Origin: Burkholderiales bacterium
Lineage (GTDB): Bacteria; Pseudomonadota; Gammaproteobacteria; Burkholderiales; Burkholderiaceae_C
Length of the DNA: 64,000 bases
Direction: 5' to 3'
NCBI GenBank assembly: GCA_947474755.1
Contig: CANJJE010000004.1
Coordinates: 124,001-188,000, forward strand
Made by a program: the position numbers and the translations under genes. Of the stretch, positions 1 to 64,000 are shown piece after piece. The notes beneath the pieces were generated by a model that searched no databases, was not told where the DNA came from, and saw only the letters and a program-made list of their open reading frames with translations. The stretch's first letter is position 1; every line of letters starts with the position of its first letter.

Positions 1-170
1 CGCGCCATGAATCCAGCCTGACGCAGGGTCAGGCCGACGGCCTGCTGGCACTGATGGACCTGTCGGACAACGATCTTCTGGACCTGCTGCTCGCGCGCCG
101 GGAGCCGGAAGAAGGCCTGCTGGACGACGGCACCATCGAAGTGCTGCGCCTGATGCGTGAACCTCGATGA
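1..170 (+). CDS. sdhE: FAD assembly factor SdhE, C-terminal fragment
   Basis: Only the last 55 codons lie in the window; the gene begins before base 1 and ends at TGA 168-170. The visible peptide contains LMDLSDNDLLDLLLARREP, the conserved C-terminal helix of the SdhE/YgfY (DUF339) family. Members of this small cytoplasmic family promote covalent flavinylation of the SdhA subunit of succinate dehydrogenase. Its place 51 bp before citrate synthase matches the usual betaproteobacterial order sdhCDAB-sdhE-gltA, which supports the call although the N-terminal RGxxE motif region is not visible. Confidence 0.85.
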   Translation, partial: RHESSLTQGQADGLLALMDLSDNDLLDLLLARREPEEGLLDDGTIEVLRLMREPR

Positions 171-221
171 GTCGCATGCTGTAACGCCCCCAATCCCACG
201 ACCTAGCCCCAAGGACCGACC

Positions 222-1532
222 ATGACCCCATCCGACGTCAAAGCCACCCTTTCGTTCTCTGACGGCAGCCCGAGCATGGACCTGCCCATCTTCAAGGGGT
301 CGGTCGGACCGGACGTGATCGATATCCGAAAGCTGTACGGGCAAACCGGCAAGTTCACCTACGACCCCGGTTTCCTGTCCACCGCGTCGTGCCAGTCGAA
401 GATCACCTACATCGATGGTGACAAGGGCGAACTGCTCTACCGCGGCTACGCCATCGAGCAGCTCGCCACGAAATGCGATTTCATGGAAACCTGCCACCTG
501 CTGCTGCGTGGTGAGCTGCCTAACGCGACCGAGAAGGAGGACTTCACCAAGCTCGTGACCCGTCACACCATGGTCAACGAGCAGATGCAGTTCTTTCTGC
601 GTGGTTTCCGCCGCGATGCGCACCCGATGGCCATCATGACCGGGCTGGTGGGCGGTCTGTCGGCGTTCTACCACGACAGCACCGACATCAATAACCCGGA
701 ACACCGCGAGATCTCGGCGATCCGCCTGATCGCGAAGATGCCCACGCTCGTCGCCATGGCATACAAGTATTCGATCGGACAGCCCTACATCTACCCGAAG
801 AACGACCTCAGCTACGCAGGCAACTTCATGCGCATGATGTTCGCCACGCCGTGCGAGGAATATGTGCCGGATGATGTGCTGGTGCGCGCCATGGATCGCA
901 TCTTCATCCTCCATGCCGACCACGAGCAGAACGCCAGCACCTCCACCGTGCGCCTGTGCGGCTCGTCGGGCACCAACCCGTTTGCAGCGATTGCCGCCGG
1001 TGTGGCCTGCCTCTGGGGCCCGGCTCACGGAGGTGCCAACGAGGCCGCTCTGAACATGCTCGAAGAGGTCCAGAAGATGGGCGGTGTCGAGAAGATCGGC
1101 GACTTCATCAAGCAGGTCAAGGACAAGAACTCGAACGTCAAGCTGATGGGCTTTGGACATCGGGTCTACAAAAACTACGACCCGCGCGCCAAGCTGATGC
1201 GCGAAACCTGTCATGAAGTGCTGACCGCGATGGGCAAGAACAACGACCCGATCCTGAAGCTGGCGATGGCGCTGGAGAAGATCGCGCTGGAAGACGATTA
1301 CTTTGTCTCGCGCAAGCTGTACCCGAACGTCGACTTCTATTCGGGCATCGTGCAGAGAGCGATCGGCATCCCGGTGTCGCTGTTCACCGCGATCTTCGCG
1401 CTGGCCCGCACGGTAGGCTGGATCGCTCAGCTCAACGAGATGATCAGCGATCCGGAGTACAAGATCGGACGCCCGCGACAGTTGTTCAACGGCTCGCAAA
1501 CCCGGGACGTGAAGCCGGTTTCCGAACGCTGA
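222..1532 (+). CDS. gltA: Citrate synthase (type II, hexameric-type)
   Basis: This 436-residue protein condenses acetyl-CoA with oxaloacetate to citrate at the entry of the TCA cycle in the cytoplasm. The catalytic residues are recognisable: His269 in [12 protein letters not shown], His313 in [15 protein letters not shown] and Asp371 in NVDFYSG. Length and motifs match Gram-negative GltA of about 430 residues, a family usually inhibited by NADH. The ATG at 222 follows an AAGGA ribosome-binding site at about 211-215. The gene sits directly behind sdhE and is closed by a strong hairpin terminator at 1554, so it is probably the last gene of the succinate dehydrogenase operon. Confidence 0.98.
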
Positions 1533-1553
1533 GCAGGCCGGTTTGTCGGTCGA

Positions 1554-1583
1554 AAACCCGGCCTGGCGCCGGGTTTCTTGTTT
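1554..1583 (+). terminator. Intrinsic terminator of gltA
   Basis: A perfect 9-bp stem, AAACCCGGC (1554-1562) paired with GCCGGGTTT (1568-1576), closes a 5-nt loop. It is followed by a T-rich tract (CTTGTTT), and it lies 21 bp after the gltA stop codon. Confidence 0.8.
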
Positions 1584-1584
1584 G

Positions 1585-1639
1585 GGCGTGCCGCGTTTGG
1601 CAGCGTTTGCTGCTGCGCACCAAACGGCACGCCTAAAAT
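1585..1639 (+). promoter_or_regulatory. Large inverted repeat and -10-like box before leuC
   Basis: GGCGTGCC, a 2-nt bulge and GTTTGG (1585-1600) pair with CCAAACGGCACGCC (1620-1633). The 19-nt loop itself contains CAGC-gttt-GCTG. The hexamer TAAAAT (1634-1639) follows immediately, about 32 bp before the leuC start, with no good -35 box at the normal distance. It could be an operator that needs an activator, or a leader RNA hairpin; the sequence does not decide. Confidence 0.45.
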
Positions 1640-1670
1640 CGAGAGTTCTGTTTTCAAGAGATCGCCACCC

Positions 1671-3080
1671 ATGGGCCGCACGCTCTACGACAAACTCTGG
1701 GACGAGCATGTCGTTCACACCGAAGACGATGGCACGACGGTCCTGTACGTCGATCGCCACCTGGTCCACGAAGTGACCAGCCCCCAGGCCTTCGAGGGGC
1801 TTGACCTGGCCCGTCGCAAGGTATGGCGCCTGTCGGCCAACCTGGCTGTCAGCGATCACAACGTGCCAACCACTGACCGCAGCCACGGTATCGCCGATCC
1901 GGTGTCGAAGTTGCAGGTCGACACGCTCGACGCCAACTGCGACCGCGTCGGCATCACCCAGTTCAAGATGAACGACAGTCGTCAGGGCATCGTGCATGTG
2001 ATCGGGCCGGAGCAGGGGGCCACATTGCCCGGCATGACCGTGGTCTGCGGCGACTCGCACACCTCGACGCACGGTGCCTTCGGTGCGCTGGCGCACGGCA
2101 TTGGCACCAGCGAGGTCGAGCATGTGCTGGCCACGCAGACGTTGCTGGCCAGGAAGGCGAAGAACATGCTGATCCGCGTCGACGGCACGTTGCCCCCAGG
2201 CTGCGGCGCCAAGGACCTGGTGCTGGCTGTCATCGGGAAAATCGGTACTGCCGGAGGCACTGGCTACACGATCGAGTTCGCTGGTTCCGCCATCCGCGCG
2301 CTGAGCATGGAAGGCCGCATGACGGTGTGCAATATGGCGATCGAGGCTGGTGCGCGCGCCGGGCTGATCGCCGTCGACGACACCACCATCTCGTATGTGA
2401 AGGGACGTCCTTACACGCCGGTCGGCGTCGAGTGGGAGCATGCAGTCGCCTACTGGCGCACGCTGCACTCCGATGCCGATGCCGTGTTTGATGCGGTGGT
2501 TGAACTGGACGCGACGGCCATCCGCCCGCAGGTCACCTGGGGCACGTCTCCCGAGATGGTGCTGTCGATCGAGGATCGCGTGCCAGACCCAGGGCGAGAG
2601 AAGGACGCCAACAAGCGCGGGGCGATGGAGCGCGCGCTGGCCTACATGGCGCTGGAGCCGAACAAGCCGATTGCCGACATCGCCATCGACAAGGTGTTCA
2701 TCGGTTCCTGCACCAACTCGCGCATCGAGGACATGCGCGAAGCCGCGGCGGTGGTGCGCCATCTTGGCCGCAAATTGGCAGCGAACATCAAGCTGGCACT
2801 GGTCGTGCCCGGATCCGGTCTGGTCAAGGCGCAGGCAGAACGCGAGGGGCTGGATGTGGTGTTCAAGGCCGCGGGCTTCGAGTGGCGAGAGCCCGGCTGC
2901 TCGATGTGTCTGGCGATGAATGCCGACCGGCTGGAGCCTGGAGAGCGTTGTGCCTCGACCTCGAACCGCAATTTCGAAGGTCGGCAGGGCGCTGGCGGCC
3001 GCACCCACCTGGTCAGCCCGGCGATGGCCGCTGCAGCGGCCATCGAGGGACATTTCGTCGACGTGCGACGCCTGCTTTGA
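1671..3080 (+). CDS. leuC: 3-isopropylmalate dehydratase, large subunit
   Basis: LeuC with LeuD isomerises 2-isopropylmalate to 3-isopropylmalate in leucine biosynthesis. The 469-residue product has the aconitase-superfamily 4Fe-4S ligands: Cys347 in IGSCTNSR, and Cys410 and Cys413 in [10 protein letters not shown]. The start at 1671 gives [13 protein letters not shown], the usual LeuC N-terminus; a longer reading frame from 1578 would add 31 residues unlike the family and run over the gltA terminator. It opens the operon leuC - small lipoprotein - leuD - leuB - asd. Confidence 0.98.
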
Positions 3081-3111
3081 ACCGTTGTTGATCCCGAGGA
3101 GAACTCCCCAG

Positions 3112-3240
3112 ATGAAGCGCACTGTCTTTGCTATCGCAGCCGTGGTCGTGTTTCTTGCCGGCTGCAACACCATCGCCGGCATCGGCAAGGACGTCCAGAG
3201 AGCGGGCGAAGCCGTCGAAGACGTGGCCAAGAAGAAATGA
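3112..3240 (+). CDS. Entericidin-like small lipoprotein
   Basis: A 42-residue product with a positively charged start, a hydrophobic signal segment and a lipobox FLAGC (Cys18), followed by [20 protein letters not shown] and a KKK end. This is the pattern of the entericidin A/B family of cell-envelope lipoproteins, in which EcnA/EcnB act as antidote and toxin. AGGAG at 3096-3100 precedes the ATG. It lies between leuC and leuD, a position I recall for related genes in Burkholderiales. Whether it has entericidin activity or is a structural envelope lipoprotein is unknown. Confidence 0.8.
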
Positions 3241-3247
3241 GCCACCA

Positions 3248-3892
3248 ATGACCCCGTTTCGTGTGCATAGGGGGCTGGTTGCCCCGATGGACCGTGAGAA
3301 CGTCGACACCGACGCGATCATTCCGAAGCAGTTCCTGAAGTCCATCAAGAAGTCGGGCTTCGGCGTCAACCTGTTCGATGAATGGCGTTACCTCGATGCG
3401 GGCTACCCGGGTCAGGATCCGGCTTCGCGCCGGCCCAACCCCGATTTCGTCCTGAACCAGCCGCGCTACCAAGGTGCTTCGGTGCTGATCGCGCGCAAGA
3501 ACTTCGGTTGTGGATCGTCGCGCGAGCACGCGCCGTGGGCGCTTGACCAGTACGGCTTTCGTGCCGTGATCGCCCCCAGCTTCGCCGACATCTTCTTTGG
3601 CAACTGCTTCAAGAACGGCCTGTTGCCGATCGTGTTGCCCGAGAACCAGATCGACCGGCTGTTCGACGAGGTCGCGGCCTTCGCCGGTTACAGCCTGACC
3701 ATCGATCTGGAGCGCCAGGTCATCGTCAAGGCCGATGGCACCGAACTGCCCTTCGAGGTGCAGGCGTTTCGGAAGTTTTGTCTGCTCAACGGGTTCGACG
3801 ACATCGGCCTGACTCTGCGACACGCCGACAAGATCAAGGCCTACGAAGCCGAGCGTCTATTGAAGAAGCCCTGGCTGGCACACACCCTCTGA
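3248..3892 (+). CDS. leuD: 3-isopropylmalate dehydratase, small subunit
   Basis: The 214-residue partner of LeuC forms the swivel domain of the isopropylmalate isomerase. Family hallmarks are [20 protein letters not shown] near the N-terminus and [15 protein letters not shown] around residues 80-95, which carry substrate-binding residues. Length matches typical LeuD (200-216 aa). It begins 7 bp after the small lipoprotein gene and is followed after 21 bp by leuB, so it is very likely co-transcribed. Confidence 0.97.
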
Positions 3893-3913
3893 CACTTCCA
3901 AGGACCTTGACCT

Positions 3914-4990
3914 GTGAACATTGCGATCCTGCCCGGAGACGGCATCGGCCCTGAAATCGTGGCTGAGGCAGTGCGAGTGCTAGACGTGCTCGACCTGCCC
4001 TACGACAGCGAGTCGGCGCTCGTCGGTGGTGCAGCCTATGCGGCCCATGGTCACCCACTGCCCGATGCGACGCTGAAGCTGGCGCAAGACGCCGACGCGG
4101 TCCTGTTCGGCGCCGTCGGCGACTGGAAGTACGACACGCTCGAGCGTGCACTGCGGCCCGAGCAGGCGATCCTTGGCTTGCGCAAGCACTTGCAGTTGTT
4201 CGCCAATTTCCGCCCGGCGATCTGCCACCCGCAGCTGACCCATGCATCGAGCCTGAAGCCCGAACTGGTGGCAGGCCTCGACATCCTGATCGTGCGCGAG
4301 CTCACCGGCGACATCTATTTCGGCCAGCCGCGGGGACGTCGTCTGTCGCCCGACGGTGCGTTTGCAGGTCAACCCGAGGCATTCGACACCATGCGCTATT
4401 CGCGCCCCGAGATTGAGCGTATCGCGCACGTGGCGTTCCAGGCGGCGCGAAAGCGGAACAAGCGTGTGACCAGCGTCGACAAGGCCAATGTGCTGGAAAC
4501 CTTCCAGTTCTGGCGTGACGTGGTGACCGAGGTGCATGCCCAGTACCCCGATATCGCCCTCGACCACCTGTACGTGGACAACGCGGCGATGCAACTGGTC
4601 AAGGCGCCGAAGGCGTTCGATGTGATCGTCACCGGCAATATGTTCGGCGACATCCTGTCCGACGAAGCAGCGATGTTGACCGGCTCGATCGGCATGCTTC
4701 CGTCAGCATCGCTGAACGCGGAAAATCGCGGGCTGTACGAGCCCAGCCACGGCAGCGCGCCGGACATTGCGGGCAAGAACATCGCCAACCCGCTGGCCAC
4801 GATCCTGTCGCTGGCGATGATGCTGCGCTTCTCGCTGAATCAGCCTGAAGCAGCGCAGCGTGTCGAAGCGGCGGTGACGCAAGTGCTCGAGGCTGGTCTG
4901 CGCACCGCGGACATCTGGTCCGAAGGCACTCGACGCGTCGGCACCCGGGAAATGGGATCGGCAGTGGTCGCTGCGGTGAAAGCGGCTTAG
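3914..4990 (+). CDS. leuB: 3-isopropylmalate dehydrogenase
   Basis: LeuB oxidatively decarboxylates 3-isopropylmalate with NAD+, the third dedicated step of leucine synthesis. The 358-residue sequence starts [15 protein letters not shown] and carries the substrate loop [14 protein letters not shown], the [15 protein letters not shown] segment and the NAD-binding motif [18 protein letters not shown]. Translation starts at a GTG (3914) preceded by AAGGA at 3900-3904. It completes the leuCDB set. Confidence 0.97.
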
Positions 4991-5028
4991 GTTGAACATC
5001 CAGAGATGCGGTTTTGAAAGGTAGGGCG

Positions 5029-6183
5029 ATGAAGCTCGTCGGATTGGTGGGATGGCGTGGCATGGTGGGTTCGGTGTTGCTCGATCGGATGCAGCAGGAG
5101 GGCGACTTCCCGCTGATCGAGCCCGTGTTCTTCAGCACCAGCAATGCCGGTGGCAAGGCGCCGGCGCAGGCCCGCCATGAATCGACCCTGAAGGATGCGC
5201 ACGACATCGACGCGCTCAAGCGCTGCGACATCATCATCACCGCACAGGGCGGCGACTACACGACCGAGGTGTTCCCGAAGCTGCGCGCGGCAGGCTGGGG
5301 AGGGCACTGGATCGATGCTGCATCCACGCTGCGGATGAAGTCCGATGCGGTGATCGTGCTCGATCCGGTCAATCTGCCGGTGATCCAGAACGCGCTCGCC
5401 CGTGGCGGACGCAACTGGATTGGCGGCAACTGCACCGTCAGTTGCATGCTCATGGGGGTCGGCGCGCTCTACAAGGCCGGGCTGGTCGAGTGGATGAGCA
5501 CGCAGACCTATCAGGCGGCATCGGGCGGCGGGGCGCAGCACATGCGCGAGCTGCTGACGCAGTTCGGTACGCTCAACGGCGCGGTGCGTGCCCTGCTCGA
5601 TGATCCGAAGAGCGCGATCCTCGACATCGACCGCGGCCTGCTGGTCAGGCAGCGTTCGTTGAGCGAAGCCGAGACCGCGCAGTTCGGCGTGCCGCTGGCC
5701 GGCTCGCTGATTCCGTGGATCGACAAGGACCTGGGACTCGGCAAGGGCCGCGAGGACGATGGCTTCGGCGTCAGTCGAGAGGAGTGGAAGGGCGGCGCCG
5801 AGACCAACAAGATACTGGGGCAGGGAGACGGCTTCGACCAAGCTGCGGTACCGGTCGATGGCTTTTGCGTCCGTGTCGGGGCGATGCGCTGCCACAGCCA
5901 GGCCCTGCTCTTCAAGCTCAAGAAGAACGTGCCGCTGTCCGATATCGAGCAGTTGATCTCGAACGACAACGCCTGGGTCAAGGTGGTGCCGAACAACCGG
6001 GAAGACACCATCCGGCATCTGACGCCAGTGGCCGTCACCGGCACGCTGGACATCCCCGTCGGTCGTCTGCGCAAGATGGCGATGGGGCCGGAATACCTCG
6101 GCGCCTTCACCATCGGTGACCAGTTGTTGTGGGGGGCGGCGGAGCCGTTGCGTCGGATGCTGCGAATCCTGCTCGAGGCCTGA
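5029..6183 (+). CDS. asd: Aspartate-semialdehyde dehydrogenase
   Basis: Asd reduces beta-aspartyl phosphate to aspartate semialdehyde with NADPH, feeding lysine/diaminopimelate, threonine and methionine synthesis. The 384-residue protein has the N-terminal dinucleotide motif [14 protein letters not shown] and the active-site Cys135 in GGNCTVSC, plus the catalytic region [16 protein letters not shown]. The ATG at 5029 has AAGGTAGGG upstream and yields the conventional [11 protein letters not shown] start; a TTG at 5014 would add five residues. It follows leuB by 38 bp. Confidence 0.97.
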
Positions 6184-6200
6184 GCGTCGCGAGCTCAGGC
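6178..6200 (+). terminator. Hairpin overlapping the asd stop codon
   Basis: GCCTGAGC (6178-6185) and GCTCAGGC (6193-6200) form a perfect 8-bp stem with a 7-nt loop that includes the end of asd. No T-run follows, so it may be a weak or Rho-assisted terminator, or an RNA 3'-end stabiliser. Confidence 0.35.
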
Positions 6201-6408
6201 AGGGTCATTGTCTCGGTACGATCACTTGACACGCGTCGGTTGGATCAACGCTGATGGCGCCTTTTCAGGCGATGGATGAGCTTGTCACCGTATCTGCTTG
6301 ATGCTATTGTGATTTGTTGAATTTATCTTCGTGATCGTCGCCTGTGAAATCGGCTTCGATCGTCTGGTGGAGCTGAATGACGGCTCGACCGCCTGGTTGG
6401 GAGACGCC

Positions 6409-8922
6409 TTGAAGAACACGACGCAGCAACTCGGGCGATTCGCTCTTACCAGTGTGGCCGTTGCCGCGCTTTCCCTGGGATCGACAGATTCCTGGGCGAT
6501 CGGGCTGGGTCGACTCGCGGTGCAATCTGCGTTGGGCGAGACGCTGAGGGCTGAAATCGACGTCACCAGCATGACACCTGAAGAGGCGGCCAACCTGAGG
6601 ATCCGCATCGCTCCGCCCGAGTCCTATCGTTCGCTGGGTGTCGAATACAACAACGTGTTGCCGACCACCCAGGCATCACTGCTGAAGCGAGCTGATGGCC
6701 GCCCTTTCCTGCGACTGACCAGTGATCGTGTGGTGCAGGAGCCTTTCGTCGATGTGATTCTCGAACTGTCGTGGGCCACCGGTCGGCTGGTGCGCGAATA
6801 CACATTGCTCTTCGACCCGCCAGCGGCCCAGGCGCCGGCAGCGCCGCCGGCACCTGCTGTGGCCACGGCGCCCGTGTTCTCGGCGCCTGTGGCACCAGCA
6901 CCGGCGGCCCCCCGTTCACAGCGCCCATCCCCTGCGCCTGCTCCGGCATCGGCTGCCGACCGTGTCCCCAAGGCGCCACCACCGCCACCGTCTGCACCGA
7001 CAACGGCTGTGGGCGGTTCGACCGGTGACACCTACCTTGTTCAGCCCGGTGACACGCTGACGCGCATCGCGTCACGCACCCGTCAAGGCACCGTGTCTCT
7101 CGACCAGACGCTGGTGTCGCTTTACCGCGGCAACCCGCAGGCGTTCATTGGCGAGAACATGAATCGGCTCAAGGCGGGCGTGGTGTTGAAGGTGCCGTCG
7201 GCCGAGGCTGCCGCTACGGTCGATTCGGCTGAGGCGCGTCAGCTGATACTGGCCCAGAGTGCTGATTTCGGCAGCTTCCGTCAGCGACTTGCTGGTGCGG
7301 TGCAACCCGCCGCTGCGGAAGCCCCGACGCGCAAGGATGCTGGCAAGGTCCGCGCCGAGGTCGACGATCGCAAGGACACCGCTCCCGTCGCCTCAGACAA
7401 GCTGACGCTGAGCAAGTCCGCTTCTGCGGCGAAGTCAGGGGCCTCTGAAGTCAAGCTTTCGAAGGAAAAGGAAAAGCAGGACGCGGCGGTGCACGTGGCT
7501 GAATTGTCGAAGAACGTAGAAGAGCTGAAAAAGCTGTCGGGCGCGGCCACTGTTGCGGCGGTTCCTGCTCCCCCGGCAGTCTCGCCCCAGGCCTCCGCAC
7601 CTTCTCCGGTGCCCGTTCCTGAGGTGCCTGTGGCGGCCGCGCCGTCTTCCACGGCATCCGCTGTGGCCGATGCGTCTCCCACCTCGGCGGCGAGTGCGGC
7701 TGTCGCACCGGTTGCGCTGCCACCCCCCGTGGCTGCTGCGAAGCCCGCCAGCGAACCTGCGCCGGCCGACGGTCCGGGATTCCTCGACTCCCTGCTCGAG
7801 ATCAACCCGCTTTATCTGGCCGGTGGCGCGGGTGTGGTGCTGGCCTTGCTCGGCTTCGGTGTCTACCGTGCGCGGCGTGCCAAGCTCGATACAGGGGAGA
7901 CCTCATTCCTCGAAAGCCGTCTGCAGCCTGATTCCTTCTTCGGTTCCAGCGGTGGCCAGCGCATCGACACTCGTGAGTCGGCGGCGGGCGCGCAGTCGTC
8001 AATGAGTTATTCGCTGAGTCAGCTCGATGCAATTGGCGATGTCGATCCGGTTGCCGAAGCCGACGTCTACCTGGCCTATGGCCGCGATCTGCAGGCCGAG
8101 GAAATCCTCAAGGAGGCGATGCGCAGCAGCCCTGATCGCCTCGCCATCCGCACCAAGCTGCTCGAGGTTTACGCCAAGCGCCGCGATACCAAGGGCTATG
8201 AACTGCTGGCCACGCAGCTGTTCTCCTTGACCGGCGGCAAGGGCGAGGACTGGCAGAAGGCCCAGGAAATGGGTCTGGAGATCGATTCAGAGAACCCGCT
8301 GTATCAGCCGGGCGGACTCCCTGAGGCATCACCTACCTCGACCGATCCCGCAGCCAAGATGGCCGAGCTGCTGGCCCCCACCACGATGCCGCAATTGGCG
8401 TCGCCGAACTCATCCGGTTTCGCTGACTCCTTGTCCGAGGAGATGACACCTCCGACCACCAAGCCGGTGAAGGACGTCGACTTCGACCTCGATCTGAGCG
8501 CAGACGACACGGCGGCTCAGCGCCCGGCGACCCAGTCGCCGCCTTTCAAGTCGTTCGACTTTGATGCCGCCCCGACACCCGCTTCGGCCCAGCCCTACTT
8601 GCCGTCATCCGCACCTGCACCTGCGGCCACCAGTCCCGGGACGAGAGCTCCGCTCGATTTCGACATGTCGAGCATTTCGCTCGATCTCGATGCACCGGCC
8701 GAAAGTAGTCGGAGCAGCATCGACAGCATGCCGGGCGAGCTGATGGACGACGAGACCCACGACACCAACATCGATCCGTTGGCCCGCAAGCTCGAACTGG
8801 CCGAGGAGTTCCGCCAGATCGGCGACGCCGAAGGCGCGCGCGATCTGCTGCAGGAAGTGGCGGCGAAGGCCGAAGGTGCGCTGAAGGTGAAGGCGCAGAA
8901 CATGCTGAACGACCTCGGTTGA
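6409..8922 (+). CDS. fimV: FimV/HubP-like polar peptidoglycan-binding protein
   Basis: FimV-family proteins are inner-membrane scaffolds that organise the cell pole and type IV pilus or twitching functions. The order of parts is: signal peptide (about 1-28, ending DSWA), periplasmic region with ALGETLRAEI, LysM domain (about 205-263, TYLVQPGDTLTRIA), Pro/Ala-rich linker, one membrane segment near 469-487, acidic cytoplasmic part, and the C-terminal FimV domain (about 787-837, LARKLELAEEFRQIGDAEGA). I chose TTG 6409, which has GGGAG 6-10 bases upstream and starts directly at the signal peptide; the frame is open from GTG 6331. The 225-bp gap before it is locally AT-rich (6290-6330). The location between asd and truA is the standard one in this order. 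Confidence 0.9.
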   Translation: MKNTTQQLGRFALTSVAVAALSLGSTDSWAIGLGRLAVQSALGETLRAEIDVTSMTPEEAANLRIRIAPPESYRSLGVEYNNVLPTTQASLLKRADGRPFLRLTSDRVVQEPFVDVILELSWATGRLVREYTLLFDPPAAQAPAAPPAPAVATAPVFSAPVAPAPAAPRSQRPSPAPAPASAADRVPKAPPPPPSAPTTAVGGSTGDTYLVQPGDTLTRIASRTRQGTVSLDQTLVSLYRGNPQAFIGENMNRLKAGVVLKVPSAEAAATVDSAEARQLILAQSADFGSFRQRLAGAVQPAAAEAPTRKDAGKVRAEVDDRKDTAPVASDKLTLSKSASAAKSGASEVKLSKEKEKQDAAVHVAELSKNVEELKKLSGAATVAAVPAPPAVSPQASAPSPVPVPEVPVAAAPSSTASAVADASPTSAASAAVAPVALPPPVAAAKPASEPAPADGPGFLDSLLEINPLYLAGGAGVVLALLGFGVYRARRAKLDTGETSFLESRLQPDSFFGSSGGQRIDTRESAAGAQSSMSYSLSQLDAIGDVDPVAEADVYLAYGRDLQAEEILKEAMRSSPDRLAIRTKLLEVYAKRRDTKGYELLATQLFSLTGGKGEDWQKAQEMGLEIDSENPLYQPGGLPEASPTSTDPAAKMAELLAPTTMPQLASPNSSGFADSLSEEMTPPTTKPVKDVDFDLDLSADDTAAQRPATQSPPFKSFDFDAAPTPASAQPYLPSSAPAPAATSPGTRAPLDFDMSSISLDLDAPAESSRSSIDSMPGELMDDETHDTNIDPLARKLELAEEFRQIGDAEGARDLLQEVAAKAEGALKVKAQNMLNDLG

Positions 8923-8969
8923 TCGAGCGAGCGAAGAGTTCCCGGCAGGCGCCTGATCGGCTACCCCCA

Positions 8970-9755
8970 GTGACCCGGCTGGCACTGGGCGTGGCCTACC
9001 GTGGCGGCGCCTATTGCGGCTGGCAGCGTCAGGCCAATGACGACACGGTGCAGGCCCGTGTAGAGCAAGCGCTGTCGAAATTCGCAGCCGTGCCGCTCAC
9101 CGTCACCTGCGCAGGCCGAACGGACACCGGCGTGCACGCGATCAATCAGGTGATCCACGTCGATGCGCCGGTCGAACGGGAAGACGTTTCCTGGGTGCGC
9201 GGTACCAACCGCTACCTGCCGGCCGACGTGGCGATCCAGTGGTGCCTGCGGGTCGACGACAGCTTCCACGCTCGCTTCGCCGCCATCGGCCGCCGCTACA
9301 GCTACCTGCTGCTGGAGTCGCCGGTGCGCCCGGCGCTTGAAGCCGGGCTTGTTGGCTGGACGTTTCGCAAGATTGAAGTCGAGGCCATGCAGCAGGCGGC
9401 GCAGTTGCTGGTCGGCGAGCACGATTTCTCGGCTTTCCGATCGTCGCAATGTCAGGCTGCCTCGCCCGTCAAGCAGATGCGCGCCATCGACATCAGTCGC
9501 CGAGGCGCCTACTGGCGCATCGATTTCCACGCCGATGCCTTCTTGCACCACATGGTGCGCAACATCGTCGGCTGCCTGGTGGCGGTCGGTACCGGAAACC
9601 GGCCGGTGACGTGGATCAGCGAGGTGCTGGCCGCGCGCGACCGAGCGCGTGCCGCACCAACTTTCTCGCCGGACGGCCTGTATTTCGTCGGTCCGGACTA
9701 CGATGCTCGATATGCCATACCTGCGCGGCCATCCGCGAGCGACTGGTTGCCCTGA
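8970..9755 (+). CDS. truA: tRNA pseudouridine(38-40) synthase
   Basis: TruA converts uridines 38-40 in the tRNA anticodon arm to pseudouridine. The catalytic aspartate is in CAGRTDTGVHA, and RLALGVAYRGGAYCGWQRQ is the usual N-terminus. I place the start at GTG 8970, giving 261 residues, the normal length. The frame is open back to a TTG at 8919 that overlaps the fimV stop, so a start 17 codons earlier and coupled to fimV is possible; neither has a strong ribosome-binding site. Confidence 0.95.
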   Translation: MTRLALGVAYRGGAYCGWQRQANDDTVQARVEQALSKFAAVPLTVTCAGRTDTGVHAINQVIHVDAPVEREDVSWVRGTNRYLPADVAIQWCLRVDDSFHARFAAIGRRYSYLLLESPVRPALEAGLVGWTFRKIEVEAMQQAAQLLVGEHDFSAFRSSQCQAASPVKQMRAIDISRRGAYWRIDFHADAFLHHMVRNIVGCLVAVGTGNRPVTWISEVLAARDRARAAPTFSPDGLYFVGPDYDARYAIPARPSASDWLP

Positions 9756-9767
9756 CAGCCTCCTACG

Positions 9768-10415
9768 ATGAACGCACGCACCCGCATCAAGATCTGTGGC
9801 CTGACCCGTGAACAGGACGTCGATGACGCCGTGGCGGCCGGCGCCGACGCGATAGGTTTTGTGCTCTATGCCCAGAGCCCGCGCCATGTCGATGTGCCAC
9901 GTGCTGCCGCGCTCGCACGGCGCCTGCCAGCCTTCGTGACGCCGGTCGGTCTGTTCGTCAACGCCAGCGCCAGACTGATCACCGAGGCGACCGACGCGAT
10001 ACCGACGCTGCTGCTGCAATTCCATGGCGATGAGGCGCCGGCCGACTGTCAGGCGCCGGGTCGGCCTTACCTTCGGGCGGCGCGGATGGCGTCCGGGTTC
10101 GATTTGCTAACATTCATCAGAGGCTACCCGGATGCGCAAGCCATCCTCCTCGATGCCCATGTCGATGGCTACGGTGGCGCTGGAAAGGTCTTCGATTGGT
10201 CGCTGATTCCGCGAGACGTGCCCCATCACCTCGTTTTGTCTGGTGGGTTGCATGCCGAAAATGTGATCGAAGGCATCCTTCGGGTACGGCCCTGGGCCGT
10301 TGACGTCAGCTCCGGCGTCGAGTTGGCCAAAGGCGTCAAGGACGCTGAGGCGATACGCCGGTTTTGCGAGCGGGTGCGAGAAGCGGACGCCCGCATCGCC
10401 GCGAATGAAACCTGA
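9768..10415 (+). CDS. trpF: Phosphoribosylanthranilate isomerase
   Basis: TrpF performs the Amadori rearrangement of N-(5'-phosphoribosyl)anthranilate in tryptophan synthesis. The 215-residue single-domain TIM barrel begins NARTRIKICGLTREQD, with the catalytic cysteine in KICGLT, the catalytic aspartate in ILLDAHVDGYGGAG, and the phosphate-binding LSGGLHAENV. It lies 12 bp after truA and 12 bp before trpB. Here trpF is separate from trpC, as is usual in betaproteobacteria. Confidence 0.97.
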   Translation: MNARTRIKICGLTREQDVDDAVAAGADAIGFVLYAQSPRHVDVPRAAALARRLPAFVTPVGLFVNASARLITEATDAIPTLLLQFHGDEAPADCQAPGRPYLRAARMASGFDLLTFIRGYPDAQAILLDAHVDGYGGAGKVFDWSLIPRDVPHHLVLSGGLHAENVIEGILRVRPWAVDVSSGVELAKGVKDAEAIRRFCERVREADARIAANET

Positions 10416-10427
10416 AGAGTAACCACG

Positions 10428-11723
10428 ATGCTTGCCACTCCGTTTGATTACCACCAGCCCGACGCGACCGGGCACTTCGGCCCCTACGGCGGCACCTTCG
10501 TCGCCGAAACGCTGATCCACGCGCTCGACGAGCTGAAAGAGGCTTACGCGGTGGCGCAGGCCGACCCGGCCTTCATGGCCGAGTTCCGTAGCGAGCTGGC
10601 GCATTTCGTCGGCCGGCCGAGTCCCGTCTACCACGCAGCGCGCATCAGTCGCGAGCTCGGCGGCGCGCAGATCTACCTGAAGCGCGAGGACCTGAACCAC
10701 ACCGGCGCGCACAAGATCAACAACACCATCGGCCAGGCGATGCTCGCACGCCGCATGGGCAAGCCGCGGGTGATTGCCGAGACGGGCGCCGGTCAGCACG
10801 GGGTTGCCACTGCGACCATTTGCGCGCGCTACGGCCTCGAGTGTGTGGTCTACATGGGCAGCGAGGACGTCAAGCGCCAGTCGCCGAACGTCTACCGGAT
10901 GAACCTGCTCGGAGCCACCGTTGTCCCGGTCGAATCGGGCAGCAAGACGCTGAAGGATGCGCTCAACGAAGCGTTGCGTGACTGGGTCACCAATGTCGAG
11001 AACACCTTCTACATCATCGGCACCGTGGCTGGCCCGCACCCGTATCCGATGATGGTGCGCGATTTCCAGCGCGTCATCGGCGACGAATGCCTGGTGCAGA
11101 TGCCCGAGATGATCGGCGGCCAGCCTGATGCGGTGATCGCCTGCGTCGGTGGCGGCAGCAACGCGATGGGCATCTTCTACCCTTACATCGAGCACACCGG
11201 CACGCGGCTGATCGGCGTCGAGGCGGCGGGCCTTGGCATCGAGACGGGCCGCCACGCGGCTTCGCTTTCGGCCGGCTCGCCGGGCGTGCTGCATGGCAAT
11301 CGAACCTATCTTCTGCAGGACGCCAACGGCCAGATCATCGAGACGCATTCGGTGTCTGCCGGCCTCGACTATCCCGGCGTCGGCCCGGAGCATGCCTACC
11401 TGAAGGACATCGGCCGTGCCGAATACGTCGGCATCACCGACGACGAGGCCATGGCCGCTTTCCACGTGTTGTGCCGCACCGAAGGCATCATTCCCGCACT
11501 CGAATCGAGCCATGCGCTGGCGCATGCGATGAAGATAGCTCCGACGATGCGTCAGGACCAGAGCCTGCTGGTGAACCTGTCTGGCCGAGGCGACAAGGAC
11601 ATCGGCACGGTGGCCGACCTGTCCGGTGCGAACTTCTACTGCCGACCCTCCTGCCGTGGTGAAGCGGTAAAGAGCGGCGCGACGCCGGTGAAGGGCCCCG
11701 AATCCACGAAGGCCGCACGATGA
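10428..11723 (+). CDS. trpB: Tryptophan synthase, beta chain
   Basis: TrpB joins indole and serine to make tryptophan in a PLP-dependent reaction. The 431-residue sequence has the PLP-lysine motif [29 protein letters not shown], and the phosphate-binding glycine loop [10 protein letters not shown]. Length is slightly above the usual 400 because of a short polar C-terminal tail. Its stop overlaps the trpA start (ATGA), so the two chains of the complex are translationally coupled. Confidence 0.98.
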
Positions 11724-12546
11724 GACGCATCGCCGCCACCTTCGAGGCCCTGCAGCGCGGTCGGCGCAAGGCCTTGATCCCGTTCATCCACGCCGGTGAC
11801 CCCCACGTCGAGAGCACGGTCGACATCCTGTGCGCCATGGCTGACGCCGGAGCAGATGTGATCGAACTCGGGGTGCCGTTTTCCGACCCGATGGCCGACG
11901 GCCCGGTGATCCAGAAGGCTGCCGAGCGCGCGCTGGCCAAGGGCATCGGGATGCCGCAGGTGCTGGACTACGTGCGGCGCTTTCGCGAGCGCAACACCAT
12001 CACGCCTGTGGTGCTGATGGGTTACGCGAACCCGGTCGAGCGCTACGGTATCGACCGCTTCGTGGCCGATGCGAAGTCCGCAGGCGTCGACGGCGTGCTG
12101 GTCGTCGACTACCCACCGGAAGAGTGCGAGGCTTTTGCACGCACGCTGCACAGCCACCAGCTGGACCCGATCTTTCTGCTGGCGCCGACCTCGACGGTGC
12201 AGCGCATGAAGGATGTCGGGCGTATTGCCAGTGGCTATGTCTACTACGTGTCGCTGAAGGGCGTGACCGGCGCCGGCCACCTCGACATCGGCGCCGTGGC
12301 CGACATGCTGCCGCGCATTCGCGAGCATGTGCATGTTCCCGTCGGCGTCGGCTTCGGCATCCGCGATGCGGCGACCGCGAAGGCGGTGGCCGCGGTATCC
12401 GATGCGGTGGTGATCGGCTCGGCACTGGTACAACTGCTGGAGCGCGAGACACCCGACCATGCGCCGCTCGTGGCGGGGCGATTCATTGCCGAAATACGTG
12501 CGGCCCTGGACAACGCCGCTCTCGACACCCAGACAGGAGAACGTGC

Positions 12547-12550
<4 letters not shown>
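11720..12550 (+). CDS. trpA: Tryptophan synthase, alpha chain
   Basis: TrpA cleaves indole-3-glycerol phosphate to indole, which is channelled to TrpB. The 276-residue TIM barrel contains the catalytic Glu in [17 protein letters not shown] together with the catalytic Asp of the same motif, and the phosphate-binding GVGFGIRDA. The start overlaps trpB by 4 bp and the stop overlaps accD by 4 bp (ATGA at both ends). Confidence 0.98.
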
Positions 12551-13419
<869 letters not shown>

Positions 13420-13443
13420 CGCCGAGCCTGGACCCCAACGCGC

Positions 13444-14760
13444 TTGTCCTCACTCCCCACGACGCTGGTCGGCTGGCTGGCCCGCTGCGAGCAGTTGCAC
13501 CCGAAGGAAATCGACATGGGCCTGCACCGTGTCGAGCAGGTGCGTGCCCGCCTCGACCTGCGGTTCAGCGTGCCGGTGATCGCAGTGGCCGGCACCAATG
13601 GCAAGGGCTCGACCTGCGCGATGCTCGAATCGATCGCGCTGCGCGCCGGCTACCGCGTCGGCCTGTACTCGAAACCGCACCTGGTGCATTTCGAGGAGCG
13701 CTGCAGGGTCAACGGCGAGATGGCGACCGAGGCGCAGCTGCTGGTGCATTTTGAAGCGGTCGAGCAGGCGCGCGGTGACATCGGGCTGACCTACTTCGAG
13801 TTCACGACGCTCGCCATCGCGCGCTTGCTGTCGCAAGCACCGCTCGATCTGGTGATCCTCGAAGTCGGCCTCGGCGGCCGGCTCGATGCGGTCAATGTCT
13901 TCGATGCCGACTGCACGGTGATCACCAGCATCGACCTCGATCACATGGAATACCTCGGTGATGACCGCGAGTCCATCGGCCGCGAGAAGGCCGGCATCAT
14001 GCGCGTCGGCCGACCTGTGGTTGTCAGCGATCCCGTGCCGCCGCGCAGCGTGATCGACCGTGCGCGCGAACTCGGTGCCGACCTTCGGTGCTTCGGCGTC
14101 GATTTCAACCACTCCGGCGATCAGCAGCAGTGGGCCTGGGCCGGCCGCGCCAAGCGCTATAACGGCCTTGCGTACCCGGGTCTGCGCGGCGCCAACCAGT
14201 TGATCAATGCTTCGGGCGCGCTCGCTGCATTCGAGGCGCTCGCAGATCGGTTGCCGATCTCCGCGCAGGCCGTGCGACAGGGTTTCGCGATGCTCGAATT
14301 GCCGGGCCGTTTTCAGATCGTGCCGGGCCAGCCGACACTGGTGCTGGATGTCGCGCACAACCCGCATGCAGTCGCTGCGCTGGCGCAGAACCTCGACCGC
14401 ATGGGCTTTCATCCGCGCACCCATGCCGTGTTCGGCGCGATGCACGACAAGGATCTGAGCGCGATCTTCCAGCGCATGTCGCCGATCGTCGATTCCTGGT
14501 GCTTCACCGACCTGCCTTCCGCGCGCGCGGCGACCGCCTTGCAGTTGCAGTCACTGTTCGAATCGCTGGCGCCAGGCTTCAGGAAACCGGGCGTGGAAGC
14601 GGTCACGCTGTCGGTGCACAGCGCCCCGCATTCTGCGCTGCACCACGCGATCGGGCGTGCCGAACCGGCCGATAGAATCGTTGTCTTCGGGTCGTTCCTC
14701 ACCGTGGGCGGCGTCCTCCAACACGGCTTGCCCCGGCTGGGCAGCTCGCACAGCGTCTGA
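13444..14760 (+). CDS. folC: Folylpolyglutamate synthase / dihydrofolate synthase
   Basis: FolC adds glutamate to dihydropteroate and then to folates. The 438-residue Mur-ligase-family protein contains the ATP loop VAGTNGKGSTCA, the LGGRLDAVN segment and the C-terminal domain motif LDVAHNPHA. No ATG precedes the conserved CEQLHPKEIDMGL; the only suitable initiator is TTG 13444, 24 bp after accD. Length is typical of the bifunctional enzyme. Confidence 0.96.
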   Translation: MSSLPTTLVGWLARCEQLHPKEIDMGLHRVEQVRARLDLRFSVPVIAVAGTNGKGSTCAMLESIALRAGYRVGLYSKPHLVHFEERCRVNGEMATEAQLLVHFEAVEQARGDIGLTYFEFTTLAIARLLSQAPLDLVILEVGLGGRLDAVNVFDADCTVITSIDLDHMEYLGDDRESIGREKAGIMRVGRPVVVSDPVPPRSVIDRARELGADLRCFGVDFNHSGDQQQWAWAGRAKRYNGLAYPGLRGANQLINASGALAAFEALADRLPISAQAVRQGFAMLELPGRFQIVPGQPTLVLDVAHNPHAVAALAQNLDRMGFHPRTHAVFGAMHDKDLSAIFQRMSPIVDSWCFTDLPSARAATALQLQSLFESLAPGFRKPGVEAVTLSVHSAPHSALHHAIGRAEPADRIVVFGSFLTVGGVLQHGLPRLGSSHSV

Positions 14761-14770
14761 GCCCGTACCG

Positions 14771-15550
14771 ATGGCACCGTCCGATTTCTTCAAGCGCAAG
14801 CCCGCCGCCGACGCGGCATCCGGCAGCAGTGCACGGCTCGCGGGCTCGATGGATGCGGTCGAGAAAGTGCGCACCCGCACCCGCCAGCGCCTGATCGGTG
14901 CCGTACTGTTGCTGACCCTCGGCGTGATCGGCTTCCCGCTGTTGTTCGAATCGCAGCCACGGCCGATTCCGCTGGACATCCCGATCGAGATCCCGAAGCC
15001 TGACGGCGCGCCCGCGCTGTCCCTGCCGACGCCGCGCGCCGATTCAGCAAGCGCATTGCCGCAGGCCGCTTCCGAGTCCACGGTGGCCTCAGGTATCGTG
15101 ACCCGCGACGCGCCGTCCGAGCCCATGCCCGCTCCGGAATCAGTAGCGGCTTCGACGCCTGCCAGCGCGCCATCTGTCGTGCCCGCTGCGTCGGCGGCTG
15201 CTGCCGCAGTGAGCGCATCAGCAGCCAAGGTGGCTACCGCTGCGTCAAAACCTGCTGTGGCCACCGAGTCAGCTGCCTCGGCCACCCCCTCTGCCAAAGT
15301 GGCATCCGCAGCCGGCGGTTCGCCCCGCTTTGTCGTGCAGGTCGGCGCATTCGCTGATCCAGCGTCGGCGCGCGGGGTTCGCCTGAAGATGGAAAAACTG
15401 GGCATGAAGACATACACCCAGGTCGCCGAGACGTCCACTGGCAAACGAATACGGGTGCGCCTGGGGCCGTTCGAGACCCGCGCCGAGGCCGACAAGGCGC
15501 AAGCGAAGTCGAAGGAGGCGGGCATTGCGGCGGTGGTACTGAAGCTTTGA
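14771..15550 (+). CDS. dedD: SPOR-domain membrane protein, DedD-like
   Basis: A 259-residue bitopic inner-membrane protein: short cytoplasmic N-terminus, one transmembrane helix (about 42-62, LIGAVLLLTLGVIGFPLLF), a Pro/Ala/Ser-rich periplasmic linker, and a C-terminal SPOR domain (about 185-259, FVVQVGAFADPASARGV). SPOR domains bind denuded septal glycan; DedD acts in cell division. The start at 14771 is chosen because upstream codons overlap folC. The order folC-dedD-cvpA-purF is the same as in E. coli, which supports the name. Confidence 0.9.
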   Translation: MAPSDFFKRKPAADAASGSSARLAGSMDAVEKVRTRTRQRLIGAVLLLTLGVIGFPLLFESQPRPIPLDIPIEIPKPDGAPALSLPTPRADSASALPQAASESTVASGIVTRDAPSEPMPAPESVAASTPASAPSVVPAASAAAAAVSASAAKVATAASKPAVATESAASATPSAKVASAAGGSPRFVVQVGAFADPASARGVRLKMEKLGMKTYTQVAETSTGKRIRVRLGPFETRAEADKAQAKSKEAGIAAVVLKL

Positions 15551-15599
15551 GTCCTGCCCAGCCGCAGTTGCGTGCTTTGGCTGTTTCCAACCGTGCGCG

Positions 15600-16100
15600 A
15601 TGACCGAACCCCGGAACGCGGCCGACCTGGCGATGCTGGCCGTGCTGCTGCTGTCGATGGCGGTCGGCGCCTGGCGTGGCCTGGCCTTCGAGCTGATGTC
15701 GCTGCTGGGCTGGCTCGCCGCTTATCTGGCCGCGCAGTGGTTCAGTCTTGCCGTCGCACCCCATGTGCCGATCGGTTCACCGGGCTCGCCGCTGAACCAT
15801 GCCGCGGCCTTTGCGCTGACCTTCATCGCGACGCTGATCGCCTGGAGTCTGCTCGCCCGGCTGATGAAAATGCTGATTCACGCCACACCTCTCAGTGGCA
15901 TCGATCGTCTGCTGGGCGCCGCTTTCGGTGTCTTGCGCGGTGTGGTGCTGCTGCTTGCCGTGGCGACGGTCGTCACGCACACGCCGTGGGTGGAGGCGCC
16001 GACCTGGCAGCATTCCGTCGGTGCCGCGTGGCTGAAAGCCCTGATCACCGGACTGAAACCGGCACTGCCGACGAGCATCACCGATCACCTTCTGATCTGA
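15600..16100 (+). CDS. cvpA: CvpA family membrane protein
   Basis: A 166-residue protein with about four hydrophobic segments, starting NAADLAMLAVLLLSMAVGAW and including the conserved GWRGL-like WRGLAFELMSLLGWLAAY stretch. The CvpA family is linked to colicin V production and envelope stress or bile resistance in enterobacteria; the biochemical role is not settled. Its position just before purF is strongly conserved and supports the assignment. An 80-bp gap with a small CCCCGA/TCGGGG hairpin separates it from purF. Confidence 0.92.
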   Translation: MTEPRNAADLAMLAVLLLSMAVGAWRGLAFELMSLLGWLAAYLAAQWFSLAVAPHVPIGSPGSPLNHAAAFALTFIATLIAWSLLARLMKMLIHATPLSGIDRLLGAAFGVLRGVVLLLAVATVVTHTPWVEAPTWQHSVGAAWLKALITGLKPALPTSITDHLLI

Positions 16101-16180
16101 GGTGGGCCCCGACCCCCGACAATCGGGGTGCAGTCGAATCGGCCTTGGGCCGCAAAGCAGTTTGAACCGGGAGTGTTTTC

Positions 16181-17704
16181 ATGTGCGGCATCGTCGGGGT
16201 GATCTCAAAGGCGCCGGTCAACCAGTTGATCTATGACGCCTTGCTGCTGTTGCAGCATCGTGGCCAGGACGCTGCCGGCATCGTCACGATGCAGGATTCG
16301 CGCTGCTTCATGCACAAGGCACGGGGCATGGTGCGCGACGTGTTTCGCACCCGCAACATGCGCGGCTTGCCAGGCACGGTCGGGCTGGGCCAGGTGCGCT
16401 ACCCGACCGCTGGCAATGCCTACAGCGAGGAAGAGGCGCAGCCGTTCTACGTCAACGCACCGTTCGGCATCGTGCTCGTGCACAACGGCAACCTTACCAA
16501 TGCGCAGGCCTTGAAGCGCGAACTGGCGACCGTTGACCGCCGCCACATCAACACCGACAGCGACACCGAGGTGTTGATCAACGTGCTGGCCCATGAGCTC
16601 GCCTCCGCGGCGCGCGACCTGCCGCTGTCGCCGGAGATCGTCTTCAAGGCCGTGGCAGCAGTGCACAAGCGCGTCAAGGGCTCGTACGCCGTGGTGGCGC
16701 TGATTGCTGGCTTTGGCCTGCTGGCGTTTCGCGATCCGTTCGGCATCCGGCCACTGTGTTTCGGCGAGGGCGACACGCCCGAGGGTCGGCAGGTGATGGT
16801 GGCCAGCGAGTCAGTGGCGCTCGAAGGTACTGGTCATGTGATGACGCGCGACGTGGCGCCCGGCGAGGCGATCTTCATCACCTCGGATGGGCAGGTCTAT
16901 TCGCAGCAGTGCGCCGAGAACCCAAGCCTGCACCCCTGCATGTTCGAGTATGTCTACCTCGCACGGCCCGACTCGATCATGGACGGCATCTCGGTGTACC
17001 AGGCGCGCCTGAACATGGGCGAGACGCTGGCGCAGCGGCTCATCTCGACCATGCCGCCCAGCGAGATCGACGTGGTGATCCCGATCCCCGAATCGAGCCG
17101 GCCGTCGGCGATGCAGCTCGCGCAGAAGATCGGCAAGCCCTACCGCGAAGGCTTCGTGAAGAACCGCTATGTCGGCCGGACTTTCATCATGCCAGGGCAG
17201 GGCGTGCGCAAGAAGTCGGTGCGCCAGAAGCTCAACGCGATCGGCGTCGAGTTCAGGGACCGCAATGTGCTGCTGGTCGATGACTCGATTGTTCGCGGCA
17301 CCACCTCGAAAGAGATCGTGCAGATGGCGCGCGAGGCCGGTGCGCGCAAGGTGTTCATGGCTTCGGCCGCTCCGCCGGTGCGTTTCCCGAATGTGTATGG
17401 CATCGACATGCCCACCAACTCCGAGCTGATCGCGCACAACCGCAGCATCGAGGAGATCCGCCAGTTCATCGGCGCCGACGCGCTGATCTATCAGGACGTC
17501 AACGCGATGAAGCGGGTGGTTGGCGCGTTGAACCCGCGCGTCAGCGGCTTCGAGGCCTCGTGCTTCGATGGCAACTACATCACTGGTGACATCTCGGCTG
17601 CCGACTTCGACGCGATCGCCACGCAGCGACTGTCGCAGGGCGAAGAGGACGATTCTCCGGCGAGGTCGCGGCTGGCGCTGCAGAGCGTGGCGGAGCAGAC
17701 CTGA
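16181..17704 (+). CDS. purF: Amidophosphoribosyltransferase
   Basis: PurF catalyses the committed step of purine synthesis, making phosphoribosylamine from PRPP and glutamine. The sequence begins MCGIVGV, so Cys2 becomes the N-terminal nucleophile of the glutaminase domain after Met removal. The phosphoribosyltransferase domain has the PRPP motif VLLVDDSIVRGTTS near residues 361-374. The 507-residue length is normal. GGGAG precedes the ATG. The last base of its TGA stop is the first base of the metZ start. Confidence 0.98.
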   Translation: MCGIVGVISKAPVNQLIYDALLLLQHRGQDAAGIVTMQDSRCFMHKARGMVRDVFRTRNMRGLPGTVGLGQVRYPTAGNAYSEEEAQPFYVNAPFGIVLVHNGNLTNAQALKRELATVDRRHINTDSDTEVLINVLAHELASAARDLPLSPEIVFKAVAAVHKRVKGSYAVVALIAGFGLLAFRDPFGIRPLCFGEGDTPEGRQVMVASESVALEGTGHVMTRDVAPGEAIFITSDGQVYSQQCAENPSLHPCMFEYVYLARPDSIMDGISVYQARLNMGETLAQRLISTMPPSEIDVVIPIPESSRPSAMQLAQKIGKPYREGFVKNRYVGRTFIMPGQGVRKKSVRQKLNAIGVEFRDRNVLLVDDSIVRGTTSKEIVQMAREAGARKVFMASAAPPVRFPNVYGIDMPTNSELIAHNRSIEEIRQFIGADALIYQDVNAMKRVVGALNPRVSGFEASCFDGNYITGDISAADFDAIATQRLSQGEEDDSPARSRLALQSVAEQT

Positions 17705-18954
17705 TGACGACGAAGAAGACGATTCCCCGCACGGCCCTGCCGGAGGGACTGCGCATCGACACGCTGGCGGTACGTGAAGGCCTGCCACGCACCCAATGGG
17801 GCGAAAACTCCGAAGCACTGTTCCTGACCAGCAGCTTCGTACAGCCCGATGCGGCTACCGCCGCCGCGCGTTTCGCGAACGAGGAAGAGGCCTTCATCTA
17901 TTCCCGCTTCACCAACCCGACGGTGACGATGTTCGAGCGACGTCTTGCTGCCCTCGAAGGCAGCGAGGCCTGCATCGCCACATCGAGCGGCATGGCGGCG
18001 ATCCTGCTGACCGCGATGGCGCTGCTGAAGGCGGGCGACCACGTGATCTGCTCGCGCAGCGTGTTCGGTTCGACCATCTCCTTGCTCGGTCGCGAGTTTG
18101 CCAAGTTCGGCGTTGAAACCACCTTCGTTTCGCAGACCGATGTGGGCGAATGGCAGCGCGCGGTGCGGCCGACGACGAAGCTGCTGTTCGCCGAGTCGCC
18201 GACCAACCCGCTGACCGAGGTCTGCGACATCCGCGCGCTGGCCGAGGTCGCCAGCAGCACGAATGCGCTGCTGGCGGTGGACAACTGCTTCTGCACGCCA
18301 GCGCTGCAAAGGCCACTCGAGCATGGCGCCGACCTGATCATCCACTCGGGCACCAAGTACCTCGACGGACAGGGCAGAGTGCTTGCCGGCGCCATTTGTG
18401 GAAAAGAGCAATTGATCAACGATCAATTCGTTCCGGTGATGCGAAGTGCCGGCATGACGCTGTCGCCATTCAACGCCTGGGTGGTGCTGAAGGGGTTGGA
18501 AACCTTGTCGATCCGCATGCAGGCGCAAAGCGAACGCGCGCTGAAACTGGCCACCTGGCTGGAGCAGCAGCCGCGGGTCGATCAGGTGTTCTACCCCGGT
18601 CTCCAGTCCCATCCGCAGCATGAACTGGCGATGGCCCAGCAATCAGGCTGCGGCGGCGCTGTTCTGTCGTTCACCGTGAAGGCGCGCGCGCCGGGTGATG
18701 ATGAAACTGCGTCCGATGCAGCGCGCCTGGCGGCCTTCCATGTGATCGACAGCACCCGCGTGTGCTCGATCACCGCCAACCTCGGCGACACCAAGACGAC
18801 GATCACCCACCCGGCCAGCACGTCGCATGGCCGACTCACCGAAGTGCAGCGTCAGGCGGCCGGCATCACGCAGGGCCTGGTGCGCGTTGCGGTCGGGCTG
18901 GACGATGTGGAAGACCTGAAGGACGATCTGTTGCGCGGCCTGAGTTCACTTTGA
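17704..18954 (+). CDS. metZ: O-succinylhomoserine sulfhydrylase
   Basis: MetZ makes homocysteine from O-succinylhomoserine and sulfide, the direct-sulfhydrylation route to methionine. The 416-residue Cys/Met-metabolism PLP enzyme has the PLP lysine Lys218 in [16 protein letters not shown] and the YSRFTNPTV substrate segment. The family also contains cystathionine synthases, but the purF-metZ order and the [22 protein letters not shown]-like start are typical of MetZ. It shares one base with the purF stop, so translation is coupled. An acidic, charged insertion (DDETASDAA, about residues 335-343) lengthens one loop. Confidence 0.93.
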
Positions 18955-18956
18955 CA

Positions 18957-20393
18957 ATGCCTGACGCATCACCCCACATGACCCGAAAAGTTCGCACCCG
19001 CATTGCGCCGTCGCCGACTGGCTTCCTGCACCTGGGCACCGCCCGCACCGCACTTTTTTCCTGGGCGTTTGCCCGCCACCACGGTGGTGACTTCATCCTG
19101 CGCATCGAGGACACCGACGAGGCGCGTTCGACGCAGGAGGCGGTCGATCAGATCATCGCTGCGATGAAGTGGTTGAACCTGGCGCACGACGAGGGCCCGT
19201 TCTTCCAGATGCAGCGCATCGAACGTTACCGGGAGGTGATTGGTCAGATGCTTGGCGACGGCACGGCCTACCCTTGCTATTGCACTCCGTCCGAGCTCGA
19301 TGTGATGCGCGAGGCGCAACGGGCGCGCGGGGACAAGCCACGCTACGACGGCCGCTGGCGGCCCGAGCCGGGAAAGTTACTGCCGGCCATTCCCGAGGGC
19401 GTGAGGCCGGTGATCCGCTTTCGCAACCCCCCGAGCGGTGTGGTGAGCTGGGACGACATGGTCAAGGGCCAGATCACGATTTCGAATGCGGAACTCGACG
19501 ACCTGATCATCGCGCGCCCCGGCGCCGATGCCGACACGCTGATCGGCACACCGACCTACAACTTCTGCGTCGTCGTCGACGACTGGGACATGGGCATCAG
19601 CCATGTCATTCGCGGCGACGACCACGTCAACAACACCCCGCGGCAGATCAATATCCTGCGTGCCCTGGGCGCGGAATTGCCGGTCTATGGCCATGTGCCG
19701 ATGATCCTCGGGCCCGATGGCGACAAGCTGTCGAAGCGCCACGGTGCGGTCAGCGTCACGCAGTACGAGACGGCCGGCTACCTGCCCGAGGCGATGCTCA
19801 ACTACCTGGCGCGCCTGGGCTGGAGCCATGGCGACGACGAGCTGTTCAGCCGCGAGCAACTGGTGTCGTGGTTCGATGGCCAGCATCTGGCCAAGAGTCC
19901 GGCGCAGTGGGATGCGGCCAAGCTCAACTGGGTCAACGCCCATTACCTGAAGGCTTTGCCTGACGATGTACTGGCAACCCACGTGGTGGCTCGATTCGCC
20001 GAGCGCGGTATCGCGGCGGTGGCCGATGACTGGCTGGGCCGCATGTGCGCACTCTTCAAGGACCGCTGCGCGACGACGCTGGAGCTGTGCGACTGGCTGG
20101 CGATGTATTTTTCGGACGTCGCCCCGCGTCCAGAAGACCTCGCCACGCACGTCACCGAATCGGTGCAACCTGCGCTGCAAAGCCTGAGCGAACGACTCTC
20201 CGACATCGAGTGGACCAGGTCTGCGATCAGTGCCGCGATCAAGGAGGTGATCGCTGCACACGGCATCAAGATGCCCATGCTCGCGCACGCGGTTCGGGTG
20301 CTGGTTTGCGGTCGTGCGCAGACGCCGTCGATCGATGCCGTGCTTGAGCTGTTTCCTCGTGATGTCGTGCTCGCCAGATTGCGGATTGCCTGA
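18957..20393 (+). CDS. gltX: Glutamyl-tRNA synthetase
   Basis: GltX charges tRNA-Glu. The class I signatures are the HIGH-type motif [13 protein letters not shown] and the KMSKS-type motif [12 protein letters not shown]. Total length is 478 residues from ATG 18957; a second ATG at 18978 gives 471 residues and a start ([15 protein letters not shown]) closer to the family. Neither has a clear ribosome-binding site. It follows metZ by 2 bp. A tRNA-Glu gene lies 246 bp downstream, so enzyme and substrate genes are near neighbours. Confidence 0.97.
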
Positions 20394-20408
20394 AAAGCTG
20401 GCTATACT
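20379..20408 (+). promoter_or_regulatory. Probable sigma-70 promoter of the tRNA cluster
   Basis: TTGCGG (20379-20384) and TATACT (20403-20408) are separated by 18 bp, inside and just after the end of gltX. The -10 box is a good match to consensus and the pair points at the tRNA-Ala gene about 90 bp downstream. Confidence 0.55.
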
Positions 20409-20495
20409 CTTCGTCTCGCTTGAACAGCGCGAAGCGATGTAGAAATTGACCTCTACGTCACTTCCCCGAGTGATGCCAGAGGTTGGTAACTGGCA
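20409..20495 (+). other. Structured leader before tRNA-Ala
   Basis: Four short stems tile the space between promoter and tRNA: CTTCG/CGAAG (20409-20413 with 20430-20434) enclosing CGCT/AGCG, GTAGA/TCTAC (20439-20443 with 20452-20456), TCACT/AGTGA (20458-20462 with 20469-20473), and TGCCAG/CTGGCA (20474-20479 with 20490-20495). It may only be the 5' leader removed by RNase P; a stable leader RNA is possible. Confidence 0.35.
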
Positions 20496-20501
20496 GCGTA
20501 G

Positions 20502-20577
<76 letters not shown>

Positions 20578-20638
20578 ACGACGGGCAGTTCATCGCCGGT
20601 TGAAGGCGGCGCGCAGTTCAAGTCACGACGCAGGATTT

Positions 20639-20714
20639 GTCCCCTTCGTCTAGAGGCCTAGGACACCACCCTTTCACGGTGATTACAGGGGTTCGAATCC
20701 CCTAGGGGACGCCA
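20639..20714 (+). tRNA. tRNA-Glu (anticodon TTC)
   Basis: A 76-nt gene with acceptor GTCCCCT pairing AGGGGAC, anticodon loop CTTTCAC (anticodon TTC), T-arm AGGGGTTCGAATCCCCT and an encoded CCA. The outermost anticodon-stem pair appears to be a C-A mismatch. Confidence 0.96.
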
Positions 20715-20784
20715 AGCTTGAGCGAAGCTTGCAGCAGTATCTGAAAAGAGAATGCTGGAATTCGCTCCGCACTGTGTGCGTATT

Positions 20785-20861
20785 GGAGTGGTAGTTCAGT
20801 TGGTTAGAATACCGGCCTGTCACGCCGGGGGTCGCGGGTTCGAGTCCCGTCCACTCCGCCA
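20785..20861 (+). tRNA. tRNA-Asp (anticodon GTC)
   Basis: A 77-nt gene with acceptor GGAGTGG pairing CCACTCC, anticodon stem CCGGC/GCCGG around CTGTCAC (anticodon GTC), T-arm GCGGGTTCGAGTCCCGT and an encoded CCA. Confidence 0.96.
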
Positions 20862-20872
20862 ACCATTCAGTG

Positions 20873-20899
20873 AAAACGGGCCCCAGCGGCCCGTTTTTC
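20873..20899 (+). terminator. Intrinsic terminator of the tRNA cluster
   Basis: AAAACGGGCC (20873-20882) pairs perfectly with GGCCCGTTTT (20888-20897) over a 5-nt loop, followed by further T and TTT. It lies 11 bp after tRNA-Asp. Confidence 0.9.
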
Positions 20900-21135
20900 A
20901 TTTCTACCCACCATTTCTCGTTGAGACTGCGGCGGCAATGGTCTTGAGTTCCCCGCTGCCGCGTTTCGGGCAACGCCGCATGCCGAAGTCAAAACCCGCT
21001 TGAGCAGCCTCGTCCGACCAATGCGCTGCGGCCCCGGGGCTGGACAGCCCCGCTCCAGGGGCGCTCACTTCACGATGCGAAGTTAGGCGGACACCAAACC
21101 GGATCGAGAGCCGCCTCCGTTTGCATGCCCGCGGG

Positions 21136-21546
21136 TCAGCGCTCGGCACCGAACGCTTGAGCAAACGCCGCATCGGCGCGATCGATCAGCTGCTCGAAAC
21201 GCTGCGTGAGGGTGGGTGACATGCGGATCAGGCGCGACCGCGCGTCGGCCGGGTTGTCGACCTCGATCAGGTAGCCCTCCGAGATGGCCTTGCGCACGTA
21301 TTTCATCGCGGTCTGGGTGCCGACCCCGGTGACGAAGCCGTAGGCATCGGTCTTCGACACGGCCGCGCTGCCGCGCAGCCACAGCTCCGAGAACAGGCGC
21401 GAGAAGTACACGTCGGAGAAGCCCGTTTCGTGAAAGGTCTCGACCCATGCGTCATCAAGTTCGCGCAGGGCCAGCACGAAGCGCAGGCGGCGCTCGGCGG
21501 AGGTATCGGTGTCAGGCGGGGCTGACCTCTTCATGGCGGTCTTCAT
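21136..21546 (-). CDS. MarR-like winged-helix regulator
   Basis: A 136-residue protein whose middle reads as a MarR-type winged helix: SELWLRGSAAVSKTDAYGFV, a recognition-helix-like TQTAMKYVRKAISEGYL, and a wing EVDNPADARSRLIRMSPTL, followed by a C-terminal helix. Such proteins dimerise and repress nearby genes until a ligand binds. The gene is divergent from a fatty-acid desaturase 74 bp away, which is the likely target. ATG 21546 or ATG 21534 (MKRSAPPD) can serve as start; neither has a strong ribosome-binding site. Confidence 0.75.
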   Translation of the reverse strand: MKTAMKRSAPPDTDTSAERRLRFVLALRELDDAWVETFHETGFSDVYFSRLFSELWLRGSAAVSKTDAYGFVTGVGTQTAMKYVRKAISEGYLIEVDNPADARSRLIRMSPTLTQRFEQLIDRADAAFAQAFGAER

Positions 21547-21620
21547 GTGAGTATTTTATTTATTCATTTACAATCAAATTTACTCATACTTGTATCGCCA
21601 TATCTCGAAAGGATCGCGCC
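21547..21620. promoter_or_regulatory. Divergent AT-rich promoter/operator region
   Basis: The 74-bp gap is far more AT-rich than its surroundings. It contains the inverted repeat TGAGTA (21548-21553) and TACTCA (21581-21586), and related ATTCATTTA and AAATTTACTCA elements. This is a plausible binding site for the MarR-like protein that would control both divergent genes. The end holds AAGGA (21609-21613), the ribosome-binding site of the desaturase. Confidence 0.5.
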
Positions 21621-22637
21621 ATGGCAACGCTCGCCCGATCAACAGTCTTCCGCGAATCCGCTGGCGCAGTGCCCAATACGCTGGCGTTGGGCTATGCCTC
21701 GTTCGCATGGCTTGGATCGTTTGCGCTGATGGGCGCCGAACCTGTCGCGTTCAATGTCATCGGCGTGCTGCTATGCGCCCATGCGATGGTGATCGCGGCC
21801 TACCTGATCCACGAAGCGGCGCACTACACGCTGTTCGCCTCGCCGGCGCTCAACCGCACCGCTGGGGAATGGGTGAACTTCATCGCAGGCAGCTGCTATG
21901 CATCGTTCGAGCGCATCCGCCACATGCACCTGCGGCATCACCGCGATCGCGCTGACGTCACCTGCTTCGACTTCAAGGGTTTGATGCATCGTCGGCCGGT
22001 GCTGCGCCGGGCGATCGAGATACTCGAATGGGCCTACGTCCCTGCCACCGAGATCCTGATGCATCTTCAGGTCGTGTGGCGACCATTCTTCGTGGCGACG
22101 CAGCGACCGCACCTGCCGCGTGCCGCTGCCATGCTGACTCTGCGGCTTGCTTTGCTCGCCGCACTCGCGTGGTGGTCGCCCAAGGCCTTGGTGCTTTATT
22201 TCCTGGCGTACGGGCTGCTGCTGCATGTGACCAATTTTTTCGATGCGTTCCACCACACCTTCGAGCAGTACTTCACCGAGGCCGACGTCGCGGTCCCTCT
22301 CGAGGGGCGCGACCGCGACTATGAGCAGGCCCACACCTTCTCGAACCTGGTCTCGGGCCGCTGGCCGGTGCTCAATCTGCTCACGCTCAACTTCGGATAT
22401 CACAACGCGCATCACGAACGAGCGGCCGTGCCCTGGTATCGCTTGCCGACGCTGCATCGCGAGCTTTACGGCGAAGGTGCGTGCGCCGTGATTCCGCTGT
22501 CTGAACTGCTCGTGACCTGGCGACGCAACCGCGTCGCACGGGTCCATTCGGCCGATTACGGCGGCATCGGTGAGGGGCCGGGCCGCGCCGATCGATTCGT
22601 GGGCGCGCACGGCGTGTCGTTCATGACCGTGGTCTGA
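21621..22637 (+). CDS. Membrane fatty-acid desaturase family protein
   Basis: A 338-residue membrane protein with the histidine boxes of di-iron desaturases and hydroxylases: HEAAH (His64, His68), HMHLRHH (His101-His107) and HNAHH (His261-His265), plus an additional HH near residue 208. Hydrophobic segments lie around residues 20-62 and 160-205. The family introduces double bonds or hydroxyl groups into acyl lipids or carotenoid-like substrates; which one applies here cannot be read. ATG 21621 follows AAGGA. Regulation by the divergent MarR-like gene is likely. Confidence 0.88.
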   Translation: MATLARSTVFRESAGAVPNTLALGYASFAWLGSFALMGAEPVAFNVIGVLLCAHAMVIAAYLIHEAAHYTLFASPALNRTAGEWVNFIAGSCYASFERIRHMHLRHHRDRADVTCFDFKGLMHRRPVLRRAIEILEWAYVPATEILMHLQVVWRPFFVATQRPHLPRAAAMLTLRLALLAALAWWSPKALVLYFLAYGLLLHVTNFFDAFHHTFEQYFTEADVAVPLEGRDRDYEQAHTFSNLVSGRWPVLNLLTLNFGYHNAHHERAAVPWYRLPTLHRELYGEGACAVIPLSELLVTWRRNRVARVHSADYGGIGEGPGRADRFVGAHGVSFMTVV

Positions 22638-22677
22638 TGCGGGTCAAACCCCGAGACGCCGTGCTTGCTGCCCCGAC

Positions 22678-23169
22678 TCAGCTTTTCTTCGCGAACAGAG
22701 TCGGAAGAAACACCGACAGATAACCCAGCACGAGGCCGATGCCCTGCGTCAGGATCACGATCCAGACGTTGGTCAGGCTGTAGATGTCCTCAACCGCCGG
22801 TTTGCCGAATACATAGGCGTAGAAAACGGCAAATGCACCGAAGGCTGCCGGTGCCAGGGCAAACGATTCCCAGCTCATCATGATCACCAGCAGCAAGGCC
22901 GCCAGGCCGACTGCCAGAGCGAGGGCAATGACAGGCGTTCCGTCTGTGCCCACTTTCAGGCCGTAGAGCGTGAGGTAGCCGAAAACGACGCCGGCAAGAA
23001 TCGGGGCGCCGGCTTTGACGAAGGCTTTCGTGTCCGCGCCAGCCACGAAGAAGAAACCCCAGCTCACGAAGGACGACCAAGTGGGCAGACTCATCTTGAT
23101 CGAAATATAGGTCCATAGAGCGGCCAGAATTCCGACGCTGATGGACAGGGGAATATTCTTGAGATTCAT
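22678..23169 (-). CDS. DUF1097 family membrane protein
   Basis: A 163-residue, almost entirely hydrophobic protein with five or six predicted transmembrane segments, beginning KNIPLSISVGILAALWTYIS and containing the conserved SWGFFFVAGADTKAF region. It resembles the DUF1097/YcdZ family of inner-membrane proteins of unknown function. A strong ribosome-binding site (GGAG, reading on the - strand) precedes ATG 23169. It converges on the desaturase with a 40-bp gap. No function is proposed. Confidence 0.75.
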   Translation of the reverse strand: MNLKNIPLSISVGILAALWTYISIKMSLPTWSSFVSWGFFFVAGADTKAFVKAGAPILAGVVFGYLTLYGLKVGTDGTPVIALALAVGLAALLLVIMMSWESFALAPAAFGAFAVFYAYVFGKPAVEDIYSLTNVWIVILTQGIGLVLGYLSVFLPTLFAKKS

Positions 23170-23841
23170 TTCTAGCTCTCCGTTTGAAACGAGTGGACCG
23201 GTTTTGTGGGTTGGTCTGGCCGCAAATCGGCTTCCAGACCCGGCGGGATTGTAGAAAGATGGCCACCTGATTTCAACGAATAACCAACTGCTGCTTGTGG
23301 AGTAAACCCTTCAGAGCAAACCCTCCCCCAGGGCGGCAATGCGCTGTCCCGTGCTGCTGTCTATGTCAGTGATTTTTCTGTGTTTCGCGGTCAGCGCGCT
23401 GAGCGAGTTGCATTCGGTGGTTTGACTGGATTCGATATGCTGGTATATCCATAGCGGACCTGAATAAAATTTTTGCTGTGTTTCTATTCAACAGGAATTT
23501 TTATATTAAATAAAGTCACAAAATACAACGCAGCATAAATTTCAAGGGTATTTTCGATCTTTCTCCCCGTGATGGTGCCGTCATGGTGCCGACGGGGGGA
23601 TCTGCAAGGAAAGCAAGAGCTCCCCGGCGTTGGAAACCGCAGGGTCGGGCGCGACATGGGCGCAAGCGATCAGGTATTGCCCTCACACCCGTCAGCCCGT
23701 CCAGCCGTACCTGATCCGGCCAGCCTTTGAATCGAATCCGACAAGCGCTTGTTTCGCTGCAAGCTGCCCGGTTGTTATCCACAATGCGCCGGACAGCCTC
23801 CTCCGAAGCTGATCCATGCTCAAAAGATCAAGGAAAAACAA
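23170..23841. other. 672-bp intergenic region, partly AT-rich
   Basis: No convincing gene is seen. The first part holds the upstream region of the DUF1097 gene. Bases about 23440-23560 are markedly AT-rich, unlike the neighbourhood. At 23562-23598 CCCCGT and ACGGGG flank a tandem ATGGTGCCG repeat and can form a hairpin. The last 40 bp contain the ribosome-binding site of the glutathione transferase. The AT-rich part could hold promoters for both flanking genes or be a remnant of transferred DNA. Confidence 0.5.
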
Positions 23842-24720
23842 GTGGCCACTTCAACTGACTACACGCCTCCCAAGGTCTGGACCTGGGCGAGATCCAATGG
23901 CGGAGAGTTCGCGAACATCAACCGGCCGGTGGCGGGTTCGACCCATGAAAAGTCGCTGCCGGTAGGCCGCCACCCGCTGCAGCTCTACTCGCTGGCCACG
24001 CCGAACGGGGTGAAGGTCACGATCATGCTGGAGGAGTTGCTTGCCGCAGGCCATGCGGGCGCGGAATACGACGCCTGGCTCATCAAGATCAACGAGGGTG
24101 ATCAGTTCGGCTCGGGTTTCGTGGAGGTCAATCCGAATTCGAAGATCCCGGCTCTGCTCGATTGCAGCACGCCAAGCCCCATCCGCATCTTCGAGTCCGG
24201 CTCGATCCTGCTTTATCTCGCCGAAAAATTCGGCGCGTTCCTGCCGAAGGACATCGCAGGGCGTGCCGAAACCCTGAACTGGCTTTTCTGGCAAATGGGT
24301 AGCGCTCCCTATCTGGGTGGCGGCTTCGGTCACTTCTATGCCTATGCGCCCACCAAGATCCAATATGCGATCGATCGCTTCACGATGGAGGTGAAACGGC
24401 AGCTTGACGTGTTGGACCGTCGCTTTGCCGAAAACGAATACCTCGCCGGTCAGGATTACACGATCGCCGATATCGCGGCGTTCCCTTGGTACGGTGCGCT
24501 CGTGAAGGGCTGGCTTTATGGCGCGACAGAGTTTCTCAGCCTTCAGGACTATCGCCATGTCCAGCGCTGGGCGGATGCGATCCTTGCGCGGCCTGCGGTG
24601 AAGCGTGGGCGCATGGTCAACCGAACCTGGGGCGACCTATCCGAACAACTCCATGAGCGCCACGACGCGAGTGATTTCGAGACGAAGACGCAAGACCGCG
24701 TTTCGGTAACCGGAGCCTAG
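23842..24720 (+). CDS. yghU: Glutathione transferase / disulfide-bond oxidoreductase, YghU type
   Basis: A 292-residue cytoplasmic GST-fold protein. N-terminal thioredoxin-like domain (about 45-135) has LYSLATPNGVKVTIMLEEL, NPNSKIPAL and the glutathione-binding FESGSILLYLAEKFG; the C-terminal helical domain contains QDYTIADIAAFPWYG. The long N-terminal extension TPPKVWTWARSNGGEFANIN is diagnostic of the YghU (Nu-class) group, which reduces organic peroxides and disulfides with glutathione. The start is GTG 23842, with AAGGA 7 bases upstream. The stop overlaps the end of the convergent BLUF gene in a CTAG. Confidence 0.9.
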   Translation: MATSTDYTPPKVWTWARSNGGEFANINRPVAGSTHEKSLPVGRHPLQLYSLATPNGVKVTIMLEELLAAGHAGAEYDAWLIKINEGDQFGSGFVEVNPNSKIPALLDCSTPSPIRIFESGSILLYLAEKFGAFLPKDIAGRAETLNWLFWQMGSAPYLGGGFGHFYAYAPTKIQYAIDRFTMEVKRQLDVLDRRFAENEYLAGQDYTIADIAAFPWYGALVKGWLYGATEFLSLQDYRHVQRWADAILARPAVKRGRMVNRTWGDLSEQLHERHDASDFETKTQDRVSVTGA

Positions 24721-25361
24721 CTCCCCGTGGCGGGACGCGACGCTCCCGAGGCGCCGCGCAAATCGGCAAGTGCGGACTCGCAAAGGCGAAAGTGTCGATC
24801 GCTCAAGGTGCCGCCCTTGCCGGCATCGGCAATGCTCTCCAGCACCAATGTGGCGATTTCGACGCTGCCCCTGGACTGCAGCAATGCTTTCTCCAGGTGC
24901 TCGATGACCTTGTCCTTGGCATCGAGTTCGCGCACCAGCGGATCCCAGTGCGGGGCCCGGTAATGTTCCATCAGGGTATCGACGATGTCGTCGTTTCGGA
25001 CCAGGAAGTCGAAGTTGAAATCCTTGGCTCCAAAATTCTTCAAACCCTTGATACTGGTGAGTTCCTGGTCGGAAATCCGCTTGAATCCCATGCTCCAGTC
25101 CGAATACTGGCGGTGCTCGACCTCTCTTCGGTGCAGTAACTGGACCTTGGCGTGGCGCGGATCCCGGGCGATTTTCTCGACCAGTTCGTCGATCACTGCG
25201 TCTTCGCCCTCCAGCGCCTGCAAAAAGGTGTCCTCGCCGTACAGCAGCATGCCGGTCACGCCGCGGGCCGCGTTGTTCCTCAGGCACTGCTGAAGCAGCT
25301 CAAGCAACTGCTCGGTCGACCAGGACTCCACCGCGCTGCTGATATACACAATTTGAATCAT
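24717..25361 (-). CDS. BLUF-domain blue-light sensor
   Basis: A 214-residue protein whose first 95 residues form a BLUF (FAD blue-light sensing) domain. It begins MIQIVYISSA, and the key residues have the canonical spacing: Tyr6, Asn30 (in LRNNAARGVTGML) and Gln48 (in FLQALEG), followed by DPRH and DWSMGF. The remaining 120 residues are a mainly helical extension (ELDAKDKVIEHLEKALLQ) with no recognised output domain such as EAL or cyclase. ATG 25361 has GGAG 8 bases upstream. The partner is unknown; the helical tail may bind another protein. Confidence 0.93.
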   Translation of the reverse strand: MIQIVYISSAVESWSTEQLLELLQQCLRNNAARGVTGMLLYGEDTFLQALEGEDAVIDELVEKIARDPRHAKVQLLHRREVEHRQYSDWSMGFKRISDQELTSIKGLKNFGAKDFNFDFLVRNDDIVDTLMEHYRAPHWDPLVRELDAKDKVIEHLEKALLQSRGSVEIATLVLESIADAGKGGTLSDRHFRLCESALADLRGASGASRPATGS

Positions 25362-25658
25362 TGAAACTCCACTAGCGGGGCACAAGGTGATCGCCGATAC
25401 CGGCGCTGTCGCTCGCGCTCATCCCAGGTGATTGCCGACGACGGTGAGGCCAAGCTGGCCTGTGGGCCAACGTCGGCTACGCAGCTCATGTCGAGGACGC
25501 AGAAGCCCTGCCGCCGATCAGTGAGTACAACGCACGCTCGCGGGCCACGGCCGAACCATATGCTGAGCATAGGAAATTCAAACACGCTGTGCAAGGCTGG
25601 CCGTCTCGCAAGCACGGATTGGCTCGAAAGGTGGTCACAGCAGAGGCGAAACTCGCCA

Positions 25659-26123
25659 TCACCTGGTCGGAATGGCCGTGGCCCGGTCCACGGACACGGC
25701 GGTGACGGCGTTCTGTGGCGACCCATCGATCAGTCGATCTGAATAGGTGAGGTAAACAAGCGCGTTGCGCTTGCTGTCGACCATTCGAACGATGCGCAGT
25801 TTCTTGAACACCAGGCTGATGCGTTCGTTGAAGATCTCTTCGTGGTCAGGCAAGGCCTTTGGAATCGAGATCGGACCGACCTGCCGGCATGCAATGGAGG
25901 CCTCTGACTTATCTTCGGCCACGCCGAGCGCGCCCTTGATGCCTCCCGTCTTGGCGCGCGACACGTAGCACGTCACGCCGTTCACGTTCGGATCATCGAA
26001 GGCTTCGACCACGATCTTGTGGTCGGGCCCGATGAGCATGAAGGCTGTGTCAACCGAGCCAATGTGCTCGGCATGAGCTACCGGGCAGGCAGCCAGCACC
26101 AGCGTGAACACGAAGCGTTTCAT
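25659..26123 (-). CDS. creA: CreA family periplasmic protein
   Basis: A 154-residue protein with a signal peptide (about 1-18, ending VAHA) and the very conserved CreA core [47 protein letters not shown] and [10 protein letters not shown]. CreA is exported in enterobacteria but its function is unknown; the CreBCD regulators found next to it in E. coli are absent here. The 273-bp gap downstream (25386-25658) shows an open + strand frame without a start or a recognisable family, and I see nothing certain in it. Confidence 0.92.
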
Positions 26124-26313
26124 GAGGGTTCCTTAAGTGGTGTGCACGTCATAGGCGAGCCATTCACCGCAGGGGATTATGGAAGTCGGCGATGCACAGG
26201 CGTGGAGGCTGTCGGGGCCTGATTGAAGACTCGGCGACCGATGCGTTGCGCTGAGCCTGTGGCGGGTTCTTGCGCAGGGGAATGGCGGAGATACGGATGT
26301 CGAGCAGGCCTCT

Positions 26314-27447
26314 TCAGAACTGAAGGAACGCGACGCCGACACCCAGACTGCTCTGGCGGAAGTTGTAGTCCGTCAGCGTTTCGCCATACCCGCTGAAACC
26401 CTGCACGAACCAGCGCAGGCCGTTCGGGTGGTCATCGAAGATCGGGTAGGTCCACTCAGCCTGCACCCCGCCATACCTGACGTTTTTCAGCGTATTGCGG
26501 TACCGCAGCGAAGCCGTGTGCAGGCCGTGCGACCAGTTCAGCTGGAACTCCGCGCGGCCGCGGTAGCGGATTAGATCGGGGTTGTTGTCGGTGCTGATCG
26601 ACTCCTTCAGTCGCTGGTTGATCCTGGCGGTCAGCGACCAGTCGCCGCGCTCGATGCCGGCACCGAGGTAGACGCGGTTCCAGCTGCGCGAGAGCGGGTT
26701 CGACTGCCCGTTCGACTGATGCGCGATGCCGAGCTGGGTGTAGCTCCAGCGCCAGCCGAGCGGCAGGTCGCGCAGGCCCCGCGGCGTTGGCAGCACGTAG
26801 ATCGCCTCGGGCTGGTAGTCGATGTTGCGAAAGGGCTTGGAATCAGCCCGGCTGTAGATCTGCCACATCGCCTGTTGCGTGAAGGCGACCCATACATCAC
26901 CGCTGATCAGCGGTACATCCTGAACGACCTTGGTGCGCATGGAGAACTGGAACTTGGCCTCCTCGTGACGGTAGCCGGGCTTGGCCACGGCCGCCTGCGT
27001 TGGCGAGTGCGGCGAGCGGTTGATGCGGGTGGAGTAATGCAGCGGCAGAACGTAGTTGGGCTGGTAACCGACGAAGTTGAAGACGCCCCGCTTGTCCGAG
27101 GGTTCCAGCTCCCAGTACTTGGACAGGATCCCGGTGTCAGGCTGAACGCTGAAGCCGGTGGCCAGCGGCGCGTTCTTCGCTTCAAGGCGCGAGGTGGTCG
27201 GCACTGCGGCGGCGCCGGGCGCAGCCTGCTCGGCGACGGCCTCGGCGGGCGCGGGTGCGCGGCCTGCGAGCTTGTCGTAGCAAAGGAGACGGTCGGAGGC
27301 GGCGCCGATCGAGGCGCAATGTTCGAGCGCGGGTTCCTTGCTGGTTGGCGCACCGGCCTGGGGGGTCATTTGAGCCGAGGCGAATGAAGGCAGCAAGGCG
27401 GCGAGCAGAGCGAGTTCGCGGCGTGAGTGGCTACGGTCTGGTGGCAT
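26314..27447 (-). CDS. pldA: Outer-membrane phospholipase A
   Basis: A 377-residue beta-barrel lipase that hydrolyses acyl chains from phospholipids reaching the outer leaflet of the outer membrane. There is a signal peptide (to about residue 25, SFASA) and a low-complexity linker before the barrel. The catalytic dyad is His243 and Ser245 in AHQSNGQSNPLSRSWNR, with the conserved Asn of SRSWNR as third residue. The protein ends in phenylalanine (GVAFLQF), the usual signal for BAM-mediated barrel insertion. OMPLA normally dimerises with calcium. Confidence 0.93.
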   Translation of the reverse strand: MPPDRSHSRRELALLAALLPSFASAQMTPQAGAPTSKEPALEHCASIGAASDRLLCYDKLAGRAPAPAEAVAEQAAPGAAAVPTTSRLEAKNAPLATGFSVQPDTGILSKYWELEPSDKRGVFNFVGYQPNYVLPLHYSTRINRSPHSPTQAAVAKPGYRHEEAKFQFSMRTKVVQDVPLISGDVWVAFTQQAMWQIYSRADSKPFRNIDYQPEAIYVLPTPRGLRDLPLGWRWSYTQLGIAHQSNGQSNPLSRSWNRVYLGAGIERGDWSLTARINQRLKESISTDNNPDLIRYRGRAEFQLNWSHGLHTASLRYRNTLKNVRYGGVQAEWTYPIFDDHPNGLRWFVQGFSGYGETLTDYNFRQSSLGVGVAFLQF

Positions 27448-27610
27448 GGGAGGGTGGGAGGAAGGAGATGCAGGAACCCGGAAACGATGCTATTTGCAAG
27501 GCGTGTCCTGCGGCCATGACGGCCTGTCATCTCGCTGCCTGCCACCGTGTAGGCGGACGCCGCGTCTGGTTGGCCTGGACGGCAGCTTTGCGACACCTCG
27601 AAGGCATCGG

Positions 27611-27709
27611 GTGAATCAGAGCGTGACCGCCGAGATCACTGCGAGCATGATGTGGTTGTCACGGCTGAGCCGGATCGTGAAGCGACACGTGATGGGAGGT
27701 GATCAGTGA
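27611..27709 (+). CDS. Possible 32-residue leader ORF 1 before the SulP gene
   Basis: GTG 27611 follows GAAGG and opens a 32-codon frame rich in basic residues near its end (SRLSRIVKRHVMGGDQ). Its TGA shares four bases (GTGA, 27706-27709) with the start of the next mini-ORF. No homologue is recognised, and it may be a chance frame. Confidence 0.25.
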   Translation: MNQSVTAEITASMMWLSRLSRIVKRHVMGGDQ

Positions 27710-27801
27710 ATGCGTTCAGTCTGAAGTCGCTGCTGTCGGTCGGCCAGGCTCATTGGGTGGAGCGTGACACCGCGCCTGAAGACAAGGCTTTCGATGTCTG
27801 A
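27706..27801 (+). CDS. 31-residue leader ORF 2 overlapping the SulP start
   Basis: GTG 27706 is preceded by GGGAGGTGATCA, an almost full-length complement of the 16S rRNA 3' end at ideal spacing, stronger than any other ribosome-binding site in the window. The 31-residue peptide (NAFSLKSLLSVGQAHW, then VERDTAPEDKAFDV) ends at TGA 27799-27801, eight bases into the transporter gene but in another frame. This suggests a translated leader that couples ribosomes to the SulP start. No homologue is recognised. Confidence 0.45.
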   Translation: MNAFSLKSLLSVGQAHWVERDTAPEDKAFDV

Positions 27802-29497
27802 GCAGCCGGCAACCACCCCTGACCTGGAGGGCGACAAGGCTGCGGCGCAAGGATGGCCGCCGCGCTGGCGTGACCTGATCGCCGGGCTGTGTGTGGCCGG
27901 CTTGCTGCTTCCCGAAGCCGTCGCCTACGCCGGCCTGGCCGGCCTGCCCGTCGAACATGCGCTGAGCGCGATGCTGGTGGGCCTGGCCATCTATGCGGTG
28001 TTCGGCGGCAGCCGCTTCGCCATCGTCTCGCCGACATCGTCCACTGCCACGCTGTCGGCCGCGGCGGCGGTGTCGCTGGGAGGCGTCACCGCACTGGCAG
28101 ATCCTGCCGTCTATGCCCAGGCCTTGCTGGCGCTGGTGCTGCTGTGCGGGGTGCTGCTGATGCTGCTGGGGGCCGTGCGGCAAGGGCAGTTGTCGGCCTA
28201 TGTGTCACGTCCGGTGTTGCGCGGCTTTGCGTTTGCGCTGGCCATCACCATCGTGATCAGGCAGCTGCCCGATGCATTGGGTTGCAAGTTGCCTGCGGAC
28301 GTCGGCGCCGACCCGCTGCGCCTGTTGTTCTACGTTGCCACGCATGGCGCGCAATGGCATGTGCCCACGATGGTCGTGGCCTTGCTCGCGGCCGGGTTGA
28401 TGGTCGCGCTACGGCGCTGGCCCCAGCTACCGGCCTCGATGCTGGTCATCGTGCTTGCCATTGCAGCCGCGCAGGTTCTTGGACTCGACGCGATAGGCGT
28501 GGCGGAGGTCGGGGGCTTCGAGCGCCCTGCGTTCAAGCTGGCGCTGCCAATTCTGCCGATCACCGAATGGCTGCGGATCGCGGAGCTGGCCTTCGGCCTC
28601 GTGGTGCTCGTGTTCGCCGAATCCTGGGGCAGCGTTCGAGGCCTGGCGATGGCGCACGGCGACACGGTCGACGCCAATCGTGAACTGATGGTGCTGGGCG
28701 CGTGCAATGTCGGCGCAGCGCTGCTGCAGGGCATGCCGGTCGGTGCAGGTTTCTCGGCCAGCACCGCGAACGCGGCCGCCGGGGCTCGCAGCAAATGGGC
28801 CGGCGGATTCGCTCTGGTGGTCATCGCCGCCGTGCTGGTCTTCGCTTCATCACAGCTGCACTGGCTGCCGCGGCCGGTGCTGGCGGTGGCCGTCATCGCG
28901 GCACTGTGGCACGCGCTGAACCCACGGCCCTTGCTGGAAGTGTGGCGGATGCAGCGCGATCAGGTGCTGCTGGTCGGCGCCGTGCTGGCCGTGCTGTTCT
29001 TCGGTGTGCTGCACGGCATGTTGGTGGCGATCGGCCTGTCGCTGGTGGCGGCACTGCGCCGGTTCAGCCTGCCCGTGGTGCACGAACTGGGCGAACTGGG
29101 AAGCTCGCGCAATTACGTGGTGATCGAAGCCCATTCCGATGCGTCGCGCGTTCCGGGGTTGCTGATCCTGCGGCCTGAGGAGCCCCTGTTCTTCGCCAAT
29201 GCAGAGCGGGTGGTGGCCGATGTGGTGCGGCGCGTGCAGGCTCACCCGAGGGGCACCATTCGAGCGGTGATCCTGAGCCTCGAAGAGAGCGTGGACCTCG
29301 ACAGCACAGCGGTGGAATGCCTGGTCGAACTCCAGCAACGGCTGCGCGAAGCGGGTGTCGTGCTCGTGCTGTCGCGCGCCAAGGATGCGGTGCGGGAACT
29401 GCTCAGCCGCTGGCAACCTGAAGGGGTAGGCGACGCCAGCCGGATGCATTTCAGCGTGGCCGATGCCGTGCGGTCACTGGTGGACGACAAGGGCTGA
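27794..29497 (+). CDS. SulP family anion transporter with STAS domain
   Basis: A 567-residue inner-membrane transporter of the SLC26/SulP family. The N-terminus has the family signature DLIAGLCVAGLLLPEAVAYA, followed by 10-14 hydrophobic segments to about residue 415, and a cytoplasmic STAS domain (about 430-560, SLEESVDLDSTAVECLVEL). SulP proteins carry sulfate, bicarbonate, dicarboxylates or other anions; the substrate cannot be told here. ATG 27794 is preceded by AAGG and lies inside the end of a mini-ORF. No carbonic anhydrase gene, which marks bicarbonate carriers, is next to it. Confidence 0.9.
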   Translation: MSEQPATTPDLEGDKAAAQGWPPRWRDLIAGLCVAGLLLPEAVAYAGLAGLPVEHALSAMLVGLAIYAVFGGSRFAIVSPTSSTATLSAAAAVSLGGVTALADPAVYAQALLALVLLCGVLLMLLGAVRQGQLSAYVSRPVLRGFAFALAITIVIRQLPDALGCKLPADVGADPLRLLFYVATHGAQWHVPTMVVALLAAGLMVALRRWPQLPASMLVIVLAIAAAQVLGLDAIGVAEVGGFERPAFKLALPILPITEWLRIAELAFGLVVLVFAESWGSVRGLAMAHGDTVDANRELMVLGACNVGAALLQGMPVGAGFSASTANAAAGARSKWAGGFALVVIAAVLVFASSQLHWLPRPVLAVAVIAALWHALNPRPLLEVWRMQRDQVLLVGAVLAVLFFGVLHGMLVAIGLSLVAALRRFSLPVVHELGELGSSRNYVVIEAHSDASRVPGLLILRPEEPLFFANAERVVADVVRRVQAHPRGTIRAVILSLEESVDLDSTAVECLVELQQRLREAGVVLVLSRAKDAVRELLSRWQPEGVGDASRMHFSVADAVRSLVDDKG

Positions 29498-29532
29498 TCG
29501 GCGACGGGCCAGCCGCCCGCACGAACCTGTTG

Positions 29533-30432
29533 TCAGCGCGGTGCGCCGAGACCCGCGTCCTCACGCACGATGGTCGACACGCCGGCAAAGTCGATGTCTC
29601 CCCGCCCTTTGTCGACCGCGCTCACCAGGTGCTGCTGGACCACGCTCGCCACCGGCATCCGCAATCCGAGCTGCTGGCTGGCGGCGAGCACCAGGTTCAC
29701 GTCCTTCAGGCCCAGGCGCAGCGCGAAGGCCGCGGGCTCGAACTCGGCGCGCGCAATCATGCCGCCGTAGCGGTTCACTATCGGGCTACCGAACACGGTG
29801 CCGGTGAACAGGCCCATCAGCTTCTCGGGGTCGATGCCGCCCTTCTCGCCGAAGGCCAGCGCCTCGCACAGAATTTCGAGCGTGCCGGCGATCATGAAGT
29901 TTCCCGCCAGCTTGGCGAGGGCCGCCTGTTCCGGCGTTGCCATGGGGAAGGTAGCCTGGCCGATGGCGGCAAACACCGGAGCCAGACGCTCGAGCGTTTC
30001 GGCGGGGCCGCCCGGCACGACGAAGAGCTTGGCGGCAGCCGCCACATCCGGCCTGCCGAAGACGGGCGCGGCGATGTACTGCTGGCCGCGCGCGGCATGC
30101 GCCAGGGCGAGCTCGCGCACGATCGCCAGCGAGACCGTGGCCATCCCCAGGTGCACCGCGCCGCGCGGTAGTGCCTCGAGCACGCCTCCCGCGCCCAGGG
30201 TCACGTCGCGCAGGGCGGTGTCATCGGCCAGCATGGTGAGAGCGACATCGGCTCCGGAAACGGCTTCGGCAATGGTCGCGCACGGCGTCGCGCCGGGGAC
30301 GGTGGCGGTCTTGGCGGCATCTCGGTTCCAGACCCGAACGGCGAAGCCGCGGGCGACGAGGTTACGGGCCATCGGGGCACCCATCTGGCCAAGGCCGAGA
30401 ACCGAGATCTGGAGTGCATGAGTGTTGGACAT
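29533..30432 (-). CDS. NAD(P)-dependent beta-hydroxyacid dehydrogenase
   Basis: A 299-residue member of the 3-hydroxyisobutyrate dehydrogenase superfamily. The Rossmann motif is VLGLGQMGAPMARNL; the catalytic lysine is in LAKLAGNFMIAG. The substrate loop reads AAPVFGRPDVA rather than the DxPVSGG of classical 3-hydroxyisobutyrate or tartronate semialdehyde enzymes, so the substrate is uncertain. It is divergent from dhaL, 145 bp away, and may share control with the dihydroxyacetone-kinase-like genes. Confidence 0.88.
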   Translation of the reverse strand: MSNTHALQISVLGLGQMGAPMARNLVARGFAVRVWNRDAAKTATVPGATPCATIAEAVSGADVALTMLADDTALRDVTLGAGGVLEALPRGAVHLGMATVSLAIVRELALAHAARGQQYIAAPVFGRPDVAAAAKLFVVPGGPAETLERLAPVFAAIGQATFPMATPEQAALAKLAGNFMIAGTLEILCEALAFGEKGGIDPEKLMGLFTGTVFGSPIVNRYGGMIARAEFEPAAFALRLGLKDVNLVLAASQQLGLRMPVASVVQQHLVSAVDKGRGDIDFAGVSTIVREDAGLGAPR

Positions 30433-30577
30433 GGGGGTCTCGTGATGAAAGTTGAACCGGAAAGCGCAAGTGTGCCTGCACGATTTATCCTTCCGACCCT
30501 GAGCGCGTCACGCATGTCCGGAGCGAGGGCCTGACGCTGCTCCTTCTCTTCACCTGCTGAATGGCAACACGAATCCC

Positions 30578-31165
30578 ATGAATTTGAACGCCGTGATCCA
30601 GGCTGCCACGCAGACTCTGATCGACCATGTGGACGAACTGACCGCGCTCGACCAGGCCATCGGCGACGGCGACCATGGCCTGAACATGCGGCGCGGCGCA
30701 CAGGCCATCCAGGCCAAGCGCGAAGCCCTGGCCGCGCAGACGCTGAACGAGGCGCTGCGCACGATGGGCATGACCTGCATGTCCACCATTGGCGGTTCAT
30801 CGGGCCCGGTGTTCGGCACGCTGCTGGTCACGCTCTCCAAGGAACTGCCCGCGGCACCCGGCCCCGCGGATCTGGGGCGTGCACTGCGTGCGGGCATCGC
30901 CGCCCTCACTCGCCTGGGCAAGGCCGAGGTGGGGCACAAGACTCTGCTCGATGTGCTCGACCCGGTGGCCACCGTGCTGGAGACGGGCGGTGACAACCTG
31001 ATCGCACGCGTGAAACTGGGGGCCGCCGACGCCGCCGAGGCCACCGCCACCATGCACGCGATCAAGGGCCGGGCGTCCTTTCTCGGCGACCGTGCATGGG
31101 GCCATGTGGACCCGGGTTCGCGTTCGATGGCATTGATCATCGGCGCTGTGTGTGAAAACTTCTGA
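30578..31165 (+). CDS. dhaL: DAK2-domain kinase subunit DhaL
   Basis: A 195-residue nucleotide-binding subunit with the ADP/Mg-binding motif ALDQAIGDGDHGLNMRRG and the helical DAK2 barrel including GSSGPVFGTLL and GKAEVGHKTLLDVLDPV. In PTS-linked systems DhaL receives phosphate from DhaM; in others the L and K parts use ATP directly. No dhaM is present near it. It precedes dhaK by 21 bp. Confidence 0.92.
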   Translation: MNLNAVIQAATQTLIDHVDELTALDQAIGDGDHGLNMRRGAQAIQAKREALAAQTLNEALRTMGMTCMSTIGGSSGPVFGTLLVTLSKELPAAPGPADLGRALRAGIAALTRLGKAEVGHKTLLDVLDPVATVLETGGDNLIARVKLGAADAAEATATMHAIKGRASFLGDRAWGHVDPGSRSMALIIGAVCENF

Positions 31166-31186
31166 AACCTTGAACGGGAGCCACGC

Positions 31187-32176
31187 TTGAAGAAACTCAT
31201 CAACCACGTCGATGCCGTGCTGGCCGAGTCGCTGGACGGCTTTGCCGCAGCGCATGCGGACATCGTCACCCTGGGTGCCGAGCGCCAGTTCGTTCGCAGG
31301 TGCAACCTGACGCCTGGCAAGGTGGTGCTGATCTCGGGCGGCGGTTCGGGTCACGAGCCACTGCATGCGGGCTTCGTCGGTCACGGCATGCTCGATGCCG
31401 CCTGCCCCGGACAGATCTTCACTTCACCCACGCCGGATCAGATGCTGGCTGCGGCGCTGGCCGTGGACGGCGGCGCCGGGGTGCTGTTCATCGTCAAGAA
31501 CTATTCCGGCGACACGATGAACTTCCAGATGGCCGCGGAGATGCTGGACCTGGACAACGCCACCGTTTTGGTCAATGACGACGTGGCGGTCGAGAACTCG
31601 ACTTACACCACCGGCCGCCGCGGCGTGGCCGGCACGCTGATCGTCGAGCGCATCGTGGGCGCTGCGGCCGAACGCGGCGACAAGCTGGCCGAGCTGAAGG
31701 CGCTGGGTGATGCGGTCAACAAGGCCACCGCGTCGATGGGTGTGGCTCTGACCTCCTGCACCGTGCCGGCGTCGGGCAAGCCGACCTTCCAGCTCGGCGA
31801 CGATGAGATGGAGGTGGGTGTCGGCATCCACGGTGAGCCTGGCCGACGGCGCGTCCAGTTGACCGATGCCGACGGGATCGCCACCGAGCTGGTGGGCGCG
31901 ATACTGAAAGATCTGGCCCTGAAACCCGGGCAGCAGGTGATCCTGCTCGTCAATGGCTTCGGCGGCACGCCCATGCTCGAGCTGTATCTGATGGTGCATG
32001 CGGCAACGAAGGTGCTGGATGCTGCGGGCATCAAGGTGGTGCGGCACCTGACGGGGTCTTACGTGACCTCGCTGGAGATGGCCGGCTGCTCGATCACTGT
32101 CACAGCCGTCGATCACGAATGGCTCACGCTGTGGGATTCACCATTGCACACTGCAGCATTGCGCTGGGGCGTGTGA
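31187..32176 (+). CDS. dhaK: Dihydroxyacetone kinase substrate subunit DhaK
   Basis: A 329-residue DAK1-domain protein. The GGGSGHEPLHAGFVG motif contains a substrate-positioning His, and His215 in GIHGEPGRR is the residue that binds the carbonyl substrate covalently as a hemiaminal. Translation starts at TTG 31187 with GGGAG upstream. With DhaL it should phosphorylate dihydroxyacetone or a related C4 ketose such as erythrulose; the DhaKL family is used for several sugars. The order dhaL-dhaK is reversed from the common dhaKLM. Confidence 0.92.
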   Translation: MKKLINHVDAVLAESLDGFAAAHADIVTLGAERQFVRRCNLTPGKVVLISGGGSGHEPLHAGFVGHGMLDAACPGQIFTSPTPDQMLAAALAVDGGAGVLFIVKNYSGDTMNFQMAAEMLDLDNATVLVNDDVAVENSTYTTGRRGVAGTLIVERIVGAAAERGDKLAELKALGDAVNKATASMGVALTSCTVPASGKPTFQLGDDEMEVGVGIHGEPGRRRVQLTDADGIATELVGAILKDLALKPGQQVILLVNGFGGTPMLELYLMVHAATKVLDAAGIKVVRHLTGSYVTSLEMAGCSITVTAVDHEWLTLWDSPLHTAALRWGV

Positions 32177-32190
32177 GAGGCCCCACAGAC

Positions 32191-33549
32191 ATGCCTTCCA
32201 CGCCCGGCACCCCGCATCGCATCGTCATCGTCGGCGGTGGTGCGGGCGGCCTGGAACTCGCGACGGGGCTGGGCGATACCCTGGGCAAACGCAAGCGCGC
32301 CGAGGTGACGCTGATCGAGCGCAACCGCACCCATGTCTGGAAACCCAAGCTGCATGAGATCGCCGCCGGCAGCATGGACATCAGCGATCACGAGGTCGGC
32401 TACCTGGCGCAAAGCCACTGGCATCACTTCAAGTACCGTGTCGGCGAGATGATCGGACTCGATCGCGAACGCCGCGAGGTGCTGGTGGCACCGTACCTCG
32501 ACGAGGAAGGTGTCGAGGTCGTGCCGGCGCGGACGGTGCCTTACGACACGCTGGTCATCGCGGTGGGCAGCCAGAGCAACGACTTCGGCACGCCGGGTGT
32601 GCGCGAACATGCGTTGCGGCTGGAGTCTGCCGCCGATGCGCAGCGCTTTCACCAGCGCATGGTCAACGCCTGCATACGCGCCCATGCGCAAAGCGATCCC
32701 CTGCGGCCCGAGCAACTGCACGTGGCAATCATCGGCGCTGGTGCGACGGGGGTCGAACTGGCGGCGGAGCTGCATCGCACGACGCGCGAAGTGGTGGCCT
32801 ACGGCCTGGACAGCGTCGACCCCGACAAGGATATCCAGGTCGCCGTCGTCGAGGCCGCGCCGCGCGTGCTGCCGGCGCTACCGGAGCGACTGAGCCGTGC
32901 CACCGAGAGTTTGCTCAAGGAAATTGGCGTGGCGGTGCACGTCAACGCCAAGGTGGCCAGCGTCAGCGCCGGCGAAGTGCATCTGGCCGACGGCCGCAGC
33001 CTGCCTGCAGAGCTGATCGTCTGGGCAGCGGGCGTGAAGGCGCCCGACTTCCTGAAGGACATCGGCGGGCTCGAGACCAACCGGATCAACCAGCTCGTCG
33101 TCGCCGGCACGCTGCAGACCACGCGCGACGAATCCATCTTCGCGATGGGCGACTGCGCCGCCTGCGTCTGGAAGGATGTGGCACCGGAGCGCGGCGCGCG
33201 CGAACACGATGGCGTCAAGATCGTGCCGCCGCGGGCGCAGGCCGCGCACCAGCAGGCCAAGCACCTGTTGCGTCAGATCAAGCGTCGCATCGACGGCCGG
33301 CCGCTGCAGGAGTGGCAGTACCGCGACTTCGGCTCCCTCGTGTCGCTCGGTCAGTTCAGCACCGTCGGCAACATGATGGGCGGCCTCGTTGGTGGCACTC
33401 TGATGGTCGAGGGTTACTTCGCCAAGCTGATGTACCTGTCGCTGTACAAGATGCACGAGCTGGCCTTGCACGGCGCGGTGAAGGTGGCGCTGGACACCCT
33501 TGCGCGGCTGATCGTCCGGCGCACCGAACCGCTGGTGAAGCTGCACTGA
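32191..33549 (+). CDS. ndh: Type II NADH:quinone oxidoreductase
   Basis: A 452-residue single-subunit, FAD-containing NADH dehydrogenase that feeds the quinone pool without pumping protons. N-terminal FAD motif is IVIVGGGAGGLELATGLG; the NADH-binding motif is VAIIGAGATGVELAAEL; a second FAD contact is SIFAMGDCAAC. A quinone-site AHQQAKHL follows, and the C-terminal amphipathic part (GYFAKLMYLSLYKMHELAL) anchors the enzyme to the membrane. The ATG at 32191 is used; GTG 32173 overlapping the dhaK stop is an alternative. Confidence 0.9.
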   Translation: MPSTPGTPHRIVIVGGGAGGLELATGLGDTLGKRKRAEVTLIERNRTHVWKPKLHEIAAGSMDISDHEVGYLAQSHWHHFKYRVGEMIGLDRERREVLVAPYLDEEGVEVVPARTVPYDTLVIAVGSQSNDFGTPGVREHALRLESAADAQRFHQRMVNACIRAHAQSDPLRPEQLHVAIIGAGATGVELAAELHRTTREVVAYGLDSVDPDKDIQVAVVEAAPRVLPALPERLSRATESLLKEIGVAVHVNAKVASVSAGEVHLADGRSLPAELIVWAAGVKAPDFLKDIGGLETNRINQLVVAGTLQTTRDESIFAMGDCAACVWKDVAPERGAREHDGVKIVPPRAQAAHQQAKHLLRQIKRRIDGRPLQEWQYRDFGSLVSLGQFSTVGNMMGGLVGGTLMVEGYFAKLMYLSLYKMHELALHGAVKVALDTLARLIVRRTEPLVKLH

Positions 33550-33614
33550 AGCGTGCGACAGCGCCTGAAATAGGTCGGTCGTCAGTCAGGCCTCGTGTCG
33601 CGAGAGAGCGGCGC

Positions 33615-33725
33615 GGCGGGGTGCCGTGTTGCGTTCATGTCCCCGGGGCCGGTTCACCAATCGTTCGCTTCGGCTCAACTCCCGCCGGCCCTCCACCTTT
33701 ACTTCACTCCACACGGCACCCCGCC
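33615..33725. repeat. Inverted-repeat unit 1 (MITE/REP-like)
   Basis: The unit is bounded by a perfect 15-bp inverted repeat, GGCGGGGTGCCGTGT (33615-33629) and its complement (33711-33725). Inside lies a core of about 67 bp (33641-33707) that is repeated in reverse orientation in unit 2, including a 24-bp perfect match at 33684-33707. It sits between the convergent ndh and glgA genes. Together with unit 2 it fills most of the 473-bp gap (33550-34022), where I see no coding sequence. Confidence 0.75.
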
Positions 33726-33784
33726 ACACCGCTCTGGGCGTCACCGTGGCGGTCGAAGGCCGTTGACTGTAACTGTGGCTCCTT

Positions 33785-33980
33785 GCGGAGGATGCCGGGT
33801 GACCGGCGCAGTGAAGTAAAGGTGGAGGGCCGGATCGGCTTGACCAGAAGCCCCTGGGCAGTGAACCGGCCCGGGGGAGCAAGCCCGGACACAAACAGTC
33901 CTGAGGACTGTTTGTGCCTGGCGAGCGCCTGGGGCACTGCCCCCAGGCATGAGCGGAGCCGGTCACCCGGTAGCCTCCGC
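33785..33980. repeat. Inverted-repeat unit 2 (MITE/REP-like) with perfect hairpin
   Basis: The ends are a 23-bp imperfect inverted repeat (33785-33807 with 33958-33980; 20 of 23 match, 13 perfect at CCGGGTGACCGGC). The core at 33810-33876 is the reverse complement of the unit 1 core. Further in, ACAAACAGTCC-tga-GGACTGTTTGT (33891-33915) is a perfect 11-bp hairpin, followed by a smaller one around CTGGGG/CCCCAG (33929-33946). No transposase is present. Confidence 0.75.
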
Positions 33981-34022
33981 TCGCGCAGACCAATGCCTGC
34001 GGGAAACAGCGCGATGCACCGA

Positions 34023-35516
34023 CTAGGGCCTGTTGGTGAGCCTGGCGGGCTTGGCCTCCAGCAGGCGGCGATACAGATCGGCATAGGCGGCGGCCGCGCC
34101 ATCCCAGGAAAAATCCTGCACCATGGCCCTGTGCATTACCTGCTTCCAGCGATCGGGCTGGCGGTACAGCGTCAACGCTCGCCGCACAGCCTGCTCTAGC
34201 GCCTGGGTGGTGGGTGCGTTGAAGACGAAGCCGGTCGCGGTGTCGGCGGCCAGGGCCTGGTCATCGGCATCGATCACGGTGTCAGCCAGTCCGCCCACCC
34301 GATGCACCAGCGGCAGGCTGCCGTAGCGCAGGCCGTAGAGCTGCGTGAGGCCGCAGGGCTCGAAGCGAGACGGCACGGCGATCACGTCGACGCCGGCGAC
34401 GATCCGGTGGGCCAGCGTCTCGTCATACGCAAAGCTGACCTGGACGCGCCCCGGCGCTGCCGCAGCCAGAGCCCGGCACGCGGCCTCCAGTTCGGCTTCG
34501 CCGCTGCCCAGCAGGGCCAGCTGCACGTTCTCGGCCAGCAAAGCGGGCAGCACCTCGAGCAGAAGGTCGATGCCTTTCTGGGAAGTGAGCCGGCTCACCA
34601 CGCCGATCAGCATCGCGCCCGGGTCAATGCGCAGGCCCAGCTGGCGTTGCAGTGCGGCCTTGGCGGCGGCCTTCTGTTCGGGATGCGCAGCGTCGAAGCG
34701 GGCTTCCAGCCGCGGGTCGGTGCTGGAATTCCACACCGCGTAATCGACGCCGTTGAGGATGCCGTGCAGTTGCGCGCGCCGCTGCGTGATCACGCCTTCG
34801 AGTCCGCAACCGAAGGCGGCCGTCTGGATCTCGCGCGCGTAGCTCGGGCTGACGGTGGTGATCGCATTGGCGTAATGCAGGCCCGCCTTGATCATCGAGC
34901 CCTCGCCGTGGAACTCCAGTGCGTCGCTGGAGAAACTCGATTCGGGCAACTGCAGTGCTGGCATCAGCTCGCGCGGGAACAAGCCGTGGAAGGCCAGGTT
35001 GTGAACCGTGAACACCGTGCGGCAATCGGTGTGCGGATGGAGCGCCAGATAAGCCGACGCCAGACCGGCATGCCAGTCGTGGCCATGCACCAGTTGCGGC
35101 CGCCAGCCGGGATCGATGTCACCCAGCGCGAGGTAGGCGGCCACCCAGCCCAGCAGCCCGAAGCGTTGCGGGTTGTCCGCCCAGGCCTGACCGGTGCTGT
35201 CCAGATAAGGATTGCCGGGCCGGTCATAGAGGGACGGCGCATCGATCAAGTACACAGGCACGTCGATGTCGGGCAGGCGGCCCAGCAGCACCTGCACGCT
35301 CGCCGCACCGAAGGCCGGTCCGAAGCGGCACACCAGGCGCACGTTCGTCAAGGGCTTGCGCAGGGCCGGGTAGCCAGGCAGCAGCAGTCGCACCGCCATA
35401 CCCAGTCGCGCCAGCGCCCCTGGCAGCGCACCGAGCACATCACCGAGACCACCGGTCTTGACCAGTGGGTAGATCTCGGAGCCGACCTGCAGTATGCGAA
35501 CGGGGGGCGTGCTCAC
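34023..35516 (-). CDS. glgA: Glycogen synthase (ADP-glucose dependent)
   Basis: A 497-residue GT5 glycosyltransferase that extends alpha-1,4-glucan chains from ADP-glucose. The N-terminal KTGGLGD motif (Lys20) binds ADP-glucose, [14 protein letters not shown] is conserved, and the C-terminal [17 protein letters not shown] segment contains the catalytic glutamate. The start is GTG 35516, whose GTGA overlaps the glgC stop, so the two enzymes that make and use ADP-glucose are coupled. It is the last gene of the glycogen cluster. Confidence 0.96.
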
Positions 35517-36787
35517 TCGCCTGTCTGCGCCAGCCGGTCCAGCATGGTCTGGGTAATCAGGACGATGCCGCTGTCGGTGCGGCGGAAACGGCGCGCATCC
35601 TCGATCGGATCCTCGCCGACGACCAGTCCGTCCGGCAGGCGGCAGCCACGGTCGACCACCACACGGTTGAGCCGCACGTGATGGCCGACCTCCACGTGCG
35701 GCAACAGCACTGACCAGTTCACCGTCGAGTGCGAATGAACCCGGCACTTCGAGAACAGCAGTGAGCGATTCAGCGCGCCCGAAATGATGCAGCCACCCGA
35801 CACCATCGACTCGATCGCCTCCCCCCGGCGGCCGGGTTCGTTGTGAACGAACTTGGCCGGGGGCAACTGCTCCTGCCACGTCCAGATCGGCCAGTCGTTG
35901 TCGTACAGGTTGAGCTGCGGCTTGGTCGCAGTCAGGTCGATGTTGGCTTCCCAGTAGGCGTCGATGGTGCCGACGTCGCGCCAGTAGGGCGACTCGTCAC
36001 CTTCGCTCATCACGCAGCTCTTGGAAAACGGCTGCGCGCAGGCCACGCGATTGCGAACGGCAGCGGGAATGATGTCGCGCCCGAAGTCGTGCGCCGAGTT
36101 CGGGTCGGCAATGTCGCGCCGGAGCTCGTCGTACAGGTACTGCGCGTTGAACACGTACACGCCCATGCTGGCGAGGGCCATGTCCGGGCGGCCGGGCATT
36201 GGCGGCGGGTTGGCCGGTTTCTCGATGAAATCTGTGATCTGCCCGGCGGCGTCGACCGCCATCACACCGAAAGCCGTGGCTTCAGCCAACGGTACTTCGA
36301 TGCAGCCCACGGTGCATTCGGCGCCCTTGGCCACGTGGTAGGCCAGCATGCGGCCGTAGTCCATCTTGTAGATGTGATCGCCGGCCAGGATCACGATGAA
36401 CTTCGGGCCGTTGGACTCGATGATGTCGATGTTCTGGTAGACCGCATCGGCGGTGCCTCGGTACCAGCTCTCATCGTCGAGGCGCTGCTGCGCCGGCAGC
36501 AGATCGATGAACTCGTTCATCTCTGCCTTCATGAAGCCCCAGCCGCGCTGCACATGACGCAGCAGACTGTGCGACTTGTACTGCGTGACGACGCCGATGC
36601 GGCGCAGGTTGGAGTTCAGGCAGTTGGACAGCGAGAAGTCGACGATGCGGAACTTGCCACCGAAGTAAACCGCCGGCTTGGAGCGGGTGTCGGTGAGTTC
36701 CTTCAGGCGGCTGCCGCGGCCACCTGCCAGAACCAGCGCCATGGCGCGACGCGTCAGTTGCGATCGGTCAAAGACCTCATTCGACAT
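35513..36787 (-). CDS. glgC: Glucose-1-phosphate adenylyltransferase
   Basis: GlgC makes ADP-glucose from ATP and glucose 1-phosphate, the regulated step of glycogen synthesis. The 424-residue protein has the nucleotidyl-transferase motif [32 protein letters not shown] (substrate and allosteric site), [14 protein letters not shown], the catalytic [10 protein letters not shown], and a C-terminal left-handed beta-helix domain. ATG 36787 is preceded by GTGGAG at good spacing; a GTG at 36802 would add five residues. 126 bp separate it from malQ. Confidence 0.96.
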
Positions 36788-36913
36788 GCGAGTGTGCTCC
36801 ACCGACGATCAAAGATGTTGTGGTTGTAACCGAAGGATCGAGCTCCGTGTAGGGCATATCCACACATCTTTGGGCATAAGTTGCAGCGAGCGGCATCAGC
36901 GGGGACGGACGAC

Positions 36914-38460
36914 TCAGGTGCCCGGCGAGTGATCGGCGTGGCGTTCGCTGGCTTGCAGCCGCGTGATCGGGGCGCGCCCGAAGGCAGCCGAAAGCGATGC
37001 CAGCCGCCGCGCCGGTGCGCCGCCAACCTGTTCCCAGCCGAAGCGCCACGTCCAGCAGTCGAGCCGGCCCGGCGTGTTCATCCGGTGCTCGGTGCCGAGA
37101 CCGAGCACATCCTGCATCGGATACACCGCCAGTTCGGCGACCGAGCCACAGATGGCTCGGATCATGGCCCAGTGGATGTCCGATCCGTCGGTGTCGAGGT
37201 AGGCCTCGGCAAAGTGGCGTTCGTGCCCGGGCGCGGCTTCGTACCAACCCCGCGCGGTGTCGTTGTCGTGCGTGCCGCTGTAGGCGGCGCAATGAGCCGG
37301 ATAGTTGTGTGGCAGGAAGGCATGCGTGGCATCGCCACCAAAGGCGAACTGCAGGATCTTCATGCCGGGGAAGCCGCAGCCATCGCGCAGCGCCTCCACG
37401 TCAGGGGTGATCACGCCGAGGTCCTCGGCAATCACCGGCAGGCGGCCCAGCGCGGCCTGCAGCGCATCGAACAGCGCCATCCCGGGAGCAGGCACCCACC
37501 GTCCCTCGACCGCTGTCGGGCAGGCGGCCGGAATCTCCCAGCAGGCCGCGAAGCCGCGGAAATGGTCGATGCGCACCACGTCTGCGCGCGCCAGTTCATG
37601 CCGCATGCGGGCTACCCACCAGGCAAAGCCATCGTGCTGCATGGCCGGCCAGTCGTACAGCGGATTGCCCCAGCGCTGCCCGGTGGCGGAGAAGTAGTCC
37701 GGCGGCACACCGGCCACCACACGGGGTTCGCCCTGGGCGTCGAGCAGAAAGAGGTCGGGCCGTGTCCAGCAGTCGGCCGAATGGTGAGCAACAAAGATGG
37801 GCAGGTCGCCGACCAGCTGCACGTCGCGCTCGTTGGCGTAGCGCTTGAGGGCACGCCACTGCGTGAAGAAGCACCACTGGACGAAGCACCAGAAGACGAG
37901 CTCTTCACGCCATTGCGCACGCGCGGCGGCGAGCGCTGCGGGATCGCGCCGCGCGCATCCGGCATCCCAGGCGGTCCAGCTCCAGATCTGCTCTTGCTGG
38001 TAGTGACCGTCGAGCGCCATGAAGAGGGCGTAGTCGTCCAGCCAGTGGGCCTCGGCCGCGCAGAATGCGGCGAAGGCGGCGCGATCGTCGCTGCCCGCAA
38101 GGCGTGCGAATCGGTTGGCCGCCTCGCGCAGCCTCGCCATTCGCCACGGCACGGCGCGCTCGAAGTCGACATGTCCGGCGGGCAGGCTGCTCCCGGTGGC
38201 CGCATCGGCGGCATCGATCCAGCCCTTGTCGATCAGCGGCTCGAGTGCCACCAGCAGCGGCGAACCCGCGAAGGCCGACACGCTGGCGTAAGGCGAGTTG
38301 CCAGGCCCGATCGGCGTGAGCGGCAGCACCTGCCACATGCGCTGGCCCGCGTTGACGAGCCAGTCGACGAAGTGGTACGCCGCGGGCCCGAAGTCGCCGC
38401 TGCCGTGCGGGCCGGGCAGGGAGGTCGGGTGCAGCAGGATGCCGGAGCGGCGTGCGTGTG

Positions 38461-38464
<4 letters not shown>
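36914..38464 (-). CDS. malQ: 4-alpha-glucanotransferase
   Basis: A 516-residue GH77 enzyme (amylomaltase) that transfers maltodextrin segments between glucans. The beginning, RRSGILLHPTSLPGPHGSGD, is the family start; the nucleophile region is VVRIDHFRGFAACWEIP, the acid/base lies in VIAEDLGVITPDVEALR, and the third carboxylate in YSGTHDNDTARGWY. Its ATG overlaps the glgX stop (ATGA). Inside a glycogen cluster it probably recycles short oligosaccharides released by GlgX. Confidence 0.95.
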
Positions 38465-40557
<2,093 letters not shown>

Positions 40558-40559
40558 GC

Positions 40560-42725
40560 TCACGCGGGCTCGAACGCCATCAGGGCCAGCGGTGGCAGGG
40601 TCAGTGACAGCGCCTGGCTGCGGCCGTGTGCACCGGGTGCCTGCGTCGCGAGAGGCGCAGGGCCGTTGCCGAGGTTGCCGCCGCCATAAAAATCCGAATC
40701 GCTGTTGAAGACCTCGCGCCAAAGCCCACCGCGCGGCACGCCGACGCGATGCGCGTGGCGAGGCACCGGCGTGAAGTTGCACACCACCAGCAGCACGCGC
40801 CCCTCATCATCCTTGCGCAGGAAGGCGAGCGTGGAGCCATCGGCATCGTCGGCGTCGATCCATTCGAAACCGCTGCCGTCGTGGTCGCGGCGGTGCAGCG
40901 CCGGTCGGCTGGTGTAGAGGCGGTTCAGGTCACGCACCAGCGACTGCACGCCCCGGTGCTCGGGTGCGCCGAGCAGGTGCCAGTCGAGCGCCTGGTCGTG
41001 GTTCCACTCCCTGTGCTGCGCGAACTCGCAGCCCATGAACAGCAGCTTCTTGCCGGGGTGCATCCACATATAGGACAGCAGCAGGCGCACGTTCGCGAAC
41101 TGCTGCCAGCGGTCGCCAGGCATCTTGCCGAGCAGCGAGCCCTTGCCATGCACCACCTCGTCGTGCGAGATCGGCAGCACGAAGTTCTCGTCGAAGGCGT
41201 AGAGCAGGCTGAAGGTGAGCTGCTGATGGTGCCAGCGCCGGTGCACCGGCTCCTTGCTGAAGTACAGCAGCGTGTCGTGCATCCAGCCCAGGTTCCATTT
41301 GTAGTGAAAGCCGAGGCCCCCACCTGAAGTGGGGCGCGATACGCCGGGCCAGGCGGTCGATTCCTCGGCGATCGTCACACTGGCCGGCACCTCGGCGCCG
41401 ACCACCTCGTTCATGCGACGCAGGAAGGCGATCGCCTCCAGGTTCTCGCGGCCCCCCTGGGCATTGGGCACCCACTCGCCGGGCTTGCGGCTGTAGTCGC
41501 GGTACAGCATCGAGGCCACCGCATCCACCCGCAGGCCGTCCACGCCCCACTGCTGCAGCCAGTACAGCGCATTGCCGATCAGGAAGTTGCGCACCTCGTG
41601 GCGGCCGAAGTTGTAGATCAGCGTGTTCCAGTCGTTGTGAAAGCCTTCCCGCGGGTCGGCGTACTCGTAGAGCGCTGTACCGTCGAAGTGCGCGAGGCCG
41701 TGGGCGTCGGTCGGGAAATGCGCCGGCACCCAGTCGACGATCACGCCCAGGCCCTGCCGGTGGCAGGCATCGAGGAAGCGCGCGAATCCGGCAGGATCGC
41801 CGAAGCGCGAGGTCGGGGCGAACAGGCCGATCACCTGATAGCCCCAGGAGCCATCGAACGGATGCTCGGCCACCGGCAGCAGCTCGAGGTGGGTGAAGCC
41901 GAGATCGGCCGCATAGGCAGGCAGCTGTTCGGCGAGGGCGTCCCAGTCAAGGAAGCCGCCATCGGCTGCACGCCGCCATGAACCCAGATGCACCTCGTAG
42001 ACCGACATCGGACCGTCATGCCGGTTGGACCGGGCGCGGATGGCGGGGAGGCTGCGCTGCGCCGGCGGCGCGACGATGCTGGCGGTCGACGGCCGCCGCT
42101 CCATCGCGAACGCGTACGGATCGGCCTTGAGCGGCATCACGCGGCCATCGCGCGAGCGGATCTCGTACTTGTAGCGCTCGCCCGGGCCGACCTGCGGCAG
42201 GAAGATTTCCCACACGCCCGCGCCATGGTGCACGCGCATCGGATGGCGGCGACCGTCCCAGGCATTGAAGTCGCCGACCACGCTGACGCGGCTCGCGTTG
42301 GGCGCCCAGACGGCGAACCGGGTGCCTGCCACCGTGCCGAGGGTCATCGGGTGCGCGCCCAGCACCTGCCAGGGCCGCAGGTGCGAACCTTCGCCGAGGT
42401 AGTGGATGTCCTGCGCGCCGATGACCGAGCCGCAGGCGTAGGGGTCGGCATGGTCGCCCGCCACACCGTGCTGCCACTGGACGCGGAGTCGGTAATCCGG
42501 GCAGCTTGTGCCCACGGGCGCCTCGAAGAAGACGCCCGGTACGCGCGCGACCAGCGTCGCGAGCCTCTGCCCGGTGGCGGCATCGATTGCCTCGACCTGC
42601 TCGGCGCCCGGCAGCAGCGCCCGCACCCAGACCCGGCCCGCGCCATCCGGGTGCGGCCCGAGCACGGCGAACGGATCGCTGTGGCGACCTTCGAGCAGGG
42701 CGTCGAGCTCAGCCTCGGGGATCAT
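40560..42725 (-). CDS. glgB: 1,4-alpha-glucan branching enzyme
   Basis: A 721-residue GH13 enzyme that forms alpha-1,6 branches. It has the N1 domain, a CBM48 domain ([20 protein letters not shown]) and the catalytic barrel with nucleophile Asp401 in [15 protein letters not shown], acid/base Glu in TIAEESTAW, and [15 protein letters not shown]. Length agrees with the long N1-containing form seen in Gram-negative bacteria. It is followed at once by glgX and preceded by glgP (79-bp gap). Confidence 0.97.
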
Positions 42726-42804
42726 CGGCAGGGGTGGTGAGGTCCGGATTCAGGGGGCGGTGGCGCATCGGCCTCCGGTGGGGGCGCATCGCGCAGACGG
42801 TGGC

Positions 42805-45267
42805 TCACTGCACGTTGACATTCCAGATCATCCGCGCGTAGTCGCGGATGGTGCGGTCTGACGAGAAGGCCCCCATGCCGGCGATGTTGCGGATGGCCTT
42901 GTCGGCCCAGGCTTCGGGCATCGCATAAAGCGCGTCGGCACGCTGCTGCTCGGCCACGTAGGCGGCGAAGTCGGCCAGCAGCAGGTAGGAGTCACGGTGC
43001 AGCAGCGAGCCGACCAGATCACGGTAGCGGCCCCTTTCGCCGGGCGAGAAGTCGCCACCCGCGATGGCGTCGAGTACCGCCTTGAGCTGTGCGTTTCCCT
43101 CGTAGTGCAGGCGCGGGTCGTAGCCGAGCGCGCGCACCTGCTTCACCTCCTCGGACTTGAGGCCGAAGATGAAGAAGTGCTCGGGGCCCACCGCCTGCGC
43201 CATCTCGATGTTGGCGCCGTCCCAGGTACCGATGGTCAGCGCACCGTTCAGCGCGAACTTCATGTTGCCGGTGCCCGAGGCCTCGGTGCCAGCGGTGGAG
43301 AGCTGCTCGGAGAGGTCGGCCGCCGGGATGATCGTCTCGGCCAGCGACACGCCGTAGTTGGGCAGATAGACCACCTTCAGCCGGTCGCGCACGCGCGGGT
43401 CGCTGTTGACGGTGCGCGCGATGTCGTGGATCAGCCGGATGATGGTCTTGGCCGTCACATAGGCCGATGCCGCCTTGCCCGCGAAGATGACCGTGCGCGG
43501 CTGCCAATCGGCATTCGGATCGGCCACGATCGCCTGGTAGCGGGCCACCACATGCAGCGCGTTCAGCAACTGCCGTTTGTACTCGTGGATGCGCTTGATC
43601 TGCACGTCGAACAGGCTGGCCGGGTCGATCGTGAGCCCGAGATCGCGCCGCACCAGCAGCGCCAGCCGCTCCTTGTTGGCGCGCTTGGCGAGTTGCACCG
43701 CGCTGCGCAGGCTCGCATCCGTGGCGAGCGGCGCGAGCTGTGCGAGCTGCTCGAGGTGGGTGCGCCACTGCGGGCCGAGCTGTGCATCGAGCGTTGCCGA
43801 CAGCGCCGGGTTGGCCTGCGACAGCCAGCGGCGCGGGGTGACGCCGTTGGTCACGTTGCAGAAGCGGTCGGGGAACACACGCGCATAGTCGGCGAAGATG
43901 GTCTCGACCATCAGGTCCGAGTGCAGCCGCGACACGCCGTTGACGCGGTGGCTGGCCACGATCGACAGTGCCGCCATCTTCACGCGGCGCTCGCCGTTCT
44001 CGTCGATCACCGAGGCATGCCGCACCAGGGTCTCGTCGCCGGGGAAGTGCAGCCGGAGATATCGCAGGAAGCGGTCGTTGACCTCGTAGATGATCTCGAG
44101 ATGCCGCGGCAGCCAATGCTCCAGCATCGGCACCGGCCAGGTCTCGAGGGCCTCGGGCATCAGCGTGTGGTTGGTGTAGCTCATCACCCTCTGGCATTGC
44201 ACCATCGCCGCGTCCCAGCTCATGCCGTGCAGGTCGATCAGGATGCGCAACAGCTCGGGCACTGCCAGCGCCGGGTGCGTGTCGTTGAGGTGGATGGACA
44301 CCTTGTCGCCCAGGCTGTCGAGGCGGCCATAGTCGGCCAGGTGACGGGCCACGATGTCCTGCACTGACGCGCTGACCAGGAAGTACTCCTGCTTGAGACG
44401 CAACTCGCGCCCCGCATGGGTCGAGTCGTCCGGGTAGAGCACCCAGTTGATCACTTCGGCAGAGAACTTGGCACCCCCGGCTGTCGCGAAATCGCCGCGC
44501 GAGAAGGCCGCAAAGTCGATCGGCCGTGTCGGACTGGCCTGCCACTGGCGCAGCACCGAAACCCGCTCGGTGGCATGACCGGGCACGATGAAGTCGTAGG
44601 CGTCGGCGAACAACTGCTCTGCAGGCAGCCAGCGCCGACCGGGGCCGTCGCTGACCACACGGCCGCCGAGTCCGATGGGGTGGCGGATCTCCGGGCGCTC
44701 CAGTTCCCACGGATTGCCGTCGCGCAGCCAGTCGTCGGGCTCCTCGACCTGCTGTCCGTCATAGATGCGCTGCGCGAACATCCCGTAGCGGTAGCGCAGG
44801 CCGTAGCCGAAAGAGGGTACGCCCAGCGTGGCCAGCGAATCGAGAAAGCAGGCGGCCAGTCGCCCCAGGCCACCATTGCCCAGCGCTGCATCGGGTTCGA
44901 CCTCGAGGATGTCGCCGGGCTGCTTGCCTGCGGCGCGGGCTGCCGCCTCGAAGTCGCCATGGAGCCCCAGCGCCGCCAGCGCATTGCCGAGGGCGCGGCC
45001 CATCAGGAACTCCATCGACAGGTAGTGCACCCGCTTGGCTTCGCTGCGACGATCCTCCCGCAGGCTGCGGTTCATGCGCTCGGCCAGTTGCGCCCTGCTG
45101 GCGTGAGCTGCCGCGCGCATCCACATATAGGGCGATGCATGCGAGGGCACCATGCCCGATTCGCGCTCGACACGGGCTTGCAGCGGGTCGGGGCCCGTGG
45201 GCGAGCCTTGTTCGCCGGGCGGGTGGGAAAGGGCGCCCTCGGCGTCGTGCGCTGGTCGCGTGGTCAT
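42805..45267 (-). CDS. glgP: Glycogen phosphorylase
   Basis: An 820-residue GT35 enzyme that releases glucose 1-phosphate from glycogen using PLP. PLP is bound by Lys670 in ASGTGNMKFALNGALT; other conserved blocks are DAALGNGGLGRLAACF, LNDTHPALAVPELLR and NVTNGVTPRRWL. It is the first gene of the cluster, so breakdown and synthesis genes share transcription. The 182-bp region upstream contains a CCGACCC/GGGTCGG hairpin (about 45378-45397) but no clear promoter. Confidence 0.97.
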   Translation of the reverse strand: MTTRPAHDAEGALSHPPGEQGSPTGPDPLQARVERESGMVPSHASPYMWMRAAAHASRAQLAERMNRSLREDRRSEAKRVHYLSMEFLMGRALGNALAALGLHGDFEAAARAAGKQPGDILEVEPDAALGNGGLGRLAACFLDSLATLGVPSFGYGLRYRYGMFAQRIYDGQQVEEPDDWLRDGNPWELERPEIRHPIGLGGRVVSDGPGRRWLPAEQLFADAYDFIVPGHATERVSVLRQWQASPTRPIDFAAFSRGDFATAGGAKFSAEVINWVLYPDDSTHAGRELRLKQEYFLVSASVQDIVARHLADYGRLDSLGDKVSIHLNDTHPALAVPELLRILIDLHGMSWDAAMVQCQRVMSYTNHTLMPEALETWPVPMLEHWLPRHLEIIYEVNDRFLRYLRLHFPGDETLVRHASVIDENGERRVKMAALSIVASHRVNGVSRLHSDLMVETIFADYARVFPDRFCNVTNGVTPRRWLSQANPALSATLDAQLGPQWRTHLEQLAQLAPLATDASLRSAVQLAKRANKERLALLVRRDLGLTIDPASLFDVQIKRIHEYKRQLLNALHVVARYQAIVADPNADWQPRTVIFAGKAASAYVTAKTIIRLIHDIARTVNSDPRVRDRLKVVYLPNYGVSLAETIIPAADLSEQLSTAGTEASGTGNMKFALNGALTIGTWDGANIEMAQAVGPEHFFIFGLKSEEVKQVRALGYDPRLHYEGNAQLKAVLDAIAGGDFSPGERGRYRDLVGSLLHRDSYLLLADFAAYVAEQQRADALYAMPEAWADKAIRNIAGMGAFSSDRTIRDYARMIWNVNVQ

Positions 45268-45449
45268 GGAAACTTCCTTGTCTTTCGAGGGGTCCGGGTG
45301 GCGAGCGCGTCCTCGCCCCGCCAGTCAATCCTGTCATGCAGATAGCGTGCCTGCGCGCCGGGCCGGGGAGAGCTTAACCGACCCCCTGCAGGGTCGGCCG
45401 CGCCCCAGGCACAGCGTCACCCCGCACATGGCCCATGCCCTTGACCTTG

Positions 45450-46793
45450 TCAGAGCTCGCCCTCGAAGGCAGCCGCCAGGTCGACCCGCGCGCGCAATCG
45501 GGTGCAAAGCATGAAGGTGCCGGCGAACTTGCGCTGCAGAAACAGCAGGTCGGGCGGCGGGGTACGCGCATAACCTTCGCCGAAAAACTGGGCCCGACCC
45601 TGCGCGAAGCTGCGCGCGAACAGGTCCGATGCGCCGAAGTCGTAGGCCCCGGCATGGCGCAGCGGCTCGCCGGCCATGCGCATCATGTCGATGACACCGC
45701 GCGTCTGCGCGGGCGGGTCCACGGTGGCGGTGAAGCCGGCGGCGGTGGATGCGGCGACCAGCCGCGGCACATCGTCCTCGCGCAGCGCGCGACCGAGCTC
45801 GCGCAACTGGGCCACGCGCTCGGGTGTGACGGGCTCCGTGGCACCGAAGTCGATCAGCGCGATGCGGCCGGTGGCCGGATCGAACAGGTAGTTGCCGAAG
45901 TTCGGATCGGTCTGCACCAGCCGCATGCGGAAGAACTCGTGCACGGCCAGCCGGACGAGCGCCGTCGCGACGTGATCACGCTGCGCCTGGGTGCCGCCGC
46001 CACTCGCCAGGCGATCGACCGGCAGGCCATGGGCGAAGTCGGTGGCAATGATGTGGTCGGTGCAGTGCTCCTCGACCACTGCCGGCACGCTCAGCACCGA
46101 ATCGTCGCCCAGCCGCACACGGTACTCGGTGGCGGCGCGCGCTTCCGCGCGGTAGTCGGTCTCGTCCTCGAGTTGCGCCCGAAGGCGAGCCAGCAAGGCC
46201 GCTACATCCAGGGCTGCCGGCACCAGGCCGGGCGTGCGCGCCAGCAGCGCGAGGTTGGCCATGTCGCTGGCGATGCTGTTGCGCACGCCCGGATACTGGA
46301 TCTTCAAGGCCAGCACGCGGCCGTCGTGAGTCTCGGCGCGGTGCACCTGCCCGATCGATGCTGCAGCCACCGGCTCGTAGCTCAGGCGGCGAAAACGCCG
46401 GTGCCAGCCATGGCCGTATTCGCGCTCGAGTACCTCGGCCAGCTGCGTCGCAGGCATCACATGGGCCTGCTCGCGCAGGCCGCCCAGCAGTTCGGCGAAA
46501 TGCGGTGGCAGCACGCCGTGGCCGTCCATCGACATCAGCTGACCGACCTTCATCACGGCGCCGCGCATCTGCGACAGCCTCTCGGCAAGCCGATGCGCGT
46601 TGCCCGGGCTCAGCATCAGCTGCGCCAGTTCGGGGCGCTGGCCGCGCGCCAGCTGGCCCAGGCCCTCGGCGGCGGCGCTCGCGGCCATCTCTCCCATCGC
46701 GCGGCCGAAGTGCCACAGCCGCCGAGCGCGGCCTTCGGGCACGGGCGCGCTGCGCGGCAGGGCGGGCGGGTTCGTCATGGGGTGATCGGGCAT
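45450..46793 (-). CDS. ABC1/UbiB-like (COQ8-type) atypical kinase
   Basis: A 447-residue member of the ABC1/ADCK/UbiB family. Signature elements are the KxGQ motif (GAVMKVGQLMSMDG), the Ala-rich nucleotide loop (AAASIGQVHRA), the lysine in VLALKIQYPGV, the catalytic-loop-like QTDPNFGNYLF and the metal-binding LIDFGAT. Relatives support ubiquinone biosynthesis or lipid homeostasis as ATPases. The lack of C-terminal transmembrane helices and the shorter length than UbiB (about 540 aa) suggest a paralogue rather than UbiB itself. ATG 46793 or 46778 may be the start. Confidence 0.88.
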   Translation of the reverse strand: MPDHPMTNPPALPRSAPVPEGRARRLWHFGRAMGEMAASAAAEGLGQLARGQRPELAQLMLSPGNAHRLAERLSQMRGAVMKVGQLMSMDGHGVLPPHFAELLGGLREQAHVMPATQLAEVLEREYGHGWHRRFRRLSYEPVAAASIGQVHRAETHDGRVLALKIQYPGVRNSIASDMANLALLARTPGLVPAALDVAALLARLRAQLEDETDYRAEARAATEYRVRLGDDSVLSVPAVVEEHCTDHIIATDFAHGLPVDRLASGGGTQAQRDHVATALVRLAVHEFFRMRLVQTDPNFGNYLFDPATGRIALIDFGATEPVTPERVAQLRELGRALREDDVPRLVAASTAAGFTATVDPPAQTRGVIDMMRMAGEPLRHAGAYDFGASDLFARSFAQGRAQFFGEGYARTPPPDLLFLQRKFAGTFMLCTRLRARVDLAAAFEGEL

Positions 46794-46939
46794 GGCATGC
46801 CTCGATTCGACCAGAGGGCGGCGCGTCAGGCCCGTCCGGGCGCTTCAGGCCTGACCACGCCCTCGATGAAGCGCGGCGCCCTGGCGGTCGCCGCTGGTGG
46901 CGTGCCTTGTTCCGTGACGGCAGCCTCGGCTGATCGCGC

Positions 46940-48661
46940 TCAGAACGACTCCCAGTCGTCCGTGCCGGTCTTGGCGTGGTGGCCTGGGGTGATGGCAGCC
47001 GCCTGCCTGGCCTCGAAATTGGGGCGGGTGACGTTCGTGGCCCGCTGCGGGCTGCGGCGCTCGATTCTGGGAGCGTTTGCCGCTGGTGCTGCGGCATGGG
47101 CAGCGCTCGTCGCGCGCTCCTGCTGTGACAACTTGAACATCGCCACGACCTGCACCAGTTGCTCTGCCTGGCTCTTCAGACTTTCCGCCGCCGCGGCACT
47201 CTCTTCGACCAGCGCAGCGTTCTGCTGCGTGGCCTGGTCGATCTGGCTGACGGCCTCGCCCACCTGATGCACGCCAGAGTCCTGCTCTGCGCTGGCGGAG
47301 CTGATTTCGGCCACGATGTCGCTCACACGCCGGATCGAGGCGACGATCTCTTCCATCGTCTTGCCGGCTTGGTCGACCAGGGCCGTGCCTTGCTCCACCT
47401 GCTCGACGCTGTGGCCGATCAGGTTCTTGATTTCCTTGGCGGCCTCGGCGCTGCGCTGGGCCAGGCTGCGTACCTCCGAGGCCACCACAGCGAAGCCCCG
47501 ACCCTGCTCGCCGGCGCGGGCGGCTTCCACAGCCGCATTGAGCGCGAGGATGTTGGTCTGGAAGGCGATGCCGTCGATCACCCGGATGATGTCGCTGATC
47601 TTGCGGCTGCTGTCATTGATGTCCTGCATCGTGGTCACGACCTGACCGACCACAGCGCCGCCTCGCGCCGCCACCGCCGAGGCGCCCTGCGCGAGCTGGT
47701 TGGCCTGCCTGGCGTTGTCGCTGTTGTTGCGCACGGTCGTGCCCAGCTCTTCCATGGTGGCCGCCGTCTGCTGAAGGGCGCTGGCCTGCTGTTCGGTGCG
47801 GCTGGACAGGTCCTGGTTGCCCTGCGCGATCTGCGCGCTGGCGGTGGCCACACTTTCCGAGCCTTGCCTGACGCTTGAAACAACCGATTTCAAGGTGCTC
47901 AGCATGTTGTCGAGTGCGCTGGCCAGACTGTCCTTGTCGTTTCGCCCCTGCCTGAACACGTGAGTCAAGTCGCCCTGGGCAATGCGGTGGGCCAGATCAC
48001 TGGCAGCGGCTGGCTCCATCCCCAACTGGCCGGTGATGCTGCGAGACACGATGATGGTCAAACCCGTGAGCAACAGTCCGCCGAGGATGATCAACGCGGT
48101 GACTGTGAGCCGGGCGGATTTGGCTTCGCTGTCGTACGCGGCATCGATCTCCTTCGCTTCGGCCGAGAGGAGTTCAGCCAGCTTGTCGAAGCCAGCTGCA
48201 TATCTGTCTATCTGCTTGTCGATCTCGTCGTCGACGACAGCAATCTCGTCGCGCTTGGCATTTCTCTTCGCCAGAGGCAGAAACTGCTCGTCGTAGAGCT
48301 TGCGTATTTCACCTGCCGCCGCGCGGCCGGCCTGCGTAGCGGCTCTTGTTTCGGCGGTGACGGCCACGCTGTCGGCAAAGTCCAGCGCTTCGTCAATTTC
48401 CTTGTTGACTTCTGCCCATCGCTGCTGGGCCTCGTCGAACTGTTGATTGATGAAGCTGTCGGCCACCACTCTGTAAGCCTGCGCACCGAGATAGGTGTCA
48501 TGGTTGACCCTGCTCGCGGCACTGGCCAGGACACCGGCCTGATCCTGCAGCTTGGCCAGCTTCGACAGAACGATCCAGTTCACCGATCCAATGATCAGCA
48601 TGACCGAGATGGCGACGCCGACAATCAGAGTCAGCCGATTCGATACGGGCCACTTTTGCAT
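46940..48661 (-). CDS. Methyl-accepting chemotaxis protein
   Basis: A 573-residue chemoreceptor: transmembrane helix 1 (about 8-33), periplasmic four-helix-bundle-type sensor (about 34-185), transmembrane helix 2 (about 187-209, [20 protein letters not shown]), HAMP domain, and a coiled-coil signalling domain with the hairpin tip [20 protein letters not shown]. The protein ends in DDWESF, an xWExF pentapeptide like the CheR/CheB docking site of high-abundance receptors. The ligand is unknown. It follows the secretion cluster in the same direction, but a 195-bp gap with hairpins separates them. Confidence 0.95.
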
Positions 48662-48795
48662 GTATTTCCCCTGAGCAACCGCGCCTGCGTTCAGTGCGCC
48701 TCTCGTTCATATCGTCACACTTGGAGGAAACTGTATTTCGACCCGCATGCGTCAGTCTCCCTGCGCTTGTGCAGTAGGACGAAACGGTTCGGGAT

Positions 48796-48840
48796 GCTGC
48801 TCCGCGAGCAGCCGTTCAGGCACCTGCCCTGCACGGGCAG
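48796..48840 (-). terminator. Two hairpins after the secretion cluster
   Basis: GCTGCTC-cgc-GAGCAGC (48796-48812) and CTGCCC-tgcac-GGGCAG (48824-48840) are perfect stems in the gap between the small HlyD-type gene and the chemoreceptor gene. Neither is followed by a T-run on the - strand, so termination is only suggested. Confidence 0.35.
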
Positions 48841-48856
48841 ACTCGACTCCCGGTCA

Positions 48857-49684
48857 CTAGAACTGCACCGAGCACTTCACGCCGGCGGGGATTTCGCCCT
48901 TGGGGTTGGGCAGGTCGAGTCGAGCGCGAAAGGTGCCGCTGGCGGAATCGACGACCCGGTCGACCACCGATACCGTGGCGGTGTACTGGCCTGACAGCGG
49001 TGCCTCGGTCGCGATCTTCGCGGGCGCGCCCACCTTGACCTTGCCGAACAGCCCGACCGGCAGCACCACATCGATGCGCAGCGGGTTCACCTGCGCCAGT
49101 TTCAGGATGGCGCGCGCGCTCTCGCCGGTCTGCGCGATCTCGCCAACCTGCTGCAGGCGATCGGTCACCACGCCATTGATCGGGCTGCGGATGCGCCGCT
49201 GCTCGAGCGTTTCCTGCAGCCGTCGCTGTTCCAGCTCGGCGAGCCTGCGGTTGTCTTGCGCTTCGACCACGCTGGCCTCGGCCAGCGACAGTTCGGCGGC
49301 CGTGTCGTCACGGTCCTGGGCGGCGATGAACTTCTCCTGAACCAGGTCGTCGCGGCGTGTCAGCTTGATCTTCGCGGCCTCGCGGCGGCTCTCGGCGGTT
49401 TTCACCTGCCCTTCCATCACCGCGCGATAGCGTGCCGCATCGAGCGCCGCCCGGTCTGTGGCGCTTTCGAGCTCGACGAGCACCTGACCCTTGCGCACTT
49501 CGGCCCCACGGTCCACGGTGATTGCATCGATGCGGCCTTCGACCACGCTGCGCAACTCGATACGCTGCGAGGGCTCGATGAGGCAGGCATAGCCGCTGGC
49601 AGGTGCCGCGTGGGCCGTGTGCGTCGTTGCGCAGGCCACCCACAGCGCGGTGTGGATGAGGGGGGTGGGGGTGTGGAATGTCAT
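48857..49684 (-). CDS. Small periplasmic HlyD/MFP-type adaptor
   Basis: A 275-residue exported adaptor with a signal peptide (about 1-27, TAHAAP). The order is: N-terminal beta-strands and half biotinyl-lipoyl fold (SVVEGRIDAITVDRGAEVRKGQVLVEL), a helical hairpin (about 70-145), the second lipoyl half (RIRSPINGVVTDRLQQVGEIAQTGE), then a beta-barrel to PAGVKCSVQF. This is the layout of membrane-fusion proteins that link an inner-membrane motor to TolC. It starts 22 bp after the SecA-like gene and is the last gene of the cluster. No pump gene is adjacent, so its partner must be in the cluster or elsewhere. Confidence 0.85.
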   Translation of the reverse strand: MTFHTPTPLIHTALWVACATTHTAHAAPASGYACLIEPSQRIELRSVVEGRIDAITVDRGAEVRKGQVLVELESATDRAALDAARYRAVMEGQVKTAESRREAAKIKLTRRDDLVQEKFIAAQDRDDTAAELSLAEASVVEAQDNRRLAELEQRRLQETLEQRRIRSPINGVVTDRLQQVGEIAQTGESARAILKLAQVNPLRIDVVLPVGLFGKVKVGAPAKIATEAPLSGQYTATVSVVDRVVDSASGTFRARLDLPNPKGEIPAGVKCSVQF

Positions 49685-49706
49685 GGTGTCGGAATCAGGG
49701 TGACGC

Positions 49707-51698
49707 TCAAAGGGGGTCGCCGGAAAACCCCATCGATCTTTCCAGTTCGCGGTCCTGACGCAGGGTGTCGCGTCGTGTGCGGGCATGCATGCGTTCGGCA
49801 CGGCTCTGCGCCGCTCGCCGGCATTGGACCACCCAACCGACAGGAACCGCACCCTTGAGTTTCGTCCAGCGCACCAGGCCTTCGTGCGAGGTGCCGCCGT
49901 GCTGCGTGAACAGGTCGTCGTCGATCGCAATCATGGCCACGCACTCGCCAGGCTGTCCCTGGCGGGCGCATCGCCCCAGCAGTTGACGATCGATCCGCGG
50001 TGACTCGTGGTACTCGGTCAGGATGACGAACAGGCCCCCCAGCGCCTCCACGCCCTCGCCGAGAGAGATGTCGGTGCCGCGGCCGGCCATGTTGGTGGCC
50101 ACCGTGACCGCGCCGCGTTGCCCGGCCTGTGCCACCACCTCGGCCTCGTCGGCGTCCTGGCGGGCATTGATCACTGCATGCGCCACGCCCATCGACTTCA
50201 GCCGCTGGCTCAGTGCGTCGGAGGCTTCCACCGATCGCGTGCCGACCAGCACCGGCTGACCGCGGGCCTGTCGCCGCGCGATTTCCTCGGCCACGGCCTG
50301 CCATTTCTCCCCGCTGTGGCGACAGACGACATCGGGCAGACGGCGCCGGGCACTGGGACGATGGGTCGGTATCGTGACCGTGTCGAGGCGGTACACGACC
50401 GACAGCTCGCCGGCCATTTCCCGCGCGGTACCCGTCATGCCCGACAGACACAGGTAGCGCGCAAAGAAGCGCTGGTAGGTGATGCGTGCCAGCGTTTGCG
50501 TACGCTCGGAAAGGGCCAGGCCCTCCTTGCATTCGATCATCTGGTGCAGGCCCTGCTCCCAGGTGCGGCCCGGCAGCACGCGCCCGGTGTACTCGTCGAT
50601 GATCTGCACCGCGCCCTCTGCGTCGACGAGGTAGTGCTGGTCGCGCAGGAACAACCGCAGCGCACGCAGCGCCTGCGTCATCAGGTGTTCGCGCACATGG
50701 AACGCGCGCCACGGCCCGCCCCAGCCCGTGGTGGCCGCGATGACGCGTTCGCGACCGGTGCGTGTCAGACGCACCTCGCGGCGCGACTCGTCGATCAGGT
50801 AGTCCTCGTCGGGCGTCAGCGTGGCCGCCAGTGCGAGGGCGCGCGGCAGCTCATCGGCGTTCTCGACCGGTCCGGCCTTCACCGCGAGGATCAGCGGTGT
50901 GCGCGCCTCGTCGATCAGGATGCTGTCGGCCTCGTCGACGATGGCGTAGTGCAAGCCTCGCAGCGCCGGTGGCGTCGACAAAGCACCGAAGAGTTGCCGC
51001 CCGCGCAGCTGTGCCACGCTGGCCCGGCCGCCCTCGGCGACCCTGTCGCGCAGGTAGTCGAACACCATTTCCTTGCCGGTGCAGTAAGCGATGTCGCAAG
51101 CGTAGGCCGCCCGCTTTTCATCGGGTGCCTTGCCGTGGATGACCACACCGACGCTCAGGCTCGCGAAGCCGAACAGAGGGGCTTGCTTCTGCGCATCGCG
51201 CTCGGCGAGATAGTCGTTGACGGTGACCACATGCACCGGTACACCGGCGCTGGCGATCAGGCAGGCGGCCAGACCGGCGGTCAGCGTCTTGCCTTCGCCG
51301 GTCTGCATTTCCGCGAGGCGCCCGCGCACCAGCGTGGCCACACCCACCAGCTGGGTGGGATAGGGACGCATGCCCAGTGATCGGGATGCGGCTTCGGCCA
51401 CCAGCAGCAACGCATCGTGCAGCGCGGCTCGGTGCTTGTGTTGCAAGGCGGTCGTGGCCGCGGCACGCAGCCGGCTGACCACATCGCCATCGTCGAGTGC
51501 AGCCAGTTCGCTCGCCCTTTGTGCCATCAGGCGGTCGAGTTCGGCGATCTCGCGCGCCGGGTTGCTTGCCAACAGCCGGCGTGCGCCTGCCATGACCCCG
51601 AGTGCCCATTGATCGGCCATGTGAACCGCCCTGTCCTCGCGCTCCGGAAACGCGGTGCGCGCGAGTCGCAGCGATGGGGTCATCAGCACGGTCGACAT
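49707..51698 (-). CDS. Truncated SecA-like translocase ATPase
   Basis: A 663-residue SecA paralogue (housekeeping SecA is about 900). Conserved motor parts are present: QLVGVATLVRGRLAEMQTGE, Walker A GEGKT (Lys137), DEADSILIDEARTPLI (from Asp255), the preprotein cross-linking region, NMAGRGTDIS (about residue 540) and an arginine-finger region LLGRCARQGQPG in place of QLRGRSGRQGDPG. After the start of the long scaffold helix the protein stops, so the helical wing, the regulatory helices and the zinc-binding C-terminus are missing. It lies 10 bp after the M50 gene. I infer a dedicated motor for the cluster's substrate; the sequence only proves a SecA-type ATPase. Confidence 0.9.
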   Translation of the reverse strand: MSTVLMTPSLRLARTAFPEREDRAVHMADQWALGVMAGARRLLASNPAREIAELDRLMAQRASELAALDDGDVVSRLRAAATTALQHKHRAALHDALLLVAEAASRSLGMRPYPTQLVGVATLVRGRLAEMQTGEGKTLTAGLAACLIASAGVPVHVVTVNDYLAERDAQKQAPLFGFASLSVGVVIHGKAPDEKRAAYACDIAYCTGKEMVFDYLRDRVAEGGRASVAQLRGRQLFGALSTPPALRGLHYAIVDEADSILIDEARTPLILAVKAGPVENADELPRALALAATLTPDEDYLIDESRREVRLTRTGRERVIAATTGWGGPWRAFHVREHLMTQALRALRLFLRDQHYLVDAEGAVQIIDEYTGRVLPGRTWEQGLHQMIECKEGLALSERTQTLARITYQRFFARYLCLSGMTGTAREMAGELSVVYRLDTVTIPTHRPSARRRLPDVVCRHSGEKWQAVAEEIARRQARGQPVLVGTRSVEASDALSQRLKSMGVAHAVINARQDADEAEVVAQAGQRGAVTVATNMAGRGTDISLGEGVEALGGLFVILTEYHESPRIDRQLLGRCARQGQPGECVAMIAIDDDLFTQHGGTSHEGLVRWTKLKGAVPVGWVVQCRRAAQSRAERMHARTRRDTLRQDRELERSMGFSGDPL

Positions 51699-51708
51699 CG
51701 GGGCAGGC

Positions 51709-53883
51709 TCAGGTGTCGAAGTGCGACAGCAACAGGCGCCGCACCGCGCGGCCCATGCGCCACGCGATCGGCTCGGGGTCGTGCTCGAAGCGCACATGCA
51801 CGCGGCTGCCCAGGAAGTCATGAGGCACGTTCGCCGGCAGCAGCAACTCGAACTCGAACACCGACTCCAGCGTGGTCAGGCCCTTGTCGTCGCGCGGATC
51901 GGTCTGCGCAGGGCCGCCGCCCTTGCTGCCGAGCACCGGGCTGGGCAACTGGTGCACCGCGCCCGGCGTGCTGCGGGTGAGGGTGGCATCGAAACGCGAC
52001 GCGGTGTCCTGCACCAGCCGGACCTCGACTGCCCGGGTGTCGAGCCTCACCGGGTCGACCTCGCTTTGCGGCACCACCAGGCGCACCAGTGGCGCCTCGG
52101 GCGTGTGCAGATAGCCCACCACATCGCCTTGCTTCAGGTAGCGCCCGGGCAGGTCTTCCGGTGATTGAACGAGCAAGGTGCCGGCAGCATGCGTGCGCAG
52201 GGTCAGGCGTCGAGCGTCGTCCTGCAAGCGCTCCAGCGAGGCCGTTTCGCGGGCCAGTTGCTGCTCCAGCTGCTGCGCCTTCGCCTGCGACTGGCCCCAG
52301 GCGGCGTCGTACTGAGCCCGCACCTCGTCGGCCTTGGCCTCCTGCACCGCGATGCGTGCGGCCAGTTCGGGCTCCACCATGTCGATCACCGCGGCGCCCG
52401 AATCCAGTTCTGATCCCGGCTGGGCCAGCAAGCGGCGCACGAAGCCTGCGCTTTCTGCCCGCACGATCGCATGTTCGGGCAGCCACAGCACGCCGGTGGC
52501 CATGGTGTGATGCGGCAGCGGCACGACGAAGAGCAACAGGACGACCAGACCCAGCCCCGTGCCCATCACGCCGCGAACGCGAGGGCCGCGATCGGCATAC
52601 TGCGGCCCGGTCACCAGTGCCTTGATGGCCTTGAACAGGGGCCAGAGCACGCTTTGCGTCACCGTCCAGACCGCCAGCATGACGCCGACCACGAAAAACT
52701 GCGTGGCCACGAACAGCGCGATCGTGAACGAGATGAACAGCCGGTACACGTATGACACCGGCGCATACAGCACGAACCAGCGCTTCTCGCCCGGCGTGGC
52801 CTGCGGCTCGTCGGTGCGCTTGACGCCAAACACGAAGCGTTCGGCCAGGTACTGCCAGTAGCGGTTGGCGCGACTGCCGAGGTTCGGTGCCTCGATGATG
52901 TCGATGAGGATGTAGTAGCCGTCGAAGCGCAGCAGCGGGTTGGCATTGAAGAAAAGCGTCGTGACACTGGCCAGCACCGCCACGTTGTAGGCAATGCCGC
53001 GCGGTGTGCCGTGTTCGAGCAGCAGCCAGGCATAGAAGGCCAGCGCCGCCACGAACAGCTCGGCCAGCATGCCGGCCGCTCCCACCAGAGCCCGCTGCCA
53101 TTTGTTGACGAAGGTCGAGGCGTTCGATGCGTCGACATATGGCACCGGGTAGAGCGCCAGCAGCATGACGCCTGATTCGTGCACCTCGCCACCGAAGGCC
53201 TTGCAGGCGAGCCCGTGGCCGAACTCGTGGACCAGCTTCACCAGCGGAAACAGCAGTGCCAGCATCAGCAGGTTGTCGGTCGCCAGCAGCTGATCGGTGG
53301 AGTTGGCCGACAACTGTGACCACTGCGCCGGCACCATCAGCAGTGCCGGCAGCACGACGGCGAGCCACGTCAGCACCCAGGGCAGGGCGCCGGCGTGGCG
53401 GGCGAACCGGCGAGCGGCCCGCACCATGTGGCTCAGCAGTGAATCGGGGTCGAACAGCGGGATGCGCAGGCCCAGCGGATTGCCGACTCGGGCGAACCAC
53501 TTGCTGCGCAGCTGCTTGCGCCGACGCTGCAGCAGTTCGGCCACGTCCGGCGTGACATCCATCTGCACGAGGTCGGCTGCGTGCAGCGTCGACAGCAGCC
53601 GCAGCACGTCGGACTGCGCCGGTGTCTCGTCGCTGAGTTCGGCACACAGCGCGTCCCAGATGTCGTCCATGCTTCGGCTGCCGTCCATCAGGTCGATCAC
53701 CCGATAGGCCTGGAAGTTGAAACGCTGGTGCTTGGCCGCCATGCGGTCTTCGATCACGTACCAGACCTCGCCGCGGTACTCGTGGCGGTGGATGCGAACA
53801 TGGCCACGCAGACGCGGCCGCAATTGCCGCATGCGGTACCAGTTGTCTGACAGCAGCGGGCCGCTCATCTGGCGCCTGGGCAC
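51709..53883 (-). CDS. M50 metalloprotease with PqqD-like and HlyD-like domains
   Basis: A 724-residue polytopic membrane protein. The N-terminal 110 residues look like a PqqD/RRE-type winged helix (YVIEDRMAAKHQRFNFQAYR, MDGSRSMDDIWDAL). Transmembrane segments follow, one carrying the zinc motif HEFGH (His219, Glu220, His223) and a later FNANPLLRFDGYYIL that supplies the second M50 motif. After a last membrane segment near residue 450 comes a lipoyl/coiled-coil/lipoyl region (about 465-700) like HlyD. Relatives occur as site-2-protease-HlyD fusions next to peptide or large-protein exporters. Start GTG 53883 lies 4 bp after the previous gene; ATG 53868 is an alternative. Confidence 0.85.
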   Translation of the reverse strand: MPRRQMSGPLLSDNWYRMRQLRPRLRGHVRIHRHEYRGEVWYVIEDRMAAKHQRFNFQAYRVIDLMDGSRSMDDIWDALCAELSDETPAQSDVLRLLSTLHAADLVQMDVTPDVAELLQRRRKQLRSKWFARVGNPLGLRIPLFDPDSLLSHMVRAARRFARHAGALPWVLTWLAVVLPALLMVPAQWSQLSANSTDQLLATDNLLMLALLFPLVKLVHEFGHGLACKAFGGEVHESGVMLLALYPVPYVDASNASTFVNKWQRALVGAAGMLAELFVAALAFYAWLLLEHGTPRGIAYNVAVLASVTTLFFNANPLLRFDGYYILIDIIEAPNLGSRANRYWQYLAERFVFGVKRTDEPQATPGEKRWFVLYAPVSYVYRLFISFTIALFVATQFFVVGVMLAVWTVTQSVLWPLFKAIKALVTGPQYADRGPRVRGVMGTGLGLVVLLLFVVPLPHHTMATGVLWLPEHAIVRAESAGFVRRLLAQPGSELDSGAAVIDMVEPELAARIAVQEAKADEVRAQYDAAWGQSQAKAQQLEQQLARETASLERLQDDARRLTLRTHAAGTLLVQSPEDLPGRYLKQGDVVGYLHTPEAPLVRLVVPQSEVDPVRLDTRAVEVRLVQDTASRFDATLTRSTPGAVHQLPSPVLGSKGGGPAQTDPRDDKGLTTLESVFEFELLLPANVPHDFLGSRVHVRFEHDPEPIAWRMGRAVRRLLLSHFDT

Positions 53884-53887
53884 TGCC

Positions 53888-55711
53888 TCACGGCAGCAGC
53901 TTCCACCAGGTCAGACGCACCCAGTCGACCAGCGGGCGTGTCCATATCCACATCAGGCTGGCGTGGCCGGCATCGACCTTGCCCACGCCTTCCATGTTGG
54001 GCCGCAGGCGTGGCGCGCCCGGGCCGAGTTCCGCCTCGACGCGGAAATGGTTGCGCCCGTCTTCGGCGACCGAGATCGGCGTCAGCTTCTTGACGCTGAA
54101 AGGCCACGATTGACCCGGGAGGCTGGCCAGCACCAGCTCGCCTGCGGCACCGACCTTCACATGGCCGATGTCGCGCTCGTCGACTTTCAGGATCACCCGC
54201 CAGGCGTCCAGCGGCGCCAGCTCGAACAGCACCTTGCCCTGCTCGACAGGGGAGCCGAGCTGCTGCGTCAGGTCGCCCTTGACCACCGTGCCGTCGAAGG
54301 GCGCAATGATGTTGACGCGTTCGAGCTTGGATACCGCCAGATCCATCTGCGCGCGCGCCTGGTTCGCCTGTGCGCCCGCCAGCCTCTGCTCGACCGCATT
54401 GCCGTTGGCCATGGCCTCGCGCTCCTTGCGCAGAGAGACTTCCAGCTCCGACTCCCAGCGGACTTTTTCGAGCTTGAGGTCGCGGTCGTCGAGGGTGGCC
54501 AGCACCTGACCTGCCTTCACCACATCACCCGCGCGCGCCGGTGCTTCGCGCAGATAGCCCTCGAACGGCGCCACCGCTGCACGCTGCACCGAGCCTTCGA
54601 CCAGAGCCTGCGATGAGATGCGGAACGGCACCGGGATCACCGCCAGCAACAGCAGCACCACGCCCAGCGTCGCCGCAGCCAGCTTGATCGCCGGATAGCG
54701 CGGCCCCAGCACCACTTCAAGGCTGTGCCGGGCGGTGCGTCGGGCGCGAACGACTGCGCCCTCGTGTGCCTCGCGCTGCAGCATCAGTGCGGGAGCCAAC
54801 CCGATGGCAACGCTTTCCAGATATTCGATTGCTGCTGGCGTGAAGGCGGTGCGGTGCTCCAGCATCAGCACGCCCGAGACCTGGCCGTCATGCAGCAGTG
54901 GCACGCTCAGCAAGGTGTGCGCGCCGACTTCCTCGGCATAGCGCCGATGCGCGGTGCTCACGCCGGTATCGGCCGACCCGTCGCCGGGCGGCCAGACGAT
55001 GCGCCGACGCTGATCCATGGCCTCGTGCATGGCCTGTATGGCCTGGCGCAGAACGCCCGCCTTTTCGTCGAACCAGGCCGCATGGCTCAACGCCAGCAGC
55101 TGCAGCGTCTTGCCGCGTGTCACCGCGAGATGCACCTGCGGGCTGTCGAATTCACGCCCGAGTCGGTTCACCAGCGCCAGCGCGGCTTCGCGCGGCGAGC
55201 GCTCGGCCAGCAGGCCCAGCAGGGTGTCGAGCAGGAAGCTGCCTTGTTGCAGGCACTGACGCTGCTTTGCCAGCTCGCGCTGGTGCAGCAGGCCCACCAG
55301 CCAACCGGCGCCCCAGTTGACGAGCTTGAGCGCCTGATCCACGCTGGTCTGCTGAACGCGGCCGAGCTGCAGCACGACCGCGCCTTGCAACTGCTCGCCG
55401 CTGAGCAGCGGGAACGCCATCTCCACATGGCCGAGGTCATCGCGACGCAATGCGGCGTCGCGGGTTTTCAGCGCCTCGGTGGCGATCTCGCGCAGGTGGC
55501 TCAGATCCCTGTCGGCCGGGTGTGCTGCCACCGGCGCGTAGGCGCCATCGGCCTGTGCCATCAGCAGCAGGCCGGCGTCGGCATGGACGAGATCCTGGCA
55601 AAGCACCTCGAGCCATGAGCGGCACAGCGCATCGGCGGTCAGCGCCTGAGCCAGTGCGCTCCAGGGGTCGCCGGTGGGGATGTCCGGGGTGTTATCGATC
55701 ACTGCAGCCAT
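53888..55711 (-). CDS. GAF-domain / HlyD-type adaptor fusion
   Basis: A 607-residue protein with a cytoplasmic N-terminal half that appears to hold two GAF-type sensor domains (about 20-150 and 165-325; AHTLLSVPLLHDGQVSGVLM is typical), one transmembrane helix (about 345-367), and a periplasmic membrane-fusion part: QRAAVAPFEGYLREAPARAG, a coiled-coil hairpin, NIIAPFDGTVVKGDL, and a terminal barrel. A sensor joined to an adaptor could let a cytoplasmic signal gate export. It starts 105 bp after the TolC gene and is followed after 4 bp by the M50 gene. Confidence 0.85.
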   Translation of the reverse strand: MAAVIDNTPDIPTGDPWSALAQALTADALCRSWLEVLCQDLVHADAGLLLMAQADGAYAPVAAHPADRDLSHLREIATEALKTRDAALRRDDLGHVEMAFPLLSGEQLQGAVVLQLGRVQQTSVDQALKLVNWGAGWLVGLLHQRELAKQRQCLQQGSFLLDTLLGLLAERSPREAALALVNRLGREFDSPQVHLAVTRGKTLQLLALSHAAWFDEKAGVLRQAIQAMHEAMDQRRRIVWPPGDGSADTGVSTAHRRYAEEVGAHTLLSVPLLHDGQVSGVLMLEHRTAFTPAAIEYLESVAIGLAPALMLQREAHEGAVVRARRTARHSLEVVLGPRYPAIKLAAATLGVVLLLLAVIPVPFRISSQALVEGSVQRAAVAPFEGYLREAPARAGDVVKAGQVLATLDDRDLKLEKVRWESELEVSLRKEREAMANGNAVEQRLAGAQANQARAQMDLAVSKLERVNIIAPFDGTVVKGDLTQQLGSPVEQGKVLFELAPLDAWRVILKVDERDIGHVKVGAAGELVLASLPGQSWPFSVKKLTPISVAEDGRNHFRVEAELGPGAPRLRPNMEGVGKVDAGHASLMWIWTRPLVDWVRLTWWKLLP

Positions 55712-55816
55712 GGGTGGCGAGGATGCACCATCCTCGGCGTCTCGGGAACCGCCTGGCTGCAGGCAGAACCGGGAAGATGCCGCGTAATCCCTGCAACAGC
55801 GCCCTCGGTATGGCCC

Positions 55817-57223
55817 TCAATCGGTCAGCAGCGCATCGAGCGCGCGCAGATCGGCGTCAGCAAGGGTGCCCGCGGCAGCCTTCAGTTGCAAGGCGGCCAC
55901 CAGCGTCTTGTAACGCGCCGCGGCGAGGTCCTTGCGCGTGGCAAACAGCTGTTGCTCCGCATTGAGCACGTCCACCCGGGTGCGCACGCCCACCTGCAGC
56001 CCGCGCTGCGTGCTCTTGAGCTGCGTCTCGCTCGAGATCAGCGCCTGCTTCAGGGCCTGCGTGAGTGCGCTGCCCGATTGCACCCCCAGCTGCGCCTGCT
56101 GCGCATCGAGCGTGGCCTGCCGCTGGGCGTTGCTCAACTCCTGCAGGGCGCGGTTGCGGTCGGCGATCGCCTCGCGGGTGCGAGAACTCACCACGCCACC
56201 CTGGTAGATGGGGATCGTCAGCTCGACCCCGATGCTGGCCTCTCGGGTGTTGCTGCCACCGAACTGCCCGTAGTTCTGGTTGCGGTCATCGCGCACCGTG
56301 CCCACCAGATCGAGCGTCGGGTAATGCCCCGCTTCGCGACGGCTGATCTCCTTCTCGGCCACCTGCGTGGTGGTGCGCGCAATGATCACCTGCAATGCAT
56401 TGTTCGGCGCATCGGCCACCATCTGGCGCTGCATCTCCGGCGTCAGCTGATCCACACTGGCGGCTGCGCCCAGGCTGGCCAGCGCCGGAAGCGGCTGCGC
56501 GATGTAGCGCTCGAGCACCCGCTTCTTCGACTCCAGCTCATTGACGGCGGCGATGCGTTGCGCGACAGCCAGGTCGTGGCGACCCTGCGCCTCGTTGAAA
56601 TCGGTGATCGGCACCGTGCCGACCTCCAGGCTGCGCTTGGTCTGGGCGAGCTGCTGGACCATCGCATCCTGCTGCGCCGTGGCGGCGGCCAATTCGTCTT
56701 GCGCCTGCAGCACATCGAAATAGCCGCGCGACACGCGCAGCAGCAGATCCTGCTCGGCCAGCTGCAGTTGCTGCTCGGCGAGCTGCACCTGCAATTCGGC
56801 CTGGTCGGTGCCCGCCCAGTTGGCCGGCCGGATCAGTGCCTGGGTGAGGGTCAGTGCGGCGCTGTTCGCACTGAAGGTGCGCCCGCCCGAATACTCCGAC
56901 GATCGATTGTTGCTGCGCTTGGGGTTGTAGGTGGCGTTGATGCTGGGCAGGTTGGCTGCGCGGGCCTGCGGGAGCTTCTCCCGCCCGGCGTCTGTTGCGG
57001 CCACTGCTGCCGCGTACTGCGCGTCGTTGGCGCGCGCCATGTCGAGGATGGCACCGAGGCCGGTCCCCCGGCTCGTTGCTGCCGAGGCGGCCGGCGCAGC
57101 CGCTGCGAGCACGGCGTCCTCGGCCAAGACAGCACCACTGGCGAGCATCACGAACATCGCGACCGTCCAGGGGTGCGATGCGCGGCGAGGGGTGATCGAG
57201 TACCGAGCTGCTGTGAACTTCAA
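55817..57223 (-). CDS. TolC family outer-membrane channel
   Basis: A 468-residue outer-membrane efflux protein with a signal sequence (about 1-35) and two similar halves of the TolC helical barrel. Landmarks are LPSINATYNPKRSNN, LTLTQALIRPANW, QDLLLRVSRGYFDVLQAQDE, and in the second half PTLDLVGTVRDDRNQNYG and VELTIPIYQGGVVSSRTREA. Length and motifs match type I secretion TolC proteins. It starts at TTG 57223, overlapping the stop codon of the giant gene by two bases, with GGGAG upstream inside that gene. Confidence 0.92.
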   Translation of the reverse strand: MKFTAARYSITPRRASHPWTVAMFVMLASGAVLAEDAVLAAAAPAASAATSRGTGLGAILDMARANDAQYAAAVAATDAGREKLPQARAANLPSINATYNPKRSNNRSSEYSGGRTFSANSAALTLTQALIRPANWAGTDQAELQVQLAEQQLQLAEQDLLLRVSRGYFDVLQAQDELAAATAQQDAMVQQLAQTKRSLEVGTVPITDFNEAQGRHDLAVAQRIAAVNELESKKRVLERYIAQPLPALASLGAAASVDQLTPEMQRQMVADAPNNALQVIIARTTTQVAEKEISRREAGHYPTLDLVGTVRDDRNQNYGQFGGSNTREASIGVELTIPIYQGGVVSSRTREAIADRNRALQELSNAQRQATLDAQQAQLGVQSGSALTQALKQALISSETQLKSTQRGLQVGVRTRVDVLNAEQQLFATRKDLAAARYKTLVAALQLKAAAGTLADADLRALDALLTD

Positions 57224-60200
57224 ATCCGAATCTCCCAGTCGTTCGCCGAAGCTCGCGCGCGGCCCGCCTGAGCAGCCACTGCTGTCGGCACCACCGCTTG
57301 CACCGCAAAGTCAAGATCCTCAGTGTGCAGCCGATCCAGTCCTTCGACTCGTACCGCCTGATCGCACATCGTGCGACCGCGACGCCGCCTGTTGTTGGCC
57401 AGCGGGCCCAGAGCGGCGCTCATCGCTCCGCCCCAGCCACCGGACAGCGCCGCGAAGATGTCGGCATAGTCTTTGATGGCCTGCGCTTCGTACGATAGCT
57501 CGCTGCTCGCGTCCGCGGCCCCGAGGCCTGCAGACACCGGCACGGTAAATCGGCCCTGGAAGTCTCCGCCGGCGCGGCCGTCGTAGTCGCCATCCAGGCG
57601 AGACCCCTCGGGCGTGACGAAGGCGCCGGAGTCCGAGCGCAGCAGCACGCGGTACTCGCCGGCCGGCAAGGTGCCCGCGTCGGTGTCGAAGCGCAGGCCT
57701 TCGCCATCCGGGTCGATCACCAGCTTGCCCGGCACCACCTGGTCGCCGCGCATCAGCAGCAAGGCCGAGCCCGAGGCCGCTTGCAAGGCCGCAGCAGCCA
57801 GCGCCTGGTTGAAGCGCACCCGCAGGCCAAGTTCGGTGGCCACCATCGAATTGATCTGCAGTGCGGCCGTGGAAGACGGGCCCGCCACACCGGCGGCCGT
57901 CGGGTTCGATTCGATCAATGCCTGCATCGCCTCGGCAGTCAGCGGCGCGCTGCCGTCGGCATTGATGCCTGGGCGGCCGTCTGCGACCACCACCGCGACG
58001 ACGCGGTTCGAGCGGTGGGCGGTCTGATCGATGAGGTCGACGCCGAGGTTGAAGCCCGGCCGTTCGGCGGCCCGGGTCTCGAGGCGCGGGCGGCGGCTGT
58101 CCGATTCGCTGCGCTCGCGTTCGCTGTCGCGTTCGCGGGATTCGCGCTCGCGCTCCTTCTGCCGCCCGCGGCCGTCGTCCTCAACCCGTGGGCGCTGTGA
58201 CGGAGCCGATGCCGCGGGCAGCACCTCGCGCGTTACCGTGGGTGCGGTCCAGGTGCCATCGGCGTCGACGGCACGCACCACGATGCCGGTGGCGGCGCGC
58301 GCGGCGCTGTAGGTGTGGCTGGCATTGACCGCGGCTCCGGCGCCGGCGCCTGCGACGCCGGACTGCGTGCCGTCACCCCAGTCGATGAGCCACTGGCTGA
58401 TGGTGTCTGCGCCCGGGTCGGTGGCCGACAGGCTCAGGGTCACCGGCGTGCCGGCGCGCACCGTGGCGGGCGCCGACACCGCGATCACCGGCGCGACATT
58501 GGCCACGGTGATGACGAAGCTGACCGGTGCTGAAGATGCACCGGCCGCATCGACCGCATGGGCGGTGAAGTTGCCCACGGCAGGGCCGTTGACGGCATTC
58601 CAGCGCACCACGCCAGCCGCGTCGATGCTGGCGCCGGGCGGTGCCTGGTCGAGCACGTACGTCAGCGCATTACCGTCGGCGTCAGTGCCGATCAGGGCCA
58701 CGGAGTGGATGGTGCCTTCGAGCACGCTCGCATTGGCCACGGGCGCCAGCACCGGCGGGTGGTTGACCGGGGTGACGGCGAGGCTGACGATGACGGCATC
58801 GCTTTGCAGCAGGCCGTCGCTCGCGCGGTAGCTGAAGCTGTCCGGGCCGCTGTAGCCGAGTGCCGGGGTGTAGGTGAGGGTGCCATCGGGGTTGGTGACC
58901 AGTGCGCCGTGGGCCGGGCCGCTGACCACCACCACCGACAGCGCATCGCCGTTGGGGTCGTTGTCGTTGCCCAGCACGGCGAGCACCTTGGCCGTGTCCC
59001 GCGGGGTGCTGTAGCTCTCGCCTGCAGCCACCGGTGCGTCGTTGACCGCGCTGACCTTGATCTCGACCGTGACCGGATCGCTGAACAACTGGCCATCCCC
59101 GGCACGGTAGCTGAAGCTATCCGCGCCGACATAGCCGAATGTCGGCGTGTAGATGAATCGCCCGGCGGTGTCGCGGGTCAGCGCGCCGTGTGCCGGCTGG
59201 GTGACGGCCTCAGCCGTCATCGCCTGGCCATCGGGCTCGGCGTCGTTGGCAAGCACATCGATGGTCACCGGCTGATTGCGCAGCGTAAGCGCGCTGTCGG
59301 CCCGTGCGATCGGAGGGTGGTTGACCGGAGGATTGACCGGCAGCACCTCGCGGGTGATCACCGGCGCCGTCCAGGTGCCGTCTTCGTCGATGGCCTGCAC
59401 GGTGATGACGGCCGCCGTCAGCGCTGCAGCGTAGGTGTGGCCGGTGCTGGTCGCCGTGCCGGCCACCGTCGATTGCGTGCCATCGCCCCAGTCGATTCGC
59501 CACTGCGAGATCGTGTCTGTACCCGGGTCGGTGGCTGACAGTTTGATGCTGAAAGCTTCGCCGGCGCGGATCGTCGTCGGCACCTCCACCGTGAATGTCG
59601 GCGACACGTTGACGACATTCACGGTGAAGCTGCGGGCGGCTGATGAGGCGCCCTTCGAGTCGACGGCGCGCACGGTGAACACGGCCGAGGCCGGGCCGTC
59701 GACTGCAGCCCAGGTGATGCGGCCCTGCGCATCGATCGTGGCGCCTGCCGGTGCAGCGTCGAGCACGTAGGTGATCGCGTCGCCTTCCGGATCGGACGAG
59801 ACCAGCGGCACGGTGATGGTGCTGCCTTCGTTCACGGTGATCGGCGCGACGGCTGCGAGCGTGGGGGCCTGGTTGGCATCGAAGGCCACATCGTCGATCG
59901 TGACCTGGCTGCCCAAGCTGCCGAGGCCCAGCAGGTCGAAGTAGATCGTCGCCGCCTGGCCGGCAGGCAGGCCCGACAGATCGATGGTCACGGTGACCGG
60001 AGCAAACAGATCCGCCGGCAGCTTGCCGCCGACCAGGCCGCTGACCGTCACCGCAGCGCCGGCGCGCACCGTGCCGTCGGCCTGGATGTTCAGCAGCGCG
60101 TCGGTACCGCTCAGGCCGACGACGCCGCCGAGGGCCGACATGGTCGACGGATCGAGCAGGGCAACCTCGAAGGCGTCCTGCGGGCCGCTGCCATTGCTCT

Positions 60201-63200
60201 TGAATTGCGCGCCGGTGAGCTTGAACGACAGCGTCTTCGACGACGCTGGCAGCGTGAACGACTGGCTCAGGCGCGAGGCCAGGCTTGGGTTTTCGCTGAG
60301 CACGCCCTGGCCATTGACCACGCTGGCGCCACCCGTAGCCGACCAGCCGAAGGTGGGCAGGATGGCATCGGACACCCCGAACGAACCGTTGGTGATGCCC
60401 ACTGGCGGCGGGTCGGCGTTGACATTCGCCGGGCCGATCTGCACGTCGGTGGTTGTTCCCGTTCCCAAGCCGCCACTCAGCGTTGCCGCGAGGATCGCTG
60501 CATCGAGCTGCGATGGCAGCTTGCGTTGGAACAAGCCCAAGCTGTCGGCCATCAGGTCGCCGGCGTGGTCGCTGTCGCTCAGGTGGTTGCCGTCGTTGGT
60601 CAACATCACGCGCACGCCGGGGGCGGTGAACACCTTCGAGCCATCGGCGGTGGTGGTGACGTAGCGGTCGAATCCTGCATAGCCGCTCAGGAAGCCCAGC
60701 GTGTGACCCAGCTCGTGCGCGATGACAGTGAACAGGTCGTACTTGCCGGCGGCGGCCGAGTTCGGGTCGCTGAACTCCGACGCGTCGAGCGGCGTCGGGT
60801 CGACGAACCAGCCGTGGCCATCGGCGTTGACGTCGAGGACGATGCGGCCTTCCGAAGGCTTGCCATTGGCGTCCAGCTGGGTGATGTAGGCCTGGCCGAG
60901 TTGGCCGGCTGGCAGATCGGCGATGGAGAGGCGCCAATTGCCAGATCCAGACTGTTCGGCGGCTTGGGTCCACAGAGCTCCGGCTATGTTGACCATCGAC
61001 AGTGCTGCAGTGATGCCCGGCGATCCAGCGGCAGAGGTGGCGCCGCCCCTGTCACCGGCAGCCAAGCGGCCACCCGAGCCCGCGACGCTGCCAGGCGGCG
61101 CCACGTTGGTTAGAGGCATGGGTTGCGGAAGCGGCACGTTATCAAGCTGAAGGTGGGCGCCCTGGTCCCTGAAGTACTGCAGTGAGAGGCCGCCATCAGC
61201 ATCCAGTTGTCCTGGCGCAAACACTCGCTCTGGCAGGGCAACCGACTTTCCGGGCGCAACCCCGCCCTGCGCAACCACCCACTCTGGGTTCATATACATG
61301 TTGCCATTGGGCTTGATCGGGGGGAACAAGAAGGTGATCCCATCCTCAGCCAAGGTGCCGGCGACGCCACGGGCCTGAACGCGCGCCACTTGCATGGCGT
61401 CTGCGCGACGCACCATCTCGGCGATTCGCAGCTCGTCGGGAACCTGTTCCAGCGACACGGGATTCGGTGAGGCAACGCCACCCATTGACGTTTGGATGTG
61501 ACCGCGCCTCAGTTGCTCGCTGTTCGCGAACTCCAGCACTTGGTCGATCTGGGCCTGTCGTGCCGCGCTGGGCGCTGGCGTCGGGACGCCTGGGGTCGCC
61601 ACCCTCAACTCCGACGCCGGGATGTAGCGACCATCCGAGAACACCATCTCAGGCTTGGTGGACACCGGCGTGCTGGCGATCAATGCGTCCAGATCGAGTT
61701 CCAGGGGATCTCGCATGGGCGGAGTCGCCAACGATGCCGGCGCGCGTGAGACAGCCGATCCGTTCTCCGCCATGCGCGCCGCGCGGCTTTCTTCTGCGGC
61801 TTTGAGTGCCTGGCGGTAGTCGCCGGCGCGTTCAGCGTAAAACGTTCTCGCGCCTTCGTAGCTGGCGGTGGTCGACTTTTTCCATCCTTCGGCCCACTGC
61901 AGCCCGCCGTCGGTGGAAGCAACTCTGATTCGCACCTCATTGCGATTCTTCAGCGTGGTCATGCCATCGCCGGTGAACACATTGACAGGGCCCGGGTCTC
62001 CGATTTTTGCGATTTCTGCGCGACTGACGTAGCCCCCCTTTTCGGCACCCATCGTGAAATGAGCACCGTGGTAAATCGACGGCTTGGCGTCTCCAGCCTG
62101 CATCAGCTTGCGGTTCAGCGGATCGACGACCTTGGTCAGAATATCGTCGTTCGTCAGGTACTTGCCGGTGGTGCGGTCACGCACCCAGCCCAGATCCAGG
62201 TCGCTGCGCAGCCACTGGCCGTCCGGCCCCTTCAGCAAACCGAGGACAGATTTGGCCTTGACCGCTTCGGGTTTGCCTGCCCAGCCCCGGGCCACGCCGA
62301 AGCCCGTGCCAGCGGCAGTCACGCGATCCGTGGCGCGGATGGCGATCTCGAGGTTGTTTTCCTTGGCGAACGCCTTGATCACGGCCTGCTGGCGCTCGGT
62401 GGCACCGCTCACGGGGCCCCACTTTTCCATCGACCAGTTCTTGATCGCGTCGCTGACGCCATCCGTGAAGCTCTTCGGCTTGGGCGGGGTGGTATTCGCC
62501 AGAACGCTCTCGATGCCGGTGTAACGAGGTGGCTCGATGCCTTTGGTGAGCCATGCCTGCTTGACTTCGGCGGTCTTCGGTGTCAGGCCGCTGGCTTCCA
62601 TTTCCTGCCGCATGCCGGATGCCGCATCCGATGTGGCAGCGCGCTTGGCCTCGGCGGCATTGCGTGCCTCCTGCATCTGCCGAATCTCGTAGTCGATCCG
62701 CATCGACTCCCGCGTGCGGGCGGTGGCTTGCGCTTGCTCGGCAACCCGGGCGTTGCGGACTTCTCCCGCGCCGCGGTTCAATTGGGTGGCGCGTTCGGTG
62801 TTGCTGGCGGCTGCGGCGCCGCGCGAGCCTTCGGCGATGGCCCGCTCGCCCCGGCTGGCGGACATGGCCGTTTCAAGCTTTCCGGCCGTGGCGACGCTGC
62901 GTTCGAGGTCAGTCGCTTTGCTCACTTTGCTCAGCCCCTGCGCCCCTTCGGCAAAACGCTCTGCCAGGGCAAACCCTTTGCTGAGTTTTCCAGCCGCACC
63001 CGCGATCATGAATGGATCGACGAACAATCCAGCCACATTGGCGACGGTGACGCCAACATCGAGCGAACCCCTGAGGTCTTCAGGCATGACTTTGCGGAGT
63101 TCGGCCACCTGCTCGTCCCAGCGAGTGGTCAGCCCCTTCGAGGGCGAGATGGTGGTGGGCGCCTGGATGAAGGCGTCGAGGGCGCCTGCGCAGGGATTGT

Positions 63201-64000
63201 TCAGTTGCGCCTTGATCTTGTTGATCGAGCTGTCGTAGAAAGTATCAGACAGTCTCTTGGACCATTCCGAGCCGGTAACCCCGTGCACGTTCTCGAATAC
63301 TCGACCTGCCACAGCTTCGCCTGCAAAAACCGCTGTGTCGAAGCCAAACCAGGCCAGATCGGCGATCCCGGTGACGAAGGTGACTCCGAAGTGCGTGGTG
63401 CCCGCGACGCCCGCGACACCCATCTTGACCGGCGCTATCGCGATGTCGTACGCGGTCTGTCTGATGGTCTGCCCGATCACGCTACCGAGTTCGCTGTTGC
63501 CGGTCGGGTCCATCCGGTCCAGCGGCCGGTTGCTGACATAGCGGTACAGGTTGGCATCGCCCGCCGCAAAGCCGATCGGGTCGCGGCTCACGAATCGTCC
63601 GAGCGAGTTGTCGTACCACCGCGCGCGGTAGTCCATCAGGCCCGTCTGCATATCGAGCTCTCGCCCTGTGTAGCCGAAGCGGGGTGACTGCCCAGCCTGG
63701 GTCTGCGAACTGATCTTGCCGAAGCTGTCGTAGACGATGTGGTCGATCGCCTGGCCGTTGGCGCCGACGACATCGCGCACGCTGTTCTGGTGGTCGGCCA
63801 GGCTCCAGCGCAGCTGATTGCCGCGCTGCTCGGACAGCACCGCGTCCATGCCCGGGCCGTGCAACATCAGCTCGGTCAGCTGCCCGCTGCCGTTGAACAC
63901 CATCGAGATGTCGTCGCGGTCGTGGATGTAGCTTTCGGTGACGGCGGCCTGCCCACCCGCACCGTCGGCGTCGCGGGTGGCGCCCACCTTCCAGCCGAAG
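57220..64000 (-). CDS. Giant Rhs / metzincin / Ig-PKD-cadherin surface protein (N-terminus outside window)
   Basis: The frame is open through base 64000, so the N-terminus is missing; at least 2255 residues are visible (numbered from 63987). Order: end of an Rhs core with FGYTGRELDMQTGLMDYRAR and VSRDPIGFAAGDANLYRYVS (about 20-165); a helix-rich region; a possible toxin-like segment (about 545-660); a metzincin-like domain with HELGH (His1091, Glu1092, His1095; about 1000-1165); a jelly-roll-like domain; Ig-like, PKD (DWGDGTQS), two cadherin-like repeats (about 1560-1745), a second Ig-PKD pair (to 1920); an Arg/Glu/Ser-rich linker (about 1925-1975); and an SbsA-Ig-like end (LPAGEYRVLLRSDSGAF). 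It is probably the substrate of the export genes that follow immediately. Confidence 0.85.
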   Translation of the reverse strand, partial: FGWKVGATRDADGAGGQAAVTESYIHDRDDISMVFNGSGQLTELMLHGPGMDAVLSEQRGNQLRWSLADHQNSVRDVVGANGQAIDHIVYDSFGKISSQTQAGQSPRFGYTGRELDMQTGLMDYRARWYDNSLGRFVSRDPIGFAAGDANLYRYVSNRPLDRMDPTGNSELGSVIGQTIRQTAYDIAIAPVKMGVAGVAGTTHFGVTFVTGIADLAWFGFDTAVFAGEAVAGRVFENVHGVTGSEWSKRLSDTFYDSSINKIKAQLNNPCAGALDAFIQAPTTISPSKGLTTRWDEQVAELRKVMPEDLRGSLDVGVTVANVAGLFVDPFMIAGAAGKLSKGFALAERFAEGAQGLSKVSKATDLERSVATAGKLETAMSASRGERAIAEGSRGAAAASNTERATQLNRGAGEVRNARVAEQAQATARTRESMRIDYEIRQMQEARNAAEAKRAATSDAASGMRQEMEASGLTPKTAEVKQAWLTKGIEPPRYTGIESVLANTTPPKPKSFTDGVSDAIKNWSMEKWGPVSGATERQQAVIKAFAKENNLEIAIRATDRVTAAGTGFGVARGWAGKPEAVKAKSVLGLLKGPDGQWLRSDLDLGWVRDRTTGKYLTNDDILTKVVDPLNRKLMQAGDAKPSIYHGAHFTMGAEKGGYVSRAEIAKIGDPGPVNVFTGDGMTTLKNRNEVRIRVASTDGGLQWAEGWKKSTTASYEGARTFYAERAGDYRQALKAAEESRAARMAENGSAVSRAPASLATPPMRDPLELDLDALIASTPVSTKPEMVFSDGRYIPASELRVATPGVPTPAPSAARQAQIDQVLEFANSEQLRRGHIQTSMGGVASPNPVSLEQVPDELRIAEMVRRADAMQVARVQARGVAGTLAEDGITFLFPPIKPNGNMYMNPEWVVAQGGVAPGKSVALPERVFAPGQLDADGGLSLQYFRDQGAHLQLDNVPLPQPMPLTNVAPPGSVAGSGGRLAAGDRGGATSAAGSPGITAALSMVNIAGALWTQAAEQSGSGNWRLSIADLPAGQLGQAYITQLDANGKPSEGRIVLDVNADGHGWFVDPTPLDASEFSDPNSAAAGKYDLFTVIAHELGHTLGFLSGYAGFDRYVTTTADGSKVFTAPGVRVMLTNDGNHLSDSDHAGDLMADSLGLFQRKLPSQLDAAILAATLSGGLGTGTTTDVQIGPANVNADPPPVGITNGSFGVSDAILPTFGWSATGGASVVNGQGVLSENPSLASRLSQSFTLPASSKTLSFKLTGAQFKSNGSGPQDAFEVALLDPSTMSALGGVVGLSGTDALLNIQADGTVRAGAAVTVSGLVGGKLPADLFAPVTVTIDLSGLPAGQAATIYFDLLGLGSLGSQVTIDDVAFDANQAPTLAAVAPITVNEGSTITVPLVSSDPEGDAITYVLDAAPAGATIDAQGRITWAAVDGPASAVFTVRAVDSKGASSAARSFTVNVVNVSPTFTVEVPTTIRAGEAFSIKLSATDPGTDTISQWRIDWGDGTQSTVAGTATSTGHTYAAALTAAVITVQAIDEDGTWTAPVITREVLPVNPPVNHPPIARADSALTLRNQPVTIDVLANDAEPDGQAMTAEAVTQPAHGALTRDTAGRFIYTPTFGYVGADSFSYRAGDGQLFSDPVTVEIKVSAVNDAPVAAGESYSTPRDTAKVLAVLGNDNDPNGDALSVVVVSGPAHGALVTNPDGTLTYTPALGYSGPDSFSYRASDGLLQSDAVIVSLAVTPVNHPPVLAPVANASVLEGTIHSVALIGTDADGNALTYVLDQAPPGASIDAAGVVRWNAVNGPAVGNFTAHAVDAAGASSAPVSFVITVANVAPVIAVSAPATVRAGTPVTLSLSATDPGADTISQWLIDWGDGTQSGVAGAGAGAAVNASHTYSAARAATGIVVRAVDADGTWTAPTVTREVLPAASAPSQRPRVEDDGRGRQKERERESRERDSERERSESDSRRPRLETRAAERPGFNLGVDLIDQTAHRSNRVVAVVVADGRPGINADGSAPLTAEAMQALIESNPTAAGVAGPSSTAALQINSMVATELGLRVRFNQALAAAALQAASGSALLLMRGDQVVPGKLVIDPDGEGLRFDTDAGTLPAGEYRVLLRSDSGAFVTPEGSRLDGDYDGRAGGDFQGRFTVPVSAGLGAADASSELSYEAQAIKDYADIFAALSGGWGGAMSAALGPLANNRRRRGRTMCDQAVRVEGLDRLHTEDLDFAVQAVVPTAVAAQAGRARASANDWEIRI
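58215..58755 (-). repeat. Internal Ig-PKD module, copy 2
   Basis: Encodes a second Ig-like domain (DGNALTYVLDQAPPGASID) and PKD domain (ISQWLIDWGDGTQS, then DADGTWTAPTVTREVLP), the duplicate of the module at 59335-59885. The pair flanks the cadherin-like repeats, which points to duplication of a block. Confidence 0.75.
59335..59885 (-). repeat. Internal Ig-PKD module, copy 1
   Basis: Encodes an Ig-like domain (EGDAITYVLDAAPAGATID) followed by a PKD domain (ISQWRIDWGDGTQS, then DEDGTWTAPVITREVLP). It matches copy 2 closely at protein and DNA level and precedes the two cadherin-like repeats in translation order. Confidence 0.75.

Follow-up and report, generated by a model that had tools for sequence, protein, structure and literature searches.

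The six-gene cluster at the end of the analysed DNA (the window, a stretch of 64,000 nucleotides corresponding to G000:C4:124001-188000 in the genome) is predicted, with reasonable though not high confidence, to be a dedicated exporter for giant proteins that carry the LEPR-XLL motif. The module shares genomes with LEPR-XLL genes, and stands next to them, much more often than chance would give, and the cargo is probably picked by a short tag near its front end. The module, together with the idea of a motor and a pore, is already known from the available text of PMC4452313, and what is new here is the likely cargo, the LEPR-XLL giants.

All genes of a minus-strand cluster described in an earlier note on this DNA were found in the claimed order using reading frames and Pfam/NCBIfam. 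The giant gene, whose product is the likely LEPR-XLL substrate, is represented by its 3′ part (57220..64000; open frame with Pfam/NCBIfam domains), which overlaps by 4 bp the reading frame of a TolC-family outer-membrane channel (55817..57223; OEP, 4e-48; TIGR01844, 282 bits vs. a cut-off of 225), and 105 bp separate the latter from a GAF-HlyD adaptor (53888..55711; GAF, 2.3e-10; HlyD_3, 4e-16). The PqqD(RRE)-M50-HlyD membrane protein (51709..53883; PqqD, 1.2e-6; M50, 1.6e-6) follows after 4 bp if its start codon is GTG 53883, or 19 bp if it is ATG 53868. SecA-short, a secondary SecA_DEAD protein (49707..51698; SecA_DEAD, 3e-86; start ATG 51698), lies 10 bp further on, and a small periplasmic adaptor of the HlyD/RND_mfp type whose N-terminus is hydrophobic (48857..49684; TIGR01730, 126 bits vs. 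a cut-off of 94.9; start ATG 49684) ends the series after another 22 bp. GAF-HlyD, M50, SecA_DEAD and HlyD are thus neighbours in the window cluster, and the same genome holds a second copy of the module. Moreover, the order M50 to SecA recurs far beyond chance, with a SecA-family frame directly after M50 in 49 of 54 related loci whose M50 gene is of the window's type (type-1); of the remaining five, the contig runs out in three (L016, L046 and L064), and the other two (L050 and L052) have no SecA-family frame at this place.

An ABC ATPase is not a conserved neighbour of the module. Among 69 loci with an M50 gene, one was present in the examined flank of four, and only in L026 did it lie no more than 2.5 kb away in the same orientation. 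The statement that the unit lacks an ABC transporter therefore holds. An ABC pair (ABC_tran, FtsX/MacB) does exist upstream of the giant gene, past the window end, but it is split off by a minus-strand gene that we take to be yigZ-like and a plus-strand frame without Pfam match, and it is not conserved; a transporter of the unit hidden beyond position 64000 was accordingly rejected.

The window ends inside the giant gene, which the genome sequence shows as one uninterrupted 44 kb frame of 14,759 codons (C4:181220-225499), or about 14,737 codons from a TTG with GGAG just before it; its 5′ end lies outside the window at C4:225433-225499. The protein contains RHS repeats and core as well as cadherin/Ig/PKD-like domains (Pfam/NCBIfam), and a metalloprotease-like stretch in it scored 39 bits, under the model cut-off of 80. 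At its N-terminus, residues 74-90 of the longest frame match LEPR-XLL (NF012209; 25.5 bits vs. a cut-off of 17). The genome has two such matches, one per module copy. The motif is not a mere mark of large proteins, as a 5,695-aa giant encoded on contig C1 of the same genome lacks it. Across the loci, the regions preceding the motif are mostly basic. The longest LEPR-XLL-type cargo frame reaches 19,427 codons, and the cargo giants are some of the largest known bacterial proteins.

Among 329 Pseudomonadota genomes, LEPR-XLL was found in 34 of 36 with type-1 M50-HlyD vs. 17 of 293 without it; the Fisher tests applied here treat genomes as independent even where they are related. Where a type-1 M50 gene and a LEPR-XLL match are on one contig, the gene always has such a match within 16 kb (30 of 30), and the other 36 of the 66 type-1 M50 genes have no LEPR match on the same contig. 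In addition, the GAF-HlyD family is common to all 21 type-1 genomes (matches near 109 bits in G060, G181 and G238 being left out of the counts). Type-1 M50 occurred without a LEPR match in 5/21 genomes of the class sample and 2/36 of the phylum sample, whereas LEPR-XLL occurred without any M50 (E 1e-20) in 4/23 and 2/51 LEPR genomes, respectively; G213, a genome without M50 that is rated 100% complete, has a 7,373-codon LEPR frame. The type-1 lists exclude fragments and M50 matches below 640 bits, except for G094, counted from two contig-end pieces, and the LEPR count of related loci leaves out a minus-strand frame in L033 (VEHRVLRSGD), taken as chance. These results bear out the proposal of a widely conserved, dedicated export cluster without an ABC transporter, built around M50-HlyD and SecA-short and co-occurring with a giant as the likely cargo. 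As a whole, the earlier reading stands in part, having overlooked the LEPR-XLL leader, the true size of the giant, the second module copy, the RRE/PqqD domain and a sister family that has no SecA beside it.

The name M50-HlyD proved correct, because the folded model (pLDDT 87.8) shows a MacA/MexA-like adaptor at the C-terminus, where residues 454-711 match MacA. Foldseek with this model gave only adaptor proteins among the 50 matches listed, and the M50 membrane part had no structural match among the matches listed. Residues 21-112 match leader-bound lasso-peptide B1 proteins, but the chains 8hkr and 7vzq, which are not described as leader-binding, match this N-terminal part equally well; a PqqD fold and family match are present, and leader binding itself is putative. 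Furthermore, H219, E220 and H223 (HExxH), together with D321, presumably the second metal-ligand motif position, are invariant in 28 of 28 aligned rows.

SecA-short combines SecA_DEAD, PP_bind and P-loop matches (Pfam/NCBIfam) and retains the TGEGKT and DEAD motifs. As claimed earlier, it is truncated. The alignment runs from residue 62 of PDB SecA chains to residue 603 and stops there, within the first scaffold helix; therefore, the protein lacks the parts to which we assign the names helical wing, two-helix finger and C-tail, and which we take to be those engaging SecYEG. It scored 572 bits against the canonical SecA equivalog (cut-off 814) and missed all SecA2 cut-offs (best 505.6 bits vs. 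1085).

Our best reading is a leader-directed export of giants through M50-HlyD, HlyD and TolC. A bolder version, to which we give a little under even chances, makes LEPR-XLL the signal, read by the RRE domain on a membrane protease that also serves as the inner-membrane platform of the duct to TolC. In this version, two lineages would use two dialects (LEPRxLLSAD, LEPRxLFDAA), and the SecA paralogue, recruited in one lineage, could become an ATP-free chain-holding subunit. In the predicted exporter, the RRE-like domain of M50-HlyD would recognise the giant in the cytoplasm by its LEPR leader, and SecA-short would hold the unfolded chain and, with an intact ATPase, help drive or ratchet it. 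The chain would then cross the inner membrane at the M50-HlyD platform, with M50 possibly cleaving the leader during passage, and M50-HlyD, GAF-HlyD and HlyD would together make up the periplasmic duct to TolC.

The earlier note instead took the SecA paralogue as the energy source, with the M50 protein as membrane platform or maturation protease. In this rival reading, SecA-short is the motor proper, standing in for the ABC ATPase of type I secretion and pushing the giant across a pore formed by M50 towards HlyD and TolC. Such a motor and pore were proposed in 2015 by Kamneva, Poudel and Ward, in the available text of whose paper SecA replaces the ABC ATPase, M50 makes the pore and the role is called completely unknown (PMC4452313). 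We consider this rather unlikely, about one chance in a few. In its favour, SecA-short is present in 17 of 21 type-1 genomes and in 0 of 253 others, and Walker A (TGEGKT) is intact in 42 of the 49 type-1 loci where M50 is followed by a SecA-family frame (on the tree, L016 and L046 are also labelled active, though their contigs end inside M50). On the other hand, four of the 21 genomes lack SecA-short and each of these has a single, full-length SecA gene; Walker A is lost in 7/49 loci, with at least two origins on the tree and DELD retained in three of the Walker-A-less copies; and no SecA was seen beside type-2 M50 genes. A module with no SecA-short next to it does not imply a genome without one, as G081 has SecA-short on another contig and G280, the genome of L050, has a 670-codon SecA elsewhere. 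Each of G275-G279, which have a Walker-A-less copy, encodes one or more further SecA proteins as long as SecA-short (judged by size and by scores of 262-321 bits), so that help in trans is conceivable there, whereas in G274 and G282 the only SecA seen apart from the Walker-A-less frame is of the housekeeping type (in G282, a 606-codon frame near the contig start). Since SecA-short is absent from some type-1 genomes and lacks Walker A in some loci, an obligate motor was ruled out; with the window copy also truncated, the SecA paralogue as energy source is weakened, and the best reading of SecA-short is a common accessory or helper that is dispensable.

A two-step route, in which SecA-short or the housekeeping SecA pushes the giant through SecYEG and the HlyD proteins and TolC handle the outer half only, appears improbable. 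It would be served by the one SecA detected in eight of nine genomes without SecA-short that were searched (none was found in G076) and by the SecY detected in 11 of 12 genomes. However, SecA-short is without the parts presumed to engage SecYEG, and a strongly hydrophobic, signal-peptide-like stretch exceeded the threshold in 1/39 LEPR N-regions vs. 25/41 small-HlyD control regions (the other 16/41 controls being likewise under it). None of the 12 genomes showed two SecY (G081 showed none at all), and an accessory Sec of the SecY2 type was therefore rejected as well. The least credible reading, with only a very slight chance, is that the module serves regulation or peptide maturation and is simply carried along with genes for surface proteins. 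The NCBIfam models closest to the M50 protein are indeed the daptide and YydH/LiaK proteases, the module includes a GAF domain, and of four neighbouring genes scanned, one encodes a ShlB protein and the other three encode proteins of the histidine kinase or GGDEF-EAL kind. Nevertheless, M50 scores fall under both cut-offs (148.7 bits vs. 300 for daptide), the module has three adaptor barrels, TolC stands beside the cargo gene in the window and some other loci, and the adjacency to LEPR-XLL described above is complete.

The leader-directed exporter resembles several known systems in part. Type I secretion (HlyB-HlyD-TolC), of which LapBCE is the version for large adhesins, likewise uses TolC and HlyD-type adaptors for very large proteins, but has an ABC transporter and a C-terminal, uncleaved signal, whereas the unit in the window has no such transporter and the tag of its cargo is N-terminal. 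Accessory Sec (SecA2-SecY2, Asp) also dedicates a SecA paralogue to large, repetitive surface proteins, the serine-rich-repeat adhesins; here, in contrast, adaptor and TolC genes take the place of a second SecY. RiPP systems with PqqD/RRE leader recognition and HExxH proteases share an RRE-type fold and an M50-like protease, here in one protein, but the M50 protein of the window has an extra adaptor barrel, and its cargo frames can reach more than 10,000 codons. The closest likeness is the module of secondary SecA_DEAD, HlyD, Peptidase_M50 and GAF described in 2015, so the composition, for which the earlier note knew of no named secretion type, is not new. In the available text of that paper, the four genes stand in Methylobacterium extorquens AM1 in the same order as in the window, SecA has no SecA_SW or a fragment of it, no ABC transporter is present, an OEP gene is sometimes nearby, and not all secondary SecA genes lie with the others (PMC4452313). 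The window has the same adjacent genes and a SecA without SecA_SW. The cargo, leader motif, RRE domain and Walker-A-less forms found here are not named in that text, and the word "giant" is absent from its main text. LEPR-XLL appears as annotation only in the available text of two papers (PMC10868602, PMC9611531), and no report tying it to the module was found in the literature searched, mostly outside subscription titles.

Joining the module and LEPR-XLL gives each a testable function. If the prediction is true, it describes a route by which giants leave Gram-negative cells without an ABC pump, and LEPR-XLL, as an easily searched mark at the N-terminus, helps to identify cargo encoded in trans. 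Moreover, active, Walker-A-less and absent SecA form a natural series for roles of a SecA paralogue besides pushing.

Loci of the sister (type-2) M50 family were described from Pfam for L065 and from reading frames and profile scores for the others. In L065, whose M50 protein was the single one of type-2 scanned, Pfam (E up to 0.01) detected no PqqD, and leader binding is therefore unsupported for this type. The type-2 family goes with another LEPR motif subtype (19/20 vs. 2/20), showing that the motif subtype follows the M50 subtype. The exceptions were L190, L206 and, by eye, the type-2 locus L076 (LEDRRVLSVD).

The six minus-strand genes at window 48857-64000 were confirmed, with the families named in the earlier note: a giant gene, TolC, GAF-HlyD, M50-HlyD, a short secondary SecA (SecA-short) and a small HlyD. 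The window corresponds to C4:124001-188000 of the source genome (G000; 3.06 Mb, 28 contigs), and the nearest relative of its M50 protein belongs to a Rubrivivax sp. MAG (93% identity). The giant reading frame runs far beyond the window end and is unbroken over C4:181220-225499 (14,759 codons, or ~14,737 if counted from a TTG with GGAG ahead of the start). Scanned as four pieces, with one codon at the locus border omitted, it contained Laminin_G, SO2946-like, CARDB, He_PIG, Big_9, dockerin, PKD and cadherin-like domains. RHS repeats formed 36 stretches, distributed as 1, 27 and 8 over three of the pieces; NCBIfam models also matched an RHS core and, with a score under the model cut-off, a stretch resembling a metalloprotease. 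The giant N-terminus matched NF012209 (LEPR-XLL), a proposed export leader, with a score of 25.5 bits (cut-off 17). An apparent chemotaxis receptor gene, identified by reading, lies on the same strand at window 46940-48661, ~195 bp beyond the last gene of the module.

The module is a member of the family described by Kamneva, Poudel and Ward (PLoS One 2015; PMC4452313). That paper states that no ABC transporter was identifiable for the module, proposes that SecA provides the ATPase activity and M50 the pore, and calls its broader role "completely unknown". The architecture and mechanism, for which the earlier note knew no named secretion type, are thus not new. The literature searched held no description of the module as an export route with its own cargo class and two leader dialects; it is not categorically new, since the genes have been published as a module and the components of the duct are standard.

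One scan yielded 79 related loci, 54 of which (L011-L064) carry M50 genes of the window's family (type-1). In 49 of the 54, the frame immediately after M50 belongs to the SecA family; in this count, five SecA frames with a higher-scoring second domain, missed by the script, were placed from a separate frame reading. Among the remaining five loci, L016, L046 and L064 end at contig edges and L050 and L052 have no SecA frame at this position. The order GAF-HlyD, M50, SecA, HlyD on one strand was found in 28 of the 54 loci (27 by script, plus L044), and a LEPR-like start lies inside 12 (11 plus L045), and many others break off within a long frame, short of its start. An ABC ATPase occurred in just 4 of the 69 loci with an M50 gene, which bears out the absence of an ABC transporter as a conserved partner. 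At L036:15020-17125 the module is followed by a POTRA protein of ShlB/FhaC type, as in two-partner secretion, and frames of comparable size occupy this position in L041, L043 and L055, further Magnetococcales loci. GGDEF-EAL or hybrid histidine-kinase genes near the module or its SecA (L125:7020-10145, L050:6723-9809 and L123:5880-8819) suggest c-di-GMP or two-component control.

In the class sample (274 genomes), 21 genomes carried type-1 M50 genes, defined by a score of 640 bits or more, a threshold placed at a score gap; one of them, G094, was counted from two contig-end pieces. The module families co-occurred in these genomes: GAF-HlyD (at least 263 bits) in 21/21, as well as in genome G177, with scores near 109 bits in three further genomes, and SecA-short in 17/21 and in no other genome (655 bits or more; the highest score below this, 627, is a full-length SecA). 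LEPR-XLL was matched in 16 of the 21 type-1 genomes versus 7 of 253 others (Fisher 1.4e-16), and in a phylum sample of 329 genomes in 34 of 36 versus 17 of 293 (3.7e-31). Both tests treat related genomes as separate observations, which inflates the significance. The two samples share at least four genome handles; without four shared genomes (N taken as 325), the phylum counts were 32/34 versus 16/291. When any M50 relative at E 1e-20 was considered in the phylum sample, LEPR was found in 49 of 88 genomes with and 2 of 241 without one. Among type-1 genomes of the class sample lacking a match, G264 and G258 have LEPR-like N-termini (VEPRLLFSAG, QERRILFSAD) in the gene directly after HlyD, the clusters of G008 and G265 sit on 13-kb and 6-kb contigs, respectively, and the M50 gene of G094 is split across two contig ends. 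In genome G213, rated 100% complete, a 7,373-codon LEPR-XLL frame (LEQRLLLSTS, G213:C57:21725-21784, locus L156) was present and no M50 relative was found.

Across both samples, 30 of 66 type-1 M50 genes have a LEPR match on their own contig and 36 have none. In these same-contig pairs, the distance from M50 to the LEPR frame is at most 15.5 kb in 30/30 and at most 6.1 kb in 26, with frame ends estimated from listed frame lengths. Both type-1 M50 genes of the single-contig genome G291 lie at most 2.3 kb from a LEPR frame. LEPR cargo also occurs distant from the module, with five matches for two modules in genome G240 and two for one in G107. The longest LEPR-XLL frame has 19,427 codons.

The earlier note had the SecA paralogue supply the energy for export. 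SecA-short is indeed common in type-1 genomes, but it is not obligate. It is absent from G052, G094, G190 and G206 (100, 99, 93 and 99% complete), where a direct PF07517 search found one SecA each. In addition, 7 of the 49 SecA-like frames lack Walker A throughout (L044:12127-14079, L056:12091-13938, L057:2899-5274, L059:10225-12450, L060:10492-14046, L062:12112-14055 and L039:7757-8458). Motif II has disappeared from L044, L056 and L059 but survives as DELD in L057, L060 and L062; in L039, whose frame is cut by a contig edge, it is unreadable. Among the six readable copies, motifs III and VI are altered or unrecognisable. Because the P-loop is missing, we infer from sequence that these copies would be incapable of ATP use. 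The M50 tree, built by a quick method, requires that they arose at least twice. With approximate domain borders, five of them kept 25-31/63 conserved columns in PPXD, 32-39/91 in NBD1 and 15-19/87 in NBD2, and the active outlier L063 kept 42/63, 60/91 and 53/87; the preprotein-binding part is retained better than NBD2 in the Walker-A-less copies. Against dispensability, G275-G279 each have at least one further SecA of SecA-short size, and a 670-codon SecA lies distant from the module in G280, to which L050 belongs. In G274 and G282, the sole SecA found apart from the Walker-A-less frame is of housekeeping type. The window's SecA-short aligns to residues 62-603 of PDB SecA chains and terminates there, without the wing, two-helix finger and C-tail, the parts of SecA that work with SecYEG. 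A second SecY was not found in any of 12 genomes.

A sister M50 family (type-2) was also recovered. With L076 excluded from the M50 tree, the other 24 of the 25 loci L065-L089 are set apart by one branch (support 97), together with the copies of genomes G224 and G177. Loci L065, L071, L075, L078, L083, L085 and L088 have a long frame, a ~500-590 aa frame, two HlyD-like frames and M50 in this order, with no SecA beside M50; the gene families, OEP included, were Pfam-checked in L065 only. Elsewhere in sister-family genomes, SecA-short is present in G283 and G285 and absent from G284, G286 and G224. Type-2 cargo carries LEPRIMLDAA, LEPRLMFDAA or LEPRLLFDGA, and D at motif position 8 occurred in 5/5 type-2-linked motifs versus 0/34 others in the first set. 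A follow-up used 40 LEPR matches from outside that set: 20 of the 21 phylum-sample matches from type-2-only genomes, the 21st being G224 from the first set, and 20 of 53 from other type-1 genomes of the phylum sample. D was found in 19/20 and 2/20, respectively, and one of the latter two motifs adjoins a type-2 M50 gene of its own genome (G291). Exceptions to this subtype rule are L190 (G423, 74% complete), L206 (G544) and, by eye, L076. At L076:13313-18340, in Planctomycetota genome G285, which has several SecA-like genes, a LEDRRVLSVD N-terminus follows the type-2 M50 gene, and the motif range may extend to Planctomycetota.

Taken together, these results support export of LEPR giants by a leader-directed machine, with M50-HlyD, HlyD adaptors and an outer-membrane channel as constant parts and SecA-short as a frequent helper. 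In such an exporter, the LEPR leader would be bound and possibly cleaved, the chain would pass at M50 and ATP may play a role.

Of the three SecA genes in the source genome, one is full length and two are short. The short SecA outside the window (C1:193556-195529) shows the gene order of the window copy, with GAF-HlyD (C1:197743-199245), M50-HlyD (C1:195538-197730), HlyD (C1:192663-193721) and, next after it, a 1,680-aa DUF4347 protein. Identity between the two copies is 36% for M50, 33% for GAF-HlyD and 41% for SecA. A genome-wide scan gave two LEPR-XLL matches, one in the giant and the other, at 19.9 bits, in the DUF4347 protein; the motif was not found in the third giant of this genome (5,695 aa). 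The gene of this third giant (G000:C1:158953-176040) adjoins a TolC-like gene, and the protein is perhaps a classical type I adhesin.
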